64,000 bases of DNA from Chitinispirillales bacterium (GCA_031283085.1 JAITCM010000039.1:1-64000); one strand, 5' to 3'; counted from the stretch's first letter, positions 1 to 64,000 are shown. The notes: generated from the letters alone by a model not told the origin. Made by a program: numbers and translations.

Positions 1-536
1 CTGAACGCTACACCGCAATACTTCTCAATATCGCAACTAACGCAAATACCATGTCTTACTCAAAAAATGTTCTGAGAACCCGTATCACATTTCCATATTT
101 TCAAAGAACAATATATATCTCTGCTCATTGCTATAAAATAATATGAAATATATTAATAATACCACATACTAACTACTTGTCGATACTCATTCGCACCGGT
201 TGATACTTATTGATACATTACTAAAGATACCCAATACCAAATTACACACTTAGACCACATCCACACATAGCCTGTTAATCATAGCTTTACAAATATACTA
301 CATTTTTTTACAAAATGCAAGCTTTTTTTTATTTTTTTTAACTTTCTTCCAAAACCGCGTTTCCGACCTAAATTCAGGAGCGTTTTTAACGCTTCGCGTC
401 GCAAAATCAACATTAAGAAAATAATTATTATATTATACTATGCACAAAATATTATTTTGTTTTCATAGCAAACATAGCTAAAAACTATGTGTATAAACAT
501 ACAAACAATAACTATTTTAAAGAAAAGGAGCACACC
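1..536. other. AT-rich intergenic region upstream of metY
   Basis: No convincing coding region is visible. The stretch is AT-rich with long T runs near 305-340. The pentamer GATAC occurs at 182, 202, 212 and 226, with spacings of 20, 10 and 14 bases. A small hairpin AGCGTT-TTT-AACGCT lies at 379-393, and a possible -10 box TATACT at 434-439. The segment at about 391-416 resembles the one at about 25625-25650 (GCGTCGCAA...TCAACAT). The 5' end of the window may cut an upstream transcription unit that cannot be seen. Confidence 0.5.
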
Positions 537-1826
537 ATGCCCACCCAGAACTACCGTTTTGAAACCCTCCAGGTACACGCCGGCCAGGAAAGCCCCGACC
601 CGGCAACCGACGCGCGGGCGGTGCCTATCTACCAGACCACCTCCTACGTCTTCCCCAGCGCCAAGTCCGCCGCCGGCCGCTTCGCGCTGTCGGAGCCGGG
701 GAACATCTACACGCGGCTCATGAACCCCACCTCGGACGTCTTCGAGAAGCGGATTGCCGCCCTCGAAGGCGGGGTCGCCGCCCTTGCCCTCGCCTCGGGC
801 GCGGCCGCCACCGACTACGCTATCCGCAACATCGCCCGCGCCGGCGACCACATCGTCTCCGACGTCCAGGTCTACGGCGGCACCTACAACCTCTTCGCCC
901 ACACCTTCAAGGAGGCGGGCATCGAGACCACGTTTGTGGACGGCAGCGACCCGGAAAACTTCAAAAAGGCCATTAAGCCAAACACCAAAGCGCTCTTCTT
1001 TGAGTCGCTCGGCAACCCCAACTCAAGCATCGTGGACATTGAGGCGGTCTCCAAGATTGCCCACGCGGCTGGAATCCCCGTCGTCGTGGACAACACCTTC
1101 GCCACGCCGTACCTGCTCCGCCCCCTCGACCTGGGCGCGGACGTCATCGTGCACTCGGCGACCAAGTTCATCGGCGGGCACGGAACCACGCTCGGCGGAG
1201 TAATCGTGGACGGCGGCAAGTTCGACTGGGCGCAAAACGACAAGTTCCCCGGTCTCTCAAAGCCCAATCCGAGCTACCACGGCGCGGTCTTCTCCGAAGT
1301 TGCCGGAAACCTCGCCTACATCATAAAAGCCCGCACCACCCTGTTACGCGACACCGGCGCCGCCATATCGCCGTTCAACGCCTTTCTGTTATTGCAAGGC
1401 TTAGAGACGCTCTCGCTGCGCGTGGAACGCCATGTGGCCAACGCTCTCAAGGCGATAGACTTCCTGAAAAGCCACCCGCAGGTAGAGGAAGTCGGCCACC
1501 CGTCCCTGCCGGAGCACCGCGACCACAAGCTCTACAAACGCTACTTCCCGAACGGCGCGGCCTCTATCTTCACCTTCCTGATAAAAGGCGGCGCCGAAAA
1601 GGCTAAACGCTTCTCGGAAGAACTGAAACTCTTCTCCCTCTTAGCCAACGTAGCCGACGTAAAATCGCTGGTAATCCACCCAGCGTCAACCACCCACTCG
1701 CAGATGAGCGAAGCGGAACTGCTTGAGGGCGGAATAAAGCCGAACACGGTAAGGCTGTCTATAGGGACGGAGCATATCGACGACATTATCGGAGACTTGA
1801 AACAGGGGTTCGAAGCGGTGAGGTGA
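537..1826 (+). CDS. metY: O-acetylhomoserine sulfhydrylase (PLP-dependent Cys/Met metabolism family)
   Basis: Predicted cytosolic PLP enzyme that makes homocysteine from O-acetylhomoserine and sulfide. The 429 aa length is normal for MetY and longer than the cystathionine enzymes (about 380-400 aa). Visible family marks are the N-terminal 'FETLQVHAGQ', the 'YTRLMNPT' substrate-loop segment, and the PLP-lysine motif 'VHSATKFIGGHGTTLGG'. The C-terminal 'VIHPASTTHSQ' and 'VRLSIGTEHIDDI' are also typical. I placed the start at the ATG at 537 because AAGGAG lies 6 bases upstream; the in-frame ATG at 489 has no ribosome site. The gene stands alone, followed by a GC-rich palindrome that reads better as the terminator of the opposing recJ. 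O-succinylhomoserine use cannot be excluded. Confidence 0.93.
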   Translation: MPTQNYRFETLQVHAGQESPDPATDARAVPIYQTTSYVFPSAKSAAGRFALSEPGNIYTRLMNPTSDVFEKRIAALEGGVAALALASGAAATDYAIRNIARAGDHIVSDVQVYGGTYNLFAHTFKEAGIETTFVDGSDPENFKKAIKPNTKALFFESLGNPNSSIVDIEAVSKIAHAAGIPVVVDNTFATPYLLRPLDLGADVIVHSATKFIGGHGTTLGGVIVDGGKFDWAQNDKFPGLSKPNPSYHGAVFSEVAGNLAYIIKARTTLLRDTGAAISPFNAFLLLQGLETLSLRVERHVANALKAIDFLKSHPQVEEVGHPSLPEHRDHKLYKRYFPNGAASIFTFLIKGGAEKAKRFSEELKLFSLLANVADVKSLVIHPASTTHSQMSEAELLEGGIKPNTVRLSIGTEHIDDIIGDLKQGFEAVR

Positions 1827-1839
1827 ACGGGTAAAAAGC

Positions 1840-1861
1840 GGGCGGCCCCGCGGGGCCGCCC
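1840..1861 (-). terminator. GC-rich perfect palindrome, terminator of recJ
   Basis: A perfect 11+11 inverted repeat (half-site GGGCGGCCCCG). On the minus strand it is followed by GCTTTTT, so it looks like an intrinsic terminator for recJ, which ends at 1929. Its sequence is almost identical to the palindrome at 50868-50891. Confidence 0.75.
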
Positions 1862-1928
1862 CTGCATATTACCTCACCAATGCGCCCTATCCGGCATCAA
1901 TGCTATCAATAACGCGGCGGCACCCTTG

Positions 1929-3650
1929 TCAGCCGCCGACGGCAATACCTTTGACGTTCATCTGCAAACTGACTTTCCCGTTCCACTCGTTATCCTCCAG
2001 TCCGAAAGCGACGTCCAACGTTTTGGCGGCGCTTACTTCCGGCAGCCTCTCCCCCATTCCGAAGGCTATGGCGTCCATTACCGCTTTTCCGTCTGTCAAA
2101 GACATTTTTAAATGTTTTTGGCCGACTGTTTTGGGGGTATAGCGGTGCTTCAGGCCTTTTGTCAACAACACGGGGCGCATATTGCCGGGGCCGAACGGTT
2201 CCATCTGTTTGATGATTCGCAACAGCTTTGGGGTTAGCTGGTCTATCGGCGCCTCGGCATCGGCGGTTACCCGCAGGGCAAGGTCTTTTCCCGACAGTTT
2301 TGATTTCACTACCTCGTTGAACCGGTTCCTGAACGCGTCGATTTTTTCGGCGCGCAGAGAGAGGCCGGCGGCGGCGGCGTGGCCTCCGTAGGCGTCCAAT
2401 ACGTCGGCGCACTCGTCAAGCGCTTGCAACAGGTGCAGGTCGGGCACACTCCTGCCGGATCCTTTGGCGGCGCCGTCTTCGCCTATCGATATCAGGATGG
2501 CGGGGCGGTTGTAGCGTTCCACGACTTTGGAGGCCACGATGCCTATCACACCCACGTGCCAGTCGGGGCTTGCCACTACTAAACCGCAGTCGGTTTCGGG
2601 GGCGCAATGCTCATCCACCCATTTGAAGGCCTCCTCCGCGGCAAGGCTGTCTAAGGCGCGGCGCTCCATGTTCGCCTCTTTAAGCTCCCTCGCGTACAGA
2701 CCGGCTAAGGCGGCATCGGCTGTGAGCAGGAGTTCCGCGCCCCGGCGAGGGTCGCCGAGACGGCCAACGGCGTTTATGCACGGGGCGAGTTGAAAAACTA
2801 CTTGTCCGGTTGAAAGCGTCTTGTCCTTTAGCCCCTGAGCCTCGACTAAGGCGCGCAGGCCGACGATTTCCGTGACGGGTATCCGGGCGAAGCCCAGCGC
2901 GGTGATGACGCGGTTCTCGCCGGTCATGGGGACGATGTCGGCGGCGGTGCCCAGCGCGGCAAGCTCTATCAGGTCGCTCCAGAGACCATTGCCGCGGCCG
3001 GCAGCCTTTGCCAAGGCCTGGCACAGCTTCAGGGCGATACCCACTCCGGCCAGCGCCTTGTCCGGGTAACCGCAGTTGTGAAGTTTCGGGTTTATCAGGG
3101 CAACCGCCGCGGGCAGCGCCTCCTTGGGTTCGTGGTGGTCGGTGATTATCATATCCACGCCGAGGGAGGCCGCAAGCCCGGCCTCGTCGCAGGCCGTAAC
3201 GCCGCAGTCCACTGAGATGATTAGCGCGAAACCGTTCTCCGCCGCGTGGCGGATGCCGGTCTCGGAAATGCCGTAGCCCTCCGTCAATCTGTTGGGAAGG
3301 TAGTACCCGCAGTTCGCGCCTAAGCGTTTTAACACCCGCGTCAACAGCGCCGTCGCCGTTACACCGTCTACGTCGTAGTCGCCGTAAACCAATATCTTCT
3401 CGCCGGAAGCTATAGCCGCAGTTATCCTCTTTACCGCTTTGTCCATATCCTTAAAGATGAACGGGTCAAGGAAACCATCCTCGGCGTTCGGGCGAAAGTA
3501 GGCTTTGCACCGGTCGAAAGTCGTGAGGCCCCTGCCGACGAGGATGGTCGCGGCGGCAATGGGAACGTTGAGGTCGGCGGCCAATTTCGCGACGGCGGCG
3601 CCGTCTACCGGACGCAACGCTATCTGTTCGCGGGGAGATGGGAATGGCAT
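1929..3650 (-). CDS. recJ: Single-stranded-DNA-specific exonuclease RecJ
   Basis: 5'-3' single-strand exonuclease of recombination and mismatch/base-excision repair, 573 aa, full length for the family. The DHH phosphoesterase core is clear: 'VYGDYDVDGVTATALL' (motif I), 'IISVDCGVT', and 'MIITDHHEP', which carries the DHH triad. DHHA1 follows, with 'CGLVVASPDWHVGVIGIVAS' and 'GSGRSVPDLHLLQALDEC...YGGHAAAAGL'. The C-terminal OB-like region has 'PFGPGNMRPVLL'. The start at 3650 gives the standard N-terminus, although no strong Shine-Dalgarno is seen. It is the last gene of a minus-strand run after metG, with 67 bases between them, and is followed by a palindromic terminator. Confidence 0.95.
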   Translation of the reverse strand: MPFPSPREQIALRPVDGAAVAKLAADLNVPIAAATILVGRGLTTFDRCKAYFRPNAEDGFLDPFIFKDMDKAVKRITAAIASGEKILVYGDYDVDGVTATALLTRVLKRLGANCGYYLPNRLTEGYGISETGIRHAAENGFALIISVDCGVTACDEAGLAASLGVDMIITDHHEPKEALPAAVALINPKLHNCGYPDKALAGVGIALKLCQALAKAAGRGNGLWSDLIELAALGTAADIVPMTGENRVITALGFARIPVTEIVGLRALVEAQGLKDKTLSTGQVVFQLAPCINAVGRLGDPRRGAELLLTADAALAGLYARELKEANMERRALDSLAAEEAFKWVDEHCAPETDCGLVVASPDWHVGVIGIVASKVVERYNRPAILISIGEDGAAKGSGRSVPDLHLLQALDECADVLDAYGGHAAAAGLSLRAEKIDAFRNRFNEVVKSKLSGKDLALRVTADAEAPIDQLTPKLLRIIKQMEPFGPGNMRPVLLTKGLKHRYTPKTVGQKHLKMSLTDGKAVMDAIAFGMGERLPEVSAAKTLDVAFGLEDNEWNGKVSLQMNVKGIAVGG

Positions 3651-3717
3651 ATACGGGTACCTGTGAAAGTCAAAATAAAATTTTTTAAAGTCAAAAACAA
3701 CATCAACATAAAATATC

Positions 3718-5358
3718 TTAGAATAATCCCTGTAAATGTTCCGCCTCCAACGGAAGCGCTAACTTGTCGACTTGGGAGATTTTTTGGCCTGACAAGCTGA
3801 ACTTATAATCTTCCCAGGTCAGTTCCGCCCCTGTCTGTTTTTCAAACGCCGCGCACATCTTGGGCGTTATCGGCTTCAGGAAGACCATGAGCGCTTTTAT
3901 CAAGTTGACGCAGGTAACTATCACAACCGCCGCGGCCTCCATGTCGCCTTTCTTTACGGACTCCCACGGCTTTGTGTCCTGGAAATATTTGTTGCCTACG
4001 CTGCCCAGCGTTTGTATCCTTTCCGTTACCAGTTTGAAGTCACCGCTCTCGTAATGGGCGGCGATGTCGGCTGCGGCGGCTTCCACGAGCGCGGCTATGC
4101 TGGCGTCCCACGCCGCCTGGGGGACGCGCCCGTCGAAGTAGCGTTCGCAGAAAACCGTGGAGCGGTTGTGCAGGTTGCCGATGTTGTTGATGAGCGCGGT
4201 GTTCACCCGCGTCATTATCTCGTCCCGGCTGAAGTCGAGGTCGGTGCTGTTGGGGGAGAGCTTCGAACCGTAGTAGAAGCGGAGAAACTCGGCGGCCTGC
4301 GGGTGGCTGACCTTCTCCGCGTACTCGCGGGCGAGTATGAACGTACCGCGCGACTTGGACATCTTCTCGCCCTCCACGTTCAGAAAGCCGTGGACGCGCA
4401 GACTCGCGGGGACGGCGAATCCGGCGCTGTCGAGCATCACCGGCCAAAAGAGCGCGTGGAAGTATACGATATCCTTGCCGATAAAGTGAACGACCTCGGA
4501 GGGGCCGCCTTTCTTCCAATAGTCCATTACGTCTAAGCCGCGTTCTGCGCAGTAACGCGCGGTCGACGACAGGTAGCCGATGGGCGCGTCCATCCACACG
4601 TAGAAAAACTTGTTCTCGGTGTCCGGTATTTTAAAACCGAAGTAGGGGCCGTCACGCGATATGCACCACTCTTTCAGCCCCTCCTCTATCCAAGTGCCCA
4701 CGAAGTTCCGCATATCGGGCTGTAAAACGCCCGGCCTGTTTATAAATTCGCGCAAAAACTCTTGACGCTTTGAGAGTTGCACGTAGATGTGCGCCGAGGA
4801 GCGCAACTGCGGCGCCTGGCCGCAAATGCCGCAGGCCGGGTCTACTATGTCGGTGGGTTCGTAAGTAGCCCCGCAGACCTCGCAGACGTCGCCGTACTGT
4901 TTCTGCGCCCCGCAGCGCGGGCAGGTTCCCACGATGAATCTGTCCGGCAGAAAACGCTTGTCGTGTTCGCAGTAGTACTGGTCAATCTCTTTTTCCGTTA
5001 CAAGCCCGTTCCGGCGCAAACTTTCGTAAATCTGTTCCGCGTAATGACGATTTTCCTCCGAATTGGTAGTGTAGTAAATGTCGAAACTTATATCGTACAC
5101 GGCGTAGTCGCTGACGTGACTCTTGCGCGCTTTGTCGATAAGCTCCTCAGGAGTAATGCCCTGCCTTAGCGCGCTTATCTCGATGGGCGTGCCGTGTGTG
5201 TCGTCGGCGCAAACGTAGAGCACGTCATCGCCGCGCAGACGGTGGTAGCGGACGTATATGTCGGTCTGGACAGCCTCAAGCAGGTGGCCCAAATGGATGT
5301 CGCCGTTGGCGTACGGGAGGGCGCTTGTTACGAGTATTCGCCGTTTGCCGTTATTCAT
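3718..5358 (-). CDS. metG: Methionine--tRNA ligase
   Basis: Class I aminoacyl-tRNA synthetase charging tRNA-Met. The HIGH-type motif appears as 'NGDIHLGHLLE' near the N-terminus and the KMSKS loop as 'GEKMSKSRGTF'. The connective-peptide zinc knuckles are present as 'CPRCGAQKQYGDVCEVCG' followed by 'CGICG', which places it among the four-knuckle-cysteine MetRS forms. At 546 aa it lacks the C-terminal EMAP/Trbp111-like tRNA-binding domain of longer MetRS, so it probably acts as the short form. The start has AAGGAG 8 bases upstream. It lies downstream of holB and ricT, a neighbourhood seen in many bacteria. No T-box is visible in the 117 bases before it. Confidence 0.96.
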   Translation of the reverse strand: MNNGKRRILVTSALPYANGDIHLGHLLEAVQTDIYVRYHRLRGDDVLYVCADDTHGTPIEISALRQGITPEELIDKARKSHVSDYAVYDISFDIYYTTNSEENRHYAEQIYESLRRNGLVTEKEIDQYYCEHDKRFLPDRFIVGTCPRCGAQKQYGDVCEVCGATYEPTDIVDPACGICGQAPQLRSSAHIYVQLSKRQEFLREFINRPGVLQPDMRNFVGTWIEEGLKEWCISRDGPYFGFKIPDTENKFFYVWMDAPIGYLSSTARYCAERGLDVMDYWKKGGPSEVVHFIGKDIVYFHALFWPVMLDSAGFAVPASLRVHGFLNVEGEKMSKSRGTFILAREYAEKVSHPQAAEFLRFYYGSKLSPNSTDLDFSRDEIMTRVNTALINNIGNLHNRSTVFCERYFDGRVPQAAWDASIAALVEAAAADIAAHYESGDFKLVTERIQTLGSVGNKYFQDTKPWESVKKGDMEAAAVVIVTCVNLIKALMVFLKPITPKMCAAFEKQTGAELTWEDYKFSLSGQKISQVDKLALPLEAEHLQGLF

Positions 5359-5475
5359 TCGTATAGCTCCTTAAATATTATCTTTAATGTCAAAAAATTT
5401 AAATCAAACTCATTACTTGACAAAACCGGAAACATACGCGGCGAAAGCGGCCGCCGCCGCAGGGAACCGGCGTCC

Positions 5476-6297
5476 CTAAACACCCTTACTCCCCGCCCCA
5501 GCCATCAACTCCTCCTGCCCCAACCACTCCTGCGAATCCCCGAAGTGGACCAGGCCCTTGTTTTGGAAGATGTTTATATAGTTGAGCGTACCCTCTTTGT
5601 TCCCGTACTTTATACCCGCCCCTATCGGCGGGAAATCGGAGAAGATGTTCGTGTACATTTCATTTTCGTAGCGCAAACAGCACAAGAGCCTCCCGCAGTT
5701 GCCGGATATTTTTGACGGATTCAGGGCTATCTGCTGGTCTTTGGCCATCTGGGTTGTTATCTGCTCGAACTCGCTAAGGAAAGCGCTGCAGCACTGTTTG
5801 CGGCCGCAGACACCGCAGCCGCTTATGCGTTTGGCCTCGTCGCGGACGCCGATTTGGCGCAGCTCTATGCGGGTGCGGTAGACGGAGGCTAAGTCTTTGA
5901 CCAACTCGCGGAAATCTACGCGCTGCGCCGCCGTGAAGTAGAAAGTTATCTTGCCGCCGTCGAACTGCATCTCGACATCTACGAGCTTCATGTCGAGCTT
6001 GTAGTGCTTGATTTTGTCGCGGCAGACCTTGAAGGCGGACTTCTCGCGTTCCTGGTTCTTCTTGAGGGTTTCGAGGTCGCCGCCCAAGGCCTTACGGATA
6101 ACGCCGCGCGTCTCGCCCTTGCCGCGTTTGAGCTTGACTAAGGAACCCACGCAGGAGGCCTTGCCCATATCCTGACCCCGCTCCGCCTCCACGACGATGT
6201 ACTCGCCCTCGACGATGTCGAGTTCGTTCTTGTCTTTGAATATCGCCTTGCGCTCGCCTTTAAAGGCGACCTCAACGAGTTTACTGCTTTTCGACAT
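5476..6297 (-). CDS. ricT: PSP1 domain protein, RicT/YaaT-like
   Basis: 273 aa PSP1-family cytosolic protein. In Bacillus, RicT (YaaT) binds RicA and RicF, carries Fe-S clusters and helps RNase Y-dependent mRNA maturation. Outside Firmicutes its role is uncertain. The cysteine signature is intact: 'GCGVCGRKQCCSAFL' and then 'GNCGRLLCCLRYE'. The N-terminal half holds the basic PSP1 core ('FYFTAAQRVDFRELVKDLA'). GGAGG lies 6 bases before the ATG and sits inside the 3' end of holB; the two genes overlap by 17 bases, so translation is probably coupled. The order holB-ricT-metG matches a widely conserved arrangement. Confidence 0.9.
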   Translation of the reverse strand: MSKSSKLVEVAFKGERKAIFKDKNELDIVEGEYIVVEAERGQDMGKASCVGSLVKLKRGKGETRGVIRKALGGDLETLKKNQEREKSAFKVCRDKIKHYKLDMKLVDVEMQFDGGKITFYFTAAQRVDFRELVKDLASVYRTRIELRQIGVRDEAKRISGCGVCGRKQCCSAFLSEFEQITTQMAKDQQIALNPSKISGNCGRLLCCLRYENEMYTNIFSDFPPIGAGIKYGNKEGTLNYINIFQNKGLVHFGDSQEWLGQEELMAGAGSKGV

Positions 6298-7537
6298 TCA
6301 GCGCCTCCATGAGCGAACATACAAGACCGGCCATAACTATCAAGGCATTCCCGCGGGCGTCGAGGCCGTTAAGCGCCCCATGAACCAGCCTGACGACAGC
6401 CGAAAGCTCATCGGGGCCGTATTCGGCTGGCAACTCCAAACCGCCGGACACCCCCGGATTAATATAATTCATTGACACGCCGCCCTGCCCGAATTTCCGC
6501 GTTTCGACTTCGCTCAATGACCGCGTTTCGACTTCGCTCAATGACCGCCGCAAAAATGCCGCACGTATTAACCTTATCAGACAGCTCACCGTATTGCGGC
6601 AGACATTGTAGGAATCTTTGCCTGATGATAAACCGTCGACCGTCGCCGCGGCCGCCCCCCAATCGCCGCGGAGACAGTCGCCCCACAACGAGGCGGCGTG
6701 TCCGTAATACTCGTCGAGCGGGTTCTCGTACTCGCTTATGGCAAGCCCAAGTGACCCGGCGGCCGCAGCTGCGGCCACGCGGTCACTGGCGGTTATGCTG
6801 TCATCGGCAGTTATGCGGTCATTGGCGGCCATGCGGTCATTAAGCGAAGTCGAAATGCCGAACCGCCCGCATAACTCCGCGCCTACGACCTCCGGCGGCA
6901 ACAGCGGAAAGCGCACCGTCTGGCAACGCGAGAGTATGGTCGGCAACACGCTGTGCACCCTCTCCGTGAGCAGAAGCAGCAACATCCCGGGCGGCGGCTC
7001 CTCCAGCGTCTTCAGGAGCGCGTTCGCCGACTCCTTTTTCATAGTATCCACGCCGTCTATAATGGCCACGCCGGAGGCCCCCTCCACCGCGCCGCGCATA
7101 ACGGCGTGGTCGGCCTCCCTAACCCATTCCACCGGAATATGCGGGATACCGTCGTACCGCGGAAGTCTGTAGGGGTCGTCTATCCGCGCCCTAACGGAAG
7201 CCGAGGCCAACGCCCACCCCTCCTCCGAGAGCGCCCCGCCCTCTCCCCCCTTATGCTCTGCGCTCAAACACAGCGGCATTATCACGTGCAAATCAGGATG
7301 CGAATACGCCGCCGCCCTCCTGCAGGAGGGGCACTCCCCGCAAGGCCGCGGCGCGGCGGCGTCTTTACATTGACATAAAACCGCCATAGCCAGGTCAACG
7401 GCGGCGGCAAACTTACCCACCCCGCGCTCCCCGCAAAAGAGATAGGCGTGGCCGAGCGCGCCGGACTCAAAAACACGGCCGAGCACATCCTTTACACGCT
7501 CCTGAGCGACAAGTTTGTTCCACTTTACAGCCGGCAT
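6281..7537 (-). CDS. holB: DNA polymerase III delta' subunit-like clamp-loader ATPase, repeat-expanded C-terminus
   Basis: Clamp-loader subunit of the replicase. The N-terminal AAA+ domain shows 'NKLVAQERVKDVL', the P-loop 'CGERGVGKFAA', a zinc module ('CQCKD...CGECPSCRR'), 'VAIIDGVDTMKKESANALLKTLEEPP' split over the Walker B and sensor region, and the SRC motif 'LSRCQTVRF'. At 418 aa it is somewhat long for delta'. The extra length sits in the C-terminal half, where two in-frame repeat tracts occur: six-residue units of the NDRMAA/NDRITA type, and a doubled SLSEVET octamer. These look like insertions of short genomic repeats tolerated in the protein. No strong Shine-Dalgarno is seen at the start. 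The 3' end overlaps ricT. Confidence 0.85.
   Translation of the reverse strand: MPAVKWNKLVAQERVKDVLGRVFESGALGHAYLFCGERGVGKFAAAVDLAMAVLCQCKDAAAPRPCGECPSCRRAAAYSHPDLHVIMPLCLSAEHKGGEGGALSEEGWALASASVRARIDDPYRLPRYDGIPHIPVEWVREADHAVMRGAVEGASGVAIIDGVDTMKKESANALLKTLEEPPPGMLLLLLTERVHSVLPTILSRCQTVRFPLLPPEVVGAELCGRFGISTSLNDRMAANDRITADDSITASDRVAAAAAAGSLGLAISEYENPLDEYYGHAASLWGDCLRGDWGAAAATVDGLSSGKDSYNVCRNTVSCLIRLIRAAFLRRSLSEVETRSLSEVETRKFGQGGVSMNYINPGVSGGLELPAEYGPDELSAVVRLVHGALNGLDARGNALIVMAGLVCSLMEALNVEKQ
6497..6544 (-). repeat. Two tandem 24-bp units inside holB (encoding RSLSEVET)
   Basis: Two perfect consecutive 24-base copies, 6497-6520 and 6521-6544. Each contains the 18-mer TTCGACTTCGCTCAATGA, whose reverse complement TCATTGAGCGAAGTCGAA also occurs at 40187-40204. 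An inverted copy with one mismatch is at 6837-6854, still within holB. The length is a multiple of three, so the reading frame is kept. Confidence 0.85.
6779..6846 (-). repeat. Degenerate 18-bp tandem repeat inside holB
   Basis: Nearly four 18-base units, starting at 6779, 6797, 6815 and 6833, with the consensus GCGGTCATTGGCGGTTAT. On the coding strand they give repeated six-residue peptides (NDRMAA, NDRITA, DDSITA, SDRVAA). The last unit runs into the inverted copy of the TCATTgAGCGAAGTCGAA repeat. Confidence 0.8.
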
Positions 7538-7609
7538 GATATTGTCCGTATCTTTGTGTCGACCTTTAGTCTTACTAATCCCGGTTCAGACATTTTTTGA
7601 CGTTAATCG

Positions 7610-8041
7610 CTATATATGAAAAATGTTCCTTGCCAACCAAACGGCAATGATAATTACCGCCGCCGGCAACGCCGCCCTGCAGGAGGATAATATCGACGGC
7701 ACCCATCGGCCCGTTATTACCCTCATTAAGAATATTACGCACATATAAGCGGCCAACGGGGCTATTGCCAAAAATAAAAACGGGTTGTAAAGGAAAGCCG
7801 CCGGAATATCAAAACTTCCCAAAGCCTTACACGCCCTTAGCGTCCCGCACCCCGGACAGTAGAGCCCGGTCGCCGCGTTCCAGACGCACTTCGGGTAGAA
7901 ACGCTCCGCCCCGTCGGGAGCCAGCCTTAAAACCAACGGAACGGCAAAAGACAGCGCCAATACCGTCAGGAATTTACACAATTCCACGCCGCGGCGAATC
8001 CTCGGCTGCGTTTGGGTGTGAATTTGAATTTGTTCGTTCAT
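7610..8041 (-). CDS. DUF2752 family membrane protein
   Basis: 143 aa small membrane protein. The DUF2752 signature 'YCPGCGTLRACKAL' is intact about mid-protein, preceded by an N-terminal hydrophobic segment (about residues 22-41). Two more hydrophobic stretches follow ('AFLYNPFLFLAIAPLAAYMC' and 'AVIIIAVWLA' near the C-terminus). The biochemical role of the family is unknown; the invariant cysteines suggest metal or redox chemistry. It lies 13 bases downstream of the CD225-like gene and probably shares its transcript with the upstream histidine kinase. No strong Shine-Dalgarno is visible. Confidence 0.75.
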   Translation of the reverse strand: MNEQIQIHTQTQPRIRRGVELCKFLTVLALSFAVPLVLRLAPDGAERFYPKCVWNAATGLYCPGCGTLRACKALGSFDIPAAFLYNPFLFLAIAPLAAYMCVIFLMRVITGRWVPSILSSCRAALPAAVIIIAVWLARNIFHI

Positions 8042-8054
8042 AATAAAAAATACT

Positions 8055-8501
8055 TTACAGCGACGGCAAATTCAACACTTTCATCTGATAAACCACCGAT
8101 AAAATCGTTACCAGCAAATTCACCACCAGCCCTATGCCTATGGCCAAGTTACTCCACAGACCCGCCTTCATGCTCGCGTCCTCGGCGGCGGCGCGGTTGC
8201 CCTGGTTCAGAAACGTGTCTACCCTGGTGGCATACACTATCCCGACCACGCCGAACGGAATGCAACAGCAGACCGTCGCGATAATCGACTTTATCAGGTG
8301 GTTCTCGATCTTCCGCGGCTGAGCCGCACGGTCGGCGGCAAGGCGGACGGCGCCGGCGGACGGCGCCGGCGCCGCTACCTGCGCCGCGGCCGCGGGGTCG
8401 AACATTTCGGCCCGCACGACCTCCGCTTGGGTCGCGCCGCAGTTTGAGCAGAAGTTGGCCGCCGGCTTAAGCTCGGCGCCGCAATTTGAACATTGACCCA
8501 T
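8055..8501 (-). CDS. Zinc-ribbon CD225/dispanin-like membrane protein
   Basis: 148 aa. An N-terminal zinc ribbon has paired cysteines at 4, 7, 18 and 21 ('CSNCGAELKPAANFCSNCG'). A Pro/Ala-rich linker follows. The C-terminal half has two membrane segments in the CD225 pattern: 'IIATVCCCIPFGVVGIVYAT', a polar loop with 'GNRAAAEDASMKAGLW', and then 'IGIGLVVNLLVTIL'. Bacterial dispanin-like proteins are common and mostly uncharacterised. GGAGG sits inside the end of the histidine-kinase gene 6 bases before the ATG, and the two genes are one base apart. This indicates translational coupling and a possible link in function. Confidence 0.8.
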   Translation of the reverse strand: MGQCSNCGAELKPAANFCSNCGATQAEVVRAEMFDPAAAAQVAAPAPSAGAVRLAADRAAQPRKIENHLIKSIIATVCCCIPFGVVGIVYATRVDTFLNQGNRAAAEDASMKAGLWSNLAIGIGLVVNLLVTILSVVYQMKVLNLPSL

Positions 8502-8502
8502 A

Positions 8503-10455
8503 TTAACCCTCCGCCCTGTCTCTTATGTACATGGCAATTGATTCAAAGAACATATCCGAATCCGTCGATACGTTTACAAAAGCCGTATAATTCTTGTTTG
8601 AACCCAGCGCTATACGCTCTTTGGAGAGCATTTTTATTACCAGCATCCCCGACGCCGCGTCGTCGACCGCGTTAATGAAGCCGTTTTCGTCGTACATACG
8701 CAGGTCGTAGTCGACTATGACCGTAGCCGTCTTATCCGCGTTCTCCCGTATCCATTCGAGCGCGGCCTCCGGATCGGTTACGTGCTTCGCGTCTATTCTC
8801 TCCAGCGCCAAACGATCGCGCATCCGCTTTATGAGCCCAATGTCTTCGGTGACTATGAGCACCTGTTTTCCGCTGAGGTCAATGTTCTGGGGGGTGCCGC
8901 CGTCGTAGAGCGGGAGCGATATTTTGAACGTTGTTCCCACACCCGCCTTGCTATCCACCTCAATGCCCCCGTGCATATTCTTGACGCAGTAGAGGACGCT
9001 TGGAAGGCCTATTCCCGTTCCGGCGCCGCCAAGCTTTGTGGTAAAGAGCGGCTCGAATATCTTTCCGATGAACTTCTCCTCAATGCCCGTCCCCGTATCG
9101 ATAACGTCTATTCCGATGAACCCGCACCCCTTGCGCTCCGAGCCTACGCAACGCTCTTCGTTGTAGGTTCTGAAGGTGAGGGTGCCGCCGCCGGGCATCG
9201 CGTCCCGCGCGTTTAAGCCCAAATTGAGGAAGACGCTCTGTATCTGCGAGTCGCCCCCCAAGACGACCGACCTCTTCGCATCGAGGTCGAGTTCGATGTT
9301 TATACTCTCGCTGTTTGGACGCAGAAGCTGCTCCGTCTCCGTCAGTACCTTGTGGATGTCAACCGGGACAAGCTCTTCGCGCTTTTTGCGTATGAACGAC
9401 ATAAGCCGGGCGGTGAGCCCCTGCCCCTTAGCCGCGATATCCGTTATCTTCTCGGCGTAGCCCAAAAGCGGCGCGCCCGCTTTGGCCGCGTCCATCCGCA
9501 ACAGCGAGGCGTAACCGCTCAGCGCCGTGAGCACATTGTTGAAGTCGTGCGCGATGCCGCTGACAAGCATTCCCACAAGCTCAACCCTCTGCGCCGCCTC
9601 AACCTGGGCCTTGAGGTCTTCACGCTCCTGCTCCATCCGCCGCCTCTCGGAGACGTCGCGGCAGATAACAAAGACGAGCGGCGCGGCCTCGGCTGTGACC
9701 ATTGTGGCGTGCAGCTCCATGACGGACACCGCGCCGCTCTTGTGGGCGCAACGGAGTTCGTACATCACGCTGCCTGCGCGCGGCAACCGCGCCATGACGC
9801 GCTCAAAGTGCCCCGCGTCGTCGGGCAGGATGAGGTCGCGCATATTCATTTCGAGCAATTGCTTGCGGCCGTAGCCGATTTGACGGACAGCGGCCTCGTT
9901 GCAGTCGACAATCTTACCGTCGCGGTCATGGATGAAGAGAACGTCGCTCGCCAGATTGAAGAGCGTCTTGAAACGCACCGCGCTGCTCAACAGTTCGTCG
10001 GAGCGCTTTATGACCTCCTCCTCAAGGTACTCGCGGTAGCGCCGGTTCTCCTCGATGAGTTGCTTTTTCTCGAGGACGCGCAGTACGGACATCTCAAGCA
10101 CGCCGTAGTCGTAGACGGGCTTGACGATGTAGTCCCAGGCCCCAAGCTTCAGGCACTGCGCCACGTCGTCGAGCGAACTGGTGCCCGATATGACGATGAC
10201 CGGCGTCTCGGCGGAGTAGGCCTGCACGAACTTCAGAATGTCGAACCCGTCCATCACCGGCATCTTGATGTCGGTGATAACGATGTTCGGCTCGTGCTTC
10301 CCGAAGAGCTCGACCCCCTCGCGCCCGTTTCTAGCCTGAACGGCGGAGAAGCCGACGAGCTCCAGGAAATCGCTTATACACTCGCGGGCGTAGTCTTCGT
10401 CCTCAATGACCAGGATATTTATCCGGCTTCTGTCTTTGTCGATTGTGGGTTGCAT
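8503..10455 (-). CDS. Hybrid sensor: receiver-PAS-histidine kinase-degenerate receiver
   Basis: 650 aa soluble signalling protein with no membrane segment. An N-terminal receiver (about 12-130) has phospho-acceptor Asp62 in 'IVITDIKMP' and the conserved 'VKP' lysine near 112. A coiled linker leads to a PAS domain (about 155-270, 'IHDRDGKIVDCNEAA'). The kinase core has His303 in 'SGIAHDFNNVLTALSGYASL', an N box 'NLGLNARDAM', G1 'DTGTGI' and G2 'GGAGTGIGL'. The C-terminal domain (about 528-650) looks like a second receiver with Asp at 582/584 but is diverged. AAGGA precedes the ATG. Being cytosolic with receivers at both ends, it may be the middle step of a phosphorelay. It is the first gene of a coupled trio with the CD225-like and DUF2752 genes. 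Confidence 0.9.
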   Translation of the reverse strand: MQPTIDKDRSRINILVIEDEDYARECISDFLELVGFSAVQARNGREGVELFGKHEPNIVITDIKMPVMDGFDILKFVQAYSAETPVIVISGTSSLDDVAQCLKLGAWDYIVKPVYDYGVLEMSVLRVLEKKQLIEENRRYREYLEEEVIKRSDELLSSAVRFKTLFNLASDVLFIHDRDGKIVDCNEAAVRQIGYGRKQLLEMNMRDLILPDDAGHFERVMARLPRAGSVMYELRCAHKSGAVSVMELHATMVTAEAAPLVFVICRDVSERRRMEQEREDLKAQVEAAQRVELVGMLVSGIAHDFNNVLTALSGYASLLRMDAAKAGAPLLGYAEKITDIAAKGQGLTARLMSFIRKKREELVPVDIHKVLTETEQLLRPNSESINIELDLDAKRSVVLGGDSQIQSVFLNLGLNARDAMPGGGTLTFRTYNEERCVGSERKGCGFIGIDVIDTGTGIEEKFIGKIFEPLFTTKLGGAGTGIGLPSVLYCVKNMHGGIEVDSKAGVGTTFKISLPLYDGGTPQNIDLSGKQVLIVTEDIGLIKRMRDRLALERIDAKHVTDPEAALEWIRENADKTATVIVDYDLRMYDENGFINAVDDAASGMLVIKMLSKERIALGSNKNYTAFVNVSTDSDMFFESIAMYIRDRAEG

Positions 10456-10640
10456 TTTCCTTGCGTCTTCTTTATTTTTTTGCCTCTGTTTACTTTATTT
10501 TTCCGGCATCCTGGTATCTTTTGGGCTTAATATTAATCTTTATCGTATTAATATAGTAGCTAATATTCGGCGCCGATGAGGTTTTAATATAATTTATGCG
10601 CGGGCGGATTGCGGCTCAAAAAACGCTTTTGAAAATATTT

Positions 10641-10670
10641 TTGATTTTTGTGACCGAAATATTATATTAT
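10641..10670 (+). promoter_or_regulatory. Putative sigma-70-type promoter of pyrF
   Basis: TTGATT at 10641-10646, then 16-18 bases, then an AT-rich -10 region within 10663-10670 (TATATT or TATTAT). The element 'CCGAAATATTATATTAT' is nearly repeated before the epimerase gene at 11473-11488, which supports a shared promoter type. Only sequence resemblance supports it. Confidence 0.5.
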
Positions 10671-10701
10671 AGGATGTTTGCTCTACCGTAAAGGTAACGT
10701 T

Positions 10702-11421
10702 ATGACCGCGAAAACAGCCAAAGACTACATCGCCCTCGCGCTCGACAACACCGGCGACGCGGACGTTTTGAAAGGCTTTATCGTCGATACGGCCGAATAT
10801 GTCGGCGTCTACAAACTCGGCTTGGAGCAGTTCACCCGTTTCGGGCCGAAAATATTGGATTCGGTCAGAGGCGCCGACCGGAAAATCTTCCTGGACCTGA
10901 AATTCCACGACATCCCGAACACCGTCGAAAAGGCCGTGCGGGCGGCCTGCGAACACGGGGCCGACTACCTGACCATACACACGCAGGGTGGAGTGGAGAT
11001 GATGATTGCGGCGTCCGTCGCGACGGCGAGGGCGGCGCACCGTCCCAAAATCCTCGGCGTTACCCTCTTAACCAGCATAGACCAAACAATGCTCAACGGC
11101 GACTTGGGCGTTCCGTTGCCTACCGGCAAGTATGTCCTGCACTTAGCCCAAAAAGCCGTCATAGCCGGCATAGACGGGTTAGTCTGCTCGGCGGCTGACC
11201 TCGAGATGATAAAACCGGCGATACCTCACGACTTTGATATCGTCACCCCCGGAATACGCCCCGCCGGCGCCGACGCGGACGACCAAAAGCGGGTGGCCAC
11301 GCCGGAGTGGGCCGTCAAAAACGGCGCGACTCTCTTAGTTATAGGAAGACCGATAACAGGGGCAGCATCCCCCAAAAAAGCGGCGGAAGATATCGCCAAA
11401 CGCGTTGAATCGGCATTATGA
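10702..11421 (+). CDS. pyrF: Orotidine 5'-phosphate decarboxylase
   Basis: Last step of UMP synthesis, decarboxylating OMP in the cytosol. 239 aa, normal for the family. The catalytic segment 'FLDLKFHDIPNTV' with the Asp-Lys-Asp array is perfect. 'GVTLLTSID' and the phosphate-binding end 'VTPGIRP' with 'LVIGRPIT' are also present. I chose the ATG at 10702 because AAAGG stands 7 bases upstream; the TTG at 10678 would add eight unconserved residues. It is transcribed alone from the putative promoter at 10641 and lies next to, not inside, the polysaccharide locus. No pyrE or carAB gene is nearby. Confidence 0.95.
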   Translation: MTAKTAKDYIALALDNTGDADVLKGFIVDTAEYVGVYKLGLEQFTRFGPKILDSVRGADRKIFLDLKFHDIPNTVEKAVRAACEHGADYLTIHTQGGVEMMIAASVATARAAHRPKILGVTLLTSIDQTMLNGDLGVPLPTGKYVLHLAQKAVIAGIDGLVCSAADLEMIKPAIPHDFDIVTPGIRPAGADADDQKRVATPEWAVKNGATLLVIGRPITGAASPKKAAEDIAKRVESAL

Positions 11422-11459
11422 CAACGCGCCGGCGTATGTGCCGATTTTCGCGAAAGATT

Positions 11460-11488
11460 TTGATTCTTGAAACCGAATATTATATTAT
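11460..11488 (+). promoter_or_regulatory. Putative promoter of the epimerase/glycan genes
   Basis: TTGATT at 11460-11465, a 17-base spacer, and TATTAT at 11483-11488. It closely resembles the pyrF promoter (shared 'CCGAATATTATATTAT'). A second possible -10, TATACT, lies about 60 bases further down at 11544-11549. Confidence 0.45.
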
Positions 11489-11577
11489 GGTTATATGCGG
11501 TACAAACAAACGGGTTTTTCACCCGCGCTCCCGCCCGCGCCTTATACTTTATTGAACGGGATTTTACAGGTTAAAAA

Positions 11578-12624
11578 ATGCAAAACATTTTAGTCACCGG
11601 CGCGACCGGCTTTATCGGCCAGCATTTAACAAGAAAACTGCTCGACATCAACGGCGGCCGCTCCGTACGCGCCGTCTCTAAAGACGATTCGGGTTCCGGT
11701 TCCAAGTTATATTTTTTCCGCGACGACGAGGCAGACTCGAAAAAAGCCGACATAGCCGACCGCGAGTCAATATCGGGCCTTATGGACGGAATCGACATCG
11801 TCTATCATCTCGCCGCCATATCGCGGAACGACATGAGCAAGACGTGGGAGGATTTTTACGCCGTAAACGTTCAAGGCACCGTAAATCTTTTGGAAGAAGC
11901 GAAAGCCGCCGGCGTCAAACGGTTCGTTTTTGTAAGCACCGTCGAGGCCGCCGGCTTCGGGGACGGAACGTCACCCAGAAGAGAGACCGACCCGCCGAAT
12001 CCGGCGAACAACTACGGCAAAAGCAAACTACTGGCGGAACGGCAGGTGTTGTCCGGGGCGTGGCCGATGGAGTGTACCGTGCTGCGGCTGCCGATGATTT
12101 ACGGGCCGGGCACGTTTCTTATCGTCCCGAAACTGTTCGGCATGGTAAGACGCGGGTTCTACCCGATGTTCGGCGGCGGTTCCGCGAAAATGGAGTTTTG
12201 CTACGTGGATAACGCCGTTGACGGGATTATTTTAGCGGGGGAAAAGAAGGAATCGACGGGGGAACTCTTTTATGTTTCCGACGAACGGCCGTACTCAATA
12301 AGGGAAGTCGTATCGGCCATCGCCGAAAGTTCCGGGAAAAAGGTTCTATTTATCCGCATCCCCGTTTTCGCGGCGAAGTTTTTAGGATTATGCTGGGAAA
12401 TAGCGGCGAAGATTCTGCCCTTTCCGCCGATTATCTCGAAATACTCAAGAAAACCGTTTTTCTCCAGAGAGACCGTGTTTTGGACGACAAGAGACGTTAA
12501 TACCGTTTCCACGGAAAAGATAAAAAGCGCGCTCGGATATTCCCCGGCGGTCGACATTAAAGAGGGGACGCGCAGAACGGCCGAGTGGCTCAATCAAAAT
12601 TATTTTAATTCGACGCGTCAATAG
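11578..12624 (+). CDS. NAD(P)-dependent sugar epimerase/dehydratase (extended SDR)
   Basis: 348 aa nucleotide-sugar or polyprenyl-sugar epimerase/reductase type. The Rossmann motif 'NILVTGATGFIGQHL' starts at residue 3. The catalytic Tyr-Lys pair is in 'NNYGKSKLLAE', after 'FVFVSTVEAAGFG', which places the Ser/Thr. 'RLPMIYGPGTF' matches the substrate-domain entry of extended SDRs. The C-terminus has a hydrophobic helix ('FAAKFLGLCWEIAAKILPF') seen in some membrane-associated members. It heads the + strand half of the polysaccharide locus; the next gene starts 10 bases later. Exact substrate cannot be read from sequence. Confidence 0.85.
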   Translation: MQNILVTGATGFIGQHLTRKLLDINGGRSVRAVSKDDSGSGSKLYFFRDDEADSKKADIADRESISGLMDGIDIVYHLAAISRNDMSKTWEDFYAVNVQGTVNLLEEAKAAGVKRFVFVSTVEAAGFGDGTSPRRETDPPNPANNYGKSKLLAERQVLSGAWPMECTVLRLPMIYGPGTFLIVPKLFGMVRRGFYPMFGGGSAKMEFCYVDNAVDGIILAGEKKESTGELFYVSDERPYSIREVVSAIAESSGKKVLFIRIPVFAAKFLGLCWEIAAKILPFPPIISKYSRKPFFSRETVFWTTRDVNTVSTEKIKSALGYSPAVDIKEGTRRTAEWLNQNYFNSTRQ

Positions 12625-12634
12625 GATAACAGCC

Positions 12635-13588
12635 ATGTCAAATAAAGATAAAATAAGGACGCTGCTGTTCTCATCCGCTCCGATTCGCGAATTTCTGTTT
12701 TTTATTTTCAGAAAAAAAGTCTATCGGAAATCCGTTGATAAAAAATTATCCGCGCTTCTCAACGGCAATCACAAACTAAGCGAAAAAAAAATTGACGGCC
12801 TTGTTGTCTCATTAACATCTTTTCCGCAGCGAATCGCGGAAGTCAAATACGCGGTATATTCGCTGCTTACTCAGACGGTACGCCCGGAAAAAATCATCCT
12901 TTGGCTCGCCGAAAGCCAATTTCCCGATAAGGAACCGGATTTACCTGATGAACTGCCGGCTTTAAAAAAATATGGATTTGATATCTGCTGGTGCGAAGAT
13001 TTACGTTCGTACAAAAAACTCATACCGGCCCTTGAGCGCTTTCCGAATCACTTCATCGCGACAGCCGACGACGATATATATTATAATAAAAAGTGGCTTG
13101 CGCGATTGTGGGAATCACATCTCAAAAATCCCGATTGCGTTATATGCCACGCGGCCAAAACAGTCGAATTCGGCGCGGACGGGGCGGTCATCCCGTTTAC
13201 GGAATGGAAGCGCAATACGAAAGACGGCCGCCGGCCGCGCCTAAACGTCCAGCTCGGCGCCGGCGGCGTACTGTACCACAAAAAATATTTACACGAAGAC
13301 GTCTGCCGAAAAGAGCTGTTCACGCGCCTCGCGCCGTATGCCGACGACCTTTGGTTTTACTTCATGGCGCTGCTTCGCGGCACTCCCGTCCGCGTCGCGG
13401 AAAATTCATGCGCCGGCGTGAAATACGTCAACCCCTACCGTGAATACGGCTTTGAGGACGGTTACACGCTACTGACGGACAACGTCAACAACGGGGGCAA
13501 CGACCGCCAGTTCAAAAATCTGATTGAACATTATAAATCCGGCTTACCGGCTCAATTCGGCAAAGAGCCGTATTCCCGGCAGAGATAG
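12635..13588 (+). CDS. Glycosyltransferase, GT2-like
   Basis: 317 aa, cytosolic or membrane-peripheral. The N-terminal 'VVSLTSFPQRIAEVKYAVYS' and 'LTQTVRPEKIILWLAESQFP' match a GT-A fold transferase family found in surface-polysaccharide clusters. 'FIATADDDIYYNKKWL' supplies the acidic metal-binding motif (DDD). A later 'YADDLWFYFMALLRGTPV' resembles the acceptor-side acidic motif. AGGA lies 8 bases before the ATG. Its last 37 bases overlap the convergent gene 13552-14502 tail to tail. Donor and acceptor are unknown. Confidence 0.75.
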   Translation: MSNKDKIRTLLFSSAPIREFLFFIFRKKVYRKSVDKKLSALLNGNHKLSEKKIDGLVVSLTSFPQRIAEVKYAVYSLLTQTVRPEKIILWLAESQFPDKEPDLPDELPALKKYGFDICWCEDLRSYKKLIPALERFPNHFIATADDDIYYNKKWLARLWESHLKNPDCVICHAAKTVEFGADGAVIPFTEWKRNTKDGRRPRLNVQLGAGGVLYHKKYLHEDVCRKELFTRLAPYADDLWFYFMALLRGTPVRVAENSCAGVKYVNPYREYGFEDGYTLLTDNVNNGGNDRQFKNLIEHYKSGLPAQFGKEPYSRQR

Positions 13589-14502
13589 CCGTAAAAGGTG
13601 AGCTCGTTGTTTTTCGTATATTCTTTGAAATTTTCCTTGTATGTCAGTTTATGAAAACGTATTTCTTCACAGATAGATTTATATTCGCCATCATCGTATT
13701 GCAAATTCATGCGGTAGTACAAATCATAACATCCCCGCTTTGCGAAAGACACGGCGTCAATCAAGCCTTTAACTTGCGCTATGTTGTTGTAAGCGCAATC
13801 AATAGAAGCGCTTAGTAAATGATAATCTATCAGCTTGGTTTCGTTTTTCCAATAATCAATAAAAATATCCCTCAAAAAACACATTAAAACATTGCCCGGA
13901 TAACGGCAATATAACAAAGATATGAAATACAACATAGAAGCGTACCCGCCGCAACCGTTGTTCCATTTCGGCGTCCAAAACGGCATCCCGTTAAATTCCG
14001 GCAACCCGCCCGACACATAGAGCGTCGCGTCAACCCACAGACCGCCGTGCCTACTCAACAAAAAAACGCGGATAATATCGCTAAACTGTATATTGTGTAT
14101 TATGTTTTCTTTGTGTTTTTCAATTATATAATCGGGAAGAACCGCATACTCTCGATAGTTGTCGAAAGTTATAAAATTAATTTTATGCCCGTCGGCGTTT
14201 TTCAGAAGCGACGCGTAACATATCTTTACCGCAGGCGGCATATTTTCCTCCCCCTGAAACCAGCAAAACCACACCGGGTACTTTTCCACACCGCCCGTGG
14301 ATTCCGCAGAGTTTGCGCCGCTCTCGGCGGGAACGGCGGGATTGCCGTACTTTTCGAAAATATGCCCGTAGCGCTTTTTCAAGTAGGCCATGGTCTTTTT
14401 CCGTCTGTTTCTATCGGATGCCGCAAATACCCTCCGAACCGCGTCCCGAAGCGCGGTGTTACCTTTCAGGAACGTTTTCAACCGAAAAATAAATTTATTC
14501 AT
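13552..14502 (-). CDS. Capsular-polysaccharide-type glycosyltransferase (Gly_transf_sug/Caps_synth fold)
   Basis: 316 aa. 'YPVWFCWFQGEENMPPAVK' resembles the start of the capsular polysaccharide synthesis transferase fold, and 'IIRVFLLSRHGGLWVDATLYV' supplies the helix plus the DxD-like metal motif, here DAT. 'PFWTPKWNN' follows as in family members. GGAGG lies 5-6 bases before the ATG at 14502. It is the only minus-strand gene between the two halves of the glycan locus and overlaps its convergent neighbour by 37 bases. It starts from the 182-base AT-rich region shared divergently with the AAA gene at 14685. Substrate unknown. Confidence 0.75.
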   Translation of the reverse strand: MNKFIFRLKTFLKGNTALRDAVRRVFAASDRNRRKKTMAYLKKRYGHIFEKYGNPAVPAESGANSAESTGGVEKYPVWFCWFQGEENMPPAVKICYASLLKNADGHKINFITFDNYREYAVLPDYIIEKHKENIIHNIQFSDIIRVFLLSRHGGLWVDATLYVSGGLPEFNGMPFWTPKWNNGCGGYASMLYFISLLYCRYPGNVLMCFLRDIFIDYWKNETKLIDYHLLSASIDCAYNNIAQVKGLIDAVSFAKRGCYDLYYRMNLQYDDGEYKSICEEIRFHKLTYKENFKEYTKNNELTFYGYLCREYGSLPN

Positions 14503-14684
14503 TATTTCCTCCCAAACCGCGTTGAAAAGATTATTTGTAGAGTATAATATAATATTTAGTGAACCGACATGATTTTTTTTGTATGAAAATAATTATTTTT
14601 TATGGCGCCGTCGAATATTATATTTGCGTTAGGGCGTCATTCTGTCCGGTTTTTTATTATATTTATAAGAGTTTGGGATGAACC

Positions 14685-16424
14685 ATGGACGAAACTGAGC
14701 GTAAGAAGCCGTTGCCGGTAGGCCAATCTTTCTTCGACCGCGTGGTCGAGGACGGGTCTTACTATGTCGATAAGACGCTGTTTATCAAAGACCTTTTGGA
14801 TAGAAACATCACGGTTACCCTCTGCACCCGCCCGCGCCGGTTCGGCAAGACGCTAAACCAGACGATGCTCAAATGTTTTTTCGAGGACAATGCGCCGTTG
14901 CCCGTCCCCGGCGGAGGCGCAAGAAAAGACACGCGGACGCTGTTTAACGGGTTGAAGATAGAGGCGGCCGGGGAGCGCTATTTGGAGCATCAGGGGAGGT
15001 ATCCGGTCATCTTCCTGAGTTTTAAGGAGGGGAAGATGGCTAACTTTGAAAGTTCGTACCGTATGTTGAAAGACGAACTTGCCAAAGAGTTTGACCGGCA
15101 TCGTTACGCCTGCGAAAAAATATCAAGTGTGAAAAAACAGGCGTTGTTTGAAAAATTGGCCGATGGAGAGGGGTCAAGCGGCGATTATTCCAAATCACTA
15201 CTGTTTCTTTGCGAGTGCTTGGAGAATTACCACGGTAAAAAAGCCATAATCTTGATAGACGAATATGACGTTCCGTTGGAAAATTCATGGACGCGCGATT
15301 TTTATCAGGAAATGACAGATTTCATCCGTCCGCTCATGAGCAGCACGTTCAAGGATAACCCGTGCCTGCAATTTGCGGTAATAACCGGATGTCTGCGGGT
15401 TTCCAAAGAGAGTATTTTTACCGGACTCAACAATTTAGATACGGCGTCGGTACTCAACAACGCTTATTCCGCATATTTCGGGTTTACGCAGGACGAAGTT
15501 GACGTAATGCTCAATTACTACGGTCTTGACGCCAAGAAACGGATTGTCCGGGATTGGTACAACGGTTATCTGTTTGGGAACACAGAGGTCTATAACCCGT
15601 GGAGTTGCCTGAAATCCATATCGTCCTGGATTGACGACGTAAACGAATACCCCCAACCCTATTGGGTAAACACCAGCGGCAATGACCTCATTCGCGATAT
15701 AATAGGCAAGATGAACGCCGAGGCTAAAGCCGGTTTAGAGACACTGATGGCCGGCGGGACAATTTCGGCAGCGGTTGATGAATATGTAACTTACGGCGAC
15801 CTGTTTAATAATGCCGACAATATTTGGAATTTTCTGCTTTTCACCGGTTACCTGAAGAAAGCAGGGAAATCGGTTGATAGCTGGGAAAGAATCGTCGTTG
15901 AGGCTAAAATCCCAAACAAAGAAGTAAACATTATATTTGATACAAAAATCCGGGAATGGTTTGAGGGCTACATAAAAGAGAAAGACCGCAAAGAACTCTT
16001 CAACGCCATTCTAAGCGGCGACACCGAAACCGTCGAAAGCGAACTGTCCGAGATTCTCGTGGAATATGTAAGTTATATGCACAGCGTGGAGAGCAATTAC
16101 CACTCTTTTACAAACGGGGTGCTATCGGGGCTGGCCGGTTACACGGTAACATCCGAAGGCGAGAGCGGGGAGGGGCGCTGCGACTTGGTGCTGCACAGCA
16201 GGGTAGCCGGAAAAAACGGCAAGGCGGTTATATTTGAGTTTAAGGTAGCCGCCAAAGAGGATGGTTTGGAAACGGCGTGCGAAAAAGCCATGAAGCAGAT
16301 AGAGGAAAAAAGGTATGCCGCAAAATGGGAGAGCAATGGTTATAAAAACATTATCAAATACGGGCTAGGTTTCTACAAGAAGAGATGCAAAGTAATGAAA
16401 GGCGAAACCGGCAAGGAATCATGA
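14685..16424 (+). CDS. AAA-ATPase-like protein with C-terminal PD-(D/E)XK domain (DUF1703 family)
   Basis: 579 aa accessory protein of a family with many paralogs in gut anaerobes; function unproven. The N-terminal half has the family opening 'LPVGQSFFDRVVEDGSYYVD' and the P-loop variant 'TRPRRFGKTLNQTML'. The Walker B-like strand is 'KKAIILIDEYDVPLE', followed by 'VITGCLRVSKESIFTGLNN'. The C-terminal half has a restriction-endonuclease-like core, with 'GRCDLVLHS' and 'AVIFEFKVA' giving D...ExK. Its stop codon overlaps the next gene's start in ATGA, which is odd for an accessory gene inside a glycan locus. It may have inserted here. Confidence 0.85.
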   Translation: MDETERKKPLPVGQSFFDRVVEDGSYYVDKTLFIKDLLDRNITVTLCTRPRRFGKTLNQTMLKCFFEDNAPLPVPGGGARKDTRTLFNGLKIEAAGERYLEHQGRYPVIFLSFKEGKMANFESSYRMLKDELAKEFDRHRYACEKISSVKKQALFEKLADGEGSSGDYSKSLLFLCECLENYHGKKAIILIDEYDVPLENSWTRDFYQEMTDFIRPLMSSTFKDNPCLQFAVITGCLRVSKESIFTGLNNLDTASVLNNAYSAYFGFTQDEVDVMLNYYGLDAKKRIVRDWYNGYLFGNTEVYNPWSCLKSISSWIDDVNEYPQPYWVNTSGNDLIRDIIGKMNAEAKAGLETLMAGGTISAAVDEYVTYGDLFNNADNIWNFLLFTGYLKKAGKSVDSWERIVVEAKIPNKEVNIIFDTKIREWFEGYIKEKDRKELFNAILSGDTETVESELSEILVEYVSYMHSVESNYHSFTNGVLSGLAGYTVTSEGESGEGRCDLVLHSRVAGKNGKAVIFEFKVAAKEDGLETACEKAMKQIEEKRYAAKWESNGYKNIIKYGLGFYKKRCKVMKGETGKES

Positions 16425-17218
16425 CAAAAGAGGCCTTAATCCCGAAAACCATCCACTACTGCTGGCTGAGCGGCGAGAAGATGCCCGCCGATGCCGTAAA
16501 ATGCATTGACAGTTGGAAAAGACATATGCCGGAATATACTCTTGTTTTATGGGATATGAATAAATTTGACATCGACTCCCACCGGTTCGTAAAGGAAGCC
16601 TGTTCGGCGAAAAAGTGGGCTTTCGCGTCCGACTACATAAGGCTCTACGCGCTATATACCGAAGGCGGAATATATCTTGATACCGACGTTTTTGTGAAAA
16701 AGAGTTTTAACGATTTTTTGGGGAACGATTTCTTTTCGGGAATCGAATATCACGAAAACCGCGTCAAAAACGGCAAACACCTGCTAAATAAAGACGGAAC
16801 GTTAAAAAATAAAAACAACGATGACATATTCGCGCACGGCATACAGATACAGGCCGCTATCATAGGAAGCGTGAAAGGGCACCCGTTTATAAAGTCGTGC
16901 CTTGACTGGTACGGCGATAAGCATTTTGACCCGGATATATGGACACGCTTCGAGAAGTTCGTATCACCGTGCATTTACGCGCACATCGCGACGGAATACG
17001 GATTTCGCTATAAAAACGAATTTCAGAAATTAAACTGCGGGATGACAGTATACCCGAACACGTTCTTCGCCGGAAACCGGACGCAATCGGTAAAAGAGAC
17101 ATACGCCGTGCATCGCTGCGACGGTTCGTGGCGCCGTACGCGGTACAAAATATTACGAAAATTGCGAAATAACCGGTTTTTAAGAATAATATTCGGCAAG
17201 AAAAAACTTGAACGATAG
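16421..17218 (+). CDS. Glycosyltransferase with DxD motif (GT32/OCH1-like), copy 1
   Basis: 265 aa. 'IPKTIHYCWLSGEKMP' is the standard opening of the sugar-binding DxD transferase family. 'ASDYIRLYALYTEGGIYLD' followed by TDV supplies the acceptor helix and the DxD motif. 'HGIQIQAAIIGSVKGHPFIK' is also conserved in the family. I place the start at the ATG at 16421, which overlaps the stop of the preceding gene and has AAGGA just upstream; an upstream ATG at 16385 lies within that gene. It is a close paralog of the next gene. It probably adds a hexose, N-acetylhexosamine or galactofuranose-type residue to a surface glycan; the donor is unknown. Confidence 0.85.
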   Translation: MTKEALIPKTIHYCWLSGEKMPADAVKCIDSWKRHMPEYTLVLWDMNKFDIDSHRFVKEACSAKKWAFASDYIRLYALYTEGGIYLDTDVFVKKSFNDFLGNDFFSGIEYHENRVKNGKHLLNKDGTLKNKNNDDIFAHGIQIQAAIIGSVKGHPFIKSCLDWYGDKHFDPDIWTRFEKFVSPCIYAHIATEYGFRYKNEFQKLNCGMTVYPNTFFAGNRTQSVKETYAVHRCDGSWRRTRYKILRKLRNNRFLRIIFGKKKLER

Positions 17219-17229
17219 GAACCTATAAG

Positions 17230-18111
17230 ATGCATAATACCGCCGATAACGAATTACAAACGACAACGATACCTAAAACGATACATTACTGCTGGCTCAG
17301 CGATGAAAAGATGACATCCGATACCATAAAGTGCATCCGAAGCTGGAAACGATGTATGCCGGAGTACGAGTTTGTCTTATGGGACGGCCAAAAATTCGAT
17401 ATCGACTCCCATATCTTCGTAAAAGAGGCCTGTCAGGCAAAAAAATGGGCGTTCGCCTCGGATTATATTCGATTATACGCTTTGCATACGTGCGGCGGCA
17501 TATATCTTGACACCGATGTTTATGTGTTGAAGAGCTTCAACGACCTTTTGGAGAACGGTTTTTTTTCCGCCATTGAGTTTTACAAAGAAAACGCCGGAAA
17601 GAATATTGAGTTCATAAATGAAGACGGTTCGTTAAAGAAACTTTCGGCATCCGCTTTTGCCGATGAAACGCGGTCGCAAACGACTTTAACGGGCTGCATA
17701 AATGGATTACAAATACAAGCCGCCATGATGGGCGGCGTAAAGGGACATCCTTTTTTAAGAGCATGTTTGGATTGGTACGACGGTAAACATTTTATTTTGG
17801 AAGACGGCACCTGTCTTGATAACATAATATCGCCCGAAATCTACGCCCATATCGCGACGGGATACGGATTCCGCTACAAAAACGAACTCCAGAAATTGAA
17901 ATATAACATGACCGTTTATCCGTACACTGTGCTGGCCGGAAACGTGGAACAAGCCGCGGAAGACACTTACGCCGTCCACCTCGGCCGCGGAAGCTGGCGG
18001 AACAGGTCGCTTGCGGCGCGTATAATATTGAGTTTAAAGAGGAACCCCATTGTAAGAAGGCTGTTCGCCCACACAAAAAGCTCCGAAAAATATAACCGCC
18101 TCATCCGCTGA
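17230..18111 (+). CDS. Glycosyltransferase with DxD motif (GT32/OCH1-like), copy 2
   Basis: 293 aa paralog of the gene at 16421, similar along its whole length: 'IPKTIHYCWLSDEKMTSDT', 'WAFASDYIRLYALHTCGGIY' and 'LDTDVYV'. It carries a longer central insert (about residues 115-160) before 'LQIQAAMMGGVKGHPFLRAC'. AGGAA lies about 10 bases upstream of the ATG. The pair looks like a tandem duplication followed by divergence, consistent with two successive sugar additions. The gene ends 30 bases before the convergent methyltransferase. Confidence 0.85.
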   Translation: MHNTADNELQTTTIPKTIHYCWLSDEKMTSDTIKCIRSWKRCMPEYEFVLWDGQKFDIDSHIFVKEACQAKKWAFASDYIRLYALHTCGGIYLDTDVYVLKSFNDLLENGFFSAIEFYKENAGKNIEFINEDGSLKKLSASAFADETRSQTTLTGCINGLQIQAAMMGGVKGHPFLRACLDWYDGKHFILEDGTCLDNIISPEIYAHIATGYGFRYKNELQKLKYNMTVYPYTVLAGNVEQAAEDTYAVHLGRGSWRNRSLAARIILSLKRNPIVRRLFAHTKSSEKYNRLIR

Positions 18112-18141
18112 CCGGCCATGAGCCATAAGGTTACGCGGAAA

Positions 18142-18789
18142 TCATTTCATCCTCGCCCTCACTCCAAATTGGATGAATTCAATATCGGCCCCAAAAACAA
18201 TTTTGGCAAGCCAATACTTCGGCAAATGGCGTTTATAGACTTTTATCGGGTTTATCCCCTTCATCATTTCAATTTCAAATCCGTTTTCATTCAGTAAACG
18301 AATAATACTCTTCTTCGTAAAAAATCTTAAATGAGTTATATCTAAAATTCCGGAATTTACGTATTTCCAATCCTTATGAATAAGCAATTCGCCCAAGTTC
18401 AGGTAATAACGAACATTGGGAATAGAAAGTACGATAAAGGCATTTATCGTCATTTTCTTTTTTATGGACTGCAAAAAATTCCACGGTTGTTCCAAATGCT
18501 CAATAATATCGTTTGCTATTACCATATCAAAATAGTTATCGGGAACTTCATTTGCTACATTGTCATATAACCCGACAAGAACTTTATCCATTCGGGTTCC
18601 GGCGACTTTTGCCGCCTCTTCAAACGGTTCAACTCCCCAATATTCGCAGGGCTTGCTTTTCACAATCGGCGCGAAATTTCCGACATTGCAACCTATTTCC
18701 AAAACCTTGGAATAAGCGCCGGGCAGAAATTGAGCCATTTCCGGTCTTTTAGATATGGCATACATCAACTCGGATTTTTCGTTAATCAT
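18142..18789 (-). CDS. Class I SAM-dependent methyltransferase
   Basis: 215 aa. The SAM-binding motif I is 'VLEIGCNVGNFAPIV'. 'YWGVEPFEEAA' gives the acidic residue of motif II, and 'NYFDMVIANDIIEHLEQPWN' is the motif IV region of the Methyltransf_11/23 type. The C-terminal tail is typical of enzymes in O-antigen loci. I prefer the ATG at 18789, about 10 bases after GAGG, over the ATG at 18798 that almost touches it. It follows the GT2 gene by a few bases and likely methylates or caps a glycan, but protein or small-molecule substrates are possible. Confidence 0.85.
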   Translation of the reverse strand: MINEKSELMYAISKRPEMAQFLPGAYSKVLEIGCNVGNFAPIVKSKPCEYWGVEPFEEAAKVAGTRMDKVLVGLYDNVANEVPDNYFDMVIANDIIEHLEQPWNFLQSIKKKMTINAFIVLSIPNVRYYLNLGELLIHKDWKYVNSGILDITHLRFFTKKSIIRLLNENGFEIEMMKGINPIKVYKRHLPKYWLAKIVFGADIEFIQFGVRARMK

Positions 18790-18804
18790 CGTCAACATAC
18801 CTCG

Positions 18805-19761
18805 TCAATTAAATATTTTGTTTCTTTCAAACCCGTAATAGTCATTTCTTTTTGCCTTAAAAAGCGCCGCGTTTTCTCTCCTGATGCCTCTATAGCTCCA
18901 TAAGCCGCACAACGCGTCCCATTTGGCTTTAAAGTAAAGAGAGGGACTTTTCGGTTTGGAAAACGACTCCTTAAACGTATGCCACTCATTCGACAGAATA
19001 TACGGCAGACGCTTTAATATGTCTTTAATCGGGATGTTTTTATACAAAAACCAAACGCGGTTTCGCGCCAATAAATAAAATTGATGACCGCCGATTTTTT
19101 TAAAACTAAACCCGTTCATGTGGTACACGACCGCGTCAGGGGCGTACACGCAACGCCACCCCCGCAAAAAGGCGCGCATACAAAAATCCGTCTCTTCCAT
19201 ATAACCGAAGAAATTCGCGTCATACCCGCCCAATGCCCTAAAAACCCCCGCCCTGATAACAGCCGAACCGCCGTTCGCGCTGATAACATATCCTGACTTC
19301 GATAATAAGCCGCCGTCTTGATACGCACTTCCCTCGGCAAACGGCATAAAAACAAGGTCCTTAGTTATATAATGATAAAGCCCGTCCACTTTGGTGCGGT
19401 CGTAATAATTCATCTGCCGGCAGCTCACAATCCCGACCGTCCCGTCTTCAAGCAGCATCAGCGGCATATCAAGCCACGACGGCTCCGCAACCATGTCGTT
19501 ATTCAACGTGGCGATGAACTCCCCGGCGGCGTTCTCAAACCCGATATTTACCCCGGCGGCAAACCCGACATTTTTCTCAAGCCGAACCACCTTTGCCCCG
19601 CTGCAGATTTTGCGGACAACGGCAACCGACCCGTCGGTTGAAGCGTTGTCCACAACAACTATTTCAATATCCTTGTGATTGAGTCCAAGAAGACTCCGCA
19701 GACACTCCGGCAGCACCTCCGCGCCATTCCAATTGACGATTATTATTGATACGAGAGACAT
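18805..19761 (-). CDS. GT2 family glycosyltransferase (rhamnosyltransferase-like)
   Basis: 318 aa GT-A enzyme. Visible family features are 'VSIIIVNWNGAEVLPECLRS', 'EIVVVDNASTDGS', 'NVGFAAGVNIGFENAAGEFI', and the metal site 'ATLNNDMV'. The acceptor-side 'FFGYMEETDFCMRAFLRGWR' carries the ED motif. The C-terminal amphipathic region ('YLLARNRVWFLYKNIP') is typical for enzymes working on lipid-linked glycans at the inner membrane. AAGG lies 7 bases before the ATG. It begins a two-gene unit with the methyltransferase, separated from the upstream genes by a terminator hairpin at 19784-19818. Confidence 0.92.
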   Translation of the reverse strand: MSLVSIIIVNWNGAEVLPECLRSLLGLNHKDIEIVVVDNASTDGSVAVVRKICSGAKVVRLEKNVGFAAGVNIGFENAAGEFIATLNNDMVAEPSWLDMPLMLLEDGTVGIVSCRQMNYYDRTKVDGLYHYITKDLVFMPFAEGSAYQDGGLLSKSGYVISANGGSAVIRAGVFRALGGYDANFFGYMEETDFCMRAFLRGWRCVYAPDAVVYHMNGFSFKKIGGHQFYLLARNRVWFLYKNIPIKDILKRLPYILSNEWHTFKESFSKPKSPSLYFKAKWDALCGLWSYRGIRRENAALFKAKRNDYYGFERNKIFN

Positions 19762-19783
19762 CGTAACGCCTTTTTATAAAAAA

Positions 19784-19818
19784 TACGGTATTTTAAAGCA
19801 AAACTTTGAAATACCGTA
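19784..19818 (-). terminator. Intrinsic terminator after the GT4 gene
   Basis: An inverted repeat TACGGTATTT / AAATACCGTA, extended inside by AAAG / CTTT. On the minus strand it is followed by a T run (TATTTTTTATAAAAAGG). It ends the ligase-flippase-GT4 unit and splits the minus-strand glycan genes into two transcripts. Confidence 0.75.
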
Positions 19819-19864
19819 AAAATATGACCCCGGCCGCCCATATAACGTCAATACGAATTGACGT

Positions 19865-21052
19865 TTAATTTCGGCCGCCGAATCGTTTATCCAACTTTTC
19901 GCAAATGTCGGTCCAATCAAATCGTTTGCTATACGCCACAATCTTCTCAAAATTAACGCAAATATCGATACGACCGTCAATGATTCTCTTCAAAACATCT
20001 CTTAAATCATCAACGTCTCGAATTTTATAGCCGAATTCATTTTTATTCGTTATATCGTCAAAACTAATTACCGGAGTAGATATTATTTCACAACCGAAAT
20101 AAAGCGAATCCGACATCGCTATACAAAAACTTTCGGACGGCGACGTCAAACAAAAAGCTTTCGCCTTTCCATACCACGAATAGAGTTCTTTTCTATTGCT
20201 TATGGCGCCGGTGAATATTACCTTTTCTATAAGTTGCGGGTTTTGTGAATAAAAAGCTTTGATTTCTGAATCAAAAGAATGTTCTATCGGACCGATAAAG
20301 GCAAACTTCCAATCTTTCATTTCCAAACCGTTCAATGCGTTAAGCATCATTTGATTGTTCTTTTCTTTTATTCCTATTCTGGCAACCGTTATAATCAAAT
20401 TCTCTTTGTCGGTTTTTTGCGAATGCTCAACCCCCAAGCTTTTCAGAAATTTAAAGTCTATGCCGTTGGGTATATGGATAATCTTATTCTTTCTTTCCGG
20501 AAAACTCAGTTTATACGCGTTAAACGCGTTATAAGTTTCGGTCGATATTAAATCCAGACTTTTCTCGAATATTTTTCTGACTATTGTTTTAAACGACTTT
20601 TTTAACGATATTATAAAGTTCAACTTATATTTTTTCTCTTCCGCAGCGTAATGACCCGCGTCCAATTTCAAATACACAAACCCTTTTGGGTTTAGCAGTT
20701 TATACGCGAAAGCCGTGAGTCGGGACACGACGGTATTGTGGTAGAACTGGATGACGTCTATATTTTTCGCGTTTTTTATCAAAAAAAGCAAATAGCTTAG
20801 AATATAAAACGTTCTCTTATCGTCGGATTGCAAATACTTTATAGGTTTGATTTTTATTATCTTTAAAAATCGCAGCACATATTCATTGGCGAACTCCTGG
20901 CCGATATCGTGGCAAACCAGATATGAGTCATATTTGTAATCTCTTGCCAAGACATACGGAATAGAGCCCACATCTTTTGTCAGATGCATATCTAACGCCT
21001 CAAATATTAACACGTATGTTTTGTTTGCCTTGTTTTTTTTGATTTTTTGCAT
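19865..21052 (-). CDS. Glycosyltransferase family 4 (group 1)
   Basis: 395 aa GT-B enzyme. The N-terminal half is diverged, with short hydrophobic strands such as 'TYVLIFEALDM' and 'FVYLKLDAGHY'. The C-terminal nucleotide-sugar half is clear: 'ENLIITVARIGIKEKNNQMM', 'WKFAFIGPIEHSFDSEI', and 'SWYGKAKAFCLTSPSESFCI' with the EX7E-type 'ESFCIAMSDSLYFGCEII'. AGGA precedes the ATG, and its start overlaps the stop of the flippase gene by one base (TAATG), so translation is coupled. The gene is AT-rich compared with housekeeping neighbours, as usual for glycan loci. Confidence 0.85.
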   Translation of the reverse strand: MQKIKKNKANKTYVLIFEALDMHLTKDVGSIPYVLARDYKYDSYLVCHDIGQEFANEYVLRFLKIIKIKPIKYLQSDDKRTFYILSYLLFLIKNAKNIDVIQFYHNTVVSRLTAFAYKLLNPKGFVYLKLDAGHYAAEEKKYKLNFIISLKKSFKTIVRKIFEKSLDLISTETYNAFNAYKLSFPERKNKIIHIPNGIDFKFLKSLGVEHSQKTDKENLIITVARIGIKEKNNQMMLNALNGLEMKDWKFAFIGPIEHSFDSEIKAFYSQNPQLIEKVIFTGAISNRKELYSWYGKAKAFCLTSPSESFCIAMSDSLYFGCEIISTPVISFDDITNKNEFGYKIRDVDDLRDVLKRIIDGRIDICVNFEKIVAYSKRFDWTDICEKLDKRFGGRN

Positions 21053-22560
21053 TATTTATTCCTAATGTCGATTTTTAGCAGCCATCGGCAGGTATTTCCG
21101 ATTTCTTCAAATCTCAGCACAAACATCATAATAAGCATCACACTTAGGAAAATAATAAAATCGACGGTGATTTTCAACACGTCGGTCAACGGGGGCAGAA
21201 AACTGTTTATGCCCCAAAGCGCCAAAAAAGAAGACGCGTAGAGCCCGCATAAACGCAATATCATGGAAAAATGACTTTTATTAAAAAAACCGGACGCGCA
21301 CACCAGCGCAAAGCCGCTAAGAATATGCCATACCGCCCATGACAAAGCAAGGCCCTGTATCCCTCGCTTGTACGCAAACAATACGTTGCATATTAAGATT
21401 GCGGCTTGATTCAGCAGCGTAATTATTGAAACGACGAGTCCTTTTGACTGCGCCACCAACACTTGTGAAAAAATTATGTAATGCATAACGCCCAATAAGC
21501 CGAATCCGAAAATCATAACGACCGCGCCGAACGTGTGTATCTCCCGTACCGATATCTTCGCGGCGAACAGCACGTTCCCTAATTCTACCGGCAGAAAAAC
21601 CATACAAAAGACGCACGGCGCAAACACTATGAAAATAAATCCATAAAAAGACGATAATTCATGTGTAAAATCAGCGGTGTTTTTGTTTGCGCAGTGCTTT
21701 GCCAGCGCCGGAGATAAAATGGACGCGGCAACGCTGAAAATAACACCTTGCGGCACGGATAACAGTTTTTGGGCATAATCCAATATCGCGACGTTTCCTA
21801 TACCCGCACCCATGCTTATTTTTTTCTCAAAAACAGTGATGATTTGACCTATCCCGTACGCGAACATAAACGGTAACGCCGCCCAAAAATACGGCTTGGC
21901 CCCGCCGATATCCGCAATACGCAAACTTATCAAACCGGGAATTTTTTTTCGTACAATAAACACCAATACCGCCGTCAGTAAAACAGCGCTCGTATAGCTT
22001 GAAAAAACCAGCGCGAATATTCCTATTTTATTATACAGCAGAACTACAATAACAATATTGATAACATTTGAAAATAACGCCGAAATTTCAGGAATAAAAT
22101 ATATATTGAAACAATTTAACGTTTGTGTCCAAAACGCGGACAATTGTGTAAAGAATATTATCGGCAAAGTTATTCTTATTAACGTTACCAAGCGTAACGA
22201 GGTATGGCTCAACTGAGCGCCTAAAAAAAACTCCGCGATGGTCTTTGCGTTAATCTCTCCCAATACTATAATTACTATCGATATCGCGGAAATACAAAAA
22301 ATGGCGGCCCGTGCGGATATCACGGCCTTTTCCAATCCCAATGTTTCCCTTATGTGAACGAATTTAGCCCTGAATATCTCGTTCAACGAACCGTAGACAA
22401 GCATAGGCAGTACGGTTACAACAGACATCGCCACCACAAAGAAATCTCTATCCCTGGACGCCCCAAAGTATCTGGCTACCGCCAATAACGAGGCAATCCC
22501 CAAAAAAAGCCCCATTGCACGGAGCGCTACCAACAATAGATATTTTTCTTTGCCGACCAT
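21052..22560 (-). CDS. MurJ/Wzx-like polysaccharide flippase (MOP superfamily)
   Basis: 502 aa inner-membrane protein with about 14 hydrophobic segments. The N-terminus 'AVARYFGASRDRDFFVVAMS' matches the MurJ subgroup ('YFGAS...DAF' type), and 'LPMLVYGSLNEIFRAKFVHI' follows. In this locus it more likely exports a lipid-linked repeat unit than lipid II, because a standard murJ lies at 29400. It sits between the O-antigen-ligase-like gene (3 bases) and GT4 (one-base overlap), in the order polymerase, flippase, transferase. Confidence 0.85.
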   Translation of the reverse strand: MVGKEKYLLLVALRAMGLFLGIASLLAVARYFGASRDRDFFVVAMSVVTVLPMLVYGSLNEIFRAKFVHIRETLGLEKAVISARAAIFCISAISIVIIVLGEINAKTIAEFFLGAQLSHTSLRLVTLIRITLPIIFFTQLSAFWTQTLNCFNIYFIPEISALFSNVINIVIVVLLYNKIGIFALVFSSYTSAVLLTAVLVFIVRKKIPGLISLRIADIGGAKPYFWAALPFMFAYGIGQIITVFEKKISMGAGIGNVAILDYAQKLLSVPQGVIFSVAASILSPALAKHCANKNTADFTHELSSFYGFIFIVFAPCVFCMVFLPVELGNVLFAAKISVREIHTFGAVVMIFGFGLLGVMHYIIFSQVLVAQSKGLVVSIITLLNQAAILICNVLFAYKRGIQGLALSWAVWHILSGFALVCASGFFNKSHFSMILRLCGLYASSFLALWGINSFLPPLTDVLKITVDFIIFLSVMLIMMFVLRFEEIGNTCRWLLKIDIRNK

Positions 22561-22563
22561 GAC

Positions 22564-23961
22564 TCACTTTTGACCCTTTAAATACGCAGCACCCGTATTC
22601 GCCGTTTTATCCGATGCCGCGAACAACGCGACGCCTATCAGGGAAAAATACACAAACATCAGCGAGTAACTCACAAGCGCGCTGTCGACGAGACCATGCA
22701 TTGAAAACGCCGTTACCGCAAACACTACGGCATAAATCGCGCCGCCGCCTTTATTTCCGCGAACGAGGCAGATTAGCACCGCGGCATTGAAAACAATCCA
22801 TCCAAGTAGCCCCGGCATCCCCCATCCCAGCCAAATCTCGGCAAAAATATTGTGACTTGACATAGTTCTACCCTTATCAAACCCCGTAAGAAAACCGGAA
22901 CCGTATTCGAATTTTGCCAAACTGAAATTATTCATGCCTATTCCAAAAAAGAAATAATTATCTTTCAATACCTTAAAGGCCGAGCGCAGCATTTCAACCC
23001 GCCCCATATTTGACAGCATATCATTAAAATTCGGGTGAAGCATCCGCCCGATAATGTTGCGGCCAAAAGCAAAATACCCTATAACGGAGCCTGATAGAAC
23101 GCCGAATAATAATTTTTTTGACCGTTTACACCAAATACAATACGCAGCCATTATTGCGATTCCGGGGATACTGCCGCGCGTTGCCGTCATTAATATCACG
23201 CAAGCGTAAATTGACGAAAGCACATACATCAATACTTTTTTCACAATGCTTCGCTTTTCGTAAAGCGCCGTAAAAAAGGCGCACGGTAACGCCAAATCAA
23301 GATACGACGATATCATATTGGGATTTATGCCACAGATATAGCCAAACCGTTCCTTAAAAATATAGTTAACGTGCCCTTTCGCCGAATAATTGGCAAGAAC
23401 AAAACATATAAAGACAATACCGGAGGCCGCTATGTAAAATATCAGTCTTTCCATATCCAGGAGTTTTAATTTTAACAAAAAAAATACCTCATACGCTACC
23501 GTAAACCCGAGTAAAAAATAGATGTCAAAGCGTACGGCATGATATTTCGATTCCCCATAGTTCGTAATCGTCACATAAACCAGCGATACTATCCAACCCG
23601 ACAGCAATAAAATCAACGATTTATATTGCGGAACGCTAATCAATTCGCTTAAGCGCGTCTTTGCGTTGAGCACAACAGGAAAAAATATCAGACTTATTAT
23701 CGTTACATACAGCGACAATTGCAAAAAATACGACGCGGTAAACTGAATGAAAAAGAAAATGTATATCGACCGTTTTACAGCATCTCCCGCCAATATGACG
23801 ACTGACGCCGCGAAGAAAAACATCGCTCCGGCAAGCACAACATACCAGCCGAATCTCCCCACACACAACACCGAAAATACAGAGAGCGAAACAGACAACA
23901 TCAGCGCCGTGGCCCACCCCGACCTAAACATTGCCGCACTTGTCCGAACTGAGTTTAGCAC
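22564..23961 (-). CDS. O-antigen ligase/polymerase-like membrane protein (Wzy_C family)
   Basis: About 465 aa with 11-12 hydrophobic segments. The large periplasmic loop between the late helices carries 'NYFFFGIGMNNFSLAKFEYG' and 'MSSHNIFAEIWLGWGMPGLL'; the SSHN and G..G residues are the Wzy_C hallmark. 'TATRGSIPGIAIMAAY' is the conserved TRG.. helix. The start is uncertain: a GTG at 23961 lies 8 bases after AGGG, while the TTG at 23970 touches it and an ATG lies at 23931. It is first in the transcript with the flippase and GT4. Polymerase (Wzy) and ligase (WaaL) roles cannot be told apart by sequence. Confidence 0.85.
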   Translation of the reverse strand: MLNSVRTSAAMFRSGWATALMLSVSLSVFSVLCVGRFGWYVVLAGAMFFFAASVVILAGDAVKRSIYIFFFIQFTASYFLQLSLYVTIISLIFFPVVLNAKTRLSELISVPQYKSLILLLSGWIVSLVYVTITNYGESKYHAVRFDIYFLLGFTVAYEVFFLLKLKLLDMERLIFYIAASGIVFICFVLANYSAKGHVNYIFKERFGYICGINPNMISSYLDLALPCAFFTALYEKRSIVKKVLMYVLSSIYACVILMTATRGSIPGIAIMAAYCIWCKRSKKLLFGVLSGSVIGYFAFGRNIIGRMLHPNFNDMLSNMGRVEMLRSAFKVLKDNYFFFGIGMNNFSLAKFEYGSGFLTGFDKGRTMSSHNIFAEIWLGWGMPGLLGWIVFNAAVLICLVRGNKGGGAIYAVVFAVTAFSMHGLVDSALVSYSLMFVYFSLIGVALFAASDKTANTGAAYLKGQK

Positions 23962-24325
23962 AAAAGTCAACCCTGCTTAATTGTATTTAACGGCACTAAC
24001 GAATATAGTCCATCCCCACAACTTTCCCACCGTAATTCCCGAAACCCCAAAATATTTTTCATAATATACTATTTATCCGCCCCATAACGCAAATTATGGA
24101 GACTGTTTCAAATTTTGCGTAAATGTTTGTCCGGCTCATGGATGTCGGAATCAACGTCATTGCGGGGTCGGCTTCGCCTCAATAAACACGGTGACCCGCA
24201 ACTTGTTTATCACAGGCGTTCCTTATATTAATATACTATTTATCCGCGGCGCAGCGCAGAATTATATTATTTTGATTTTTATTATTCGATTTCGGCCTTT
24301 AATTCGGAACAGGACGGCACAATAT
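23962..24325. other. Divergent intergenic region with an 18-bp direct repeat and a short dispersed repeat
   Basis: No gene is supported here. An 18-base direct repeat (AATATACTATTTATCCGC) occurs at 24063-24080 and 24230-24247, with weaker similarity continuing for about 20 bases (CGCA.AATTAT). Between them, at about 24158-24182, lies GTCATTGCGGGGTCGGCTTC, which resembles the 'CGTCATTGCGAG' type of short interspersed repeat common in bacteria. GTTTCAAATTTTGCG occurs at about 24105. Confidence 0.6.
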
Positions 24326-25429
24326 ATGCGATATCCGGATACTGCCTCCGCGAAGAACACCGGCGCGGCGATAACGGCCGCCTTTTGGATACTGACGACC
24401 GCGTATGTCGCGCTCTGCGCGATGCCGGCAAAGACCTTCGTCGGAGCCTCCCATCCCGCCGTCCGCCACATCGGGCGCTTTGACAGACGCCACCCGCAAT
24501 ACGTCCGCTTCGACTGGCCGGGGGTCGCCGTCGAAACCCGCTTCGAGGGCGCCTCCTGCGATATCCTGCTTCGCGGCGACGGCGGACTCTACGACGTTTC
24601 CGTCGACGGCGTTCTCACGGTGCGGCGCTTTGACACCCTGGAAACCGCGCATACGCTCGCGTCGGGGCTTGCCGACTCCATACACAGCCTGCGGATTGTC
24701 AAGCGCACCGAGGGACTGCGCGGACAGGTCGTCACTTTTAAAGGCTTTTACGTTGACGCCGGCAAGTCGCTCCTCCCCCCGGTCGGCACCGTGCCCGCGC
24801 GCAGGGTCGAGTTCATCGGCGGGTCGAACCTGCTGGGCTTCGGCGTGGAAGCGGATACCGTGTGGTGCGACACGCCGTACAACTACTCCAACGTCTCCCT
24901 CTCTTTCGGGGCCGTGGCCGCAAGAGAGGTCGGCGCCGAATACCGCGTACTGGCGGTCTCCGGCAAAGGGCTGGTGCGGAACTGGAGGTCGCCGTACATC
25001 GCCGCGACGCGGCCCTTCGAGCCGCTATACCGCCTTGCGGTGAAGAACGACCCCTCCTCCGTCTGGAACTTCAAGTCGTGGGTTCCGCAGGTGGTGGCTA
25101 TATGCTTTGGGACGAACGACTTTTCAACGTACCCTTACCCGACCAGGACGCTGTTCGTCGAAAGCTACAAAAAATTTTTGGACGGCGTAACGGCGCGATA
25201 CCCCGGCGTGCAGATTGTTTGCGTAACATCGGCAAGGGAACCGGTGCGGACGTATGTGCGCGAAATGGTTGAACAGGAACGGGAAGAGGGGAACGAAAGG
25301 ATACATTTTTACTCGTTTGGGGAGGTACCGAAGAGGCAGTGCGGGTGCGACTGGCATCCTAACGCGGGAGCCCAAGAAAAAATCGGGAGGGAACTAGCGA
25401 AAGTTATTGGGCCGTTGTTTGGGGACTAA
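24326..25429 (+). CDS. Secreted SGNH esterase, CE2 (acetylxylan esterase) type
   Basis: 367 aa. An N-terminal hydrophobic stretch (about 13-33) looks like a signal peptide or anchor. The first half is a beta-rich domain ('GRFDRRHPQYVRFDWPGVAV', 'DILLRGDGGLYDVSVDG'), as in two-domain CE2 esterases. The second half is SGNH hydrolase: block I 'RRVEFIGGSNLLGFGVEA' with the putative nucleophile Ser, block III 'VAICFGTNDFS', and block V 'DWHPNAGAQEKIG' with the Asp-His pair. Block I reads GGSN rather than the common GDS. CE2 enzymes deacetylate plant polysaccharides, fitting a fibre-degrading host. I prefer the ATG at 24326; earlier in-frame residues look untranslated. Confidence 0.85.
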   Translation: MRYPDTASAKNTGAAITAAFWILTTAYVALCAMPAKTFVGASHPAVRHIGRFDRRHPQYVRFDWPGVAVETRFEGASCDILLRGDGGLYDVSVDGVLTVRRFDTLETAHTLASGLADSIHSLRIVKRTEGLRGQVVTFKGFYVDAGKSLLPPVGTVPARRVEFIGGSNLLGFGVEADTVWCDTPYNYSNVSLSFGAVAAREVGAEYRVLAVSGKGLVRNWRSPYIAATRPFEPLYRLAVKNDPSSVWNFKSWVPQVVAICFGTNDFSTYPYPTRTLFVESYKKFLDGVTARYPGVQIVCVTSAREPVRTYVREMVEQEREEGNERIHFYSFGEVPKRQCGCDWHPNAGAQEKIGRELAKVIGPLFGD

Positions 25430-25527
25430 AGCCTTTAAAATCAAATTCAAAATCAAAATCAAATTCGTTTAAGGGGAGGGCTACGATAAACAGCGCCCCA
25501 CTGGGGCGCATCGCTCCCTCGCTACAT

Positions 25528-25557
25528 AAAAACGGGCGATAAAACCAGCCCGTTTTT
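25528..25557. terminator. Bidirectional intrinsic terminator between the CE2 esterase and dnaK
   Basis: A perfect ten-base stem AAAAACGGGC / GCCCGTTTTT with a ten-base loop, giving a T run on both strands. It serves the convergent esterase (+) and dnaK (-). A second perfect hairpin, GCGCCCCA-C-TGGGGCGC, lies just before it at 25493-25509. Confidence 0.85.
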
Positions 25558-25655
25558 ATTCCGCTACCCACCCTACGGGGGGATAAAGCCCCCCCGTAAC
25601 GCCCCCCGTAAACAAGCGCCGCTTACGCGTCGCAACGTCAACATCAACGTCAAAA

Positions 25656-27587
<1,932 letters not shown>

Positions 27588-27682
27588 AATCCCTCCTGTG
27601 TATTTTTTTATTTTTTGTTTTTTGCGCCGTTGATAAACCAATGTCCTTATGATTCTATAATCAAATATCGTGCCATTGTGAA

Positions 27683-27703
27683 AAACCGCGAAATTTGCGG
27701 TTT
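27683..27703 (-). terminator. Hairpin terminator upstream of dnaK
   Basis: Inverted repeat AAACCGC / GCGGTTT with a seven-base loop. On the minus strand it is followed by TTC and an AT-rich stretch. It probably ends the protease transcript (27802-29289) before the dnaK promoter. Confidence 0.55.
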
Positions 27704-27758
27704 AAAGGGGGGTAGCTTTGTTGTGGATATGTTATATTGATACGAATTGACGGATAGT

Positions 27759-27773
27759 GTTTCAAATTGAAAC
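27759..27773. other. 15-bp perfect palindrome GTTTCAAATTGAAAC
   Basis: A perfect palindrome with arms GTTTCAA / TTGAAAC around a central A, between the protease stop and the dnaK terminator. It is either an operator for dnaK or part of the 3' end of the protease transcript. The half GTTTCAAATT also occurs near 24105 and, inverted, near 29352. Confidence 0.35.
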
Positions 27774-27801
27774 AAAAAAACAAGGCGCCGTATCTGCCGA
27801 T

Positions 27802-29289
27802 TTACCTCGGCATAAACCGTATTTTGCCTTGAGCCATAACCCTGCCCATCGTTTCAACTCTCCAAATCAGCGCTTGGGAGGCGGCGTTCGGGTTCGCGTT
27901 GACCGTTGTTTGCGTTCCGCGCAGGCGCGTGGTTCGCACCAATCTTCCGCGGCTGTCGAAAATTTTCAAAATTGCCGTTTGCTCGCCGCCTAAATTATAT
28001 TTCAGCGTCCCGCGGTTATCAAACTTGAACGCCATTGCCCCGTTCTTCGCAACGGTTGGAACTCCGCTCGCGACAGGCGTTGTCCCCTCGCCATCTTCCG
28101 GCAGAGGCCTGAATCTGTTCGCGTTCGCCGGGGTAGCGGTTCTGATCCAGTCCCACCAATAGCGGATCTGCCACGTGTCGTACTCGTTGATGGCCTTGGC
28201 ATTGGTACCCTGCCACATGAAGCTGCGCAAGTCTCCCTGCCCGAAGACGCTGCCGTCGGACGCGGCGGGCGGCTTGTCAACGCCTACCGCGCCGTAGAAG
28301 TCGTACAGCCCGAACCCATGCCCTATTTCGTGCAACAGGACGCCCGACCCCGCACCGCCGCTCTTTGCCGCGGATATGACGGCGGTCGAAGGCAGGCGCT
28401 GCCCCCACCAACTGCCGTGCCCCGCCGCGCCGAAGTCATACTCCGTGCACCACAAATACAGGTCGACACGGGCGTATGGGTCGCCGCCATATTGATAATC
28501 CATGTTTCTCTTTATTGACGCCAGGTTATTTACCCTGGTCATCGCAACGGGCGCGCTCGCTATAAGGTTGCGAGGATGGTCGGCGGATGCCGGGCCGGGA
28601 TTATCATACGTATTGTTTACCCATACCGCTTCGTTCGGCTGCCTGTCGAGAATTTTGGCGCCATCGCTGACCGCCCACCCCGAAACTTTCACGGAGATTT
28701 CCTGAAAGGGCCAGCCCTCCATGCCGATAATCGGGCGCATCCACTCATTGACCGCCTCGTGAAGCATAGACGCTATCTGCCTGCGCTCTTCAAGCGTTAT
28801 GGACTTGGCGGTTTCCCACCTGACCCCGTAGTTGAGCGAGCCGTTGCCGTCCCATATCTGGTCGAAGATTGTGTTGTACCAATCCCAAGGCACATTTAAG
28901 GGCATATACGACTCGCGCGGATAGCGGTCGTTTTTCAGCCAGTCGAAATTTTCTTTCATATTCTGCGGTATACCGCTCATGTCCACCGGCACCGCGTCAA
29001 CCCACCGCGCGTATATCGTGGCATCCTGTGTAAATTTTGTACCCGCCGCGCCCGCGATTACCCGCGCTCCGCCGGCTGCCGCCGTCGTGAACCATCCCCT
29101 GAAGACATAACCGGGCCTTTTCGGGGCCGGCAACGGAGCGCCCGTCAGGCAGCCCTGGCTGTCGGTCGCGAACGTCTTCGGGGCGGGCGCGCCCGAGTAG
29201 TTCTTATCGAGGGTCAACGTGACCCCCGACGCCGACAACGCGAACGCCACTATCGCAAACGCCGCGCATAAAATCATTTGCTTCTTCAC
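27802..29289 (-). CDS. Secreted metzincin-like zinc metalloprotease with InlB repeat and C-terminal sorting-type domain
   Basis: 495 aa. A signal peptide covers residues 1-22. An InlB/Listeria-Bacteroides repeat follows ('PKRPGYVFRGWFTTAAAGG ... ATIYARW', about 53-97). The catalytic region carries 'LLHEIGHGFGLYD' (320-330), an HExxHxxGxxD zinc site, with a possible Met-turn in 'SFMWQG'. The last 75 residues ('KYNLGGEQTAILKIFDSRGR') resemble the T9SS/FlgD-like C-terminal domains seen on exported proteins in this phylum. The start is a GTG at 29289 with GGAGG 7 bases upstream. It most likely digests protein outside the cell. The exact peptidase family is uncertain. Confidence 0.8.
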   Translation of the reverse strand: MKKQMILCAAFAIVAFALSASGVTLTLDKNYSGAPAPKTFATDSQGCLTGAPLPAPKRPGYVFRGWFTTAAAGGARVIAGAAGTKFTQDATIYARWVDAVPVDMSGIPQNMKENFDWLKNDRYPRESYMPLNVPWDWYNTIFDQIWDGNGSLNYGVRWETAKSITLEERRQIASMLHEAVNEWMRPIIGMEGWPFQEISVKVSGWAVSDGAKILDRQPNEAVWVNNTYDNPGPASADHPRNLIASAPVAMTRVNNLASIKRNMDYQYGGDPYARVDLYLWCTEYDFGAAGHGSWWGQRLPSTAVISAAKSGGAGSGVLLHEIGHGFGLYDFYGAVGVDKPPAASDGSVFGQGDLRSFMWQGTNAKAINEYDTWQIRYWWDWIRTATPANANRFRPLPEDGEGTTPVASGVPTVAKNGAMAFKFDNRGTLKYNLGGEQTAILKIFDSRGRLVRTTRLRGTQTTVNANPNAASQALIWRVETMGRVMAQGKIRFMPR

Positions 29290-29399
29290 GGTACGCCTCC
29301 CCCAATTGAATCAGTTATAATGTAATATAATAATCCCTGGCGGAAGTTTCCACAAAATTTGAAACCGTATTGAATAACGGTTTTTGATGTTCGGAACAT

Positions 29400-31007
29400 T
29401 CAACGCTTTCCAATTAATCCTCTTATTGATTCCTTGAACCTCTGCAGCCCCAACAATTCGTACAGGCCGAAGACCGTTATCAACGCGGCGGCGGACGCGG
29501 CGGCGCAGGCCATTATCGTCCGCCCCCTCCCGAATCCGCCCATCGCGCCGGCGCCGTCTATGCCGAATCCGCCTATCATCCCGTTGATTACATAACAAAC
29601 GCCCGCCCCGATTGCCGAAACAGCGACGATTTTCCCCAATTTCGCCGCCTCACCCCGTACCGCGCCGAACCCGCCGTATTTCTTCCCCCACATCGTATAC
29701 AATATGACGAACTGCGCCGTCCCCGCCACGCCCGACGCCAACCCCAGTCCCTTCGGCCCCATCTGTTTGCCGAACAGGTAATACAGCGGGATGCTCAGTA
29801 TTGATACGGCTGTGCTGACGACCATCGGCAATAACGTCTTTTGCATCGCGTAGAACGGCCTGGCGGCAAGTATCGATACGGACATCGCGAACGCCCCGGT
29901 CAAATACATCATCAAAATCGGAGCTGTTGAAAGCGTCGATTCCCTCGTGAATTTGCCGTGTTCGTACAGTATCATCACAATCTGCGGAGCGAGCGCCATC
30001 ATTACCCCGGTAAGCGGCAGCAGGCAGAGAGCGACTTTGTTTACGGTATCATTCAGCAACTCGCTCATCCGCCCGTAGGCTTTCTCCGCGGCGAGTTTCG
30101 TCAAGTACGGATAGAAGGCGACGCCGGAGGCCTGCCCGAAAACGCCGACAAGTATCATCATCGTCCTCAAAGCGTAGTTCGCCCCGGCGACCGCGCCGCT
30201 CTCTAAGAAGGAGGCGAAGTAGCGGAAAAATATCTCGTTTGAGAAACTCATCCCCAATCCGGCGACCAGCGGGAGTGTCAGCTTTATATAATGTATAAAC
30301 TCCGGGTCGGCGGGAGAGAACCTGAAACCGTACCGCATACCCACCTTCAACGCCCCCGGTAACTGCACGGCGACATTGCCGACGAAGGCGCCGGCGAGAA
30401 CGCCCCAGGCGAAACCCTCTATGCCCATGACGGGGCTTAGAAATATCCCTCCGGCGATTATTCCCATATTATATAGAAGAGGCGCCATAGCGGGGAGGAA
30501 GAATTTTTGCTTCGCGTACTGGACGGCCATCAGAAACGCGCCCCAGTAGAAGAATATCTGGGCGGGGAGGATGATTCGCGTCAGACGCGCCGTGAGGGCG
30601 AAGGTCTCCGGGCTTTGGTTTGCGAATCCGGTGAGCGACAGCAGGTTCGGGGTGAAAATCACGGCGGCCGGAAGGACGGCGGCGAACGCGGCGGTACCGA
30701 CGGTGACCATGTTCGAGAACGTTTTCCAGGCGCCCGGTTCGTCGTTCGCGGCGATGTACTTTTGGAATATCGGAATGAACGTGACGGAGAGGAATCCGCC
30801 GGCGAGGAAGTGGTTGAGCAGCTCCGGTATGAGGAAGGCCGCGACGTACGCGTCCATCTCGCCGCTTGTGCCGCCGAGATTGGCGAGCGTCATCTCGCGA
30901 AACATACCGGCGACCCGGCTCAACAAAACGGAGGCCATCATGATGACAGCGGCGATTGACACGGAGCGGTTTATGCTTTGGCGTTGGGTTGGGGATTCTT
31001 GAATCAT
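29400..31007 (-). CDS. murJ: Lipid II flippase MurJ
   Basis: About 535 aa, 14 hydrophobic segments, inner membrane. It flips lipid II for peptidoglycan synthesis. Family marks: 'VLLSRVAGMFREMTLANLGG', 'GEMDAYVAAFLIPELLNHFL', 'AGGFLSVTFIPIFQKYI', 'LARPFYAMQ' and a late 'LGLASGVAGTAQFVIL'. The start is ambiguous: the ATG at 31007 gives a standard N-terminus, while one at 31043 adds 12 residues; neither has a clear Shine-Dalgarno. It stands alone, separated from the histone-like gene by a strong hairpin. The locus flippase at 21052 is its diverged relative. Confidence 0.93.
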   Translation of the reverse strand: MIQESPTQRQSINRSVSIAAVIMMASVLLSRVAGMFREMTLANLGGTSGEMDAYVAAFLIPELLNHFLAGGFLSVTFIPIFQKYIAANDEPGAWKTFSNMVTVGTAAFAAVLPAAVIFTPNLLSLTGFANQSPETFALTARLTRIILPAQIFFYWGAFLMAVQYAKQKFFLPAMAPLLYNMGIIAGGIFLSPVMGIEGFAWGVLAGAFVGNVAVQLPGALKVGMRYGFRFSPADPEFIHYIKLTLPLVAGLGMSFSNEIFFRYFASFLESGAVAGANYALRTMMILVGVFGQASGVAFYPYLTKLAAEKAYGRMSELLNDTVNKVALCLLPLTGVMMALAPQIVMILYEHGKFTRESTLSTAPILMMYLTGAFAMSVSILAARPFYAMQKTLLPMVVSTAVSILSIPLYYLFGKQMGPKGLGLASGVAGTAQFVILYTMWGKKYGGFGAVRGEAAKLGKIVAVSAIGAGVCYVINGMIGGFGIDGAGAMGGFGRGRTIMACAAASAAALITVFGLYELLGLQRFKESIRGLIGKR

Positions 31008-31051
31008 TGTTGAAAAATAATGTTTGTCATGATGGGAAATCAATAAATAAA

Positions 31052-31082
31052 CGCGGGGGCTGGTATTAAACCCGCCCCCGCG
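31052..31082 (-). terminator. Strong hairpin after the histone-like gene
   Basis: CGCGGGGGC at 31052-31060 pairs with GCCCCCGCG at 31074-31082, followed on the minus strand by TTTATTTATTG. A second palindrome, ACGGTAAA-TG-TTTACCGT at 31083-31100, overlaps the stop codon of the histone-like gene. Together they should end its transcript before murJ. Confidence 0.7.
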
Positions 31083-31093
31083 ACGGTAAATGT

Positions 31094-31552
31094 TTACCGT
31101 TTTTTGCTTCTCTTCTTACCGACTTTCTTTTTTGCCGGCGCGGCTTTCTTGGTTACGGTTTTTTTCTTGACCGACTTTTTGCCCGCCGATTTAGAGGCCG
31201 CCTTTTTGACGGACGCTTTTCTCCCAAGCTCTTTCGGGGCCGGCAAACCCGCCCGCTTCGCGGCGGCTTTTCGCTTGCCTTTGCCGTTCGCCGCGTTGAT
31301 TATGCGATATGTTTGGGAAATCGACATACCGAATTTTTTCGCTATGGCGATTCCCGTTTCGCCCCCGATGTAGGCCGCCGCTATCTCGGCGTCCCTCTCA
31401 GGCTTCTCGGTCGAAGCCGCGGCGACGCCTAATTTCTTACGCAATTGGTGGACGGCTTGCCGAGAAATTTTCAGCTCATGGCCGATACGCTCGTCCGTCT
31501 TTAATGTCTTCTGCAGCCTGTACATCTGTCCCTTCGTAACTTTGGGCACCAT
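31094..31552 (-). CDS. Histone-H1-like DNA-binding protein: HTH module plus Lys/Ala-rich tail
   Basis: 152 aa, not assigned to a named family. The N-terminal 90 residues contain two helix-turn-helix-like segments: 'RIGHELKISRQAVHQLRKKL' and 'GIAIAKKFGMSISQTYRIIN'. The C-terminal 62 residues are almost only Lys, Ala, Ser, Val and Arg ('KKSVKKKTVTKKAAPAKKK'), like histone-H1-like tails of some bacteria. It is probably a nucleoid protein that pairs sequence recognition with nonspecific DNA binding. A very similar tail is found on the ppdK product at 50934, which is unexpected. The gene is monocistronic, with a double hairpin behind it. Confidence 0.75.
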   Translation of the reverse strand: MVPKVTKGQMYRLQKTLKTDERIGHELKISRQAVHQLRKKLGVAAASTEKPERDAEIAAAYIGGETGIAIAKKFGMSISQTYRIINAANGKGKRKAAAKRAGLPAPKELGRKASVKKAASKSAGKKSVKKKTVTKKAAPAKKKVGKKRSKKR

Positions 31553-31659
31553 GAAAACACTCCTTTATTTGTTGTTTGAAATACTTGATTGCCCTTGCGC
31601 AACGGCAATACATTCTATATAATGATAATATATTTCTCACAAAAAAGCAATACCCTGAA

Positions 31660-32541
31660 TTATTTTCTCGCAAGCACGACCGTTCCCCCAAAGTAAACCG
31701 GTTCCGAAAAGTCCACCAGCGTCTTGCGCTCCTCGGTTATGGTAATCACGTTTGCCGCGAAATCCACCGTGCCCGCCGCCACGGCCGGAATGATATCCGC
31801 GAAATCCATCACCTTGACCTCAAGACCGCAGCCGAGCGTTTGAGCGAAGCGCATCGCCATCTCCACGTCAAAGCCCACGAGCTTGCCGTCGCCGTCCTTC
31901 ATCGAGAAAGGCGGGTCGCAGTCGGAAGTGGCAAACTTGAGCACCTTCTTCTTCGGATTCTTGAGCTCAATCACCGGCATGGGCGGCGAATCGGGGGTAT
32001 CTATCCAACGCTTTATCATGTCGTCGGTAGTCCCGTCGCCGCGCGCCGCCGTCAGGAACGCGTTGAACTCGCCGACCAGCTTCCCGCCGTCTTTCTTGGG
32101 GAATATGGGGGCGTAATTCTCAATGTCTATGGGCGGATAGAGCACCACAAGCTTATCCGGATTCTGCGACGCGAACTTACGCGCCACCGGCTCCTCGGCC
32201 ACCGTCGCGTCGGCCTCGCCCGCAAGCACAGCCTCCACGCCCTTCGCCGGCGAGTCGAAGAACTTGTGCAGCTTCGCGCCCACCCTCTCACGCGCCACCG
32301 CGTCGAAAGAAGACCCGTTCAATATCGCCAGGGTCTTGCCGGCAAATTCCTCCTTGGCGAACACGCCCTTTGCCATATTGGACCCAACGCCGACGACGGC
32401 AGCCTCGTCAGCTTTGGCCGACCGGTCGCCCTGTTGCGCGTCGCCCTTGCCGCCGCAACCGAAAGCGGCGAACGCCACTGATACCGACAGCGCGGCAATT
32501 GCGAAAATTGCCTTTGTGCTTGATACTGCCTTAACTTTCAT
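31660..32541 (-). CDS. Amino-acid-binding lipoprotein with swapped lobe order (SBP_bac_3 type)
   Basis: 293 aa. A signal peptide with a lipobox ends in Cys29 ('AFAAFGCGG'). Residues 65-171 match the second lobe plus C-terminus of family 3 solute-binding proteins ('EFAGKTLAILNGSSFDAV', 'GVEAVLAGEADATVAEEPVA', 'GTTDDMIKRWI'). Residues 188-293 match the first lobe ('VLKFATSDCDPPFSMKDGD', 'GKLVGFDVEMAMRFAQTLG', 'ITITEERKTLVDFSEPVYFG'). The order is therefore C-lobe then N-lobe, and the protein stops where a normal SBP would cross back. It may be a true permutation, or what remains of a longer tandem SBP or SBP-permease fusion. No ABC permease or ATPase is adjacent. AGGAGG precedes the ATG. Confidence 0.8.
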   Translation of the reverse strand: MKVKAVSSTKAIFAIAALSVSVAFAAFGCGGKGDAQQGDRSAKADEAAVVGVGSNMAKGVFAKEEFAGKTLAILNGSSFDAVARERVGAKLHKFFDSPAKGVEAVLAGEADATVAEEPVARKFASQNPDKLVVLYPPIDIENYAPIFPKKDGGKLVGEFNAFLTAARGDGTTDDMIKRWIDTPDSPPMPVIELKNPKKKVLKFATSDCDPPFSMKDGDGKLVGFDVEMAMRFAQTLGCGLEVKVMDFADIIPAVAAGTVDFAANVITITEERKTLVDFSEPVYFGGTVVLARK

Positions 32542-32930
32542 ACGCTCCCCCTCCTAATGAAATTTTTGTTTTATTGTGGTTAACGCCTTGTAATCCCTCC
32601 GTCCTGATATGGATATTATAATTATATAATCATGACAATTCGATAATCAATAGAAATCTCATTTTATTTGTTAAATTTCCTATTGTAAAAATTATTTGAC
32701 GTTTTTCATTAACGCGACACGGTTTGCGGGAACAGCCCGCGGACACCCGCCTCCGTACAAATTATTGAAAAACCGATTAAATATTGCGTTGTGTGGAATC
32801 TATGGGGACAGGTGCAACGTTTAACCGTTTGAGGTGTAAATCCAAGATTTTAACGATACCTGTTACCGCAATATATTATATTCTATTCGGTAAATTTTAA
32901 TATCAACCCATAAAAAGACAGGCTCCGGCC
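32542..32930. other. Divergent regulatory region between the binding lipoprotein and the antiporter
   Basis: 389 bases without a gene. It holds AT-rich promoter-like runs near 32610-32640 (minus direction) and near 32870-32890 ('CAATATATTATATTCTATTC', plus direction). A hairpin GCGGG-AACAG-CCCGC lies at 32726-32740. The 170 bases before the antiporter form a long leader, but I recognise no known riboswitch in it. Confidence 0.5.
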
Positions 32931-35129
32931 ATGAAAAAGCGTCTTTCTATCTCAAAGCCTTTACTGTTGCTGTCGGTGATACCCGTTGCCGCCCTCGCCT
33001 CCGGCGCGGGGGGAGCGGAGGACGTGCCGACCACCATGTCCCGGCTGGTTTTGCAGCTCGGCATCATCGTTTTGGCGGCACGGTTCGCGGGACTAATCAT
33101 CCAGAAGTTCTCCGTGCCCTCGGTGATTATTGAACTCGGTATCGGCATAATCATCGGGCCGTACTTACTTGGGCACGTCGCGTTGCCGGGGTTTCCGGAG
33201 GGTATCTTCCCGAACGCGCTGCCTATCGACCCGGAGACGGGGGTACGCGCAACGGGGATACCGGTTTCCACGGAGCTTTACGCCATCGCCACGATTGCTT
33301 CCATAATAATGCTCTTTTCGGCTGGGCTTGAGACCGACCTGACATTGCTTTTGAGGTTCTCGTTTACCGGGGTTTTAGTCGGCGCTGGGGGGGTTATAGC
33401 CTCTTTCATTTTGGCCGCTTTCGTCGTAACACACTTCTTCCACCTGCCGCTCTCCCACCCTACCACGCTCTTTATCGGGGTGATGTGCGTCTCCACCTCC
33501 CTGGGAATCGTGGCCCGCATACTCTCCGAGAAGCGCAAGATGGACTCGCCGGAGGGCGTTACAATTTTGGCCAGCGCGGTGATAGACGATATGCTCGGCA
33601 TAGTAGCGCTCACTGTGGTGACGGGCTTTATGGCGTCCTCGGGGGGGGCGGCCGCGGCTTCGGGGCTTGGACAGTCGGCTCATCCGTTCCTTACGGTAGG
33701 CAGAGCTATCGCGGTTTGGCTGCTCTTCACCGCGCTGGGAATACTCTTCGCGGGACAGCTCGCGCGGGCGATGAAGAGGTTCAAGTCTGTGACCTACATC
33801 TCCATCGTCGCTTTGGGGCTGGCGCTTATTTTGGCGGGCATCTTCCAGATGGCCGGCCTCGCCATGATAATCGGCGCCTACGTTGTGGGGCTCTCGCTCT
33901 CCAAAACCGACCTGACCGACACGGTACGCGACGCGCTTGAGGTGGTGAACAGCTTCTTCGTGCCGGTCTTCTTCGTGGTCATGGGAATGATGGTCAACGT
34001 GAAAGCCGTAATGTCAAGGGATGTGCTGACCTTCGGCATCGTGCTGTCGCTGGCCATGATTGTTTCCAAGGTCATCGGATGCGGCCTGCCCACGCTCTTT
34101 TTCAACTTCAACCGCTTGGGCGCCATACGCATAGGCATGGGCATGGTACCCCGCGGCGAGGTCTCGTTCATAATCGCCGGCATAGGGCTCTCCTCCGGCG
34201 TGCTGAATGAGAGTATGTTCGGCGCCGGGGTGCTCATGGTGCTCGCCTGCGCCGTGGTCTCTCCGCCCATCGTCTCCACGCTCTTCGGCAGCCCCAAAAA
34301 GGGCGTCAAAAAAGAACTGTACGTCAGGCAGACCGTGTCGACGCCCATAGCGGTGCCCACCCACGAACTCACAGACCTCTTGGAATTGCGCGTGGTACAG
34401 GCCTTCCGCTCCGAGGGCTTCTTCGTCCACACCATCTCGCTCGACGGCCAAAGCGTCTACCACCTGCGCAAAAACGCCATCCACATCACCCTCCACTCCG
34501 GCTATACCGGTCTGGAATTCGAATCCGACAAAAAGGACGTTATACTGGTCAAGGCCATAACCCACGAAACGCTGCTGCATATAAACGACGCGGTGACCGG
34601 CGTAAAAGACCTCATAAAACCGGAGAAATTGCTCGAAGGCCTGACGGACTCGCAGTGGCGCGCCGACACCAAGTTCAAAGACGCCCTTTCCCCCTTCTGC
34701 ATCATCCCGTCGCTCAAGGCCGGCTCGAAACAGGAGGTAGTGGAGAAACTCGTGGGGATGCTACACGAACACGGGCTGATAAAAAAAGGCCATGGCAACG
34801 CGGTGGCCGCGGTTATGGAACGCGAGGCCTCAATGAGCACCGGTATGCAGTACGGCGTCGCGATGCCGCACGCCAGAACAGACGCCGTCGAAAAAATAAC
34901 CTTAGCGGTAGGCCTGTCGCGCACCGGTATCAACTTCGACTCGCTCGACGGGGAACCGTCGAAGATATTTGTGCTGATACTGTCGCCCGAAAGCACGGAC
35001 AGCCCGCATATACAGGTCTTGGCCAACATATCGGCGCTGCTCAATCACGAGGAAACGAGGAGCAAACTTTTGGCTTGCAACAGTCAGGATGAGATACATA
35101 AATTTTTCACGGAGGGTCTGGGGAACTGA
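32931..35129 (+). CDS. CPA2-type cation:proton antiporter fused to a PTS EIIA (fructose/nitrogen-type) domain
   Basis: 732 aa inner-membrane protein. After an N-terminal hydrophobic segment, about 12 membrane helices follow in the Na+/H+ exchanger fold. These include 'SVPSVIIELGIGIIIGPYLL', 'LFSAGLETDLTLLLRFSFTG', 'ILASAVIDDMLGIVALTVV' with the acidic pair IDD, and 'MGMVPRGEVSFIIAGIGLS'. The last 170 residues are a PTS EIIA domain of type 2, with the phospho-accepting His in 'YGVAMPHARTDAVEKI' and 'NFDSLDGEPSKIFVLILSPE'. This suggests that PTS phosphorylation state controls ion exchange. Similar fusions are known in databases but little studied. No EI or HPr gene is nearby. The ion (Na+ or K+) cannot be read. 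Confidence 0.88.
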   Translation: MKKRLSISKPLLLLSVIPVAALASGAGGAEDVPTTMSRLVLQLGIIVLAARFAGLIIQKFSVPSVIIELGIGIIIGPYLLGHVALPGFPEGIFPNALPIDPETGVRATGIPVSTELYAIATIASIIMLFSAGLETDLTLLLRFSFTGVLVGAGGVIASFILAAFVVTHFFHLPLSHPTTLFIGVMCVSTSLGIVARILSEKRKMDSPEGVTILASAVIDDMLGIVALTVVTGFMASSGGAAAASGLGQSAHPFLTVGRAIAVWLLFTALGILFAGQLARAMKRFKSVTYISIVALGLALILAGIFQMAGLAMIIGAYVVGLSLSKTDLTDTVRDALEVVNSFFVPVFFVVMGMMVNVKAVMSRDVLTFGIVLSLAMIVSKVIGCGLPTLFFNFNRLGAIRIGMGMVPRGEVSFIIAGIGLSSGVLNESMFGAGVLMVLACAVVSPPIVSTLFGSPKKGVKKELYVRQTVSTPIAVPTHELTDLLELRVVQAFRSEGFFVHTISLDGQSVYHLRKNAIHITLHSGYTGLEFESDKKDVILVKAITHETLLHINDAVTGVKDLIKPEKLLEGLTDSQWRADTKFKDALSPFCIIPSLKAGSKQEVVEKLVGMLHEHGLIKKGHGNAVAAVMEREASMSTGMQYGVAMPHARTDAVEKITLAVGLSRTGINFDSLDGEPSKIFVLILSPESTDSPHIQVLANISALLNHEETRSKLLACNSQDEIHKFFTEGLGN

Positions 35130-35156
35130 GTCCTAAGACATCCTCAATCGATTCAA

Positions 35157-35351
35157 TCATAAACAGCGGTATTGATGGTAGGTTTGGCCGACGGGGAATC
35201 TGCCGACGGCCACGCCGAGGAAGCTGCCCGCCGCCGCAACATGGTACTGCGGGGCGTCCTCATTGAAGTATTTCAGGGAATCTTTCGCCCGCTGGGATTC
35301 CTGTATTTCATCGAATATAAGCAGTGTCTCGCCGGGAATAATCTTTAAATA
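35157..35351 (-). pseudogene. Fragment of an AAA ATPase (AAA_14/DUF4143 family)
   Basis: Reading the minus strand up to a stop at 35157-35159 gives 64 codons with 'IPGETLLIFDEIQESQRAKD', 'SLKYFNEDAPQYHVAAAGSF' and 'LGVAVGRFPVGQ'. This is the Walker B and following region of the AAA_14/DUF4143 ATPases, which are usually about 400 aa. There is no P-loop, no start codon and no DUF4143 end, so it is a decayed remnant. It opens directly after the nrdG stop in the same frame, which is probably chance. Confidence 0.8.
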
Positions 35352-36062
35352 TCATCCTCTAACCGCCCCATCGATTCCTTCCCTCAATAATATGTCCCGC
35401 ATGGCCTCCAATTTGTTAACGCTATACGGCTTTATCGACGAGCAGGCCGGATTTAATGTGGGTTGGTCCGGGCTGAACGGCTGTATGAACACCTTGCTTA
35501 CCCCGCGCAGGACGGGGGCCAGCGATTCCATATCCGCAATATCGACGATTCCCGGAACCGCCGTTATCCTCACCTCGGCGTTTTCGCCCATAGACCTAAC
35601 CATGTTTATTGACTTGGAAAGGCGCTCCCGGCAGTCGCGGCCATATTGATGCGTGATGTTCAGTAAGCGGTATTTGTCGGGCGACGTCTTAATGTCAAGG
35701 GCTAAGTAGTCGGGGCGGCAAGCTGTTAATACATCCGGTTCGAGGCCGTTGGTATCTATTTTTACTTTCAATCCCAATATCCCGAGCGCGTCGCGGAGGT
35801 TTTTTAACCCCGGATGCAACGTGGGTTCGCCGCCGCTTATCACGGCGCCCTCAATAACATCTTTGCGTTTGACGATGTAATCCTTTATAACGCCGAACGG
35901 GATTGCGTCATATTCTCCCTTGACGATACCCGGATTATGGCAGTAGGGACAATATAGATTGCAACCGGGAAGGAAAATAAGGGTCGCGGAATGGCCGGGG
36001 TAGTCAATAAATGATGTTTTCGTCCATCCGGAAATAATCGGAATCTTTGCGTTGTCGGGCAT
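35352..36062 (-). CDS. nrdG: Anaerobic ribonucleotide reductase activating protein (radical SAM)
   Basis: 236 aa radical SAM enzyme that installs the glycyl radical on NrdD. The cluster motif is 'FLPGCNLYCPYCHNPGI', with Cys34, Cys38 and Cys41 of CxxxCxxC. 'GAVISGGEPTLHPGLKNLRD' is the SAM-binding GGE motif, and 'KIDTNGLEPDVL' matches the next strand. 'SGWTKTSFIDYPGHSATLIF' is the usual N-terminus. I set the start at the ATG at 36062; an in-frame ATG at 36167 would overlap nrdD and add 35 unconserved residues. It follows nrdD by about 80 bases, the typical pair for dNTP synthesis without oxygen. Confidence 0.92.
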   Translation of the reverse strand: MPDNAKIPIISGWTKTSFIDYPGHSATLIFLPGCNLYCPYCHNPGIVKGEYDAIPFGVIKDYIVKRKDVIEGAVISGGEPTLHPGLKNLRDALGILGLKVKIDTNGLEPDVLTACRPDYLALDIKTSPDKYRLLNITHQYGRDCRERLSKSINMVRSMGENAEVRITAVPGIVDIADMESLAPVLRGVSKVFIQPFSPDQPTLNPACSSIKPYSVNKLEAMRDILLREGIDGAVRG

Positions 36063-36141
36063 GATGAATGAGCCGGTCTGATTTTTTAAACCGTTTTCAG
36101 GACTATTTTCGGCGCTACTGTGAACTTTGGCCGCAGGTACG

Positions 36142-38310
36142 TCAACCCACGGCCTCAGCCAATCCAATCATCTCCCGCCTTTCGGCCACCTCGGAAAAAT
36201 CAATCGTTTCCACGTTTGAGGCTTTAAGCGCATCCGTATCTTTGGCGCCAAAGACCGTCCTCAGGCTAAACTCCGACTTCTTCCCCGGATTCCAGTTTTG
36301 CACGGGGCGGTAGTAGCCTACTATACGGGCGTAGACTTCCGTTTCCTCGGAGCAATTGGGGCAGGAAAAGTGCCGGCCTTTAAGGTAGCCGTGGGACTTG
36401 CAAACGGAGAAGGTGGGCGATATGGTGAAGTACGGTATGCGGTAGCTGTAGGCGATTGACCTGACCAGCTTTTTGCAGGTTTCCACATCGTCGATGGATT
36501 CCCCTATGTGGGCGTGGAAGACCGTGCCGCCGGTGTACTGGCTCTGTACCTCGTTTTGCATATCGAGGGCCTCAAAGAGGTCGGCCGTGGCGTCGACCGG
36601 CAACTGGGTGGAGTTTGTGAAGAACGGGTTGTCGCCGCCGGGTATTATCATGTCGGGAGACCTCTTCCTGTCTATCTTCGCCAGCCTGTAGGAGGTGCTC
36701 TCTCCGGGAGTGGCCTCCAAATTGTACAGGTGGCCGGTCTCCTCCTGGTACATTATGAGGCGCCGGCGCATATGCCGCAGCACCTCCATCGCGAAACTGC
36801 GCGCCTCCGAGTCGGTCAGGTCTTTATCCTTGTCCCTGAAGAAGTTCTGCGTGGACTCGTTCATCCCGATAAGGCCTATCGTGGAGAAGTGGTTGTTCCA
36901 GTGGCGCAGGTAGCGCTGCGTGTACGGGAAGAGGCCCTGGTCCATCAGCTTTGTTATGACCTTGCGTTTGATTTCCAGGGAGTCGCGCGCCACGTCCATA
37001 TAATGGTTTAGCTGTTTGTAGTAGTTATCCTCGGAGCCTTTGGTCTGGTAGCCGATTCTGGGCATATTTATTGTGACGACGCCTATAGACCCCGTGAACT
37101 CGTCGGCGCCGAAGAGCCCGCCGCCGCGGTTGCGCAACTCCCGCTTGTCGAGCTGCAGGCGGCAGCACATTGAGCGAACATCGCCCGGCTTGAGCGAGGA
37201 GTTTACGAAGTTCTGGAAGTAGGGCGTACCGTACTTTCCGGTCATCTTGAAGAGCAGCTGGGCGTTCTCGCTGTCCCAGTTGAAGTGCGGCGTTATGTTG
37301 TATGTCGGAATGGGGTACGAGAAACCTCGCCCGTCGGAGTCGCCGTCTATCAGGAGCTCAAGGAGCGCCCGGTTCACAATGTCCATTTCGCGCTGAAAGT
37401 CGCCGTAAGTTTGCGGCAGGGGCACCCCGCCCACGATAGCCGGCTGGTCGCGGAGGTCGTCTGGCACCGTCCAGTCTAAGGTGATATTTGTAAACGGCGC
37501 CTGCGAACCCCACCGGGAGGGGGTGTTCACGCCAAAAAGGAACGACTGTATCTGCTGCTTGACATCCGCGTAGGAGAGGTTGTCCACCCGCACGAAGGGG
37601 GCGAGATAGGTGTCGAAAGAGGAGAAAGCCTGCGCCCCGGCCCACTCGTTTTGCAGGATACCCAAAAAGTTGACCATCTGCTGTATTAATGTAGACAGGT
37701 GTTTGGGCGGTTTCGAGGATATCTTCCCCTTGACGCCGCCGAGCCCGTCGGCGATGAGCTGGCGCAGCGACCATCCGGCGCAGTAGCCGGAGAACATACT
37801 GAGGTCGTGGATATGAATGTCGCCGTTACGGTGGGCGCTGGATATGTCGCAGCCGTATATGTTTTCGAGCCAGTAGTTGGCGGTTATCGCCCCGCTGTTG
37901 TGGAGGATGAGCCCGCCTAACGAATAGTTGACGTTGGAGTTTTCGTTGACCCGCCAATCCTCCTGCTTGAGATAGCCGTCCATGGTGCTGACTATGTCTA
38001 AGAGGAGGTCTTTCGTGGAGCGGGCGCGCCGGCGCTGGTCGCGGTAGAGGATGTAGGCCTTGGCGACGGCGGCGTGCCCCAGCTCGATGAGCACCTTTTC
38101 GACTATATCCTGAATCTCCTCGACGGCCGGTATGGAGTTGGTGTGAAACTTCTGAGCGATGACGTTCTCGACCTGCTTGGCCACATCATGCGCACGGGAC
38201 ATATCCCCGCCGCCGACAGCCTCGGCGGCCTTAAAGATGGCGTTGGCTATCTTATAGTTGTCGTAAGGAACAAGCTTGCCGTCGCGCTTTCGAATGGTCG
38301 AAATCATCAC
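36142..38310 (-). CDS. nrdD: Anaerobic ribonucleoside-triphosphate reductase
   Basis: 722 aa class III reductase making dNTPs under anaerobic conditions. The N-terminal ATP-cone (about 1-95, 'IRKRDGKLVPYDNYKIANAI') gives allosteric control. The barrel follows, with 'NVNYSLGGLILHNSGAI', 'DIHIHDLSMFSGYCAGWSLR' and 'TPSRWGSQAPFTNITLDWTV'. Near the C-terminus a zinc site ('CKSHGYLKGRHFSCPNCSEE') precedes the glycyl-radical loop 'ARIVGYYRPVQNWNPGKK', with Gly665. It ends 57 residues after this Gly, a rather long tail. nrdG follows. The 403 bases upstream could hold control sites; one NrdR-like half is at about 38438. Confidence 0.95.
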   Translation of the reverse strand: MMISTIRKRDGKLVPYDNYKIANAIFKAAEAVGGGDMSRAHDVAKQVENVIAQKFHTNSIPAVEEIQDIVEKVLIELGHAAVAKAYILYRDQRRRARSTKDLLLDIVSTMDGYLKQEDWRVNENSNVNYSLGGLILHNSGAITANYWLENIYGCDISSAHRNGDIHIHDLSMFSGYCAGWSLRQLIADGLGGVKGKISSKPPKHLSTLIQQMVNFLGILQNEWAGAQAFSSFDTYLAPFVRVDNLSYADVKQQIQSFLFGVNTPSRWGSQAPFTNITLDWTVPDDLRDQPAIVGGVPLPQTYGDFQREMDIVNRALLELLIDGDSDGRGFSYPIPTYNITPHFNWDSENAQLLFKMTGKYGTPYFQNFVNSSLKPGDVRSMCCRLQLDKRELRNRGGGLFGADEFTGSIGVVTINMPRIGYQTKGSEDNYYKQLNHYMDVARDSLEIKRKVITKLMDQGLFPYTQRYLRHWNNHFSTIGLIGMNESTQNFFRDKDKDLTDSEARSFAMEVLRHMRRRLIMYQEETGHLYNLEATPGESTSYRLAKIDRKRSPDMIIPGGDNPFFTNSTQLPVDATADLFEALDMQNEVQSQYTGGTVFHAHIGESIDDVETCKKLVRSIAYSYRIPYFTISPTFSVCKSHGYLKGRHFSCPNCSEETEVYARIVGYYRPVQNWNPGKKSEFSLRTVFGAKDTDALKASNVETIDFSEVAERREMIGLAEAVG

Positions 38311-38713
38311 TGCCTCCGTTTTTTTTCTTTAATTATTTGACGTTATCTTGTGTTTTTGACGTTTTTTCGCGGTTCCGACGCTTCCAAAGCGCCCTTTGAC
38401 CGCCCCCGCCCCCGAAACCCGGGCCATTCCGCCTAAAACACAATATAAACGGCCCCCGGTTACTAAACATACTACATATGCGCGTCAAAGGTCAAATTAT
38501 TATTGATTTTTTTTCCGGCCCACACCGTCAAAATCGCGTAAGTTGTTGATTATTCAAGATAAGCCATATAGCCGCAAGGCGACATGAACCTTGACGCCGG
38601 CGCTGACATTTAAAATATGCCGATTATTTCCATTCCCACTGTCCGGCTTTTATTATCTTTAATTATAAAGCCCTTGATTTCAGCCTTAAATATAATATGT
38701 ATGGACGGCCAAA
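38311..38713. other. Divergent intergenic region between nrdD and the GGDEF-like gene
   Basis: 403 bases with no supported gene. TTTGACGTT occurs at about 38337 and 38356. At 38438-38453 ACACAATATAAACGGC resembles the left part of an NrdR box, but the expected second box about 31 bases away is poor. A GC-rich tract (about 38400-38425) could form a hairpin. AT-rich promoter-like sequence (TATAAT at about 38692-38697) lies before the + strand gene. Confidence 0.4.
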
Positions 38714-40771
38714 ATGCCAAAAGACAGCGAAAACACAAAAATAGCCCGACAGTTCCTGACGCTATTCAACTGCTCCATGCTCTACGGCAGCGGGCATCCC
38801 AACACGCTAAAAAACGCGGCGGCGTTCGCCGATATGGTCAACGGATACATGAACGGCAACGGTATGCTCACCGTCATCTCGCACAACGGAGCGCTGGTGA
38901 TAGAAGACTCCCCGGTTGACCGTATGTTGAACGTGAGCAAGCTGGTCTCGCACTTAGAGCGTTTGTCGGTGACCTCCGTGAGTTTTGAGCGCGGTGTCCC
39001 CGCGGAGAGCGTAGCGCGGCTCATGGAGCTTGCCGGCGACGGAAACATAGAGGCTATGGAGCGGTACAAAACCGCTTTGGCGGACATGGCGCGCGGCGCG
39101 GCGACGGTGCGCGGCATTCGTATCAACTATGTGCAATACGGCAAAATCTCGGCGGACGAGGTGGTCGTAAAAGCCGCGGACGTCGGGGCGCCGAACGGGG
39201 CGGGCGGGGGCGGCGGCGCGTCGAACCTCTCCACGGCCAACCTGAGCCGCCAGGCCGCCGCCCAGATAGAACATTTTCTGACGCTCTCGGCACTGCTTGA
39301 GAAGCCCAAAGAGGTGTCCGAGGCCCTGGCGCACTCGGACACGCAGACCATCTCGATAGACGCCCTGCAGGGAGCATTCGGCAAAATCAGGGGCGAGATA
39401 GACTCCTCCGAGACATACAACGTGGACGAGCTCTTAGAGTCTCTGCATCACCTGCGCACCGACCTGTACGAGGCGATAGAGGTGCAAAAGGCCACCGGAA
39501 GGATGATGCGTTCGGCGGCGGTCATCAACAAGGAACTCGGCGACCTGACGGCGCACGCGATTGTCAAACTCGTCCGCGACGAGTACGGTTCCGGCAAGGC
39601 GCCAATCAACCGTCTGGCGCATACGATACGCCGTATGCTGCCGAACAACGCGGAGCTTTTGAACATTCTTCCGCAGATGAAAGCGATGCTGCTTGCGGAC
39701 GGCATGAGCCTCGGCGACTATTTAGAGCTGGTGCGGGCGCTGGGGCTGAAGGTCGAGAGCGAGTCGCTCTCCGAATCGCTTCGGGAGGCGGCGGACTCCG
39801 TCGGGGCGACGGTTTCCGACCTTGTGGAGGCTATACGGTCGAAACCGGCGGAGGCGGCGAGCCTGATACTTCTCGCCTCCGAGGTGCGTCAGGCCACCGG
39901 GGAGGGGGATTCGGGGCTGCCGGGGGCGCTGGCCGCGTACGTAGAGGAGGTCTGCTCGAAAATCGCCGTTGACAGGTGCGGCGCGGCCGGCGGCGGAGGG
40001 GCGCTCAAGGGGGTGCTGGCGCAGTTGGAATCGCAGATGTACGCGCAGCTGTCGAAGCGCGGGGTGCCCAAAGCGGTGATGGCGCAGGTGAAGGAGCGTT
40101 TGAACGCCCGCTTCGGCGAGACGCTGGCCGGAGCGGGGAAAGCGCTGTCTTCGACCGCGCTCAGCCCCCGTGAGCCCCAAAACCGCTCATTGAGCGAAGT
40201 CGAACCTGTTTATCTCGGCGCAAGCCAAATGAGCGAAGCCGAACCTGTTCACTCCAGCGTAAGCCAAATCGGTGCCGGAAAGAAAAAGGCCGCCGGCAGG
40301 GTCAGGATGCCGGCTGAGGCGCTTAACGCGGGCAATATGTTATTCCTTATTAATAAGGAAATCAAGCGGAACCTGCGCTACAGGTCGCCCTTCGCGACGC
40401 TCATCGTATCTATGGAAAAGGTGGCAATCGACGGCTCCGGGCCGCGCCCGCTCTCCCCGGAGGACACGGCGGAGCTGTTGCCGCAACTCTTCAAGCATAT
40501 TCAGGCGCTGCTGCGCGACGTGGATATGCTCGGGACGATAAACGCGGAGGAGACTGCGGCGCCGGAACTCTTCATCCTGCTGCCAATGGTCGGGGCGGAG
40601 GGGACGGATACGGTCAGGGAACGGATAGTAAAAACGGCGTCGGAGAGCGGGTTCGAGCGCGCCGGACGGAAAGCGGCGGTGGAAGTGAAGGTGTCGGCAA
40701 CGGTTCCGGGGGAGTATACCAGGGATTTGAAGAGCTATTTGAGGGCGGCGAAGGGGAATCACTCTAAATAA
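38714..40771 (+). CDS. Uncharacterised cytosolic protein with a degenerate GGDEF-like C-terminal domain
   Basis: 685 aa, no signal peptide or membrane helix. The N-terminal 140 residues ('QFLTLFNCSMLYGSGHPNTL', 'SVTSVSFERGVPAESVARLM') resemble the helical domain of proteins that monitor cell state, but I cannot name it. The middle is helical, with Gly/Ala-rich linkers. The final 150 residues look like a nucleotidyl-cyclase fold: 'LINKEIKRNLRYRSPFATLI', 'LLRDVDMLGTINAEETAAPE', 'LFILLPMVGAEGTDTVRERI'. The GGDEF signature itself is absent, so a catalytic role is unlikely. Just before this domain lie 'SLSEVEPVYLGAS' and 'MSEAEPVHSSVS', encoded by a repeat shared with holB. Confidence 0.6.
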   Translation: MPKDSENTKIARQFLTLFNCSMLYGSGHPNTLKNAAAFADMVNGYMNGNGMLTVISHNGALVIEDSPVDRMLNVSKLVSHLERLSVTSVSFERGVPAESVARLMELAGDGNIEAMERYKTALADMARGAATVRGIRINYVQYGKISADEVVVKAADVGAPNGAGGGGGASNLSTANLSRQAAAQIEHFLTLSALLEKPKEVSEALAHSDTQTISIDALQGAFGKIRGEIDSSETYNVDELLESLHHLRTDLYEAIEVQKATGRMMRSAAVINKELGDLTAHAIVKLVRDEYGSGKAPINRLAHTIRRMLPNNAELLNILPQMKAMLLADGMSLGDYLELVRALGLKVESESLSESLREAADSVGATVSDLVEAIRSKPAEAASLILLASEVRQATGEGDSGLPGALAAYVEEVCSKIAVDRCGAAGGGGALKGVLAQLESQMYAQLSKRGVPKAVMAQVKERLNARFGETLAGAGKALSSTALSPREPQNRSLSEVEPVYLGASQMSEAEPVHSSVSQIGAGKKKAAGRVRMPAEALNAGNMLFLINKEIKRNLRYRSPFATLIVSMEKVAIDGSGPRPLSPEDTAELLPQLFKHIQALLRDVDMLGTINAEETAAPELFILLPMVGAEGTDTVRERIVKTASESGFERAGRKAAVEVKVSATVPGEYTRDLKSYLRAAKGNHSK
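40187..40243 (+). repeat. Copies of the TCATTGAGCGAAGTCGAA repeat inside a coding gene
   Basis: TCATTGAGCGAAGTCGAA at 40187-40204 is an exact match to the reverse complement of the holB copies. A diverged copy follows (AAATGAGCGAAGCCGAA, about 40227-40243). Both stay in frame (SLSEVEP, MSEAEP) and fall in the linker before the last domain. Confidence 0.75.
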
Positions 40772-40921
40772 TTTACGGTAATTTTACTTTTTTTTTTCTA
40801 ATCTCACTTTTTTATTGCATTTCTCCCAAATACCGATTATATTATAATACTATCCGCGTTACATATATGTGGATTATACTATGAGCGCCGTCATTTAGGC
40901 GTAACAGGGAGGCGATTTTCA

Positions 40922-42784
40922 ATGAAGCGTGTAAATTCGGCTGTTCTTGTGGCGATTTTGACGGGGGCGTTGCTCTATTTGCCGGGTTGCGACAGTCCGG
41001 CCAAACCTGATGAGGGCAATAATAAGAAAGAATACAGTCTCTCGGTATCCGCGTCGCCGCAGGATGGCGGGAGTGTGGGCGTGTCCCCGGCAACCCCGGC
41101 TTCGGGGAAGTACGAGAGCGGAACTAAAGTGACGCTCAGGGCCGACTCGGCGGACGGTTACACATTTTTTGGCTGGGACGGCGATACGTCCGGCAACGCA
41201 AACCCGCTGACCGTAACAATGAACGCAAATAAGTCGTTTACGGCGATTTTCCAACCGGAGGCGGTAACGCAGCCCGCCGACACATCGTACAAACTCACGG
41301 TAACAAGAGCGCCGCCGGAGGGCGGGAGCGTGACTGTGTCCCCCGATTCGGCGGCGTACCGGCCCAACGTTACGGTTTCATTGACGGCTACGCCGGAAAG
41401 CGGCTACGAGTTTGCCGATTGGTCGGGCGACAGGACTGGCAGCAACAGCACGCTATCCGTCACAATGACTAAGGACATGGCGGTGACGGCGAATTTCCGG
41501 CCGCGTGCGGTAACGCCGCCGGTCGGCGGCCTTGACGACGGCGGGCCGGCGCCGTGGGAACCCTCCTATTCCTGTTCGGGCGCCACCGACACGCTCGACC
41601 TTACAAAGGATAATTTGGGCCTTACCGAACATTACGCCATCGTCAAGTTCAACAACGGCGCCGCGCCGGAGGTAACGTATTCCGACAGCAATATGTACGA
41701 AAACATTCTCACCGTTTCCGGGGAGCACATTACTTTCAAGGTCAGTTACTACTACGCCGAGAGCGACATCTCATTCGGCATAATAGTGTCCGGGATTGCC
41801 CAAAACGGGTCGTTGCGGATAGAGGACGAGAACGGCAGGGGCTACCGCAAGACGCTATACCTCAACGGGGTTAACATCACCAACCGGACGGGGCCGGCTA
41901 TAAATATCCAGAGCAACAAGCGGACGGACGTGCACTTAGTCGGGAGTTGCGGGCGGCGCAACATTATCAACGGGCGTGGAATCGACACGCCGCAGGGGGC
42001 GGAGCAGGCTAAGGGGACGCTTTTCGCCGAGGGGACGCTTGTTTTTGGGGGGGCCGGGTCGCTTGAGGCGCGCTCCACGGCAAAGCACGCTATCGTCTCG
42101 GACGAGAACATTGAGGTAAAAGGCGGGAACATCATCATCTACGAATCGGCCGGCGACGGCATCCACGCCAACAATAAAATCACCGTGAACGGTGGAACGC
42201 TGCAAATCAAGTGCGTGGGGGACGCCATCCAAAACGAGAGGAAATCATCGCCTGTAACCATCAACGGCGGCAAGGTTACAATTCGTACCACCGGCCCGAA
42301 AGGGCACGGCATAGTCAGCGACAGCAGCGATATTGTCATAAGCGACAGCTTGAGCCGTCCGGATATCAACATAACCCTGACGGGCAACGGTTCCAAAGCT
42401 ATCAGGGCGCACGGCAATGTTACGGTAAACGGCGGGGGCATCCGCCTGGAGGCGTACGGGGCGCGGGAGTCGGTTTCGGACGACACGAGTTCCGCCGCCG
42501 GAATCAAGGCGAACGGCAATGTTACTATCACAAAAGGGACGCTGACCGTTAAGGCCGTGAGGAACAGCGAAAACGGCAAAGGGCTCAACGTTGACGGCAA
42601 CGTAATCGTCAGCGGCGGCACCGCGGACATAGCCGCCGACGGCGACGGCGTAAGGGTGAGAGGCTCGTTCACAATAACCGGCGGCACACTCAAATCGCTA
42701 TCGGCGCACAAGAAAGATATTGACTGTGACGGGGCAATTAACGTTACCGGCGGCACGCTGGAAGCGCCTAACAGGAATAAATAA
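40922..42784 (+). CDS. Beta-helix carbohydrate-binding lipoprotein (Cthe_2159-like) with two divergent InlB-type repeats
   Basis: 620 aa. A lipobox ends in Cys ('LLYLPGCDS', about residue 23). Two divergent InlB B-repeat domains follow (about 38-115 and 120-195: 'YTFFGWDGDTSGNANPLTVT' and 'YEFADWSGDRTGSNSTLSVT'). From about 225 to the end runs a right-handed beta-helix with repeated 'GNVTVNGG', 'DGIHANNKITVNGGTLQIK' and 'GGTADIAADGDGVRVRG' turns, as in the Cthe_2159 family, whose founder binds acidic plant glycans and calcium. It probably sits on the cell surface. GGAGG lies 9 bases before the ATG. It is the first gene of the VTC/DUF4956/CotH cluster. Confidence 0.82.
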   Translation: MKRVNSAVLVAILTGALLYLPGCDSPAKPDEGNNKKEYSLSVSASPQDGGSVGVSPATPASGKYESGTKVTLRADSADGYTFFGWDGDTSGNANPLTVTMNANKSFTAIFQPEAVTQPADTSYKLTVTRAPPEGGSVTVSPDSAAYRPNVTVSLTATPESGYEFADWSGDRTGSNSTLSVTMTKDMAVTANFRPRAVTPPVGGLDDGGPAPWEPSYSCSGATDTLDLTKDNLGLTEHYAIVKFNNGAAPEVTYSDSNMYENILTVSGEHITFKVSYYYAESDISFGIIVSGIAQNGSLRIEDENGRGYRKTLYLNGVNITNRTGPAINIQSNKRTDVHLVGSCGRRNIINGRGIDTPQGAEQAKGTLFAEGTLVFGGAGSLEARSTAKHAIVSDENIEVKGGNIIIYESAGDGIHANNKITVNGGTLQIKCVGDAIQNERKSSPVTINGGKVTIRTTGPKGHGIVSDSSDIVISDSLSRPDINITLTGNGSKAIRAHGNVTVNGGGIRLEAYGARESVSDDTSSAAGIKANGNVTITKGTLTVKAVRNSENGKGLNVDGNVIVSGGTADIAADGDGVRVRGSFTITGGTLKSLSAHKKDIDCDGAINVTGGTLEAPNRNK

Positions 42785-42789
42785 CGCAG

Positions 42790-42808
42790 GGGCGAACGGT
42801 GTTCGCCC
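42790..42808 (+). terminator. Hairpin between the beta-helix gene and the VTC gene
   Basis: GGGCGAAC-GGT-GTTCGCCC, then GTTTTC. It lies in the 58 bases between the two genes and may act as a weak terminator or processing site that lowers expression of the downstream genes. Confidence 0.6.
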
Positions 42809-42842
42809 GTTTTCTCAATTACAGGGGGAGGTACCGGCACTG

Positions 42843-43637
42843 ATGGAAAGCGCAATACAAACATATTTGGCGCCCTTTCAGAGGGCGACACTGGAGGACG
42901 CGGCGCGGGTATCGTTCCTGCACCGGTACGACACTAAATTCGTCCTGCCCACCGACGGTGTTCCGATATTTTTGAACGCCATAAAGGACACCTACTCGCT
43001 GCTCGAGATAGAGGGGATAACGGCCCAGACCTACAACACTTTCTACTTTGACACGCCCGACCTGCTCTGCTTCAACCTTCACCACAACAAGCGGGCGCGG
43101 CGCTTCAAGTTCCGTACGCGAAAGTACATGAGCAACGGAAAGATATATAATGAAATAAAGCAGAAGCTCAACACCGGCAAGACCATTAAATTCCGCCAGC
43201 GGCGCGACGCGATGAACACGGAGCCGCCAATCCTGCCGGCGCTCGACGATTTGTCGGTTTTCGACGAGAGCTTCGCGACGTTGCTCGGGGCTAACGGCTA
43301 CGGCAACGTCGGAAAGCTCGTCCCGACGCTGCACGTCTCTTTCAACCGCCTGACTTTTTTGAACAAAATTTTCGCGGAGAGGATGACGCTCGACCTCGGT
43401 TTGGGCTACGGCTTCGGCGGCACGGAACTAAAGCTGCACGGCACGGCGATAGTCGAGCTGAAACGCGAGCGGGGACCGCAGCAGACCGTGGCGCAAGGGT
43501 ACTTCCGCTCCATACATAAGTGCCCGAGCGGCTTTTCAAAGTATACGATAGGCATATCGCTGACACACGGAGAGGCGAAGAAGAACCGCTTCCTGCCCAA
43601 AATAAGACACTTGGCCTTTGAAAGGAGCGCGGCGTAG
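42843..43637 (+). CDS. VTC-domain polyphosphate polymerase-like protein
   Basis: 264 aa soluble protein with the VTC/CYTH-type tunnel fold. Basic and acidic tunnel residues are visible in 'RVSFLHRYDTKFVLP', 'TYNTFYFDTPDLLCFNLHHN', 'KRARRFKFRTRKYMSNGKIY', 'NEIKQKLNTGKTIKFRQRRD' and 'AIVELKRERG'. In yeast VTC4 this domain makes polyphosphate from ATP; bacterial members paired with DUF4956 are annotated by homology only. Start: the ATG at 42843 after a GGGGGAGG tract; an in-frame ATG at 42720 lies within the preceding gene. The following DUF4956 membrane protein is its usual partner, so the product may be threaded to or across the membrane. Confidence 0.88.
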   Translation: MESAIQTYLAPFQRATLEDAARVSFLHRYDTKFVLPTDGVPIFLNAIKDTYSLLEIEGITAQTYNTFYFDTPDLLCFNLHHNKRARRFKFRTRKYMSNGKIYNEIKQKLNTGKTIKFRQRRDAMNTEPPILPALDDLSVFDESFATLLGANGYGNVGKLVPTLHVSFNRLTFLNKIFAERMTLDLGLGYGFGGTELKLHGTAIVELKRERGPQQTVAQGYFRSIHKCPSGFSKYTIGISLTHGEAKKNRFLPKIRHLAFERSAA

Positions 43638-43759
43638 AGGCGGTATGCGGTAAAAGACAGTACAGGTTACAGGAAAAACTTCCGGCGGTGGGTTTTGACG
43701 CGGAATAAAAAATAAAACCGATAATAATGTTAAATACGCATTTGCGAAAGGATTGTACA

Positions 43760-44584
43760 ATGATGCCGTGGAAAGTATTAACAACATTGATGATTGTATG
43801 CGCTTTGGGCGTTTCGACGGCCGTTTTTGCCCAAGACGGAGCGATTGAGGATGCGCTCGGCGCGTCCGACGGTAAGACGGACACCGTTTATACGCCTTTC
43901 GGCCCGCAGATTGAGAGCGGCAGCGTCAGCAGTCCAAGTAAGTCCGGCAAAGCCGGCAAAGCCGCCAAACAAACCGACTGGTGGGCGGGGGACGAGTTTT
44001 TCGGCGAGAAAGACTGGGCGTTCGTGGCCAAAATAGCGGTGCGTTTCATCATGAACATCGTGTTCGCCTACATCCTAATATGCTTCATCTTCGCGAAAGA
44101 GCACAGGATAAAGGAGTACGCGTTCTGTTTCTTCATCTCCAATATCCTGATATTCATGGTAACATCGCTCCTGGCCTACGTGAAGGTGAAAACCGGATTC
44201 GCCTTCGGCCTCTTCGCCATCCTGTCCATCCTGCGCTACCGCACGGAGCAGATACAGATACGCGAGATGACCTTCCTGTTCGCCTCCATAATAATGGGCG
44301 TGATAAATTCGATGGCGACGGACGGACTGATGCTCTTCGCCGTGTTCCTTGCCGACGTGCTGCTCTGCACAAGCATCGCTATCTGCGACAGCGCGTTCAT
44401 GGGGCGGACCGACCAAATGCTGTTAGTCTACGACAACACCGGACTGCTGGCCAAAGACAGGAAGAAGGAGCTATTCGAGGACATAAAAAGCCGGTTTGGG
44501 TACGATGTGGTGAAGGTGGTGGTAACCAAGATGAATTATTTGACGGACAGCGCGGAGGTGAAGCTGGTGTATAAGAGGGGGTAA
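43760..44584 (+). CDS. DUF4956 membrane protein with N-terminal signal segment
   Basis: 274 aa. A signal-peptide-like start ('VLTTLMIVCALGVSTAVFA') is followed by a disordered linker of about 60 residues rich in Ser, Gly and Lys. Three to four membrane helices come next ('IAVRFIMNIVFAYILICFIF', 'FISNILIFMVTSLLAYV', 'MATDGLMLFAVFLADVLLCT'), with the DUF4956 core 'AFGLFAILSILRYRTEQIQI'. The C-terminal 60 residues are a soluble alpha/beta tail. DUF4956 proteins occur beside VTC polymerases in many bacteria; their function is unknown. AAAGGA lies 8 bases before the ATG. The cleavable-looking signal plus long linker is unusual for the family. Confidence 0.85.
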   Translation: MMPWKVLTTLMIVCALGVSTAVFAQDGAIEDALGASDGKTDTVYTPFGPQIESGSVSSPSKSGKAGKAAKQTDWWAGDEFFGEKDWAFVAKIAVRFIMNIVFAYILICFIFAKEHRIKEYAFCFFISNILIFMVTSLLAYVKVKTGFAFGLFAILSILRYRTEQIQIREMTFLFASIIMGVINSMATDGLMLFAVFLADVLLCTSIAICDSAFMGRTDQMLLVYDNTGLLAKDRKKELFEDIKSRFGYDVVKVVVTKMNYLTDSAEVKLVYKRG

Positions 44585-44648
44585 AAGATAAAAACAATAA
44601 AAGTCAATTTTTTTAACGGTAAACTTAACCGCTTCCGTTGACATAATT

Positions 44649-44688
44649 CCCCTCTGTGGAGGGGTGCCCGAAGGGCGGGGCGGTGGTT
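44649..44688 (+). repeat. Double hairpin repeat of the CCCCTC..GAGGGG..GCCC-GAA-GGGC type
   Basis: CCCCTC-TGTG-GAGGGG at 44649-44664 is followed at once by GCCC-GAA-GGGC at 44666-44676 and then GGGGCGGTGGTTTTTG. This arrangement resembles a short intergenic repeat found in many unrelated bacterial genomes. With its T run it may also end the DUF4956 transcript before the barrel gene. Confidence 0.6.
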
Positions 44689-44719
44689 TTTGACGTTATC
44701 TTCGGAGGAATTATCGCCA

Positions 44720-46045
44720 ATGGCATCCCGTATCGGATTAAAAATTCTAACAATAGTATGCGCTTTCGGCGTTTGGGGGCTTGCTTACGCTCAGGATGAC
44801 GTCGATAACATCGATGAATCGTCCGAAGAATTAATCAATAGCGCTAATGACGTTGGCATTGACGGCGTTAATTCCGGCGATGTCGCCGATATTGCCGGCA
44901 AACCGAAGAAATCCTCCAGGTCCGGGAAATCAAAGAAGTCCGATAAACCGTCCGAAACCGAAGAATTATCAACTTCGCCGCCGCCTGAAAAATCGTCGGG
45001 CAACGCCGTCAAGGTCAAAGGCCTGGTGGCGGCGGGGGTGGATATTAACCGGAAAATCAGCGGCAAGAGCGGCACGGTTACGGTTGACCGCAACCGCGTG
45101 GGCAAGGGGGAGTTGGAATTCTCCGTCCAGCCGGTCAAAAAAGTACGGGCGGAAATAGGGATTGAGTACAATATAAACGGGCGGGTTCCCATAACCGACT
45201 CGCTATGGAGGCTAACCGTAACCCCTGACTCCGATATAGGCACATCCTACGTTACCGACGCCGGACTGGTCAATAAAACCGTGCTGGGCCCCTACGTAAC
45301 CATAGACAAACTCTACGGGCAGTACAACATCGTGAGCAACGGCGCCGTCCGCGCCGGCATAATGAAGAAATCTTTCGGACACGAGGAGCGGGCGGGGTTG
45401 GACGAGAGGTACTTCCTCAAGCGCTCTATCGTAAGCGACGGCCTCGATGAGTTAGGCTTCTTAAACCACGACCTGACCTTTTCCTACCGCCACGACCTGT
45501 CGAACGACCAACTGCGCCTGACCGGCGCTTTCTCGTGGCCCGTGGCCGACTCCCTCACCTACCTGCAAAACTACTCCGCGCAATACAAAATGAACGGAAA
45601 CATGGAGTTCATATTGGCGGGCGTAGTAAAGCATTACGCCGACAGCGCCAACCCCTCCACGACTTTCGCCGCCTCCCTGTCGTTTCGGCACGACGCCGCT
45701 CTCGTGAGCGAAGCGGAATTGACCGCAGGTACCAATCCGCTGATATGGGCGTTGAATTACAGAAAGACGACGCTCTTCGGCGCCCGCCTGCAGGAGCGGT
45801 TCCCCATAGATATCAACTCAAAAACCCTGCGCCGCGTAATCCCGGCGGTAGAAGCAGCCGTCTATACGGCCGACGCCGACAGCGGTCACGTGGATACCCA
45901 GATTCGGGCGGGCGTGGCGCTTTGCTTCGCCAAAAACAACGCCTTCCAATTCAGAAACAACTTCGGCACGGTCATCAGGACGGCGGACGGCGGCAGCAAA
46001 GCCAGGCGGTACAGGTTCGACAGTGAGGTTCTGGTCGTCTTCTAA
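44720..46045 (+). CDS. Predicted outer-membrane beta-barrel protein
   Basis: 441 aa, family not recognised. A signal peptide covers about residues 1-24 ('ILTIVCAFGVWGLAYA'). A disordered Ser/Lys/Asp-rich segment (about 25-95) resembles the linker of the DUF4956 neighbour. The rest alternates polar and hydrophobic residues in strand-length blocks with tight turns ('RAEIGIEYNINGRVPITDSL', 'AVEAAVYTADADSGHVDTQI'). It ends in 'RYRFDSEVLVVF', a terminal Phe as required by the BAM signal. Probably an outer-membrane channel or anchor for this cluster. GGAGGAA lies 9 bases before the ATG. Phosphate-selective porins are a possible relative, but I see no firm motif. Confidence 0.72.
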   Translation: MASRIGLKILTIVCAFGVWGLAYAQDDVDNIDESSEELINSANDVGIDGVNSGDVADIAGKPKKSSRSGKSKKSDKPSETEELSTSPPPEKSSGNAVKVKGLVAAGVDINRKISGKSGTVTVDRNRVGKGELEFSVQPVKKVRAEIGIEYNINGRVPITDSLWRLTVTPDSDIGTSYVTDAGLVNKTVLGPYVTIDKLYGQYNIVSNGAVRAGIMKKSFGHEERAGLDERYFLKRSIVSDGLDELGFLNHDLTFSYRHDLSNDQLRLTGAFSWPVADSLTYLQNYSAQYKMNGNMEFILAGVVKHYADSANPSTTFAASLSFRHDAALVSEAELTAGTNPLIWALNYRKTTLFGARLQERFPIDINSKTLRRVIPAVEAAVYTADADSGHVDTQIRAGVALCFAKNNAFQFRNNFGTVIRTADGGSKARRYRFDSEVLVVF

Positions 46046-46278
46046 TGTAAATGTAAAGCGCCATAACCCCGCAGGGGGCGGTTAATTTATACCATATAAG
46101 TACGTAATCTTAATACAAAAATAATTCAAAAAAAATCGCGCATTCCGGCGCGTCCGCGTATATATTGATAATACCGTGTAATTATTTTGTAAAAGATGTG
46201 TATATTCGGATTTTTTTTTGGTATATTATATAATTATATGACAATATTTCAATGAACAATTAATTAAGGAGGCATGAT

Positions 46279-48024
46279 ATGCCCGCGTCAACGAAAAAGA
46301 ACCTGTTTGGATTCAAACTGGCGCTGCTGGGGGCGGCGGTTTTGGCGGCTAACTCGTTTGCGGCGTTGCCGGAGATGAGGATTACAGCGAGCAAAGAACC
46401 GACATCGAGAAGCGGCGGTAGCTGCCCGGGCGCCTGGTCTGCCGCGACAGGTACGCACTTGTTCGATTATGTTGCCGTAACAAACTTTCAAATTACGGGC
46501 GCAAGCGTCGCAAAGGACAACATTACCAGAAGTTCGAAGCCCGACTCTTTAAGGCTGCGCGGAAATTCTACCGCGGACGCGACAAAAAAACCATACAGGA
46601 TAAAGTTCGGCGAAAAAGTCTCCCTCTTCGGCAAAGAAGCGGCTAAAAGCTGGGTTCTGCTCGCTAATTACTACGACGGAACATTCGCGCTAAACGCCAT
46701 TGCCTTTGAGATGGGCACACGAATGGGCCTCGAATACACGAACTCTTCCCAATTGGTGGATTTGTACATAAATAACCAGTATAAGGGTATTTACCAGCTT
46801 ACGGAGCAGGTTCAAGCCAATGACGCAAGGGTTAACCTGAGGGAAAAGCACAGAGGCTGGCTCATGGAGCTTGACTACCACGCCCCGGCGTCGGACGAGT
46901 GCAAACAGGCGTTTGTCGCTGACCCCGCCCCCTCGTCCGGCGGCGGCCAATGTTATTATAACTGCCCTCCGGCTACCACCAGCGGCAATTACAACCTCAC
47001 CTTATTCATAAAGTCGCCGCAACTGGACGACACGTCGTTTACGAGGAACCCGAACGATTCGTCATCGCTTCGTTTTGTTAAGACCGACATTAATAACCTT
47101 GTCACTAAAATGAAAGCGAGCAACTTCCCGGAAAACGGCTACCGCGACATGATAGACCTTGACAGTTACGCTAAGTATGTGTTGATACAGCTGGTTTTGG
47201 ACAACTTTGACTTCAACAGCAAAACTCAGACAGGGGGTCTGCCGGGTTCAAATTACCTTTACAGGAGAGACAGTAGCAGCTCCTCGAAAATCAAGGCGGG
47301 TCCGCTTTGGGATTTCGACTTGGCGGCGGGCGTGAGGAATGACGGGGGTGGCTTTTGCTTTTCCGGTCAACAATGCCCTCCCGGTTTTCCACAGCATTAC
47401 CAAACTTACCAGGACCCTGTCACGCCTACCAGCCAGAATTACAGCCACGCTTTCTACAAGAGGCTTTGGGAGGACAAAGTGTTCAAGGCCAAGTACAAGA
47501 AATTGTGGCTTAAGCACAAGAGCGATTTCCAGGCCATGAGTTCGCTTATAGACAACATAAAATCCCAAGTGGAAAACAGCGTTGAGAGTAAAGGCGCCAA
47601 CGCGTGGGCCAATAACACAATGATGGGCGGCGGCACATTGACCAGGAATCAATTCAACACCGAAGTCACCAACCTGAAAACGTGGCTGACCAACCGAATC
47701 AATTGGGTTGACGGGCAAATTAACGTGAACAGTATCGACACATCTTGGGACATCCAGAGCTCGCCGGAATATCCGACGCCGGTAGTGTCGTCGGCCCCGG
47801 CCAAATCAGGCAACAGCCTGTCGGTAGTCAAAAACGGCCTGAATATAAGCGCAACCGCCAACGCGTCGATGAAAGTCTTCTCTTTATCCGGTGTCAAGGT
47901 GCGCAATCAGTCTTTCTCGGCCGGAACCTACGCCGTAAAATTAGGCGACCTGCCGCAGGGGGTGTACCTGGTGCGAGTGAACTTAGACGGGGTTAAGAAG
48001 ACGGTGCGGGTGCCGGTGCGGTAA
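46279..48024 (+). CDS. Secreted CotH-kinase family protein with C-terminal sorting-type domain, copy 1
   Basis: 581 aa. Signal peptide about 1-29. The CotH fold shows 'RLRGNSTADATKKPYRIKFG' (nucleotide-side strand with Lys), 'LVDLYINNQYKGIYQLTEQV', and the catalytic acidic pair region 'LVLDNFDFNSKTQ' with 'IKAGPLWDFDLAAGVR'. CotH kinases phosphorylate Ser in spore-coat and some pathogen proteins. A Cys-rich insert ('CYYNCPPATT') is unusual. The end ('MKVFSLSGVKVRNQSFSAGT', 'GVYLVRVNLDGVKKTVRVPV') looks like a type IX-type C-terminal signal, so the kinase is probably outside the cell. AAGGAGG lies 6 bases before the ATG. A second copy follows. Confidence 0.87.
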   Translation: MPASTKKNLFGFKLALLGAAVLAANSFAALPEMRITASKEPTSRSGGSCPGAWSAATGTHLFDYVAVTNFQITGASVAKDNITRSSKPDSLRLRGNSTADATKKPYRIKFGEKVSLFGKEAAKSWVLLANYYDGTFALNAIAFEMGTRMGLEYTNSSQLVDLYINNQYKGIYQLTEQVQANDARVNLREKHRGWLMELDYHAPASDECKQAFVADPAPSSGGGQCYYNCPPATTSGNYNLTLFIKSPQLDDTSFTRNPNDSSSLRFVKTDINNLVTKMKASNFPENGYRDMIDLDSYAKYVLIQLVLDNFDFNSKTQTGGLPGSNYLYRRDSSSSSKIKAGPLWDFDLAAGVRNDGGGFCFSGQQCPPGFPQHYQTYQDPVTPTSQNYSHAFYKRLWEDKVFKAKYKKLWLKHKSDFQAMSSLIDNIKSQVENSVESKGANAWANNTMMGGGTLTRNQFNTEVTNLKTWLTNRINWVDGQINVNSIDTSWDIQSSPEYPTPVVSSAPAKSGNSLSVVKNGLNISATANASMKVFSLSGVKVRNQSFSAGTYAVKLGDLPQGVYLVRVNLDGVKKTVRVPVR

Positions 48025-48057
48025 AAAAGCAGTTACAAGTTACAAGGCGGTATGTAG

Positions 48058-48079
48058 GGGCGGGCCCGTGCGGCCGCCC
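48058..48079 (+). terminator. GC-rich hairpin between the two CotH-like genes
   Basis: GGGCGG(G)CC pairs with GGCCGCCC around a five-base loop, followed by TTTT. It is related to the palindromes at 1840, 49851 and 50868. It lies just before the AAGGAGG site of the next gene, so it may reduce rather than stop readthrough. Confidence 0.6.
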
Positions 48080-48099
48080 TTTTAAGGAGGAGATATGCA

Positions 48100-49773
48100 A
48101 TGCCGGTATCAACACAAAAAACCGCGTTTCTGTTCAGGCTCGCCGTACTTGCCGTAATGTTGCTTGCCGTCCACTCGTTTTCGGCTCTCCCGGAACTCAA
48201 GGTCAGCACCTTGAGCAGGGCCGCCATAAACTCGCCCGCGGCGACGCTGTTTACGCAGGCGCAGCAGACCGCAAACAACTGCCAAAACCACCTTATTTAC
48301 ACTCACAGGTACGTCCCCATGACGCTTACGCTGACCGGCACGGGCAACACGGCGTACGACATTTCCGTGTCGGGGTACAGGGACTCTATCCGCGGGCGAG
48401 GCAACTCCACCTGGGCCGGGGACAAGAAGCCCTACAGAATAAAATTCAACGAAGCCAAGGCGATGTTCGGGTCGAAAAAGCACAAAAGCTGGGCGCTTTT
48501 GGCCAACTGGTACGACCAGACGTTTACCTTAAACGCCGTCGGGTTCGAGTTGGGCAAACGCGTAGGGCTTGAGGGCACCCCCAACCAGTACCTCGTGGAC
48601 TTCTATCTAAACGATGAATACAAGGGGATTTACCAGATAACGGACATAGCCCACGTGAACAAGGGGAGGCTGGAGATAGACGAGAACGAGGGCTGGCTTG
48701 TCGAGTTCGATTACCACTGCCCAAGCACCTCGGACGAGGTTGATTTTGCCACCGATTATCCGAACTCGCCGTCCGGTTCCAAGCTGCACACATTCATAAA
48801 GTCGCCGGAAGATTTGCCGAACCTGTCCGGTTACAATTTTGTGAAAAACGACGTAAATAACCTTATGAGGGCGATGTTTGCGGTAACCGGTTTCCCGGAG
48901 AACGGCTACCGCGATTTGGTGGACTTGGAGAGCGTCGCAAAATATTTGATGCTGGAACAGTTTTTGGATAATTTTGATTTTAACAACAAATCGAACGCTT
49001 CCGGCTTCCCGGCCTCAAATTTTTTTCACAAGGACAAAGGCGGCAAAATTAAGGCCGGACCCATTTGGGACCTGGATTTGACAGGGGGGGTGGAGTATAA
49101 CACTTTCCCCAAGCACTTTACGACGTATAGAACCCCTGTAATGCCGAGACACGCTTTTTACAAGAGATTTTTTGACGACCCCGTATTCCTGGCTAAATTT
49201 AAAAAGAATTGGATTAGGCATAAGCCGGATATTCAGGCAATGCCCGGTATGATTGATTCCATAGCCGCCGTCGTGCAGGGCTCCGTAGAGAGAAATTTCG
49301 CGCTTCAAATCGGCAGCCAGCCGTGTAATCCCACCTGCACACGGGGGAGCGGCGGGTTTCCCAATATGCCGCCGATTGTATTGGGGAATTTGCAGGCGTA
49401 CAGGGATGAAATCGCCAAATTGAAAACGTGGTGGGGCAACAGGATTACTTTCTTTCAACAGGAAATAGACAACATGAACATCGACACCACAAAGGACATC
49501 GCCGACCCTCCGGGCAACACGACGCCGGCAGCGCCGTCGGCGCGGCAACAAAAGCATACGGTCGGATTGAAGGTGGCCGAGAACTGGTTGACCTTAACGG
49601 CGAATAATCGGGCGGAAACGGTTATTGTCTCACTGAACGGAAACATTATAAGAAAGAATGTTTTCACAGCCGGAAGCCATTCGGTACGGCTGGGGGATTT
49701 GCCGAAAGGTATGTATTTGGTACGGGTGGAGCTGGACGGGGTTAGAAAGATGGCGCGGGTAGCGGTGAGGTGA
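48100..49773 (+). CDS. Secreted CotH-kinase family protein with C-terminal sorting-type domain, copy 2
   Basis: 557 aa paralog of the preceding gene with the same layout: signal peptide (about 1-28), CotH core, sorting-type end. Motifs are closer to the family norm: 'SIRGRGNSTWAGDKKPYRIK', 'YLVDFYLNDEYKGIYQITDI', 'FLDNFDFNNKSNASGFPASN' and 'KAGPIWDLDLTGGVEY'. The end is 'GMYLVRVELDGVRKMARVAV'. The pair likely arose by tandem duplication and may act on different surface substrates. AAGGAGG lies 9 bases before the ATG, and a hairpin terminator with T6 follows at 49851. Confidence 0.88.
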   Translation: MPVSTQKTAFLFRLAVLAVMLLAVHSFSALPELKVSTLSRAAINSPAATLFTQAQQTANNCQNHLIYTHRYVPMTLTLTGTGNTAYDISVSGYRDSIRGRGNSTWAGDKKPYRIKFNEAKAMFGSKKHKSWALLANWYDQTFTLNAVGFELGKRVGLEGTPNQYLVDFYLNDEYKGIYQITDIAHVNKGRLEIDENEGWLVEFDYHCPSTSDEVDFATDYPNSPSGSKLHTFIKSPEDLPNLSGYNFVKNDVNNLMRAMFAVTGFPENGYRDLVDLESVAKYLMLEQFLDNFDFNNKSNASGFPASNFFHKDKGGKIKAGPIWDLDLTGGVEYNTFPKHFTTYRTPVMPRHAFYKRFFDDPVFLAKFKKNWIRHKPDIQAMPGMIDSIAAVVQGSVERNFALQIGSQPCNPTCTRGSGGFPNMPPIVLGNLQAYRDEIAKLKTWWGNRITFFQQEIDNMNIDTTKDIADPPGNTTPAAPSARQQKHTVGLKVAENWLTLTANNRAETVIVSLNGNIIRKNVFTAGSHSVRLGDLPKGMYLVRVELDGVRKMARVAVR

Positions 49774-49850
49774 AAGGCAGTTACAAGTTACAAGGTACAA
49801 GGTAAAAGGTAAAAGACATTGGTTAGCTGTCAGATAAGATTGGGATGCAG

Positions 49851-49877
49851 GGGCGGCCATTCGCGGCGCCCTTTTTT
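49851..49877 (+). terminator. Intrinsic terminator of the CotH cluster
   Basis: GGGCG(G)CC / GGCGCCC stem with a short loop (ATTCGC region), followed by six T. It ends the + strand cluster that starts at 40922. Same family as the GC-rich palindromes elsewhere in the window. Confidence 0.7.
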
Positions 49878-49913
49878 GTTGAATTATATTACAGATTTTC
49901 AATCTCCTCGGAG

Positions 49914-50801
49914 CTAAAGCCGGTCAGTTTCGAGATTTTTTGTATGGGGGTTCCGGCAGCTTTTCAATTCCGCGGCGAACTTGCGTTTCAACTCATTTTC
50001 GCGCCGCTTGGCAACGGCTAATTCGCGTTCTTTCTCCGCCAGCGCGTCCTGTGCCCGTATTAACTCCCCGGTGGTCAGGTCATCGTGCCTCTCCCAGTAC
50101 GCCTCTTCGTCCAAAAGCTTGCGCTCCCGAGGGTCGGTGCCTATGTAATGCAGCACGTCGGCCATCCTCTTAACCGCGCTGTCGTCGAGCGGATAGCGGT
50201 AGTCGATGGTATCCTCACGGTAGTCGGCAAAGTTTTTCTGCTCAAAGACGCTCAATATCTTTTCAAGCCTTGTGCGCGGTTCCCCGTTGATATTTATCCG
50301 CGGCGCCTGTATTATGAAAGAATCGTGCGTGAGCAGTTCCACAAACCTCTCTTTGGTGTCCAATACCCTGTTATTCAGCATATCGACATACTGACGGGCA
50401 ACCTTCAGGCACGGGGTGTCAACATATTTCAGTTTGAACCCCAGGAAATAGACGGTGACTATGGGGATAGGGCTTTTTTCGTCCGCTTTCGGCAGGTATC
50501 CGGCGATGGCGAGGTACTCCCGGAAGCGCATGATATTTTCGGCGCCGCTCCCCTTTTGCATTTCGATTAGGATTTTTTGCGTAGCGCCGGCCCTGTCTTT
50601 TACGACGGCGCGGTAGTCGACGCGCAGGAACTTGGGGCGCAAGTCGGCGCTGTCGCCCATTGGCTTGTTGTGCTCGGATTCGGAGAGTTGGATTTCTACC
50701 ACTTCCGTCTCCAAGAGCGTCCCAATCATCGCCTTCGCGATTTCGGGGTCGCGGGCGAGTTGCTTGAACGCGGTGTCGAACAGGGGGTTGGCTATTATCA
50801 T
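49914..50801 (-). CDS. Rpn-family PD-(D/E)XK nuclease/putative transposase, 3' end frameshifted
   Basis: 295 aa. Family opening 'NPLFDTAFKQLARDPEIAKA' and a restriction-like core: 'LRVDYRAVVKDRAGATQKIL' with 'IEMQKGSGAEN' gives D...ExQK. Rpn proteins promote recA-independent recombination in E. coli and are also linked to phage defence. The reading frame ends 'LKSCRNPHTKN...', unlike the family. In the next frame the typical end 'GTPIQKISKLTGFSSEEIEN' runs to a stop at 49889-49891. One extra C in TGCCGG (about 49946) would explain it. The missing 20 residues are probably not catalytic, so activity may survive. No Shine-Dalgarno is seen. Confidence 0.85.
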   Translation of the reverse strand: MIIANPLFDTAFKQLARDPEIAKAMIGTLLETEVVEIQLSESEHNKPMGDSADLRPKFLRVDYRAVVKDRAGATQKILIEMQKGSGAENIMRFREYLAIAGYLPKADEKSPIPIVTVYFLGFKLKYVDTPCLKVARQYVDMLNNRVLDTKERFVELLTHDSFIIQAPRININGEPRTRLEKILSVFEQKNFADYREDTIDYRYPLDDSAVKRMADVLHYIGTDPRERKLLDEEAYWERHDDLTTGELIRAQDALAEKERELAVAKRRENELKRKFAAELKSCRNPHTKNLETDRL

Positions 50802-50867
50802 ACGTTAAAAATAATATCGGGAGGGATTAATACGCGCAATTGTTTTGTTTTCCTGTCGTCAAAAAAA

Positions 50868-50891
50868 GGGGCGGCCCCGCGGGGCCGCCCC
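50868..50891 (-). terminator. Perfect 24-bp palindromic terminator of ppdK
   Basis: Perfect 12+12 inverted repeat (half GGGGCGGCCCCG). On the minus strand it is followed by TTTTTTTG. It ends the ppdK transcript (stop at 50934) and nearly matches the recJ terminator at 1840. Confidence 0.85.
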
Positions 50892-50933
50892 TGCGATGTA
50901 ATATAAGGACGCGATAAATCGCGCCCTTACGGT

Positions 50934-53831
50934 TTACTTCTTCTTCGCGCCGCTCTTCTTCACGGTTTTCTTGGCGGGGGCCGACTTCTTGGCCACAGCC
51001 GGTTTTACCGCTTTCTTCTCTACCTTCTTCTCAGCCTTCTTCTCCGCTTTCTTGCCGGACTTCTTGGCGGAAGCAGACTTTTTTGCTGACGACGCGGGCT
51101 TCTTCGCTGCCCTCTTCGCTTTTATCTCCGCGTGCGCTGAGGCTAAGCGGGCGATGGGAACGCGGAAGGGTGAGCAACTCACGTAGTTTAAGCCTAAGCC
51201 GTAGAAGAACTCAACGGAAGCGGGGTCGCCGCCGTGCTCGCCGCAGACGCCGACTTTCAGCTTCTCCCTGACCGAGCGGCCGCGCTCAACGCCGTAGCGC
51301 ACCAACTGGCCGATACCGGGCTGGTCGATGCTGAGAAACGGGTCTTCGGGCAGGAGCTTCTTGTCCAAGTAGTCGCCCATGAAAGCGCCGATGTCGTCGC
51401 GGCTGAAGCCGAAACCCATCTGCGTCAGGTCGTTGGTGCCGAATGAGAAGAACTCCGCCACGGTAGCCATCTCGTTGGCGAGAAGCGCCGCGCGGGGGAT
51501 TTCTATCATCGTGCCGTAAAGGTAGTCGAAGTTCTTGAGCTCGTACTTCTTCTTGACCTCGTCGGCCACCTTGTCCACTATCGCTTTCTGGTGGGCGAGT
51601 TCCTTGGGAGTGCACGTTACCGGTATCATTATCTCCGGCGTGACCTTCGTGCCCTCCTTGCTCAACTCCGCCGCGGCTTCGAGTATGGCGCGTACCTGCA
51701 TCTCGGTGAGTTCGGGATAGGTGATGCCGAGGCGGACACCGCGATGGCCGAGCATGGGGTTGACCTCTTTCAGGCTCTCGCCGCGCTTCCTGACGTCACC
51801 GTAATCGATGCCTAACTTTTTGGCTAAGTCGCTTACCTTCTCCTGGCTCTCCGGCACGAACTCGTGCAACGGCGGGTCTAAGAGGCGGATGGTAACCGGG
51901 AAGCCGGCCATCGCGTGCATCGTCGCCTTGATGTCGCGCTTCACGAAGGGAAAGAGCTTATCCAAAGCGGCGCGGCGCTCCTGCACATTCTTGGACAGAA
52001 TCATCTGGCGCAGATAGCTTAACGGCTCGTCGCTGCCCTCGCCGTAGAACATGTGCTCGGTGCGGAAGAGGCCGATACCCTCGGCGCCGAAGCTGCGGGC
52101 GACCTTGGCGTCCGCCGGGGTGTCGGCGTTGGCGCGCACTTTCATAGACTTGTACTTGTCGGCGAGTTTGAGGAAGCTCTGGAAGCGCGGATTCTCGGTC
52201 GCGTCTATCATGGGGAGCGCGCTCTCGTATACGTTGCCCTTGGTTCCGTTGAGGGTGACGATGTCGCCCTCTTTGAGCGTCTTGCCCTTGACGACGATGG
52301 CCTTGGCCTTGGCGTCAATGTGGAAGTCGGCGGCGCCGACGATGCAGCACTTGCCCCAGCCGCGGGCGACAAGGGCGGCGTGGCTGGTCATGCCGCCTCG
52401 GGCGGTGAGAATGCCCTGCGCGGCGCGCATACCCTCGATGTCTTCGGGGTTTGTCTCCTCACGAACCAGAATAACATTCTTTGCCTTGCCGTTCTTGACC
52501 CAGTCCACGGCGTCCTGAGCGGAGAAGACTATCGCGCCGGAGGCGCCGCCGGGGCCGGCCGGCAAACCCTTACCGAGCACCGGGGCCTTCTTCTCGGCGA
52601 CGGGGTCGATGACCGGGTGGAGAAGCTCGTCGAGCTGCGCCGGCTTGACGCGCAACAGCGCCGTCTCGACATCTATCAACTTCTCTTCGAGCATATCCAT
52701 AGCCATATTGAGCGCCGCGAGGCCGGTACGCTTGCCGTCGCGAGTCTGCAGCATCCAAAGCTTGCCCTCCTGGATGGTGAACTCAAGGTCTTGCATATTC
52801 TTATAGTGCTTTTCAAGCTTCTTCTGGATGTCGTCGAGCTTCTTGTAGGCTTCGGGCATAACCTCCTCAAGGGATTTGAGGTGAGCGGTGTGCTCGCTCT
52901 TTGTGGACACATTGATGGGCGCCGGCGTGCGGATACCGGCGACGACGTCTTCGCCCTGGGCGTTAACGAGATACTCGCCGAAGAACTTCTTCTCGCCGTT
53001 GGCCGGGTTGCGGGTAAAAGCCACGCCGGTGGCGGAGGTGTCGCCCATATTACCGAAGACCATGGCCTGAACATTGGTGGCGGTGCCCCACTCGTGGGGG
53101 ATGCCCTCAATGTTGCGGTAGGCTATGGCGCGCCTGCCGTTCCAGCTCTTGAACACGGCGCCTATGCCGCCCTTGAGCTGCTCCATGGGGTCGTCGGGGA
53201 AGGACGATTTGAGGACTTCCTTGATACGAACCTTAAACTTCTCGCAGATTTCCTTGAGGTCGGCGACGTTCATGTCGGTGTCGCTCTTGTAGCCCTTGCG
53301 GTGCTTGAGCTCATCCATGATGCCTTCGAGCTGCTTGCGGATGCCGTTGTCGTCCTTGGGCTCTATGCCCTCGGCTTTCTCCATCACCACGTCGGAGTAC
53401 ATCATAATAAGGCGGCGGTAAGAGTCCCAGACGAAACGCTCGTTTTTGGTCTTTTCAACGAGTCCGGGTATGGTTTTGGAGCAAAGGCCGACATTCAGGA
53501 CGGTCTCCATCATGCCCGGCATGGACATACGGGCACCGGAGCGGCACGAGACGAGGAGGGGGTTCTTCGAGTCCCCGAATTTCATCTCCATGGTTTTTTC
53601 GACCGACTTGAGGGCCTTGTCGACCTGGCCCATTAGCTCCGCCGGGAACTTCATCTTGTTGGCGAAGTAGTCGGTGCAGCACTCCGTCGTGATTGTGAAA
53701 CCCGCCGGGACAGGCAGCTTCAGATTACACATCTCGGCAAGGTTCGCGCCCTTGCCACCCAACAAATTCTTCATCTCAGCGGTTCCGTCGGCTTTGCCGG
53801 GACCGAAGGAGTACACGTACTTTTTGGCCAT
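50934..53831 (-). CDS. ppdK: Pyruvate, phosphate dikinase with a Lys/Ala-rich C-terminal tail
   Basis: 965 aa cytosolic enzyme interconverting pyruvate + ATP + Pi with PEP + AMP + PPi, common in anaerobes that use PPi. The ATP-grasp domain ('LLGGKGANLAEMCNLKLPVP', 'SCRSGARMSMPGMMETVLNV'), the swivelling domain with the phospho-His ('GGMTSHAALVARGWGKCCIV') and the PEP barrel ('GIGLFRTEHMF', 'SFGTNDLTQMGFGFSRDDIG', 'KVGVCGEHGGDPASVEFFYG') are complete. The normal end, 'SCSPFRVPIARLASAHAEIK', is followed by about 60 residues of Lys, Ala, Ser and Glu ('KKAEKKAEKKVEKKAVKPAV'), not usual in PPDK. GGAGG precedes the ATG. Monocistronic. Confidence 0.96.
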   Translation of the reverse strand: MAKKYVYSFGPGKADGTAEMKNLLGGKGANLAEMCNLKLPVPAGFTITTECCTDYFANKMKFPAELMGQVDKALKSVEKTMEMKFGDSKNPLLVSCRSGARMSMPGMMETVLNVGLCSKTIPGLVEKTKNERFVWDSYRRLIMMYSDVVMEKAEGIEPKDDNGIRKQLEGIMDELKHRKGYKSDTDMNVADLKEICEKFKVRIKEVLKSSFPDDPMEQLKGGIGAVFKSWNGRRAIAYRNIEGIPHEWGTATNVQAMVFGNMGDTSATGVAFTRNPANGEKKFFGEYLVNAQGEDVVAGIRTPAPINVSTKSEHTAHLKSLEEVMPEAYKKLDDIQKKLEKHYKNMQDLEFTIQEGKLWMLQTRDGKRTGLAALNMAMDMLEEKLIDVETALLRVKPAQLDELLHPVIDPVAEKKAPVLGKGLPAGPGGASGAIVFSAQDAVDWVKNGKAKNVILVREETNPEDIEGMRAAQGILTARGGMTSHAALVARGWGKCCIVGAADFHIDAKAKAIVVKGKTLKEGDIVTLNGTKGNVYESALPMIDATENPRFQSFLKLADKYKSMKVRANADTPADAKVARSFGAEGIGLFRTEHMFYGEGSDEPLSYLRQMILSKNVQERRAALDKLFPFVKRDIKATMHAMAGFPVTIRLLDPPLHEFVPESQEKVSDLAKKLGIDYGDVRKRGESLKEVNPMLGHRGVRLGITYPELTEMQVRAILEAAAELSKEGTKVTPEIMIPVTCTPKELAHQKAIVDKVADEVKKKYELKNFDYLYGTMIEIPRAALLANEMATVAEFFSFGTNDLTQMGFGFSRDDIGAFMGDYLDKKLLPEDPFLSIDQPGIGQLVRYGVERGRSVREKLKVGVCGEHGGDPASVEFFYGLGLNYVSCSPFRVPIARLASAHAEIKAKRAAKKPASSAKKSASAKKSGKKAEKKAEKKVEKKAVKPAVAKKSAPAKKTVKKSGAKKK

Positions 53832-54055
53832 CGAAATCCTCCGATAACTTGTGTTTAAAGGTTTTATTATGTTAAAGTCAAAATTAATGCCTATTTTTTC
53901 GCAAGACTTTCTATATTAAGGATAACATTTTCCCTGCGATATTTTCAACATTTTTTCCAATATCGTTCAACTTTCAATGACCAACCGATATAGAAAAATA
54001 AATAACCGTATAGTGGATGTCAAGGGATATTTTGATGTTAATGTTGATTTTGGCG

Positions 54056-54085
54056 TTGATGTTGAATTAATTTCTATAGTATAAT
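54056..54085 (+). promoter_or_regulatory. Putative promoter of the GH57-like gene
   Basis: TTGATG at 54056-54061 and TATAAT at 54080-54085, 18 bases apart. The TATAAT overlaps the apparent ATG start at 54084. Either this is not the real promoter or translation starts further down (next ATG at 54135). Confidence 0.35.
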
Positions 54086-56150
54086 GAGACGAAACCGAAT
54101 AATACTGCTTTTGCAACCTTACAAGAACCGTTTGATGCCCCAAAAGGAGCTTGCCGCCTCCGTCAATCGGTTCATGGGGGCGCTGCTTGCCGTGTGCGCC
54201 GCGTACCCGCGACTGCGGTTCAACGTGGCGTTGCCGGGGTATATGCTTGAACATACGGATAAGCGCCTCATCGTGGAGCTTGCCGACACGGTCAAGCGCG
54301 GCGCCGTCGAGTGCCTCTGCATGGGGTACACCGAGCCTTTCCTAAGTTTTTCTCCGCTTTGGCTGACGAGCGAAAACATCGCGCTTGGGGTGCGGGTCTT
54401 TTCGGAACTGACATCCGAGGCGCCGGGCGGCTTTGTCCCGCCTTTCTCCAACTGGGAGCCGTCGTACATCGATATGCTATACGGGGCGGGGTTTAAGTAC
54501 GCGGTGGTCTCAAGCGAACTGCTGGCGGAGGGCTCCGACAGGCGCGGCGCCGGATACTGGATTACCGAGTCCACCGGCAACTCCATGGCGGTCTTTCCGG
54601 TACGCTCCTACCACCTCCGCAACGCGCCCCAAGACTTGGCGGAGTGGGTCAGGGGGGAGCTGCCGGAGGAGGGGCCGGACGACGCGCCGCGCATACTGAT
54701 ACTGAAGTATATGTATTCGTTGGAATTTTCGGGGCCGGATATGGGCGTGGAGGCTCCGGCGGGGGCGGACGGCGGCAGGGGCGGGCGACGGCGAAAGAGA
54801 CGCGACGACGGCGAAGGCCCTGGTGCCGGCGACCCGCAGCGCTCCTGGCTGGAACGCACCGCCGCGGAGATAGACAAGCGCATCCTCGAACTCCAACCCA
54901 TGCGCTTCCGCGACATCGTGGGTGACGCGGCGCCGCTCGGACTGCACTACTTCCCCTCCGGACTTGTGCCGCCCAATAACGGCCCGGTGACGCCCTACTT
55001 CCTGAACTACCTGCACTGCTACGACCAGATAAGCGTCATGCAACGCAAACTGATGGACGTCGGCGACAGCGTCGCGGCGCTGAAAGACGCGCGCACGGCG
55101 GCGCGGCTAAAACGGACGCTCTTTTTCGCTCAGGACATCAATCGCTTCCTGCCGAATACGGGGTCGGGCTTCGTTTTCATACCGGACAGACTTTGGACAT
55201 ACGGCCGGCTGATAGACATAGAGAACGAACTCTACGGGCGCCGTGAGACAAGCGGCGGCATGATTCGGCTGTCGGAGTTTCTGCGCAACGGCTACAAGAG
55301 CGCCGTGCTCGCAAACCGCGCGCTGAAGCTTTACATAGACCACAAAAACGGCGGACAGGTCTATGAACTGGACTACCTTGGCAGGTCGTTCAACGCCTGC
55401 GCCGCCTACAACCCCGCCATACGCCAAAGCCCGGAGGTCGTCGACCCGCGCGAGAGCAGGTTAGCGTTCGGCGACAAAGTCTTCTTAGGCCTGCCCACAT
55501 ACGAAAATTATAAAAACGGCGCAATCGCGGACTGCGGAAACTTCGCCTGCCTGCCCATGGAGTACACATTCAAATGCTCCCCCGGCAGCGTGCGAATCCT
55601 GCTAAACGCCGTCGGCGGCTTCACCCGGGAGGGCCGCCGCAACCCCCTGACGATAGACAAAGTCTTCAGCCTGGAGAAAGACGGCGCCGTCCTCTCCTAC
55701 AGCTATAAATTAGGCAACCCGACCCCAGCCAACTACGCTTTCACCTTCGCCATAGAGATTCCGCTATCCCTGCCCGGAGTACCCAGGCAACAGGCCGAAC
55801 TAAGAGCGAACAAACAAAAACTCGACATAAACACAGACGCCCCCATAACCGTAGACGATGTGACAGAATGGGAAATCAACGACGAGGAAGCCGGTGTCAG
55901 ACTGGAGTTCGTCACGCAAAAAAAGGTAACTATCTGGCTATTCACCCAGGACGCGATTCCGGAAACCGTATCGCCAAAAAAGGCGGCGTCAACGAAATCA
56001 TCCATGGCGGCACCGTCAAAAGGCGCATACGGCACAACGTTAATGATTACGAATCAAACGGAGATAGAGCCCAACTCAACGCAATTATTCACCGGCCGTA
56101 TATGCTTTAAGAAGATAAGGATGAGAAGCGGGATTGAAGACGCGGCGTGA
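54084..56150 (+). CDS. GH57-like protein (alpha-glucanotransferase/amylase fold, DUF1926-type C-terminus), probably inactive
   Basis: 688 aa. The N-terminal part follows the GH57 pattern ('SVNRFMGALLAVCAAYPRLR', 'FNVALPGYMLEH', 'CMGYTEPFLSF', 'GAGFKYAVVSSELL'). The segment that normally carries the nucleophile Glu ('WLTERVW.P') reads 'FVPPFSNWEPSYID', with Phe at the Glu position by my alignment. The second catalytic region also looks diverged ('LILKYMYSLEF'). An Arg/Gly-rich insert lies near residues 230-250. The C-terminal 280 residues match the beta-sandwich of DUF1926 ('GGQVYELDYLGRSFNACAAY'). It may bind glycogen or act on an altered substrate. The start is uncertain. Confidence 0.7.
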   Translation: MRRNRIILLLQPYKNRLMPQKELAASVNRFMGALLAVCAAYPRLRFNVALPGYMLEHTDKRLIVELADTVKRGAVECLCMGYTEPFLSFSPLWLTSENIALGVRVFSELTSEAPGGFVPPFSNWEPSYIDMLYGAGFKYAVVSSELLAEGSDRRGAGYWITESTGNSMAVFPVRSYHLRNAPQDLAEWVRGELPEEGPDDAPRILILKYMYSLEFSGPDMGVEAPAGADGGRGGRRRKRRDDGEGPGAGDPQRSWLERTAAEIDKRILELQPMRFRDIVGDAAPLGLHYFPSGLVPPNNGPVTPYFLNYLHCYDQISVMQRKLMDVGDSVAALKDARTAARLKRTLFFAQDINRFLPNTGSGFVFIPDRLWTYGRLIDIENELYGRRETSGGMIRLSEFLRNGYKSAVLANRALKLYIDHKNGGQVYELDYLGRSFNACAAYNPAIRQSPEVVDPRESRLAFGDKVFLGLPTYENYKNGAIADCGNFACLPMEYTFKCSPGSVRILLNAVGGFTREGRRNPLTIDKVFSLEKDGAVLSYSYKLGNPTPANYAFTFAIEIPLSLPGVPRQQAELRANKQKLDINTDAPITVDDVTEWEINDEEAGVRLEFVTQKKVTIWLFTQDAIPETVSPKKAASTKSSMAAPSKGAYGTTLMITNQTEIEPNSTQLFTGRICFKKIRMRSGIEDAA

Positions 56151-56251
56151 TGTTGATTTTAATTTTAAGGCTCTTCAGGAATTACGGCGGGAAAGTTGTG
56201 GGGGTGGCCTGGGTTCGTTAATAATGACTTTTAAGGAAGGAAAACCAAAAC

Positions 56252-56881
56252 ATGATTCGTTCCGAATCCTTAGACATCCGGTTAGAGACCCGCGGCAACT
56301 CCGTCTGTCTAACCCTCTCCGGAGAGTTCCACGACGAGCAAGCCCCCGCGCTGCGCGACAAGTTTTTGCCGCTTGTCAATGACGGCTGTCGCTCGTTCAT
56401 CGTTGATATGGAGGGAATAACGGTAATCGGCGACTCCGTAGCGCCGATGTTTCTGGCGCTGCAGAGCACACTCAAAGGCAAGGACGGCGACATCAAGTTC
56501 GTCTTCAAGAACGATGCCGTATGTCGGGCGTTTCTGCCATACCTCAACCTTTTCTCAATCTTCCCCGACGCCGACTCGCTCTCCAAAGGCAGCACAATCC
56601 TTGATTTTCTGAAACGCAGCGGCAAGGCGCTGACGCGCAAGACCGGCTTCAGAATCTCGCGTCCGGTGGCGCTTTTCGGCTTAATCATACTTTGCGGCTG
56701 GTTCCTGACGCTGCTGTACATAATCAACATACAAAACCAGCGCATCCAGCAACAGCACACGGAGCTTTTGGAGCTGGGACAGTGGAAAGCGGCGGCGGAG
56801 ATAGACTTGGAGAAGATGCGAGACAGGCTCAAGCCGCTGGAGCAGTTGGGGATAATAAAGGATGTTCCCGATAAAAAGTAG
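56252..56881 (+). CDS. STAS-domain protein with a C-terminal membrane anchor and coiled coil
   Basis: 209 aa. Residues 1-110 are a STAS (anti-sigma-factor-antagonist) domain: 'LETRGNSVCLTLSGEFHDEQ' and 'SFIVDMEGITVIGDSVAPMF' with Ser at the phosphorylation site. Residues 139-162 ('ALFGLIILCGWFLTLLYII') form one membrane helix, and the last 45 residues are a charged coiled coil on the far side. STAS proteins are normally soluble, so a bitopic form suggests signal transfer across the membrane. It ends 40 bases before the lytic transglycosylase gene, also single-pass, and follows the GH57-like gene by 101 bases, so the three probably share a transcript. Confidence 0.82.
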   Translation: MIRSESLDIRLETRGNSVCLTLSGEFHDEQAPALRDKFLPLVNDGCRSFIVDMEGITVIGDSVAPMFLALQSTLKGKDGDIKFVFKNDAVCRAFLPYLNLFSIFPDADSLSKGSTILDFLKRSGKALTRKTGFRISRPVALFGLIILCGWFLTLLYIINIQNQRIQQQHTELLELGQWKAAAEIDLEKMRDRLKPLEQLGIIKDVPDKK

Positions 56882-56921
56882 GATTACAGGATTAAAAAGG
56901 CTATTTAAGGATAGGTCAACT

Positions 56922-57665
56922 ATGGAAGAAAATGCCCGACAGCCGGCCGCCCGTCAGCGTCAGCGTAACATCGCCTTTGACGGTAAGGTCATTTGGATAT
57001 CCGAGCTGGCAAGTATGGCGCTCATCGGCGCCCTTTTGGTTCCGTTGCTCTCCGTGTCTATGGTAATCCTGAAGAATGAGTTCACCATCCACGAGCAAAA
57101 CTACGATATCGCCGCGATGAAGGCGGAACGAATCAACACATTGCACGTCTTGGCGGTGATGCGGGAGAAGGAGCGGCTGGTGCGGCTGCTCGGCGAGGTC
57201 GCCGGACAGAAAATAGCGCCTGAAGCGAAGTACCGCCTCGCGGAACTTATCCACCAAAACAGCACACAGTACGGCTACAGCCCGGAACTGCTTCTGGCGG
57301 TGATAGCCGTGGAGAGCAGGTTCAACCCGCAAGCCATGGGCCGCTACCGCGGCGGAACGCTCAGCGGCGCAATAGGAATCATGCAAATCAAGTATATGAC
57401 GGCCGCGCACATTGCGAAGACACTGGGCATGGGAAATATCACGCGGCAAGACCTGCTTGACCCGGAAATCAATATGATGCTGGGAACAGCGTATTTAATG
57501 ACGCTTATCACACAGTTCAAAAGCTTCAAACACGGGATACTGGCGTACAACCTCGGCCCCGGTAAGGTCAGGCTGGCGCTGGCCAATAAGGACCCGCTGC
57601 CTATGCGGTACTATGAGAAAGTTTTGAAACAATATTACAGGATTAAGGATATGGAGGGTAATTAA
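56922..57665 (+). CDS. Membrane-anchored lytic transglycosylase (SLT family)
   Basis: 247 aa. A short cytosolic end is followed by a membrane helix (about 30-50, 'SMALIGALLVPLLSVSMVIL'), a coiled segment, and a periplasmic SLT domain. Its catalytic Glu131 lies in 'LLAVIAVESRFNPQAMG', with 'SGAIGIMQIKYMTA' and 'GILAYNLGPGKVRLAL' as the other family motifs. It cleaves the MurNAc-GlcNAc bond of peptidoglycan to 1,6-anhydro ends. The ATG at 56922 follows AAGGA and AGGT; an in-frame ATG at 56862 lies in the STAS gene. Close linkage to the STAS protein suggests regulated wall opening. It ends directly against the convergent helicase gene. Confidence 0.9.
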   Translation: MEENARQPAARQRQRNIAFDGKVIWISELASMALIGALLVPLLSVSMVILKNEFTIHEQNYDIAAMKAERINTLHVLAVMREKERLVRLLGEVAGQKIAPEAKYRLAELIHQNSTQYGYSPELLLAVIAVESRFNPQAMGRYRGGTLSGAIGIMQIKYMTAAHIAKTLGMGNITRQDLLDPEINMMLGTAYLMTLITQFKSFKHGILAYNLGPGKVRLALANKDPLPMRYYEKVLKQYYRIKDMEGN

Positions 57666-59366
57666 TCACACCGCCTCATGATACCGAATATCGTAAGAGT
57701 ACCCCTGCTCCGTCAGGAACAGTTGCCTGTTCATCGCGAAGTCCAGTTCCTTGGATTCCCTCGTCACTATAGAGTAAAAGACCGCCTGCTCCCCACGCTT
57801 CTTAGGACGTAAAATTCTCCCTAAACGCTGCGCCTCTTCCTGCCTTGAACCGAAAGAGCCGGATATCTGGATTGCCACGTTGGCGTCGGGCAGGTCTATG
57901 GCAAAGTTCCCGACCTTCGACAACACGAGCACCTTGATTTCGCCGTCCCTAAACTGTTTGTACAGCTCGTCGCGGCGCTTGTTGGCCGTCGCGCCCGTGA
58001 TTATCGGGGCGGAGAGTTCCTGCGCGAACATCTCCAACTGCGTAATGTATTGACCTATGACAAGTATGTTGTCGCCCTTGTGCCTGTCAACTATCTCCTT
58101 GGCGGCGGCGAGTTTGTTTGTGTTCTCGTAGGCCAGCCTTATCTGCTGCCGCGGCGTCAGCGACAGGTAGCGCAGCCTCTCCGATTGCGGCAGGTCAACC
58201 CGCACCTCAACGCATTTGGCCGTGGCTATCCACCCCTGCCGCTCCAAATCCTTCCACGGGACGTCGAACTTTTTGGGGCCGATTAGCGAAAAAACGTCGT
58301 TCTCCAGCCCGTCCTCCCTGATTAGCGTAGCGGTCAGCCCGAGGCGCCTGCGCGCCTGTATGTCGGCGGTGAACTTGAAGACGGGCGCCGGAAGCAGATG
58401 CACCTCGTCGTACAATATAAGCCCCCAGTTCTGCGAGTTGAAGATGTCATAGTGCAGGAAAGCGCCCTCCTTTGACTTGCGGTAGGTGAGTATCTGGTAG
58501 GTGGCCAGCGTTACCGGCCTCACCTCCTTTACGTCCCCGCTGTACTCCCCCACCTCCTCCTCCCGAAGAGTCGTCTTGTCGAGGATTTCCCGCTTCCACT
58601 GGTGCGCCGCGGTTACGTTTGTGACTAATATGAGCGTCCGGCGTTTGAGCAGGCTCATTGCGTATATCCCGACGATGGTTTTACCGGCGCCGCATGGCAG
58701 CACGACCACCCCGCTGCCGCCGGGCGACCGCGCGCCGCCGACGAAGCTCTCCGCCGCCTGCCGCTGGTACTCGCGAACGGCGAAAGGGGCGCCGCAGAGC
58801 GCCGTCGCCCGAAGCGAGACCTCGCATGGGTCGCCGTCAACGTAGCCCGCCAAGTCGTGCGCCGGGTAGCCAAGCCCTATAAGCGCCTGCTTGATAAGCC
58901 CGCGGTTGCGAGGCGCCACAGCAACGCCGCCGTCCTTGAACTGCCCGACCAAAGGCGCCACCAGCGGGTGCCGGCACAACTGTCCGAGCATCTCGGCGTC
59001 CACCGAACGCAGGACAAGCCCGCCGCTCCCGTCGCTCTCAAGCGTCAGCTTGCCGAAACGCCCCATCAACTCCTTGACGCCGTCCACGACGTTGCGGGGC
59101 AACGGGTACTTGGAGTAACAGGCAAGCCGTTCCTCAACGTCGGCGGCGGTTAAGCCCAGCGCGGCGGCGTTCCAGAGAGAGAGCGGCGTTATGGAGTAGG
59201 TGTGGATGTATTCGGGGCTTTTGTCCAAGTGCGCGAACAGGCTTACGGCGTTGCGCGCCTCGGGGAACAGCGGGTTGTTCACCTCTAATAACAGGGCGCT
59301 GTCGCTCTGTACTATTAAGGGGTTCTTAAGATTATGACCTGTCGAAATTGTCGTATTTGTCGGCAT
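57666..59366 (-). CDS. XPB/ERCC3-like superfamily 2 DNA helicase
   Basis: 566 aa. An N-terminal helicase-associated domain (about 1-150, 'NPLIVQSDSALLLEVNNP') precedes the motor: Q-like 'AVREYQRQAAESFV', Walker A 'VVLPCGAGKTIVGI' (GAGKT 226-230), DEVH at 320-323, 'LGLTATLIREDGLE' as motif III, and 'VLVLSKVGNFAIDLPDANVA' with 'GSRQEEAQRLGRILRPK' as motifs V-VI. XPB-like helicases occur in many bacteria and are thought to act in repair or transcription-coupled processes; the bacterial role is unsettled. Its stop abuts that of the lytic transglycosylase with no gap. No Bax1-type nuclease gene is adjacent. Confidence 0.92.
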   Translation of the reverse strand: MPTNTTISTGHNLKNPLIVQSDSALLLEVNNPLFPEARNAVSLFAHLDKSPEYIHTYSITPLSLWNAAALGLTAADVEERLACYSKYPLPRNVVDGVKELMGRFGKLTLESDGSGGLVLRSVDAEMLGQLCRHPLVAPLVGQFKDGGVAVAPRNRGLIKQALIGLGYPAHDLAGYVDGDPCEVSLRATALCGAPFAVREYQRQAAESFVGGARSPGGSGVVVLPCGAGKTIVGIYAMSLLKRRTLILVTNVTAAHQWKREILDKTTLREEEVGEYSGDVKEVRPVTLATYQILTYRKSKEGAFLHYDIFNSQNWGLILYDEVHLLPAPVFKFTADIQARRRLGLTATLIREDGLENDVFSLIGPKKFDVPWKDLERQGWIATAKCVEVRVDLPQSERLRYLSLTPRQQIRLAYENTNKLAAAKEIVDRHKGDNILVIGQYITQLEMFAQELSAPIITGATANKRRDELYKQFRDGEIKVLVLSKVGNFAIDLPDANVAIQISGSFGSRQEEAQRLGRILRPKKRGEQAVFYSIVTRESKELDFAMNRQLFLTEQGYSYDIRYHEAV

Positions 59367-59529
59367 ATGCAGGGAAAATAGTTTTTGCGCTGAAAAAAGT
59401 CAAAATCTTTAAAAGATTAAATAACGAGATTTATTTTTATTAAATAATTTTTTCACTCATCCATTATCATATATATTATATTACTTCATAAACTGCAGGT
59501 TTTGTCACTACGAAAAAAACGGTGATGAT

Positions 59530-60369
59530 ATGCGTATACATTGTTGGGGCAGCCGCGGGTCATTTCCGGTTAGCGGGGCGGAGTTTGTGCGCTACGGCGG
59601 GGATACCAGCTGCCTTGAGGTTGAGTCCGACAAGGGCGATTTGGTGATTCTTGACGCGGGAACGGGGTTCCACGCTTTCGGGTGCCATTTCGCTTCGGGG
59701 GCGCACAAGAAAGCCGTGCATCTGGTTTGTACGCACGCCCACCTCGACCACATAATGGGCTTCCCGTTCTTCTCGCCGATATTCGACGAGCGCACCACGC
59801 TCAACGTCTACGGTTGCCCCTGCGCCGCCGACTCGCTTGAGACCGCCATACGCAAACTGATGCGCACACCCTACTTCCCCGTCGACTTCAGCGCCCTGCC
59901 CTCCGAAATCACCTTCAACGAGGTCACGGCCGCGCCGTTCAAAATAGGCACCCTGTCACTAACCCCCATCCGCCTGAACCACCCGAACGGCGGCTGCGGC
60001 TACCGCATCGAGGAACGGGGGAAAGTCTTAGTCTTCATAACAGACAACGAATTGGAATACGGCAACCCCGGCTTCGACGCCGAATACTTCCAGACGCACA
60101 GCGCCGACGCCGACCTGCTCATCCACGACGCGGAATACACCGACGAAGAGTACAAACGCTACCAGTCGTGGGGCCACTCCAAGTACACGGACGCAATCAA
60201 ACTCGCCGTCGCCGCCAAGGTCAAGAGGCTCGGCCTGTTCCATATAAACACGCGGCGCACGGACGACCAAATGGACGCTATCGTAGACGACGCAAAAAAA
60301 ATAATCGCCCAAAGCGGGGCAAATGTCGAATGCTTCGGAATTGGAACCGGATTTGAGATTGCCATTTAA
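59530..60369 (+). CDS. Metallo-beta-lactamase-fold hydrolase
   Basis: 279 aa cytosolic protein. N-terminus 'MRIHCWGSRGSFPVSGAEFV' with 'RYGGDTSCLEVES' matches a well-spread MBL subgroup of phosphodiesterase/hydrolase type. The metal motif is 'CTHAHLDHIMGFPFF' (His69, His71, Asp73, His74). Later ligands are in 'LIHDAEYTDEEY', 'WGHSKYTDAIKLAVAAKVK' and 'LGLFHINTRRTDDQ'. The substrate is unknown; some relatives act on cyclic nucleotides or RNA. It lies 18 bases before the GIY-YIG gene and probably shares its transcript. Confidence 0.85.
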   Translation: MRIHCWGSRGSFPVSGAEFVRYGGDTSCLEVESDKGDLVILDAGTGFHAFGCHFASGAHKKAVHLVCTHAHLDHIMGFPFFSPIFDERTTLNVYGCPCAADSLETAIRKLMRTPYFPVDFSALPSEITFNEVTAAPFKIGTLSLTPIRLNHPNGGCGYRIEERGKVLVFITDNELEYGNPGFDAEYFQTHSADADLLIHDAEYTDEEYKRYQSWGHSKYTDAIKLAVAAKVKRLGLFHINTRRTDDQMDAIVDDAKKIIAQSGANVECFGIGTGFEIAI

Positions 60370-60387
60370 AGCGCCGGCGCCGACAAC

Positions 60388-61788
60388 ATGAACGACGAGA
60401 TAACGAAATACATACGGGAACAGCCGCACGGCGTCACCCCCGAAGATATCGCGCGGCGGTTTTTGAAATTCCAAAATCCCAACAAAACGCTCGCCGCCGC
60501 CGCCGTCAAGGCCATCCTTGGGAAGGACGCCCGCGTTCGTTGCGGCGACGACGGGCTCTGGAAGCCAACGGCAACGGCGGCGCACGGCGGCGGGGTCGAT
60601 GTCGCTGAGGCGCCGTGGGCCTGTGTGCACGTAACGGCCGACACAACGCGGCGGTCAATCGCCCACGTCTCGGTATGGACGCACATACCCGAACCGAACT
60701 GCCTCTGCAACGTCTGGCTTATCGACCCGGCTACGCTCTCCGAGGAAGACCGGGAACAGCTCTGCGACCCACGCGACCCGCCCTACGGCGGTGCGGACGC
60801 CGAACAAATCGCCCGGATTCTGTCGGACAAGATGCCCGTCTTCCTCTCGCAAAACCACTACTCAGCCCTCTCGCTCGCCGCGATGAACTGCGGCGCCGGC
60901 ATAGACGACTACTACCTGATGAACCAACTGCTGCGCGCCGTAAAGGAACCGCCTGTCACCCCGCTCACCCTCGAAAAAGCCGCGGAGACCCTGCTCGGCG
61001 GCTTCCGGACGGCGGAGAGCGCCTACAAACGCGGCGAACTCCTCTGCCGCGCCGCCGCCGAGGTCATCGGCAAGATGAAAGCGGCGGGCATAGAGAACCG
61101 CGGGCAATTGGACGCGGCGCTCCGCGATGGGGCCGAATTCGACTTCACCGGCAAAAATATCTCCGAAAAGATGATATCGGAATTGCCGCTTCGGGCCGGG
61201 GTCTACGGTTTCACCGACAAGAGCGGCGCCTATATATATATAGGTAAAGCCGTGAACCTCCGCAGGCGCGTGGAGAACTACTTCCGCTTCAACAGCGAGT
61301 CCCCGGAAAAACTGGGCAAACTGCGGGCCGCGGCTCACGGGCTAACGATTCACGTCTGCGGCTCGGAATTGGAGGCGCTCATCTACGAACACCGCCTGAT
61401 AAAAAAACACAAACCGCCCCTAAACAGCCAACTCCAAATATCCGAGCGGAAAGGCAGCCACAAACCGTTGCCGGACAGCGTGATACTCCTGCCCCACGCC
61501 CAAGACGGGTTCCGCGTGTCGGTCTGGATAAGGAAAGACCAAAAGATAAAACTGCGCTCCTTCGAGACGGACTTCGGCGAGGAAGCGGCTCTGTTGAAAG
61601 AGCTGCGGGAGTATTTCTATTCGGGAACGCTGCCAGCGACACCGGATGATTTCCCGGAACTTGAGATAGTGACGCGCTGGATAAAGAGGAACAGAGACGC
61701 CGACCCTACGTCTCTGACGATGGTAAACGTGGAGCATTTAGGCGCCGCGGCGGATATCGTCTCGGCGCTTAAGAACTATGGGGTTTAG
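60388..61788 (+). CDS. GIY-YIG nuclease protein with an N-terminal winged-helix-like and a degenerate middle domain
   Basis: 466 aa. Residues 1-60 look like a winged helix ('HGVTPEDIARRFLKFQNPNK'). The middle (about 75-205) has the size and place of the DEDDh exonuclease domain in exonuclease/UvrC-like fusions, but I see no DxE pair ('FLSQNHYSALSLAAMN' stands where the later motif would be). The GIY-YIG domain is at about 265-350: 'LPLRAGVYGFTDKSG', 'AYIYIGKAVNLRRRVENYFR', and 'ELEALIYEHRLIKKHKPPLN' with the catalytic Glu. It resembles the N-terminal nuclease of UvrC and Cho. Likely a DNA-repair or DNA-processing enzyme. Confidence 0.8.
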   Translation: MNDEITKYIREQPHGVTPEDIARRFLKFQNPNKTLAAAAVKAILGKDARVRCGDDGLWKPTATAAHGGGVDVAEAPWACVHVTADTTRRSIAHVSVWTHIPEPNCLCNVWLIDPATLSEEDREQLCDPRDPPYGGADAEQIARILSDKMPVFLSQNHYSALSLAAMNCGAGIDDYYLMNQLLRAVKEPPVTPLTLEKAAETLLGGFRTAESAYKRGELLCRAAAEVIGKMKAAGIENRGQLDAALRDGAEFDFTGKNISEKMISELPLRAGVYGFTDKSGAYIYIGKAVNLRRRVENYFRFNSESPEKLGKLRAAAHGLTIHVCGSELEALIYEHRLIKKHKPPLNSQLQISERKGSHKPLPDSVILLPHAQDGFRVSVWIRKDQKIKLRSFETDFGEEAALLKELREYFYSGTLPATPDDFPELEIVTRWIKRNRDADPTSLTMVNVEHLGAAADIVSALKNYGV

Positions 61789-61804
61789 GGACATTCCCAA
61801 TCTT

Positions 61805-61978
61805 TTACCGAACACCGATAAGCAACGCTATCTTCTCCGGCTTCCCGTCAACCGTCTTTATCGTCCCCTTGACCAAATACGTGCCTTCCGGGACCGGACG
61901 CCCCCCGGCGTCTTTTAAGCCCCATGAACCGAATACATTGATATACAACGGATTACGTAGAAGAACCCATTTTCCGTA
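61805..61978 (-). pseudogene. Fragment of a C-terminal sorting-type domain
   Basis: Minus-strand reading from a stop at 61979-61981 to a stop at 61805-61807 gives 57 codons. They include 'NPLYINVFGSWGLKDAGGRP', 'VPEGTYLVKGTIKT' and 'KPEKIALLIGVR'. This is the FlgD/T9SS-like end module of exported proteins in Fibrobacter-type genomes. No start or upstream passenger domain is found, so it is the remains of a lost surface-protein gene. Confidence 0.75.
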
Positions 61979-61994
61979 TCAAGTCCGGCATGAC
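61974..61994 (-). repeat. Short dispersed repeat of the 'GTCATGCCGGACTTGAT' type
   Basis: On the minus strand the sequence GTCATGCCGGACTTGATACG resembles a short interspersed repeat known from many bacterial genomes. It sits exactly at the upstream edge of the pseudogene fragment, so it may mark the break point. Confidence 0.5.
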
Positions 61995-62151
61995 CGTCGG
62001 ACAGGCCGATGTTTTATGTGGGGACATATAATCCCGGATTACAGATAAAAATATTTAATTTTATTTGCGCACACGGCTGAAATTGTGTATATAATATGTA
62101 TAGCGTATGTAAAATCGTATAAATCTTACTATCCCGCCCGGAGCGTCTTAC

Positions 62152-64000
62152 ATGAACACATTTCCGTCCCAAAAAATGTCCGTGAATGCGGCCCTGTTCG
62201 CCGCCGCGTTGCTTCTTGCGGCAAGCGCTTTTTCACAAACATTGGACACGGCTAAGGTGCCGGTCAGGGTGAATGTGGCCGCCACCGTCTCGATACTGCC
62301 GCCAAGCGGGTCAACGGGCGGCGTGGGGGTTACCCGCAACCTGACGGCCAATACGGTGGATACGTTGCTCATCGGTATAGAAAGGGGCGCCCTCCCGGTA
62401 TCGCACAATCCGCAAACGCGGGCTAACGCTCCGGCCGTCTTTAAAAACTCCGCCGGGTCGATTTCCGTCGCCCTGTCCGCGCAATCGTACAGAAACGCGG
62501 AAATTTCGCTGTACGCGGGGAACGGGAAACGGCTGTTGCGCGATAAAGTCTCCGCCCAAAGCCCGGTAAATAACATCTCCCGCCCGAATATGGCGGCGGG
62601 GGCCTACCTGCTCTCGATTAAGGGGATAAACGACAATGCCGTAACCACCCGTTATATCCACGGCGGCGGGAGCCTTAATATCGGCGTGGCATTCGTGAAC
62701 GAAGGCGCAACCGGCGCCGAGGCGCTCAGGAAAGAGGCGAATAGCTCGGCGGCCGGCGATTGGACGATAACCGCGACCGCGCCGGAGCATATCGGCGAAT
62801 CGCGTCAGTTCACCCCGGTGGCGGGGATAAACCCGATTCAGAATTTCACTCTGTCGCAAGAAGCTGCGGACTCCGCCGGGTTTGTGCCGGAAGCGCTTGG
62901 AATCGGGGTAGGCGCCACCACGTCCGAACAGAGATTTGTGTGGTTTTCGGATTCGACCGCCGCCAATAATAAATCCTTTGTCCGCATTTTCAACGCGAGC
63001 GGCGCAATCGTCTCAACCGATTCGGGCGAGGCCCGCGGGGCATCCAAAGACAAACGATACCACAAGGTCGCTGCCCAAAATTTAAGCCCCAATACCGAGT
63101 ACAGGTATTCCGTCTCCAACAACAAAACCGATTGGAGCCGCAAATACGGCTTCAAAACACCCGGCACCGGCGCTTTCGCTTTCGCGGTGGCGGGCGATAT
63201 GCACCAGGGATACGTCCCTGACCCGGACAACAACAGAGTAGGGGCGCAAAGGGCCATTATCGGATGGGACACCACCATGAAAAGGATAGCCGCGCGCGAT
63301 GTGAACTTTATCGCCAGCGTAGGCGACCACATCGACACCGCCGACCACGATGAGTTCTACAAACCCTTCTTCGCCCCAACGGCAATGCGGAATATTCCCT
63401 TTTCCGCGGCGATGGGAAATCACGATATCAACGACCTTTTTGTTTACCATTTTAATCTCCCGAACACCGCCTCGCGCAGTTTAATGATAAGTTACTCGCC
63501 GACTACCTGGTACGGAAGTTACTGGTATCTCTACAACAATGCCCTGTTCGTCGTACTGAACACGGGCGCGTACCTCATCAAGAGCACATCCGCCGAGAAA
63601 TTGACGGAGGCAAGAGCCCATGTCAACTATTTTGATTCCATTATCACCAAAGCCAGGAACGCGCACATCGGAAAATACGACTGGCTCTTTGTCCAGCACC
63701 ATAAATCAACGGAAAGCGTGGGAGCCCACGCCCAGGACGAAGAGATTCAGCTCTACAAGCAAGCCGGTTTTGAACTCTTGATGGACAAGCACAACGTAGA
63801 CCTTGTGTTTGCCGGACACGACCATATATATGTGAGAACCAAGCCGATGAAAAACGGCAGTGTCGCAACGAGCGGAGGCACGGTATACCTCACTCTCCCA
63901 ACGGCGTCCTATACGAAATTCTACCCTGAGGAATCGTCGCTTGTCGGCGGAAGCCATATCGCAAAATACAAGAAAAACAACTGGAACGGTTGGCCCGGAT
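62152..64000 (+). CDS. Secreted purple-acid-phosphatase-like metallophosphoesterase (truncated by the window end)
   Basis: At least 616 aa, open at the right edge. Signal peptide about 1-28 ('ALFAAALLLAASAFSQ'). Residues about 100-160 look like the beta-sandwich module usually found at the C-terminus of exported proteins here ('NAEISLYAGNGKRLLRDKVS', 'NMAAGAYLLSIKG'), but in an internal position. A fibronectin-like domain follows ('QNLSPNTEYRYSVSNNKTDW'). The phosphoesterase core has 'FAVAGDMHQG', 'ASVGDHIDTADHDEFYKPFF', 'AAMGNHDINDLF', 'WLFVQHHKSTES' and 'LVFAGHDHIYVRTKP', all the metal ligands. Expected to release phosphate outside the cell. Confidence 0.85.
   Translation, partial: MNTFPSQKMSVNAALFAAALLLAASAFSQTLDTAKVPVRVNVAATVSILPPSGSTGGVGVTRNLTANTVDTLLIGIERGALPVSHNPQTRANAPAVFKNSAGSISVALSAQSYRNAEISLYAGNGKRLLRDKVSAQSPVNNISRPNMAAGAYLLSIKGINDNAVTTRYIHGGGSLNIGVAFVNEGATGAEALRKEANSSAAGDWTITATAPEHIGESRQFTPVAGINPIQNFTLSQEAADSAGFVPEALGIGVGATTSEQRFVWFSDSTAANNKSFVRIFNASGAIVSTDSGEARGASKDKRYHKVAAQNLSPNTEYRYSVSNNKTDWSRKYGFKTPGTGAFAFAVAGDMHQGYVPDPDNNRVGAQRAIIGWDTTMKRIAARDVNFIASVGDHIDTADHDEFYKPFFAPTAMRNIPFSAAMGNHDINDLFVYHFNLPNTASRSLMISYSPTTWYGSYWYLYNNALFVVLNTGAYLIKSTSAEKLTEARAHVNYFDSIITKARNAHIGKYDWLFVQHHKSTESVGAHAQDEEIQLYKQAGFELLMDKHNVDLVFAGHDHIYVRTKPMKNGSVATSGGTVYLTLPTASYTKFYPEESSLVGGSHIAKYKKNNWNGWPG

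Follow-up and report, generated by a model that had tools for sequence, protein, structure and literature searches.

Which process would bring a VTC polyphosphate polymerase-like protein, a DUF4956 membrane protein, an outer-membrane barrel, two exported CotH kinase-fold proteins and a Cthe_2159-like lipoprotein together in one gene cluster? The question is raised by a locus of a Chitinispirillales bacterium (genome of 2.58 Mb, 91.5% complete), analysed here within a window, i.e. the whole stretch of DNA under study, of 64,000 nucleotides. With a probability of about one half, we read the locus as a module that makes and exports polyphosphate and that is joined to effectors at the surface.

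Gene content of the window locus

The six genes lie in a row on the + strand (40922-49773), and all of the domains listed in the first-pass annotation of this DNA are confirmed by Pfam and NCBIfam matches (Table 1). A Shine-Dalgarno-like sequence, read from the sequence as before, precedes every gene, and the likely starts are 42843 for VTC, 43760 or 43763 for DUF4956 and 44720 for the barrel. The barrel, both CotH proteins and DUF4956 have N-terminal segments that read as signal-like, and VTC reads as having no signal peptide. In the source genome, VTC and DUF4956 are each encoded once and CotH four times.

Table 1 Features of the cluster, with positions counted from the first nucleotide of the window.
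Feature	Position	Strand	Evidence
Lipoprotein: lipobox LPGC, two InlB-like repeats, Cthe_2159 beta-helix domain	40922..42784	+	Pfam PF14262 1e-38, PF18998 2.5e-28
Dispersed hairpin copy AGGGGCG...CGCCC	42788..42808	+	Repeat count in window
VTC triphosphate-tunnel polyphosphate polymerase-like protein, predicted cytosolic	42843..43637	+	Pfam PF09359 2.7e-20
DUF4956 inner-membrane protein: signal-like N-terminus, transmembrane helices, RxRT motif, ferredoxin-like C-terminal domain	43760..44584	+	Pfam PF16316 3e-40, AF2 models
Outer-membrane beta-barrel, distant Porin_O_P relative, C-terminal Phe	44720..46045	+	Pfam PF07396 9e-5, above cut-off
CotH kinase-fold protein, signal peptide, T9SS type A tail	46279..48024	+	Pfam PF08757 2e-39; TIGR04183 5e-6
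Dispersed hairpin copy	48056..48079	+	Repeat count in window
Second CotH kinase-fold protein, weaker T9SS type A tail	48100..49773	+	Pfam PF08757 6e-26; TIGR04183 6e-4, below curated cut-off
Dispersed hairpin copy, then T-run; possible terminator	49849..49877	+	Sequence reading, repeat count in window

Hairpins had been reported between several of the genes and are indeed present, but they occur outside the cluster as well. All are copies of one dispersed element with 7 matches in the window against 0.51 expected, further copies lying at 1840, 50867 and 58785, which rules them out as operon-specific signals. Likewise, the terminator proposed for the end of the cluster does consist of a hairpin and a T-run, but the hairpin is again the dispersed element and terminator-like sites in the region number 13, where shuffled sequences give 14.4. 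The Rfam search returned no match. The intergenic gaps are 58, about 90-125, 135 and 233 bases.

Linkage of VTC, DUF4956 and CotH

Among 168 genomes of the phylum, most likely Fibrobacterota, VTC is found in 136 and DUF4956 in 133, with both in 132. VTC occurs without DUF4956 in four genomes, three of which have it at a contig end (G010, G057 and G149; the other is G070), and DUF4956 without VTC in one (G035). In three genomes (G014, G033 and G159) each strength class of VTC is represented by one gene. For annotation of sixty neighbourhoods, profiles were built up from the proteins of the window. The type 1 locus, that of the window, has the order Cthe_2159-VTC-DUF4956-barrel-CotH, with one to four CotH genes, and recurs in several families; its first four genes mostly overlap or nearly touch, unlike those of the window, and VTC and DUF4956 share one base in most cases. 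In some families the barrel and CotH lie beside VTC-DUF4956 on the opposite strand (L056, L059), or the barrel is absent (L063-L065) and CotH directly follows VTC-DUF4956. The type 2 locus has the order DUF4956-HlyD-OEP/TolC-VTC-lamin-tail protein. In the VTC tree (FastTree, with long-branch warnings) type 2 forms one side of a branch with a support of 99, while type 1 needs three changes, of which some are probably due to short contigs without the barrel.

The linkage is also conserved beyond close relatives, across many phyla, contrary to the outcome that the first-pass annotation named as refuting it. The genome scan was seeded with DUF4956 alone and thus involved no selection for VTC or CotH. 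Besides one Fibrobacteres record (L097, the same locus as L063), it gave 79 loci, mostly of other phyla. Record titles include Krumholzibacteriia, Spirochaetes, Calditrichota, Kiritimatiellae, Verrucomicrobia, Planctomycetota, Desulfobacterales, Chlamydiae, Acidobacteria, Oligoflexia, Dehalococcoidia and Nitrospinaceae, among others. A same-strand VTC gene is present in 76 of the 79 (at most 150 bp away in 73) and CotH in 66 (on the same strand within 300 bp in 52). Protein distances across 58 loci correlate for VTC-DUF4956 (r = 0.75), VTC-CotH (0.73) and DUF4956-CotH (0.77), with 0 of 999 permutations as high, which is expected of co-inherited genes and is by itself no proof of contact. Individual arrangements include CotH-VTC-DUF4956 in Deinococcus taeanensis, DUF4956-VTC followed by a phytase-like protein in Aminobacter, VTC-DUF4956-Cthe_2159 in a Chloroflexi locus (L160) and, on a Pseudoalteromonas plasmid, a lamin-tail protein, a C-terminal fragment of VTC, DUF4956 and a Porin_O_P porin (E 2e-47). 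Plasmid searches by tblastn gave 17 records with the DUF4956 of L055 and no match with that of L063.

These data bear on the simplest explanation, that surface genes are neighbours under shared regulation with no joint mechanism. The gaps of up to 233 bases and the dispersed hairpins between genes would suit it, but the genes keep their order and lie close together across phyla, and chance alone would place a CotH gene at most 10 kb from DUF4956 in about 3% of cases (four copies in 2.6 Mb, source genome), against the frequency found in the 79 loci. We consider it very unlikely.

Streptococci, clostridia and bifidobacteria are known to carry CotH, a polyphosphate polymerase and DUF4956 directly beside pelDEADAFG (PMC7112168, 2020), and mutants in SIR_1592 (DUF4956-type) and SIR_1594 (CotH) have altered Pel levels and reduced aggregation (PMC12345266, 2025). 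The view that the set is undescribed therefore needs narrowing: the trio is on record as Pel accessory genes with mutant phenotypes. The Gram-positive accessory set (CotH-polyphosphate polymerase-DUF4956, with or without DUF4832) has the same three contiguous families, whereas the window adds the Cthe_2159 lipoprotein, the barrel and type IX secretion (T9SS) tails on CotH. PelG was not detected in the 91.5% complete source genome, and no pel genes were seen in the window neighbourhood; on these results we reject a Pel association for the source genome. The 2025 mBio study did not find CotH-VTC-DUF4956 synteny outside the Pel locus (PMC12345266), whereas the trio is widespread; our PelG search covers the source genome. 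In Clostridium perfringens, NELoc-2 likewise combines VTC and CotH in one locus, but is Gram-positive, with a duplicated VTC pair and no outer-membrane part (PMC2879425). Our guess is that its 'tubulin/FtsZ' proteins of 222-226 residues beside VTC may be DUF4956.

The Pel loci suggest a second explanation, in which the trio supports or regulates the making of a surface polymer, its output being phosphorylated surface proteins or glycans, and polyphosphate is not exported. The contiguity with pelDEADAFG and the mutant phenotypes argue for such a helper in matrix assembly, as does the finding that glycosyltransferase domains are the commonest neighbours of the trio in other phyla, though they amount to 4 of 83 proteins. 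The source genome, however, has no detected PelG, the locus contains no polysaccharide synthase and most loci of other phyla have no recurrent polysaccharide partner, and we regard this explanation as doubtful.

VTC and its membrane partner

A profile of 28 VTC relatives matches yeast Vtc4 (3g3q, E 6e-20), indicating homology of the triphosphate-tunnel (TTM) fold. The window protein consists of the VTC domain alone (264 residues) and has no SPX domain. The tunnel residues R92, R94, K107, K117, R170, R181, E206, S233 and K234 are invariant in the 28 relatives and 0.94-1.00 conserved over 139 VTC sequences. Every catalytic-tunnel residue of Vtc4 that could be mapped is thus intact (the equivalents of R264, R266, K281, K294, R361, R373, E426, S457 and K458), the equivalence being read from the printed profile alignment with a numbering offset of 3, and the Vtc4 names other than R264, R266 and E426 being background on the yeast enzyme. 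R264A/R266A/E426N changes were used in the cryo-EM study of the yeast VTC complex, in which synthesis is coupled to translocation (PMC9911596).

Given the Vtc4 match and the kept tunnel residues, polyphosphate synthesis is the best reading of VTC catalysis and, judged from sequence, the likely one. PPK1 is present in the source genome, so VTC is not required for ordinary polyphosphate storage; it is presumably a second polyphosphate route, separate from PPK1. The control genome of Corynebacterium glutamicum scores positive for VTC, DUF4956 and CotH and is absent from the PPK1 list. Bacterial polyphosphate is described as a product of PPK1 and PPK2, and a 2022 review of PPK2 makes no mention of VTC. 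The open literature, to which most subscription journals do not belong, yielded no paper on export by bacterial VTC and no biochemistry on the bacterial protein.

The R-x-R-T motif of DUF4956, which follows a short helix, is 0.98-1.00 conserved over 139 sequences. A first AF2 model is weak (pLDDT 67), and a fold search with it gave no match. A better model (pLDDT 87) was obtained from a Verrucomicrobia relative (L106), with helices at residues 18-42, 52-73, 76-88, 96-113 and 117-135; its C-terminal domain is ferredoxin-like and resembles the C-terminal domains of MgtC (2lqj, 7qa5). Matches to this model came only through that domain, its membrane part matching no solved fold, and no likeness of DUF4956 to the three-helix channel of the yeast Vtc1 type was detected. 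If all five modelled helices span the membrane, the N-terminus would be outside, the C-terminal domain cytosolic and R-x-R-T near the cytosolic face, a topology compatible with cleavage of a signal peptide from the window protein. Basic residues line the cytosolic entrance of the yeast VTC channel (PMC9911596), to which R-x-R-T may be likened, an analogy that is suggestive only. Compared with the eukaryotic complex (Vtc1/Vtc3/Vtc4), the locus shares a Vtc4-homologous TTM domain with intact mapped tunnel residues and a paired membrane protein with conserved basic residues. It differs in that VTC lacks an SPX domain and in that a separate protein, for which no relation to the yeast one was detected, serves as membrane partner; the set is also linked to kinases that are exported and, depending on the lineage, to proteins of the outer membrane. 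With a fold unlike the yeast channel, an MgtC-like C-terminal domain and no solved match for the membrane part, we infer a pore role for DUF4956 rather than read it from its structure.

A third explanation starts from the MgtC likeness. DUF4956 would regulate membrane energetics or phosphate handling, VTC would be a tunnel phosphatase or a cytosolic polyphosphate synthase under its control, and nothing would cross the membrane. Some tunnel enzymes do hydrolyse triphosphates, the C-terminal fold agrees, and an MgtC-like membrane domain was also proposed by the authors of the 2025 mBio study (PMC12345266). Against it, the match of VTC is to Vtc4, with the tunnel kept down to the SK pair, and the linkage with exported CotH and lamin-tail proteins and with the outer-membrane partners of several lineages is left unexplained; we think it improbable.

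Envelope partners, surface proteins and the proposed function

The barrel matches Porin_O_P weakly and over part of the profile (22.3 bits, cut-off 20.9), and the profile also matches 17 of the 21 members of its family, which is conserved and usually ends in Phe. Likeness to the phosphate-selective porins OprO and OprP (PF07396) goes as far as this match; unlike them, the window barrel has no strong full-length match, and the barrel-family profile has no match in PDB. Net charge averages +1.6 for the barrel, which is thus nearly neutral, and -1 for its periplasmic linker, values that give no support to a cationic barrel or linker as a path for a polyanion.

A barrel homologue is found near VTC-DUF4956 in 21 loci, and in the sister VTC lineage HlyD-like and TolC-like (OEP) proteins take its place, together with a lamin-tail protein. 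This exchange, which lay beyond the DNA available to the first-pass annotation, is the strongest clue to function. DUF2490 is a family that we take to be an outer-membrane barrel. The B. thetaiotaomicron pair BT3498-99 is listed as DUF4956 together with DUF2490 (PMC10434189). The presence of a barrel, HlyD/TolC or DUF2490 beside DUF4956, according to lineage, suggests that something passes the envelope. Among neighbours of the trio in other phyla, no recurrent outer-membrane family or extra partner was found, from which it follows that crossing of the outer membrane is not general.

In both CotH proteins the fold points to a kinase. The putative active-site residues D311, D345 and D347 of the first protein are invariant in 17 sequences and are candidate counterparts of D228 in the Bacillus protein. 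A single-sequence search of PDB with the first CotH gave chance matches only. The T9SS type A cargo signature is clear on the first CotH and sub-cut-off on the second, and SprA is present in the source genome (SprA_N match within a 2115-residue frame). The Bacillus spore-coat kinase shares the fold, conserved Asp residues and an exported or surface setting, but the window organism has no spore and its CotH is linked to VTC-DUF4956. Cthe_2159 homologues adjoin VTC at about 20 loci of Fibrobacterota and at one of Chloroflexi; attachment to plant matter, offered earlier as a possible purpose, has the Cthe_2159 name as its one source.

In the polyphosphate synthesis-and-export reading, VTC would polymerise polyphosphate from ATP in the cytosol and DUF4956, as inner-membrane partner, would pass the chain through the membrane, the role of the transmembrane part of eukaryotic VTC. 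The barrel of the window lineage would give the chain, or products of it, passage across the outer membrane, and HlyD- and TolC-like proteins would carry it outward in the sister lineage. At the surface, the Cthe_2159 lipoprotein and the CotH proteins, which type IX secretion would export, might use, bind or become modified with the phosphate. Export of polyphosphate is plausible on this evidence. The phosphate-supplying surface machine of the first-pass annotation accordingly fits the part list and the linkage, although the trio was partly described already at Pel loci.

The characterised Bacillus CotH uses ATP as phosphoryl donor. ATP is scarce outside the cell, and exported polyphosphate could conceivably serve there as the donor for CotH kinases, or the chain could be joined to surface proteins, which would make an extracellular phosphorylation system free of ATP, in many phyla and with exchangeable outer-membrane conduits; we consider this extension possible but unlikely.

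The finding corrects the report of a trio confined to Pel loci (PMC12345266). If the export reading is true, there would be a widespread second polyphosphate route that is coupled to export, and the joint occurrence of VTC and DUF4956 with exported CotH or lamin-tail proteins would be accounted for; the DUF4956 family would gain a role, and the phosphate source of extracellular kinases would become testable. The conserved set suggests that many bacteria may export polyphosphate for action at the surface, a role newly proposed here.

VTC neighbourhoods in other genomes

The VTC (polyphosphate polymerase-like) gene of the Pseudoalteromonas plasmid appears to be broken, encoding just a 104-aa C-terminal fragment, and is flanked by lamin-tail and DUF4956 genes. 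In a proteobacterial locus and a Brocadia locus (L117, L129), DUF4956 and VTC are separated by a frame of >1400 residues. The C-terminal extension of the HlyD-like adaptor and the Aminobacter phytase-like protein are possible polyphosphate hydrolases.

Other features, in the window and in other loci

Coordinates of the features discussed
Feature	Locus	Position	Strand	Remark
Region of the broken-looking VTC gene	L178, Pseudoalteromonas plasmid	7279-8561
HlyD-like adaptor, extra C-terminal region fused	L069	11651-13609		SdiA-regulated match below cut-off
Phytase-like protein	L179, Aminobacter	9381-10316		3' of VTC
InlB-like repeat protein	window	27802-29289	-	C-terminal end T9SS-like
685-aa protein	window	38714-40771	+	Degenerate GGDEF match; immediately upstream of six-gene cluster
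Pyruvate phosphate dikinase-like protein	window	50934-53831	-	Lys/Ala-rich C-terminal tail
AGGGGCG...CGCCC hairpin	window	1840, 42788, 48056, 49849, 50867, 58785		Intergenic, dispersed
DUF4956 and barrel signal sequences	window	43760-44000, 44720-45020

The tail of the dikinase-like protein (~65 residues) is histone H1-like, which is unusual for this enzyme. The match of the 685-aa protein, to PelD_GGDEF (0.0015), is weak and below the cut-off. The InlB-like repeat protein is possibly an additional type IX secretion (T9SS) cargo. The hairpin has 7 matches in the window versus 0.51 expected; these elements may be bidirectional terminators, or else a mobile repeat.

Signal sequences and linkers of DUF4956 and the barrel

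The signal sequences of DUF4956 and the outer-membrane barrel are closely alike (IVCA[LF]GV...A.AQD) and are followed by Ser/Lys-rich linkers (KSGKAGK and SRSGKSKKSDK), which are reminiscent of the Ser/Lys-rich regions phosphorylated by Bacillus CotH.
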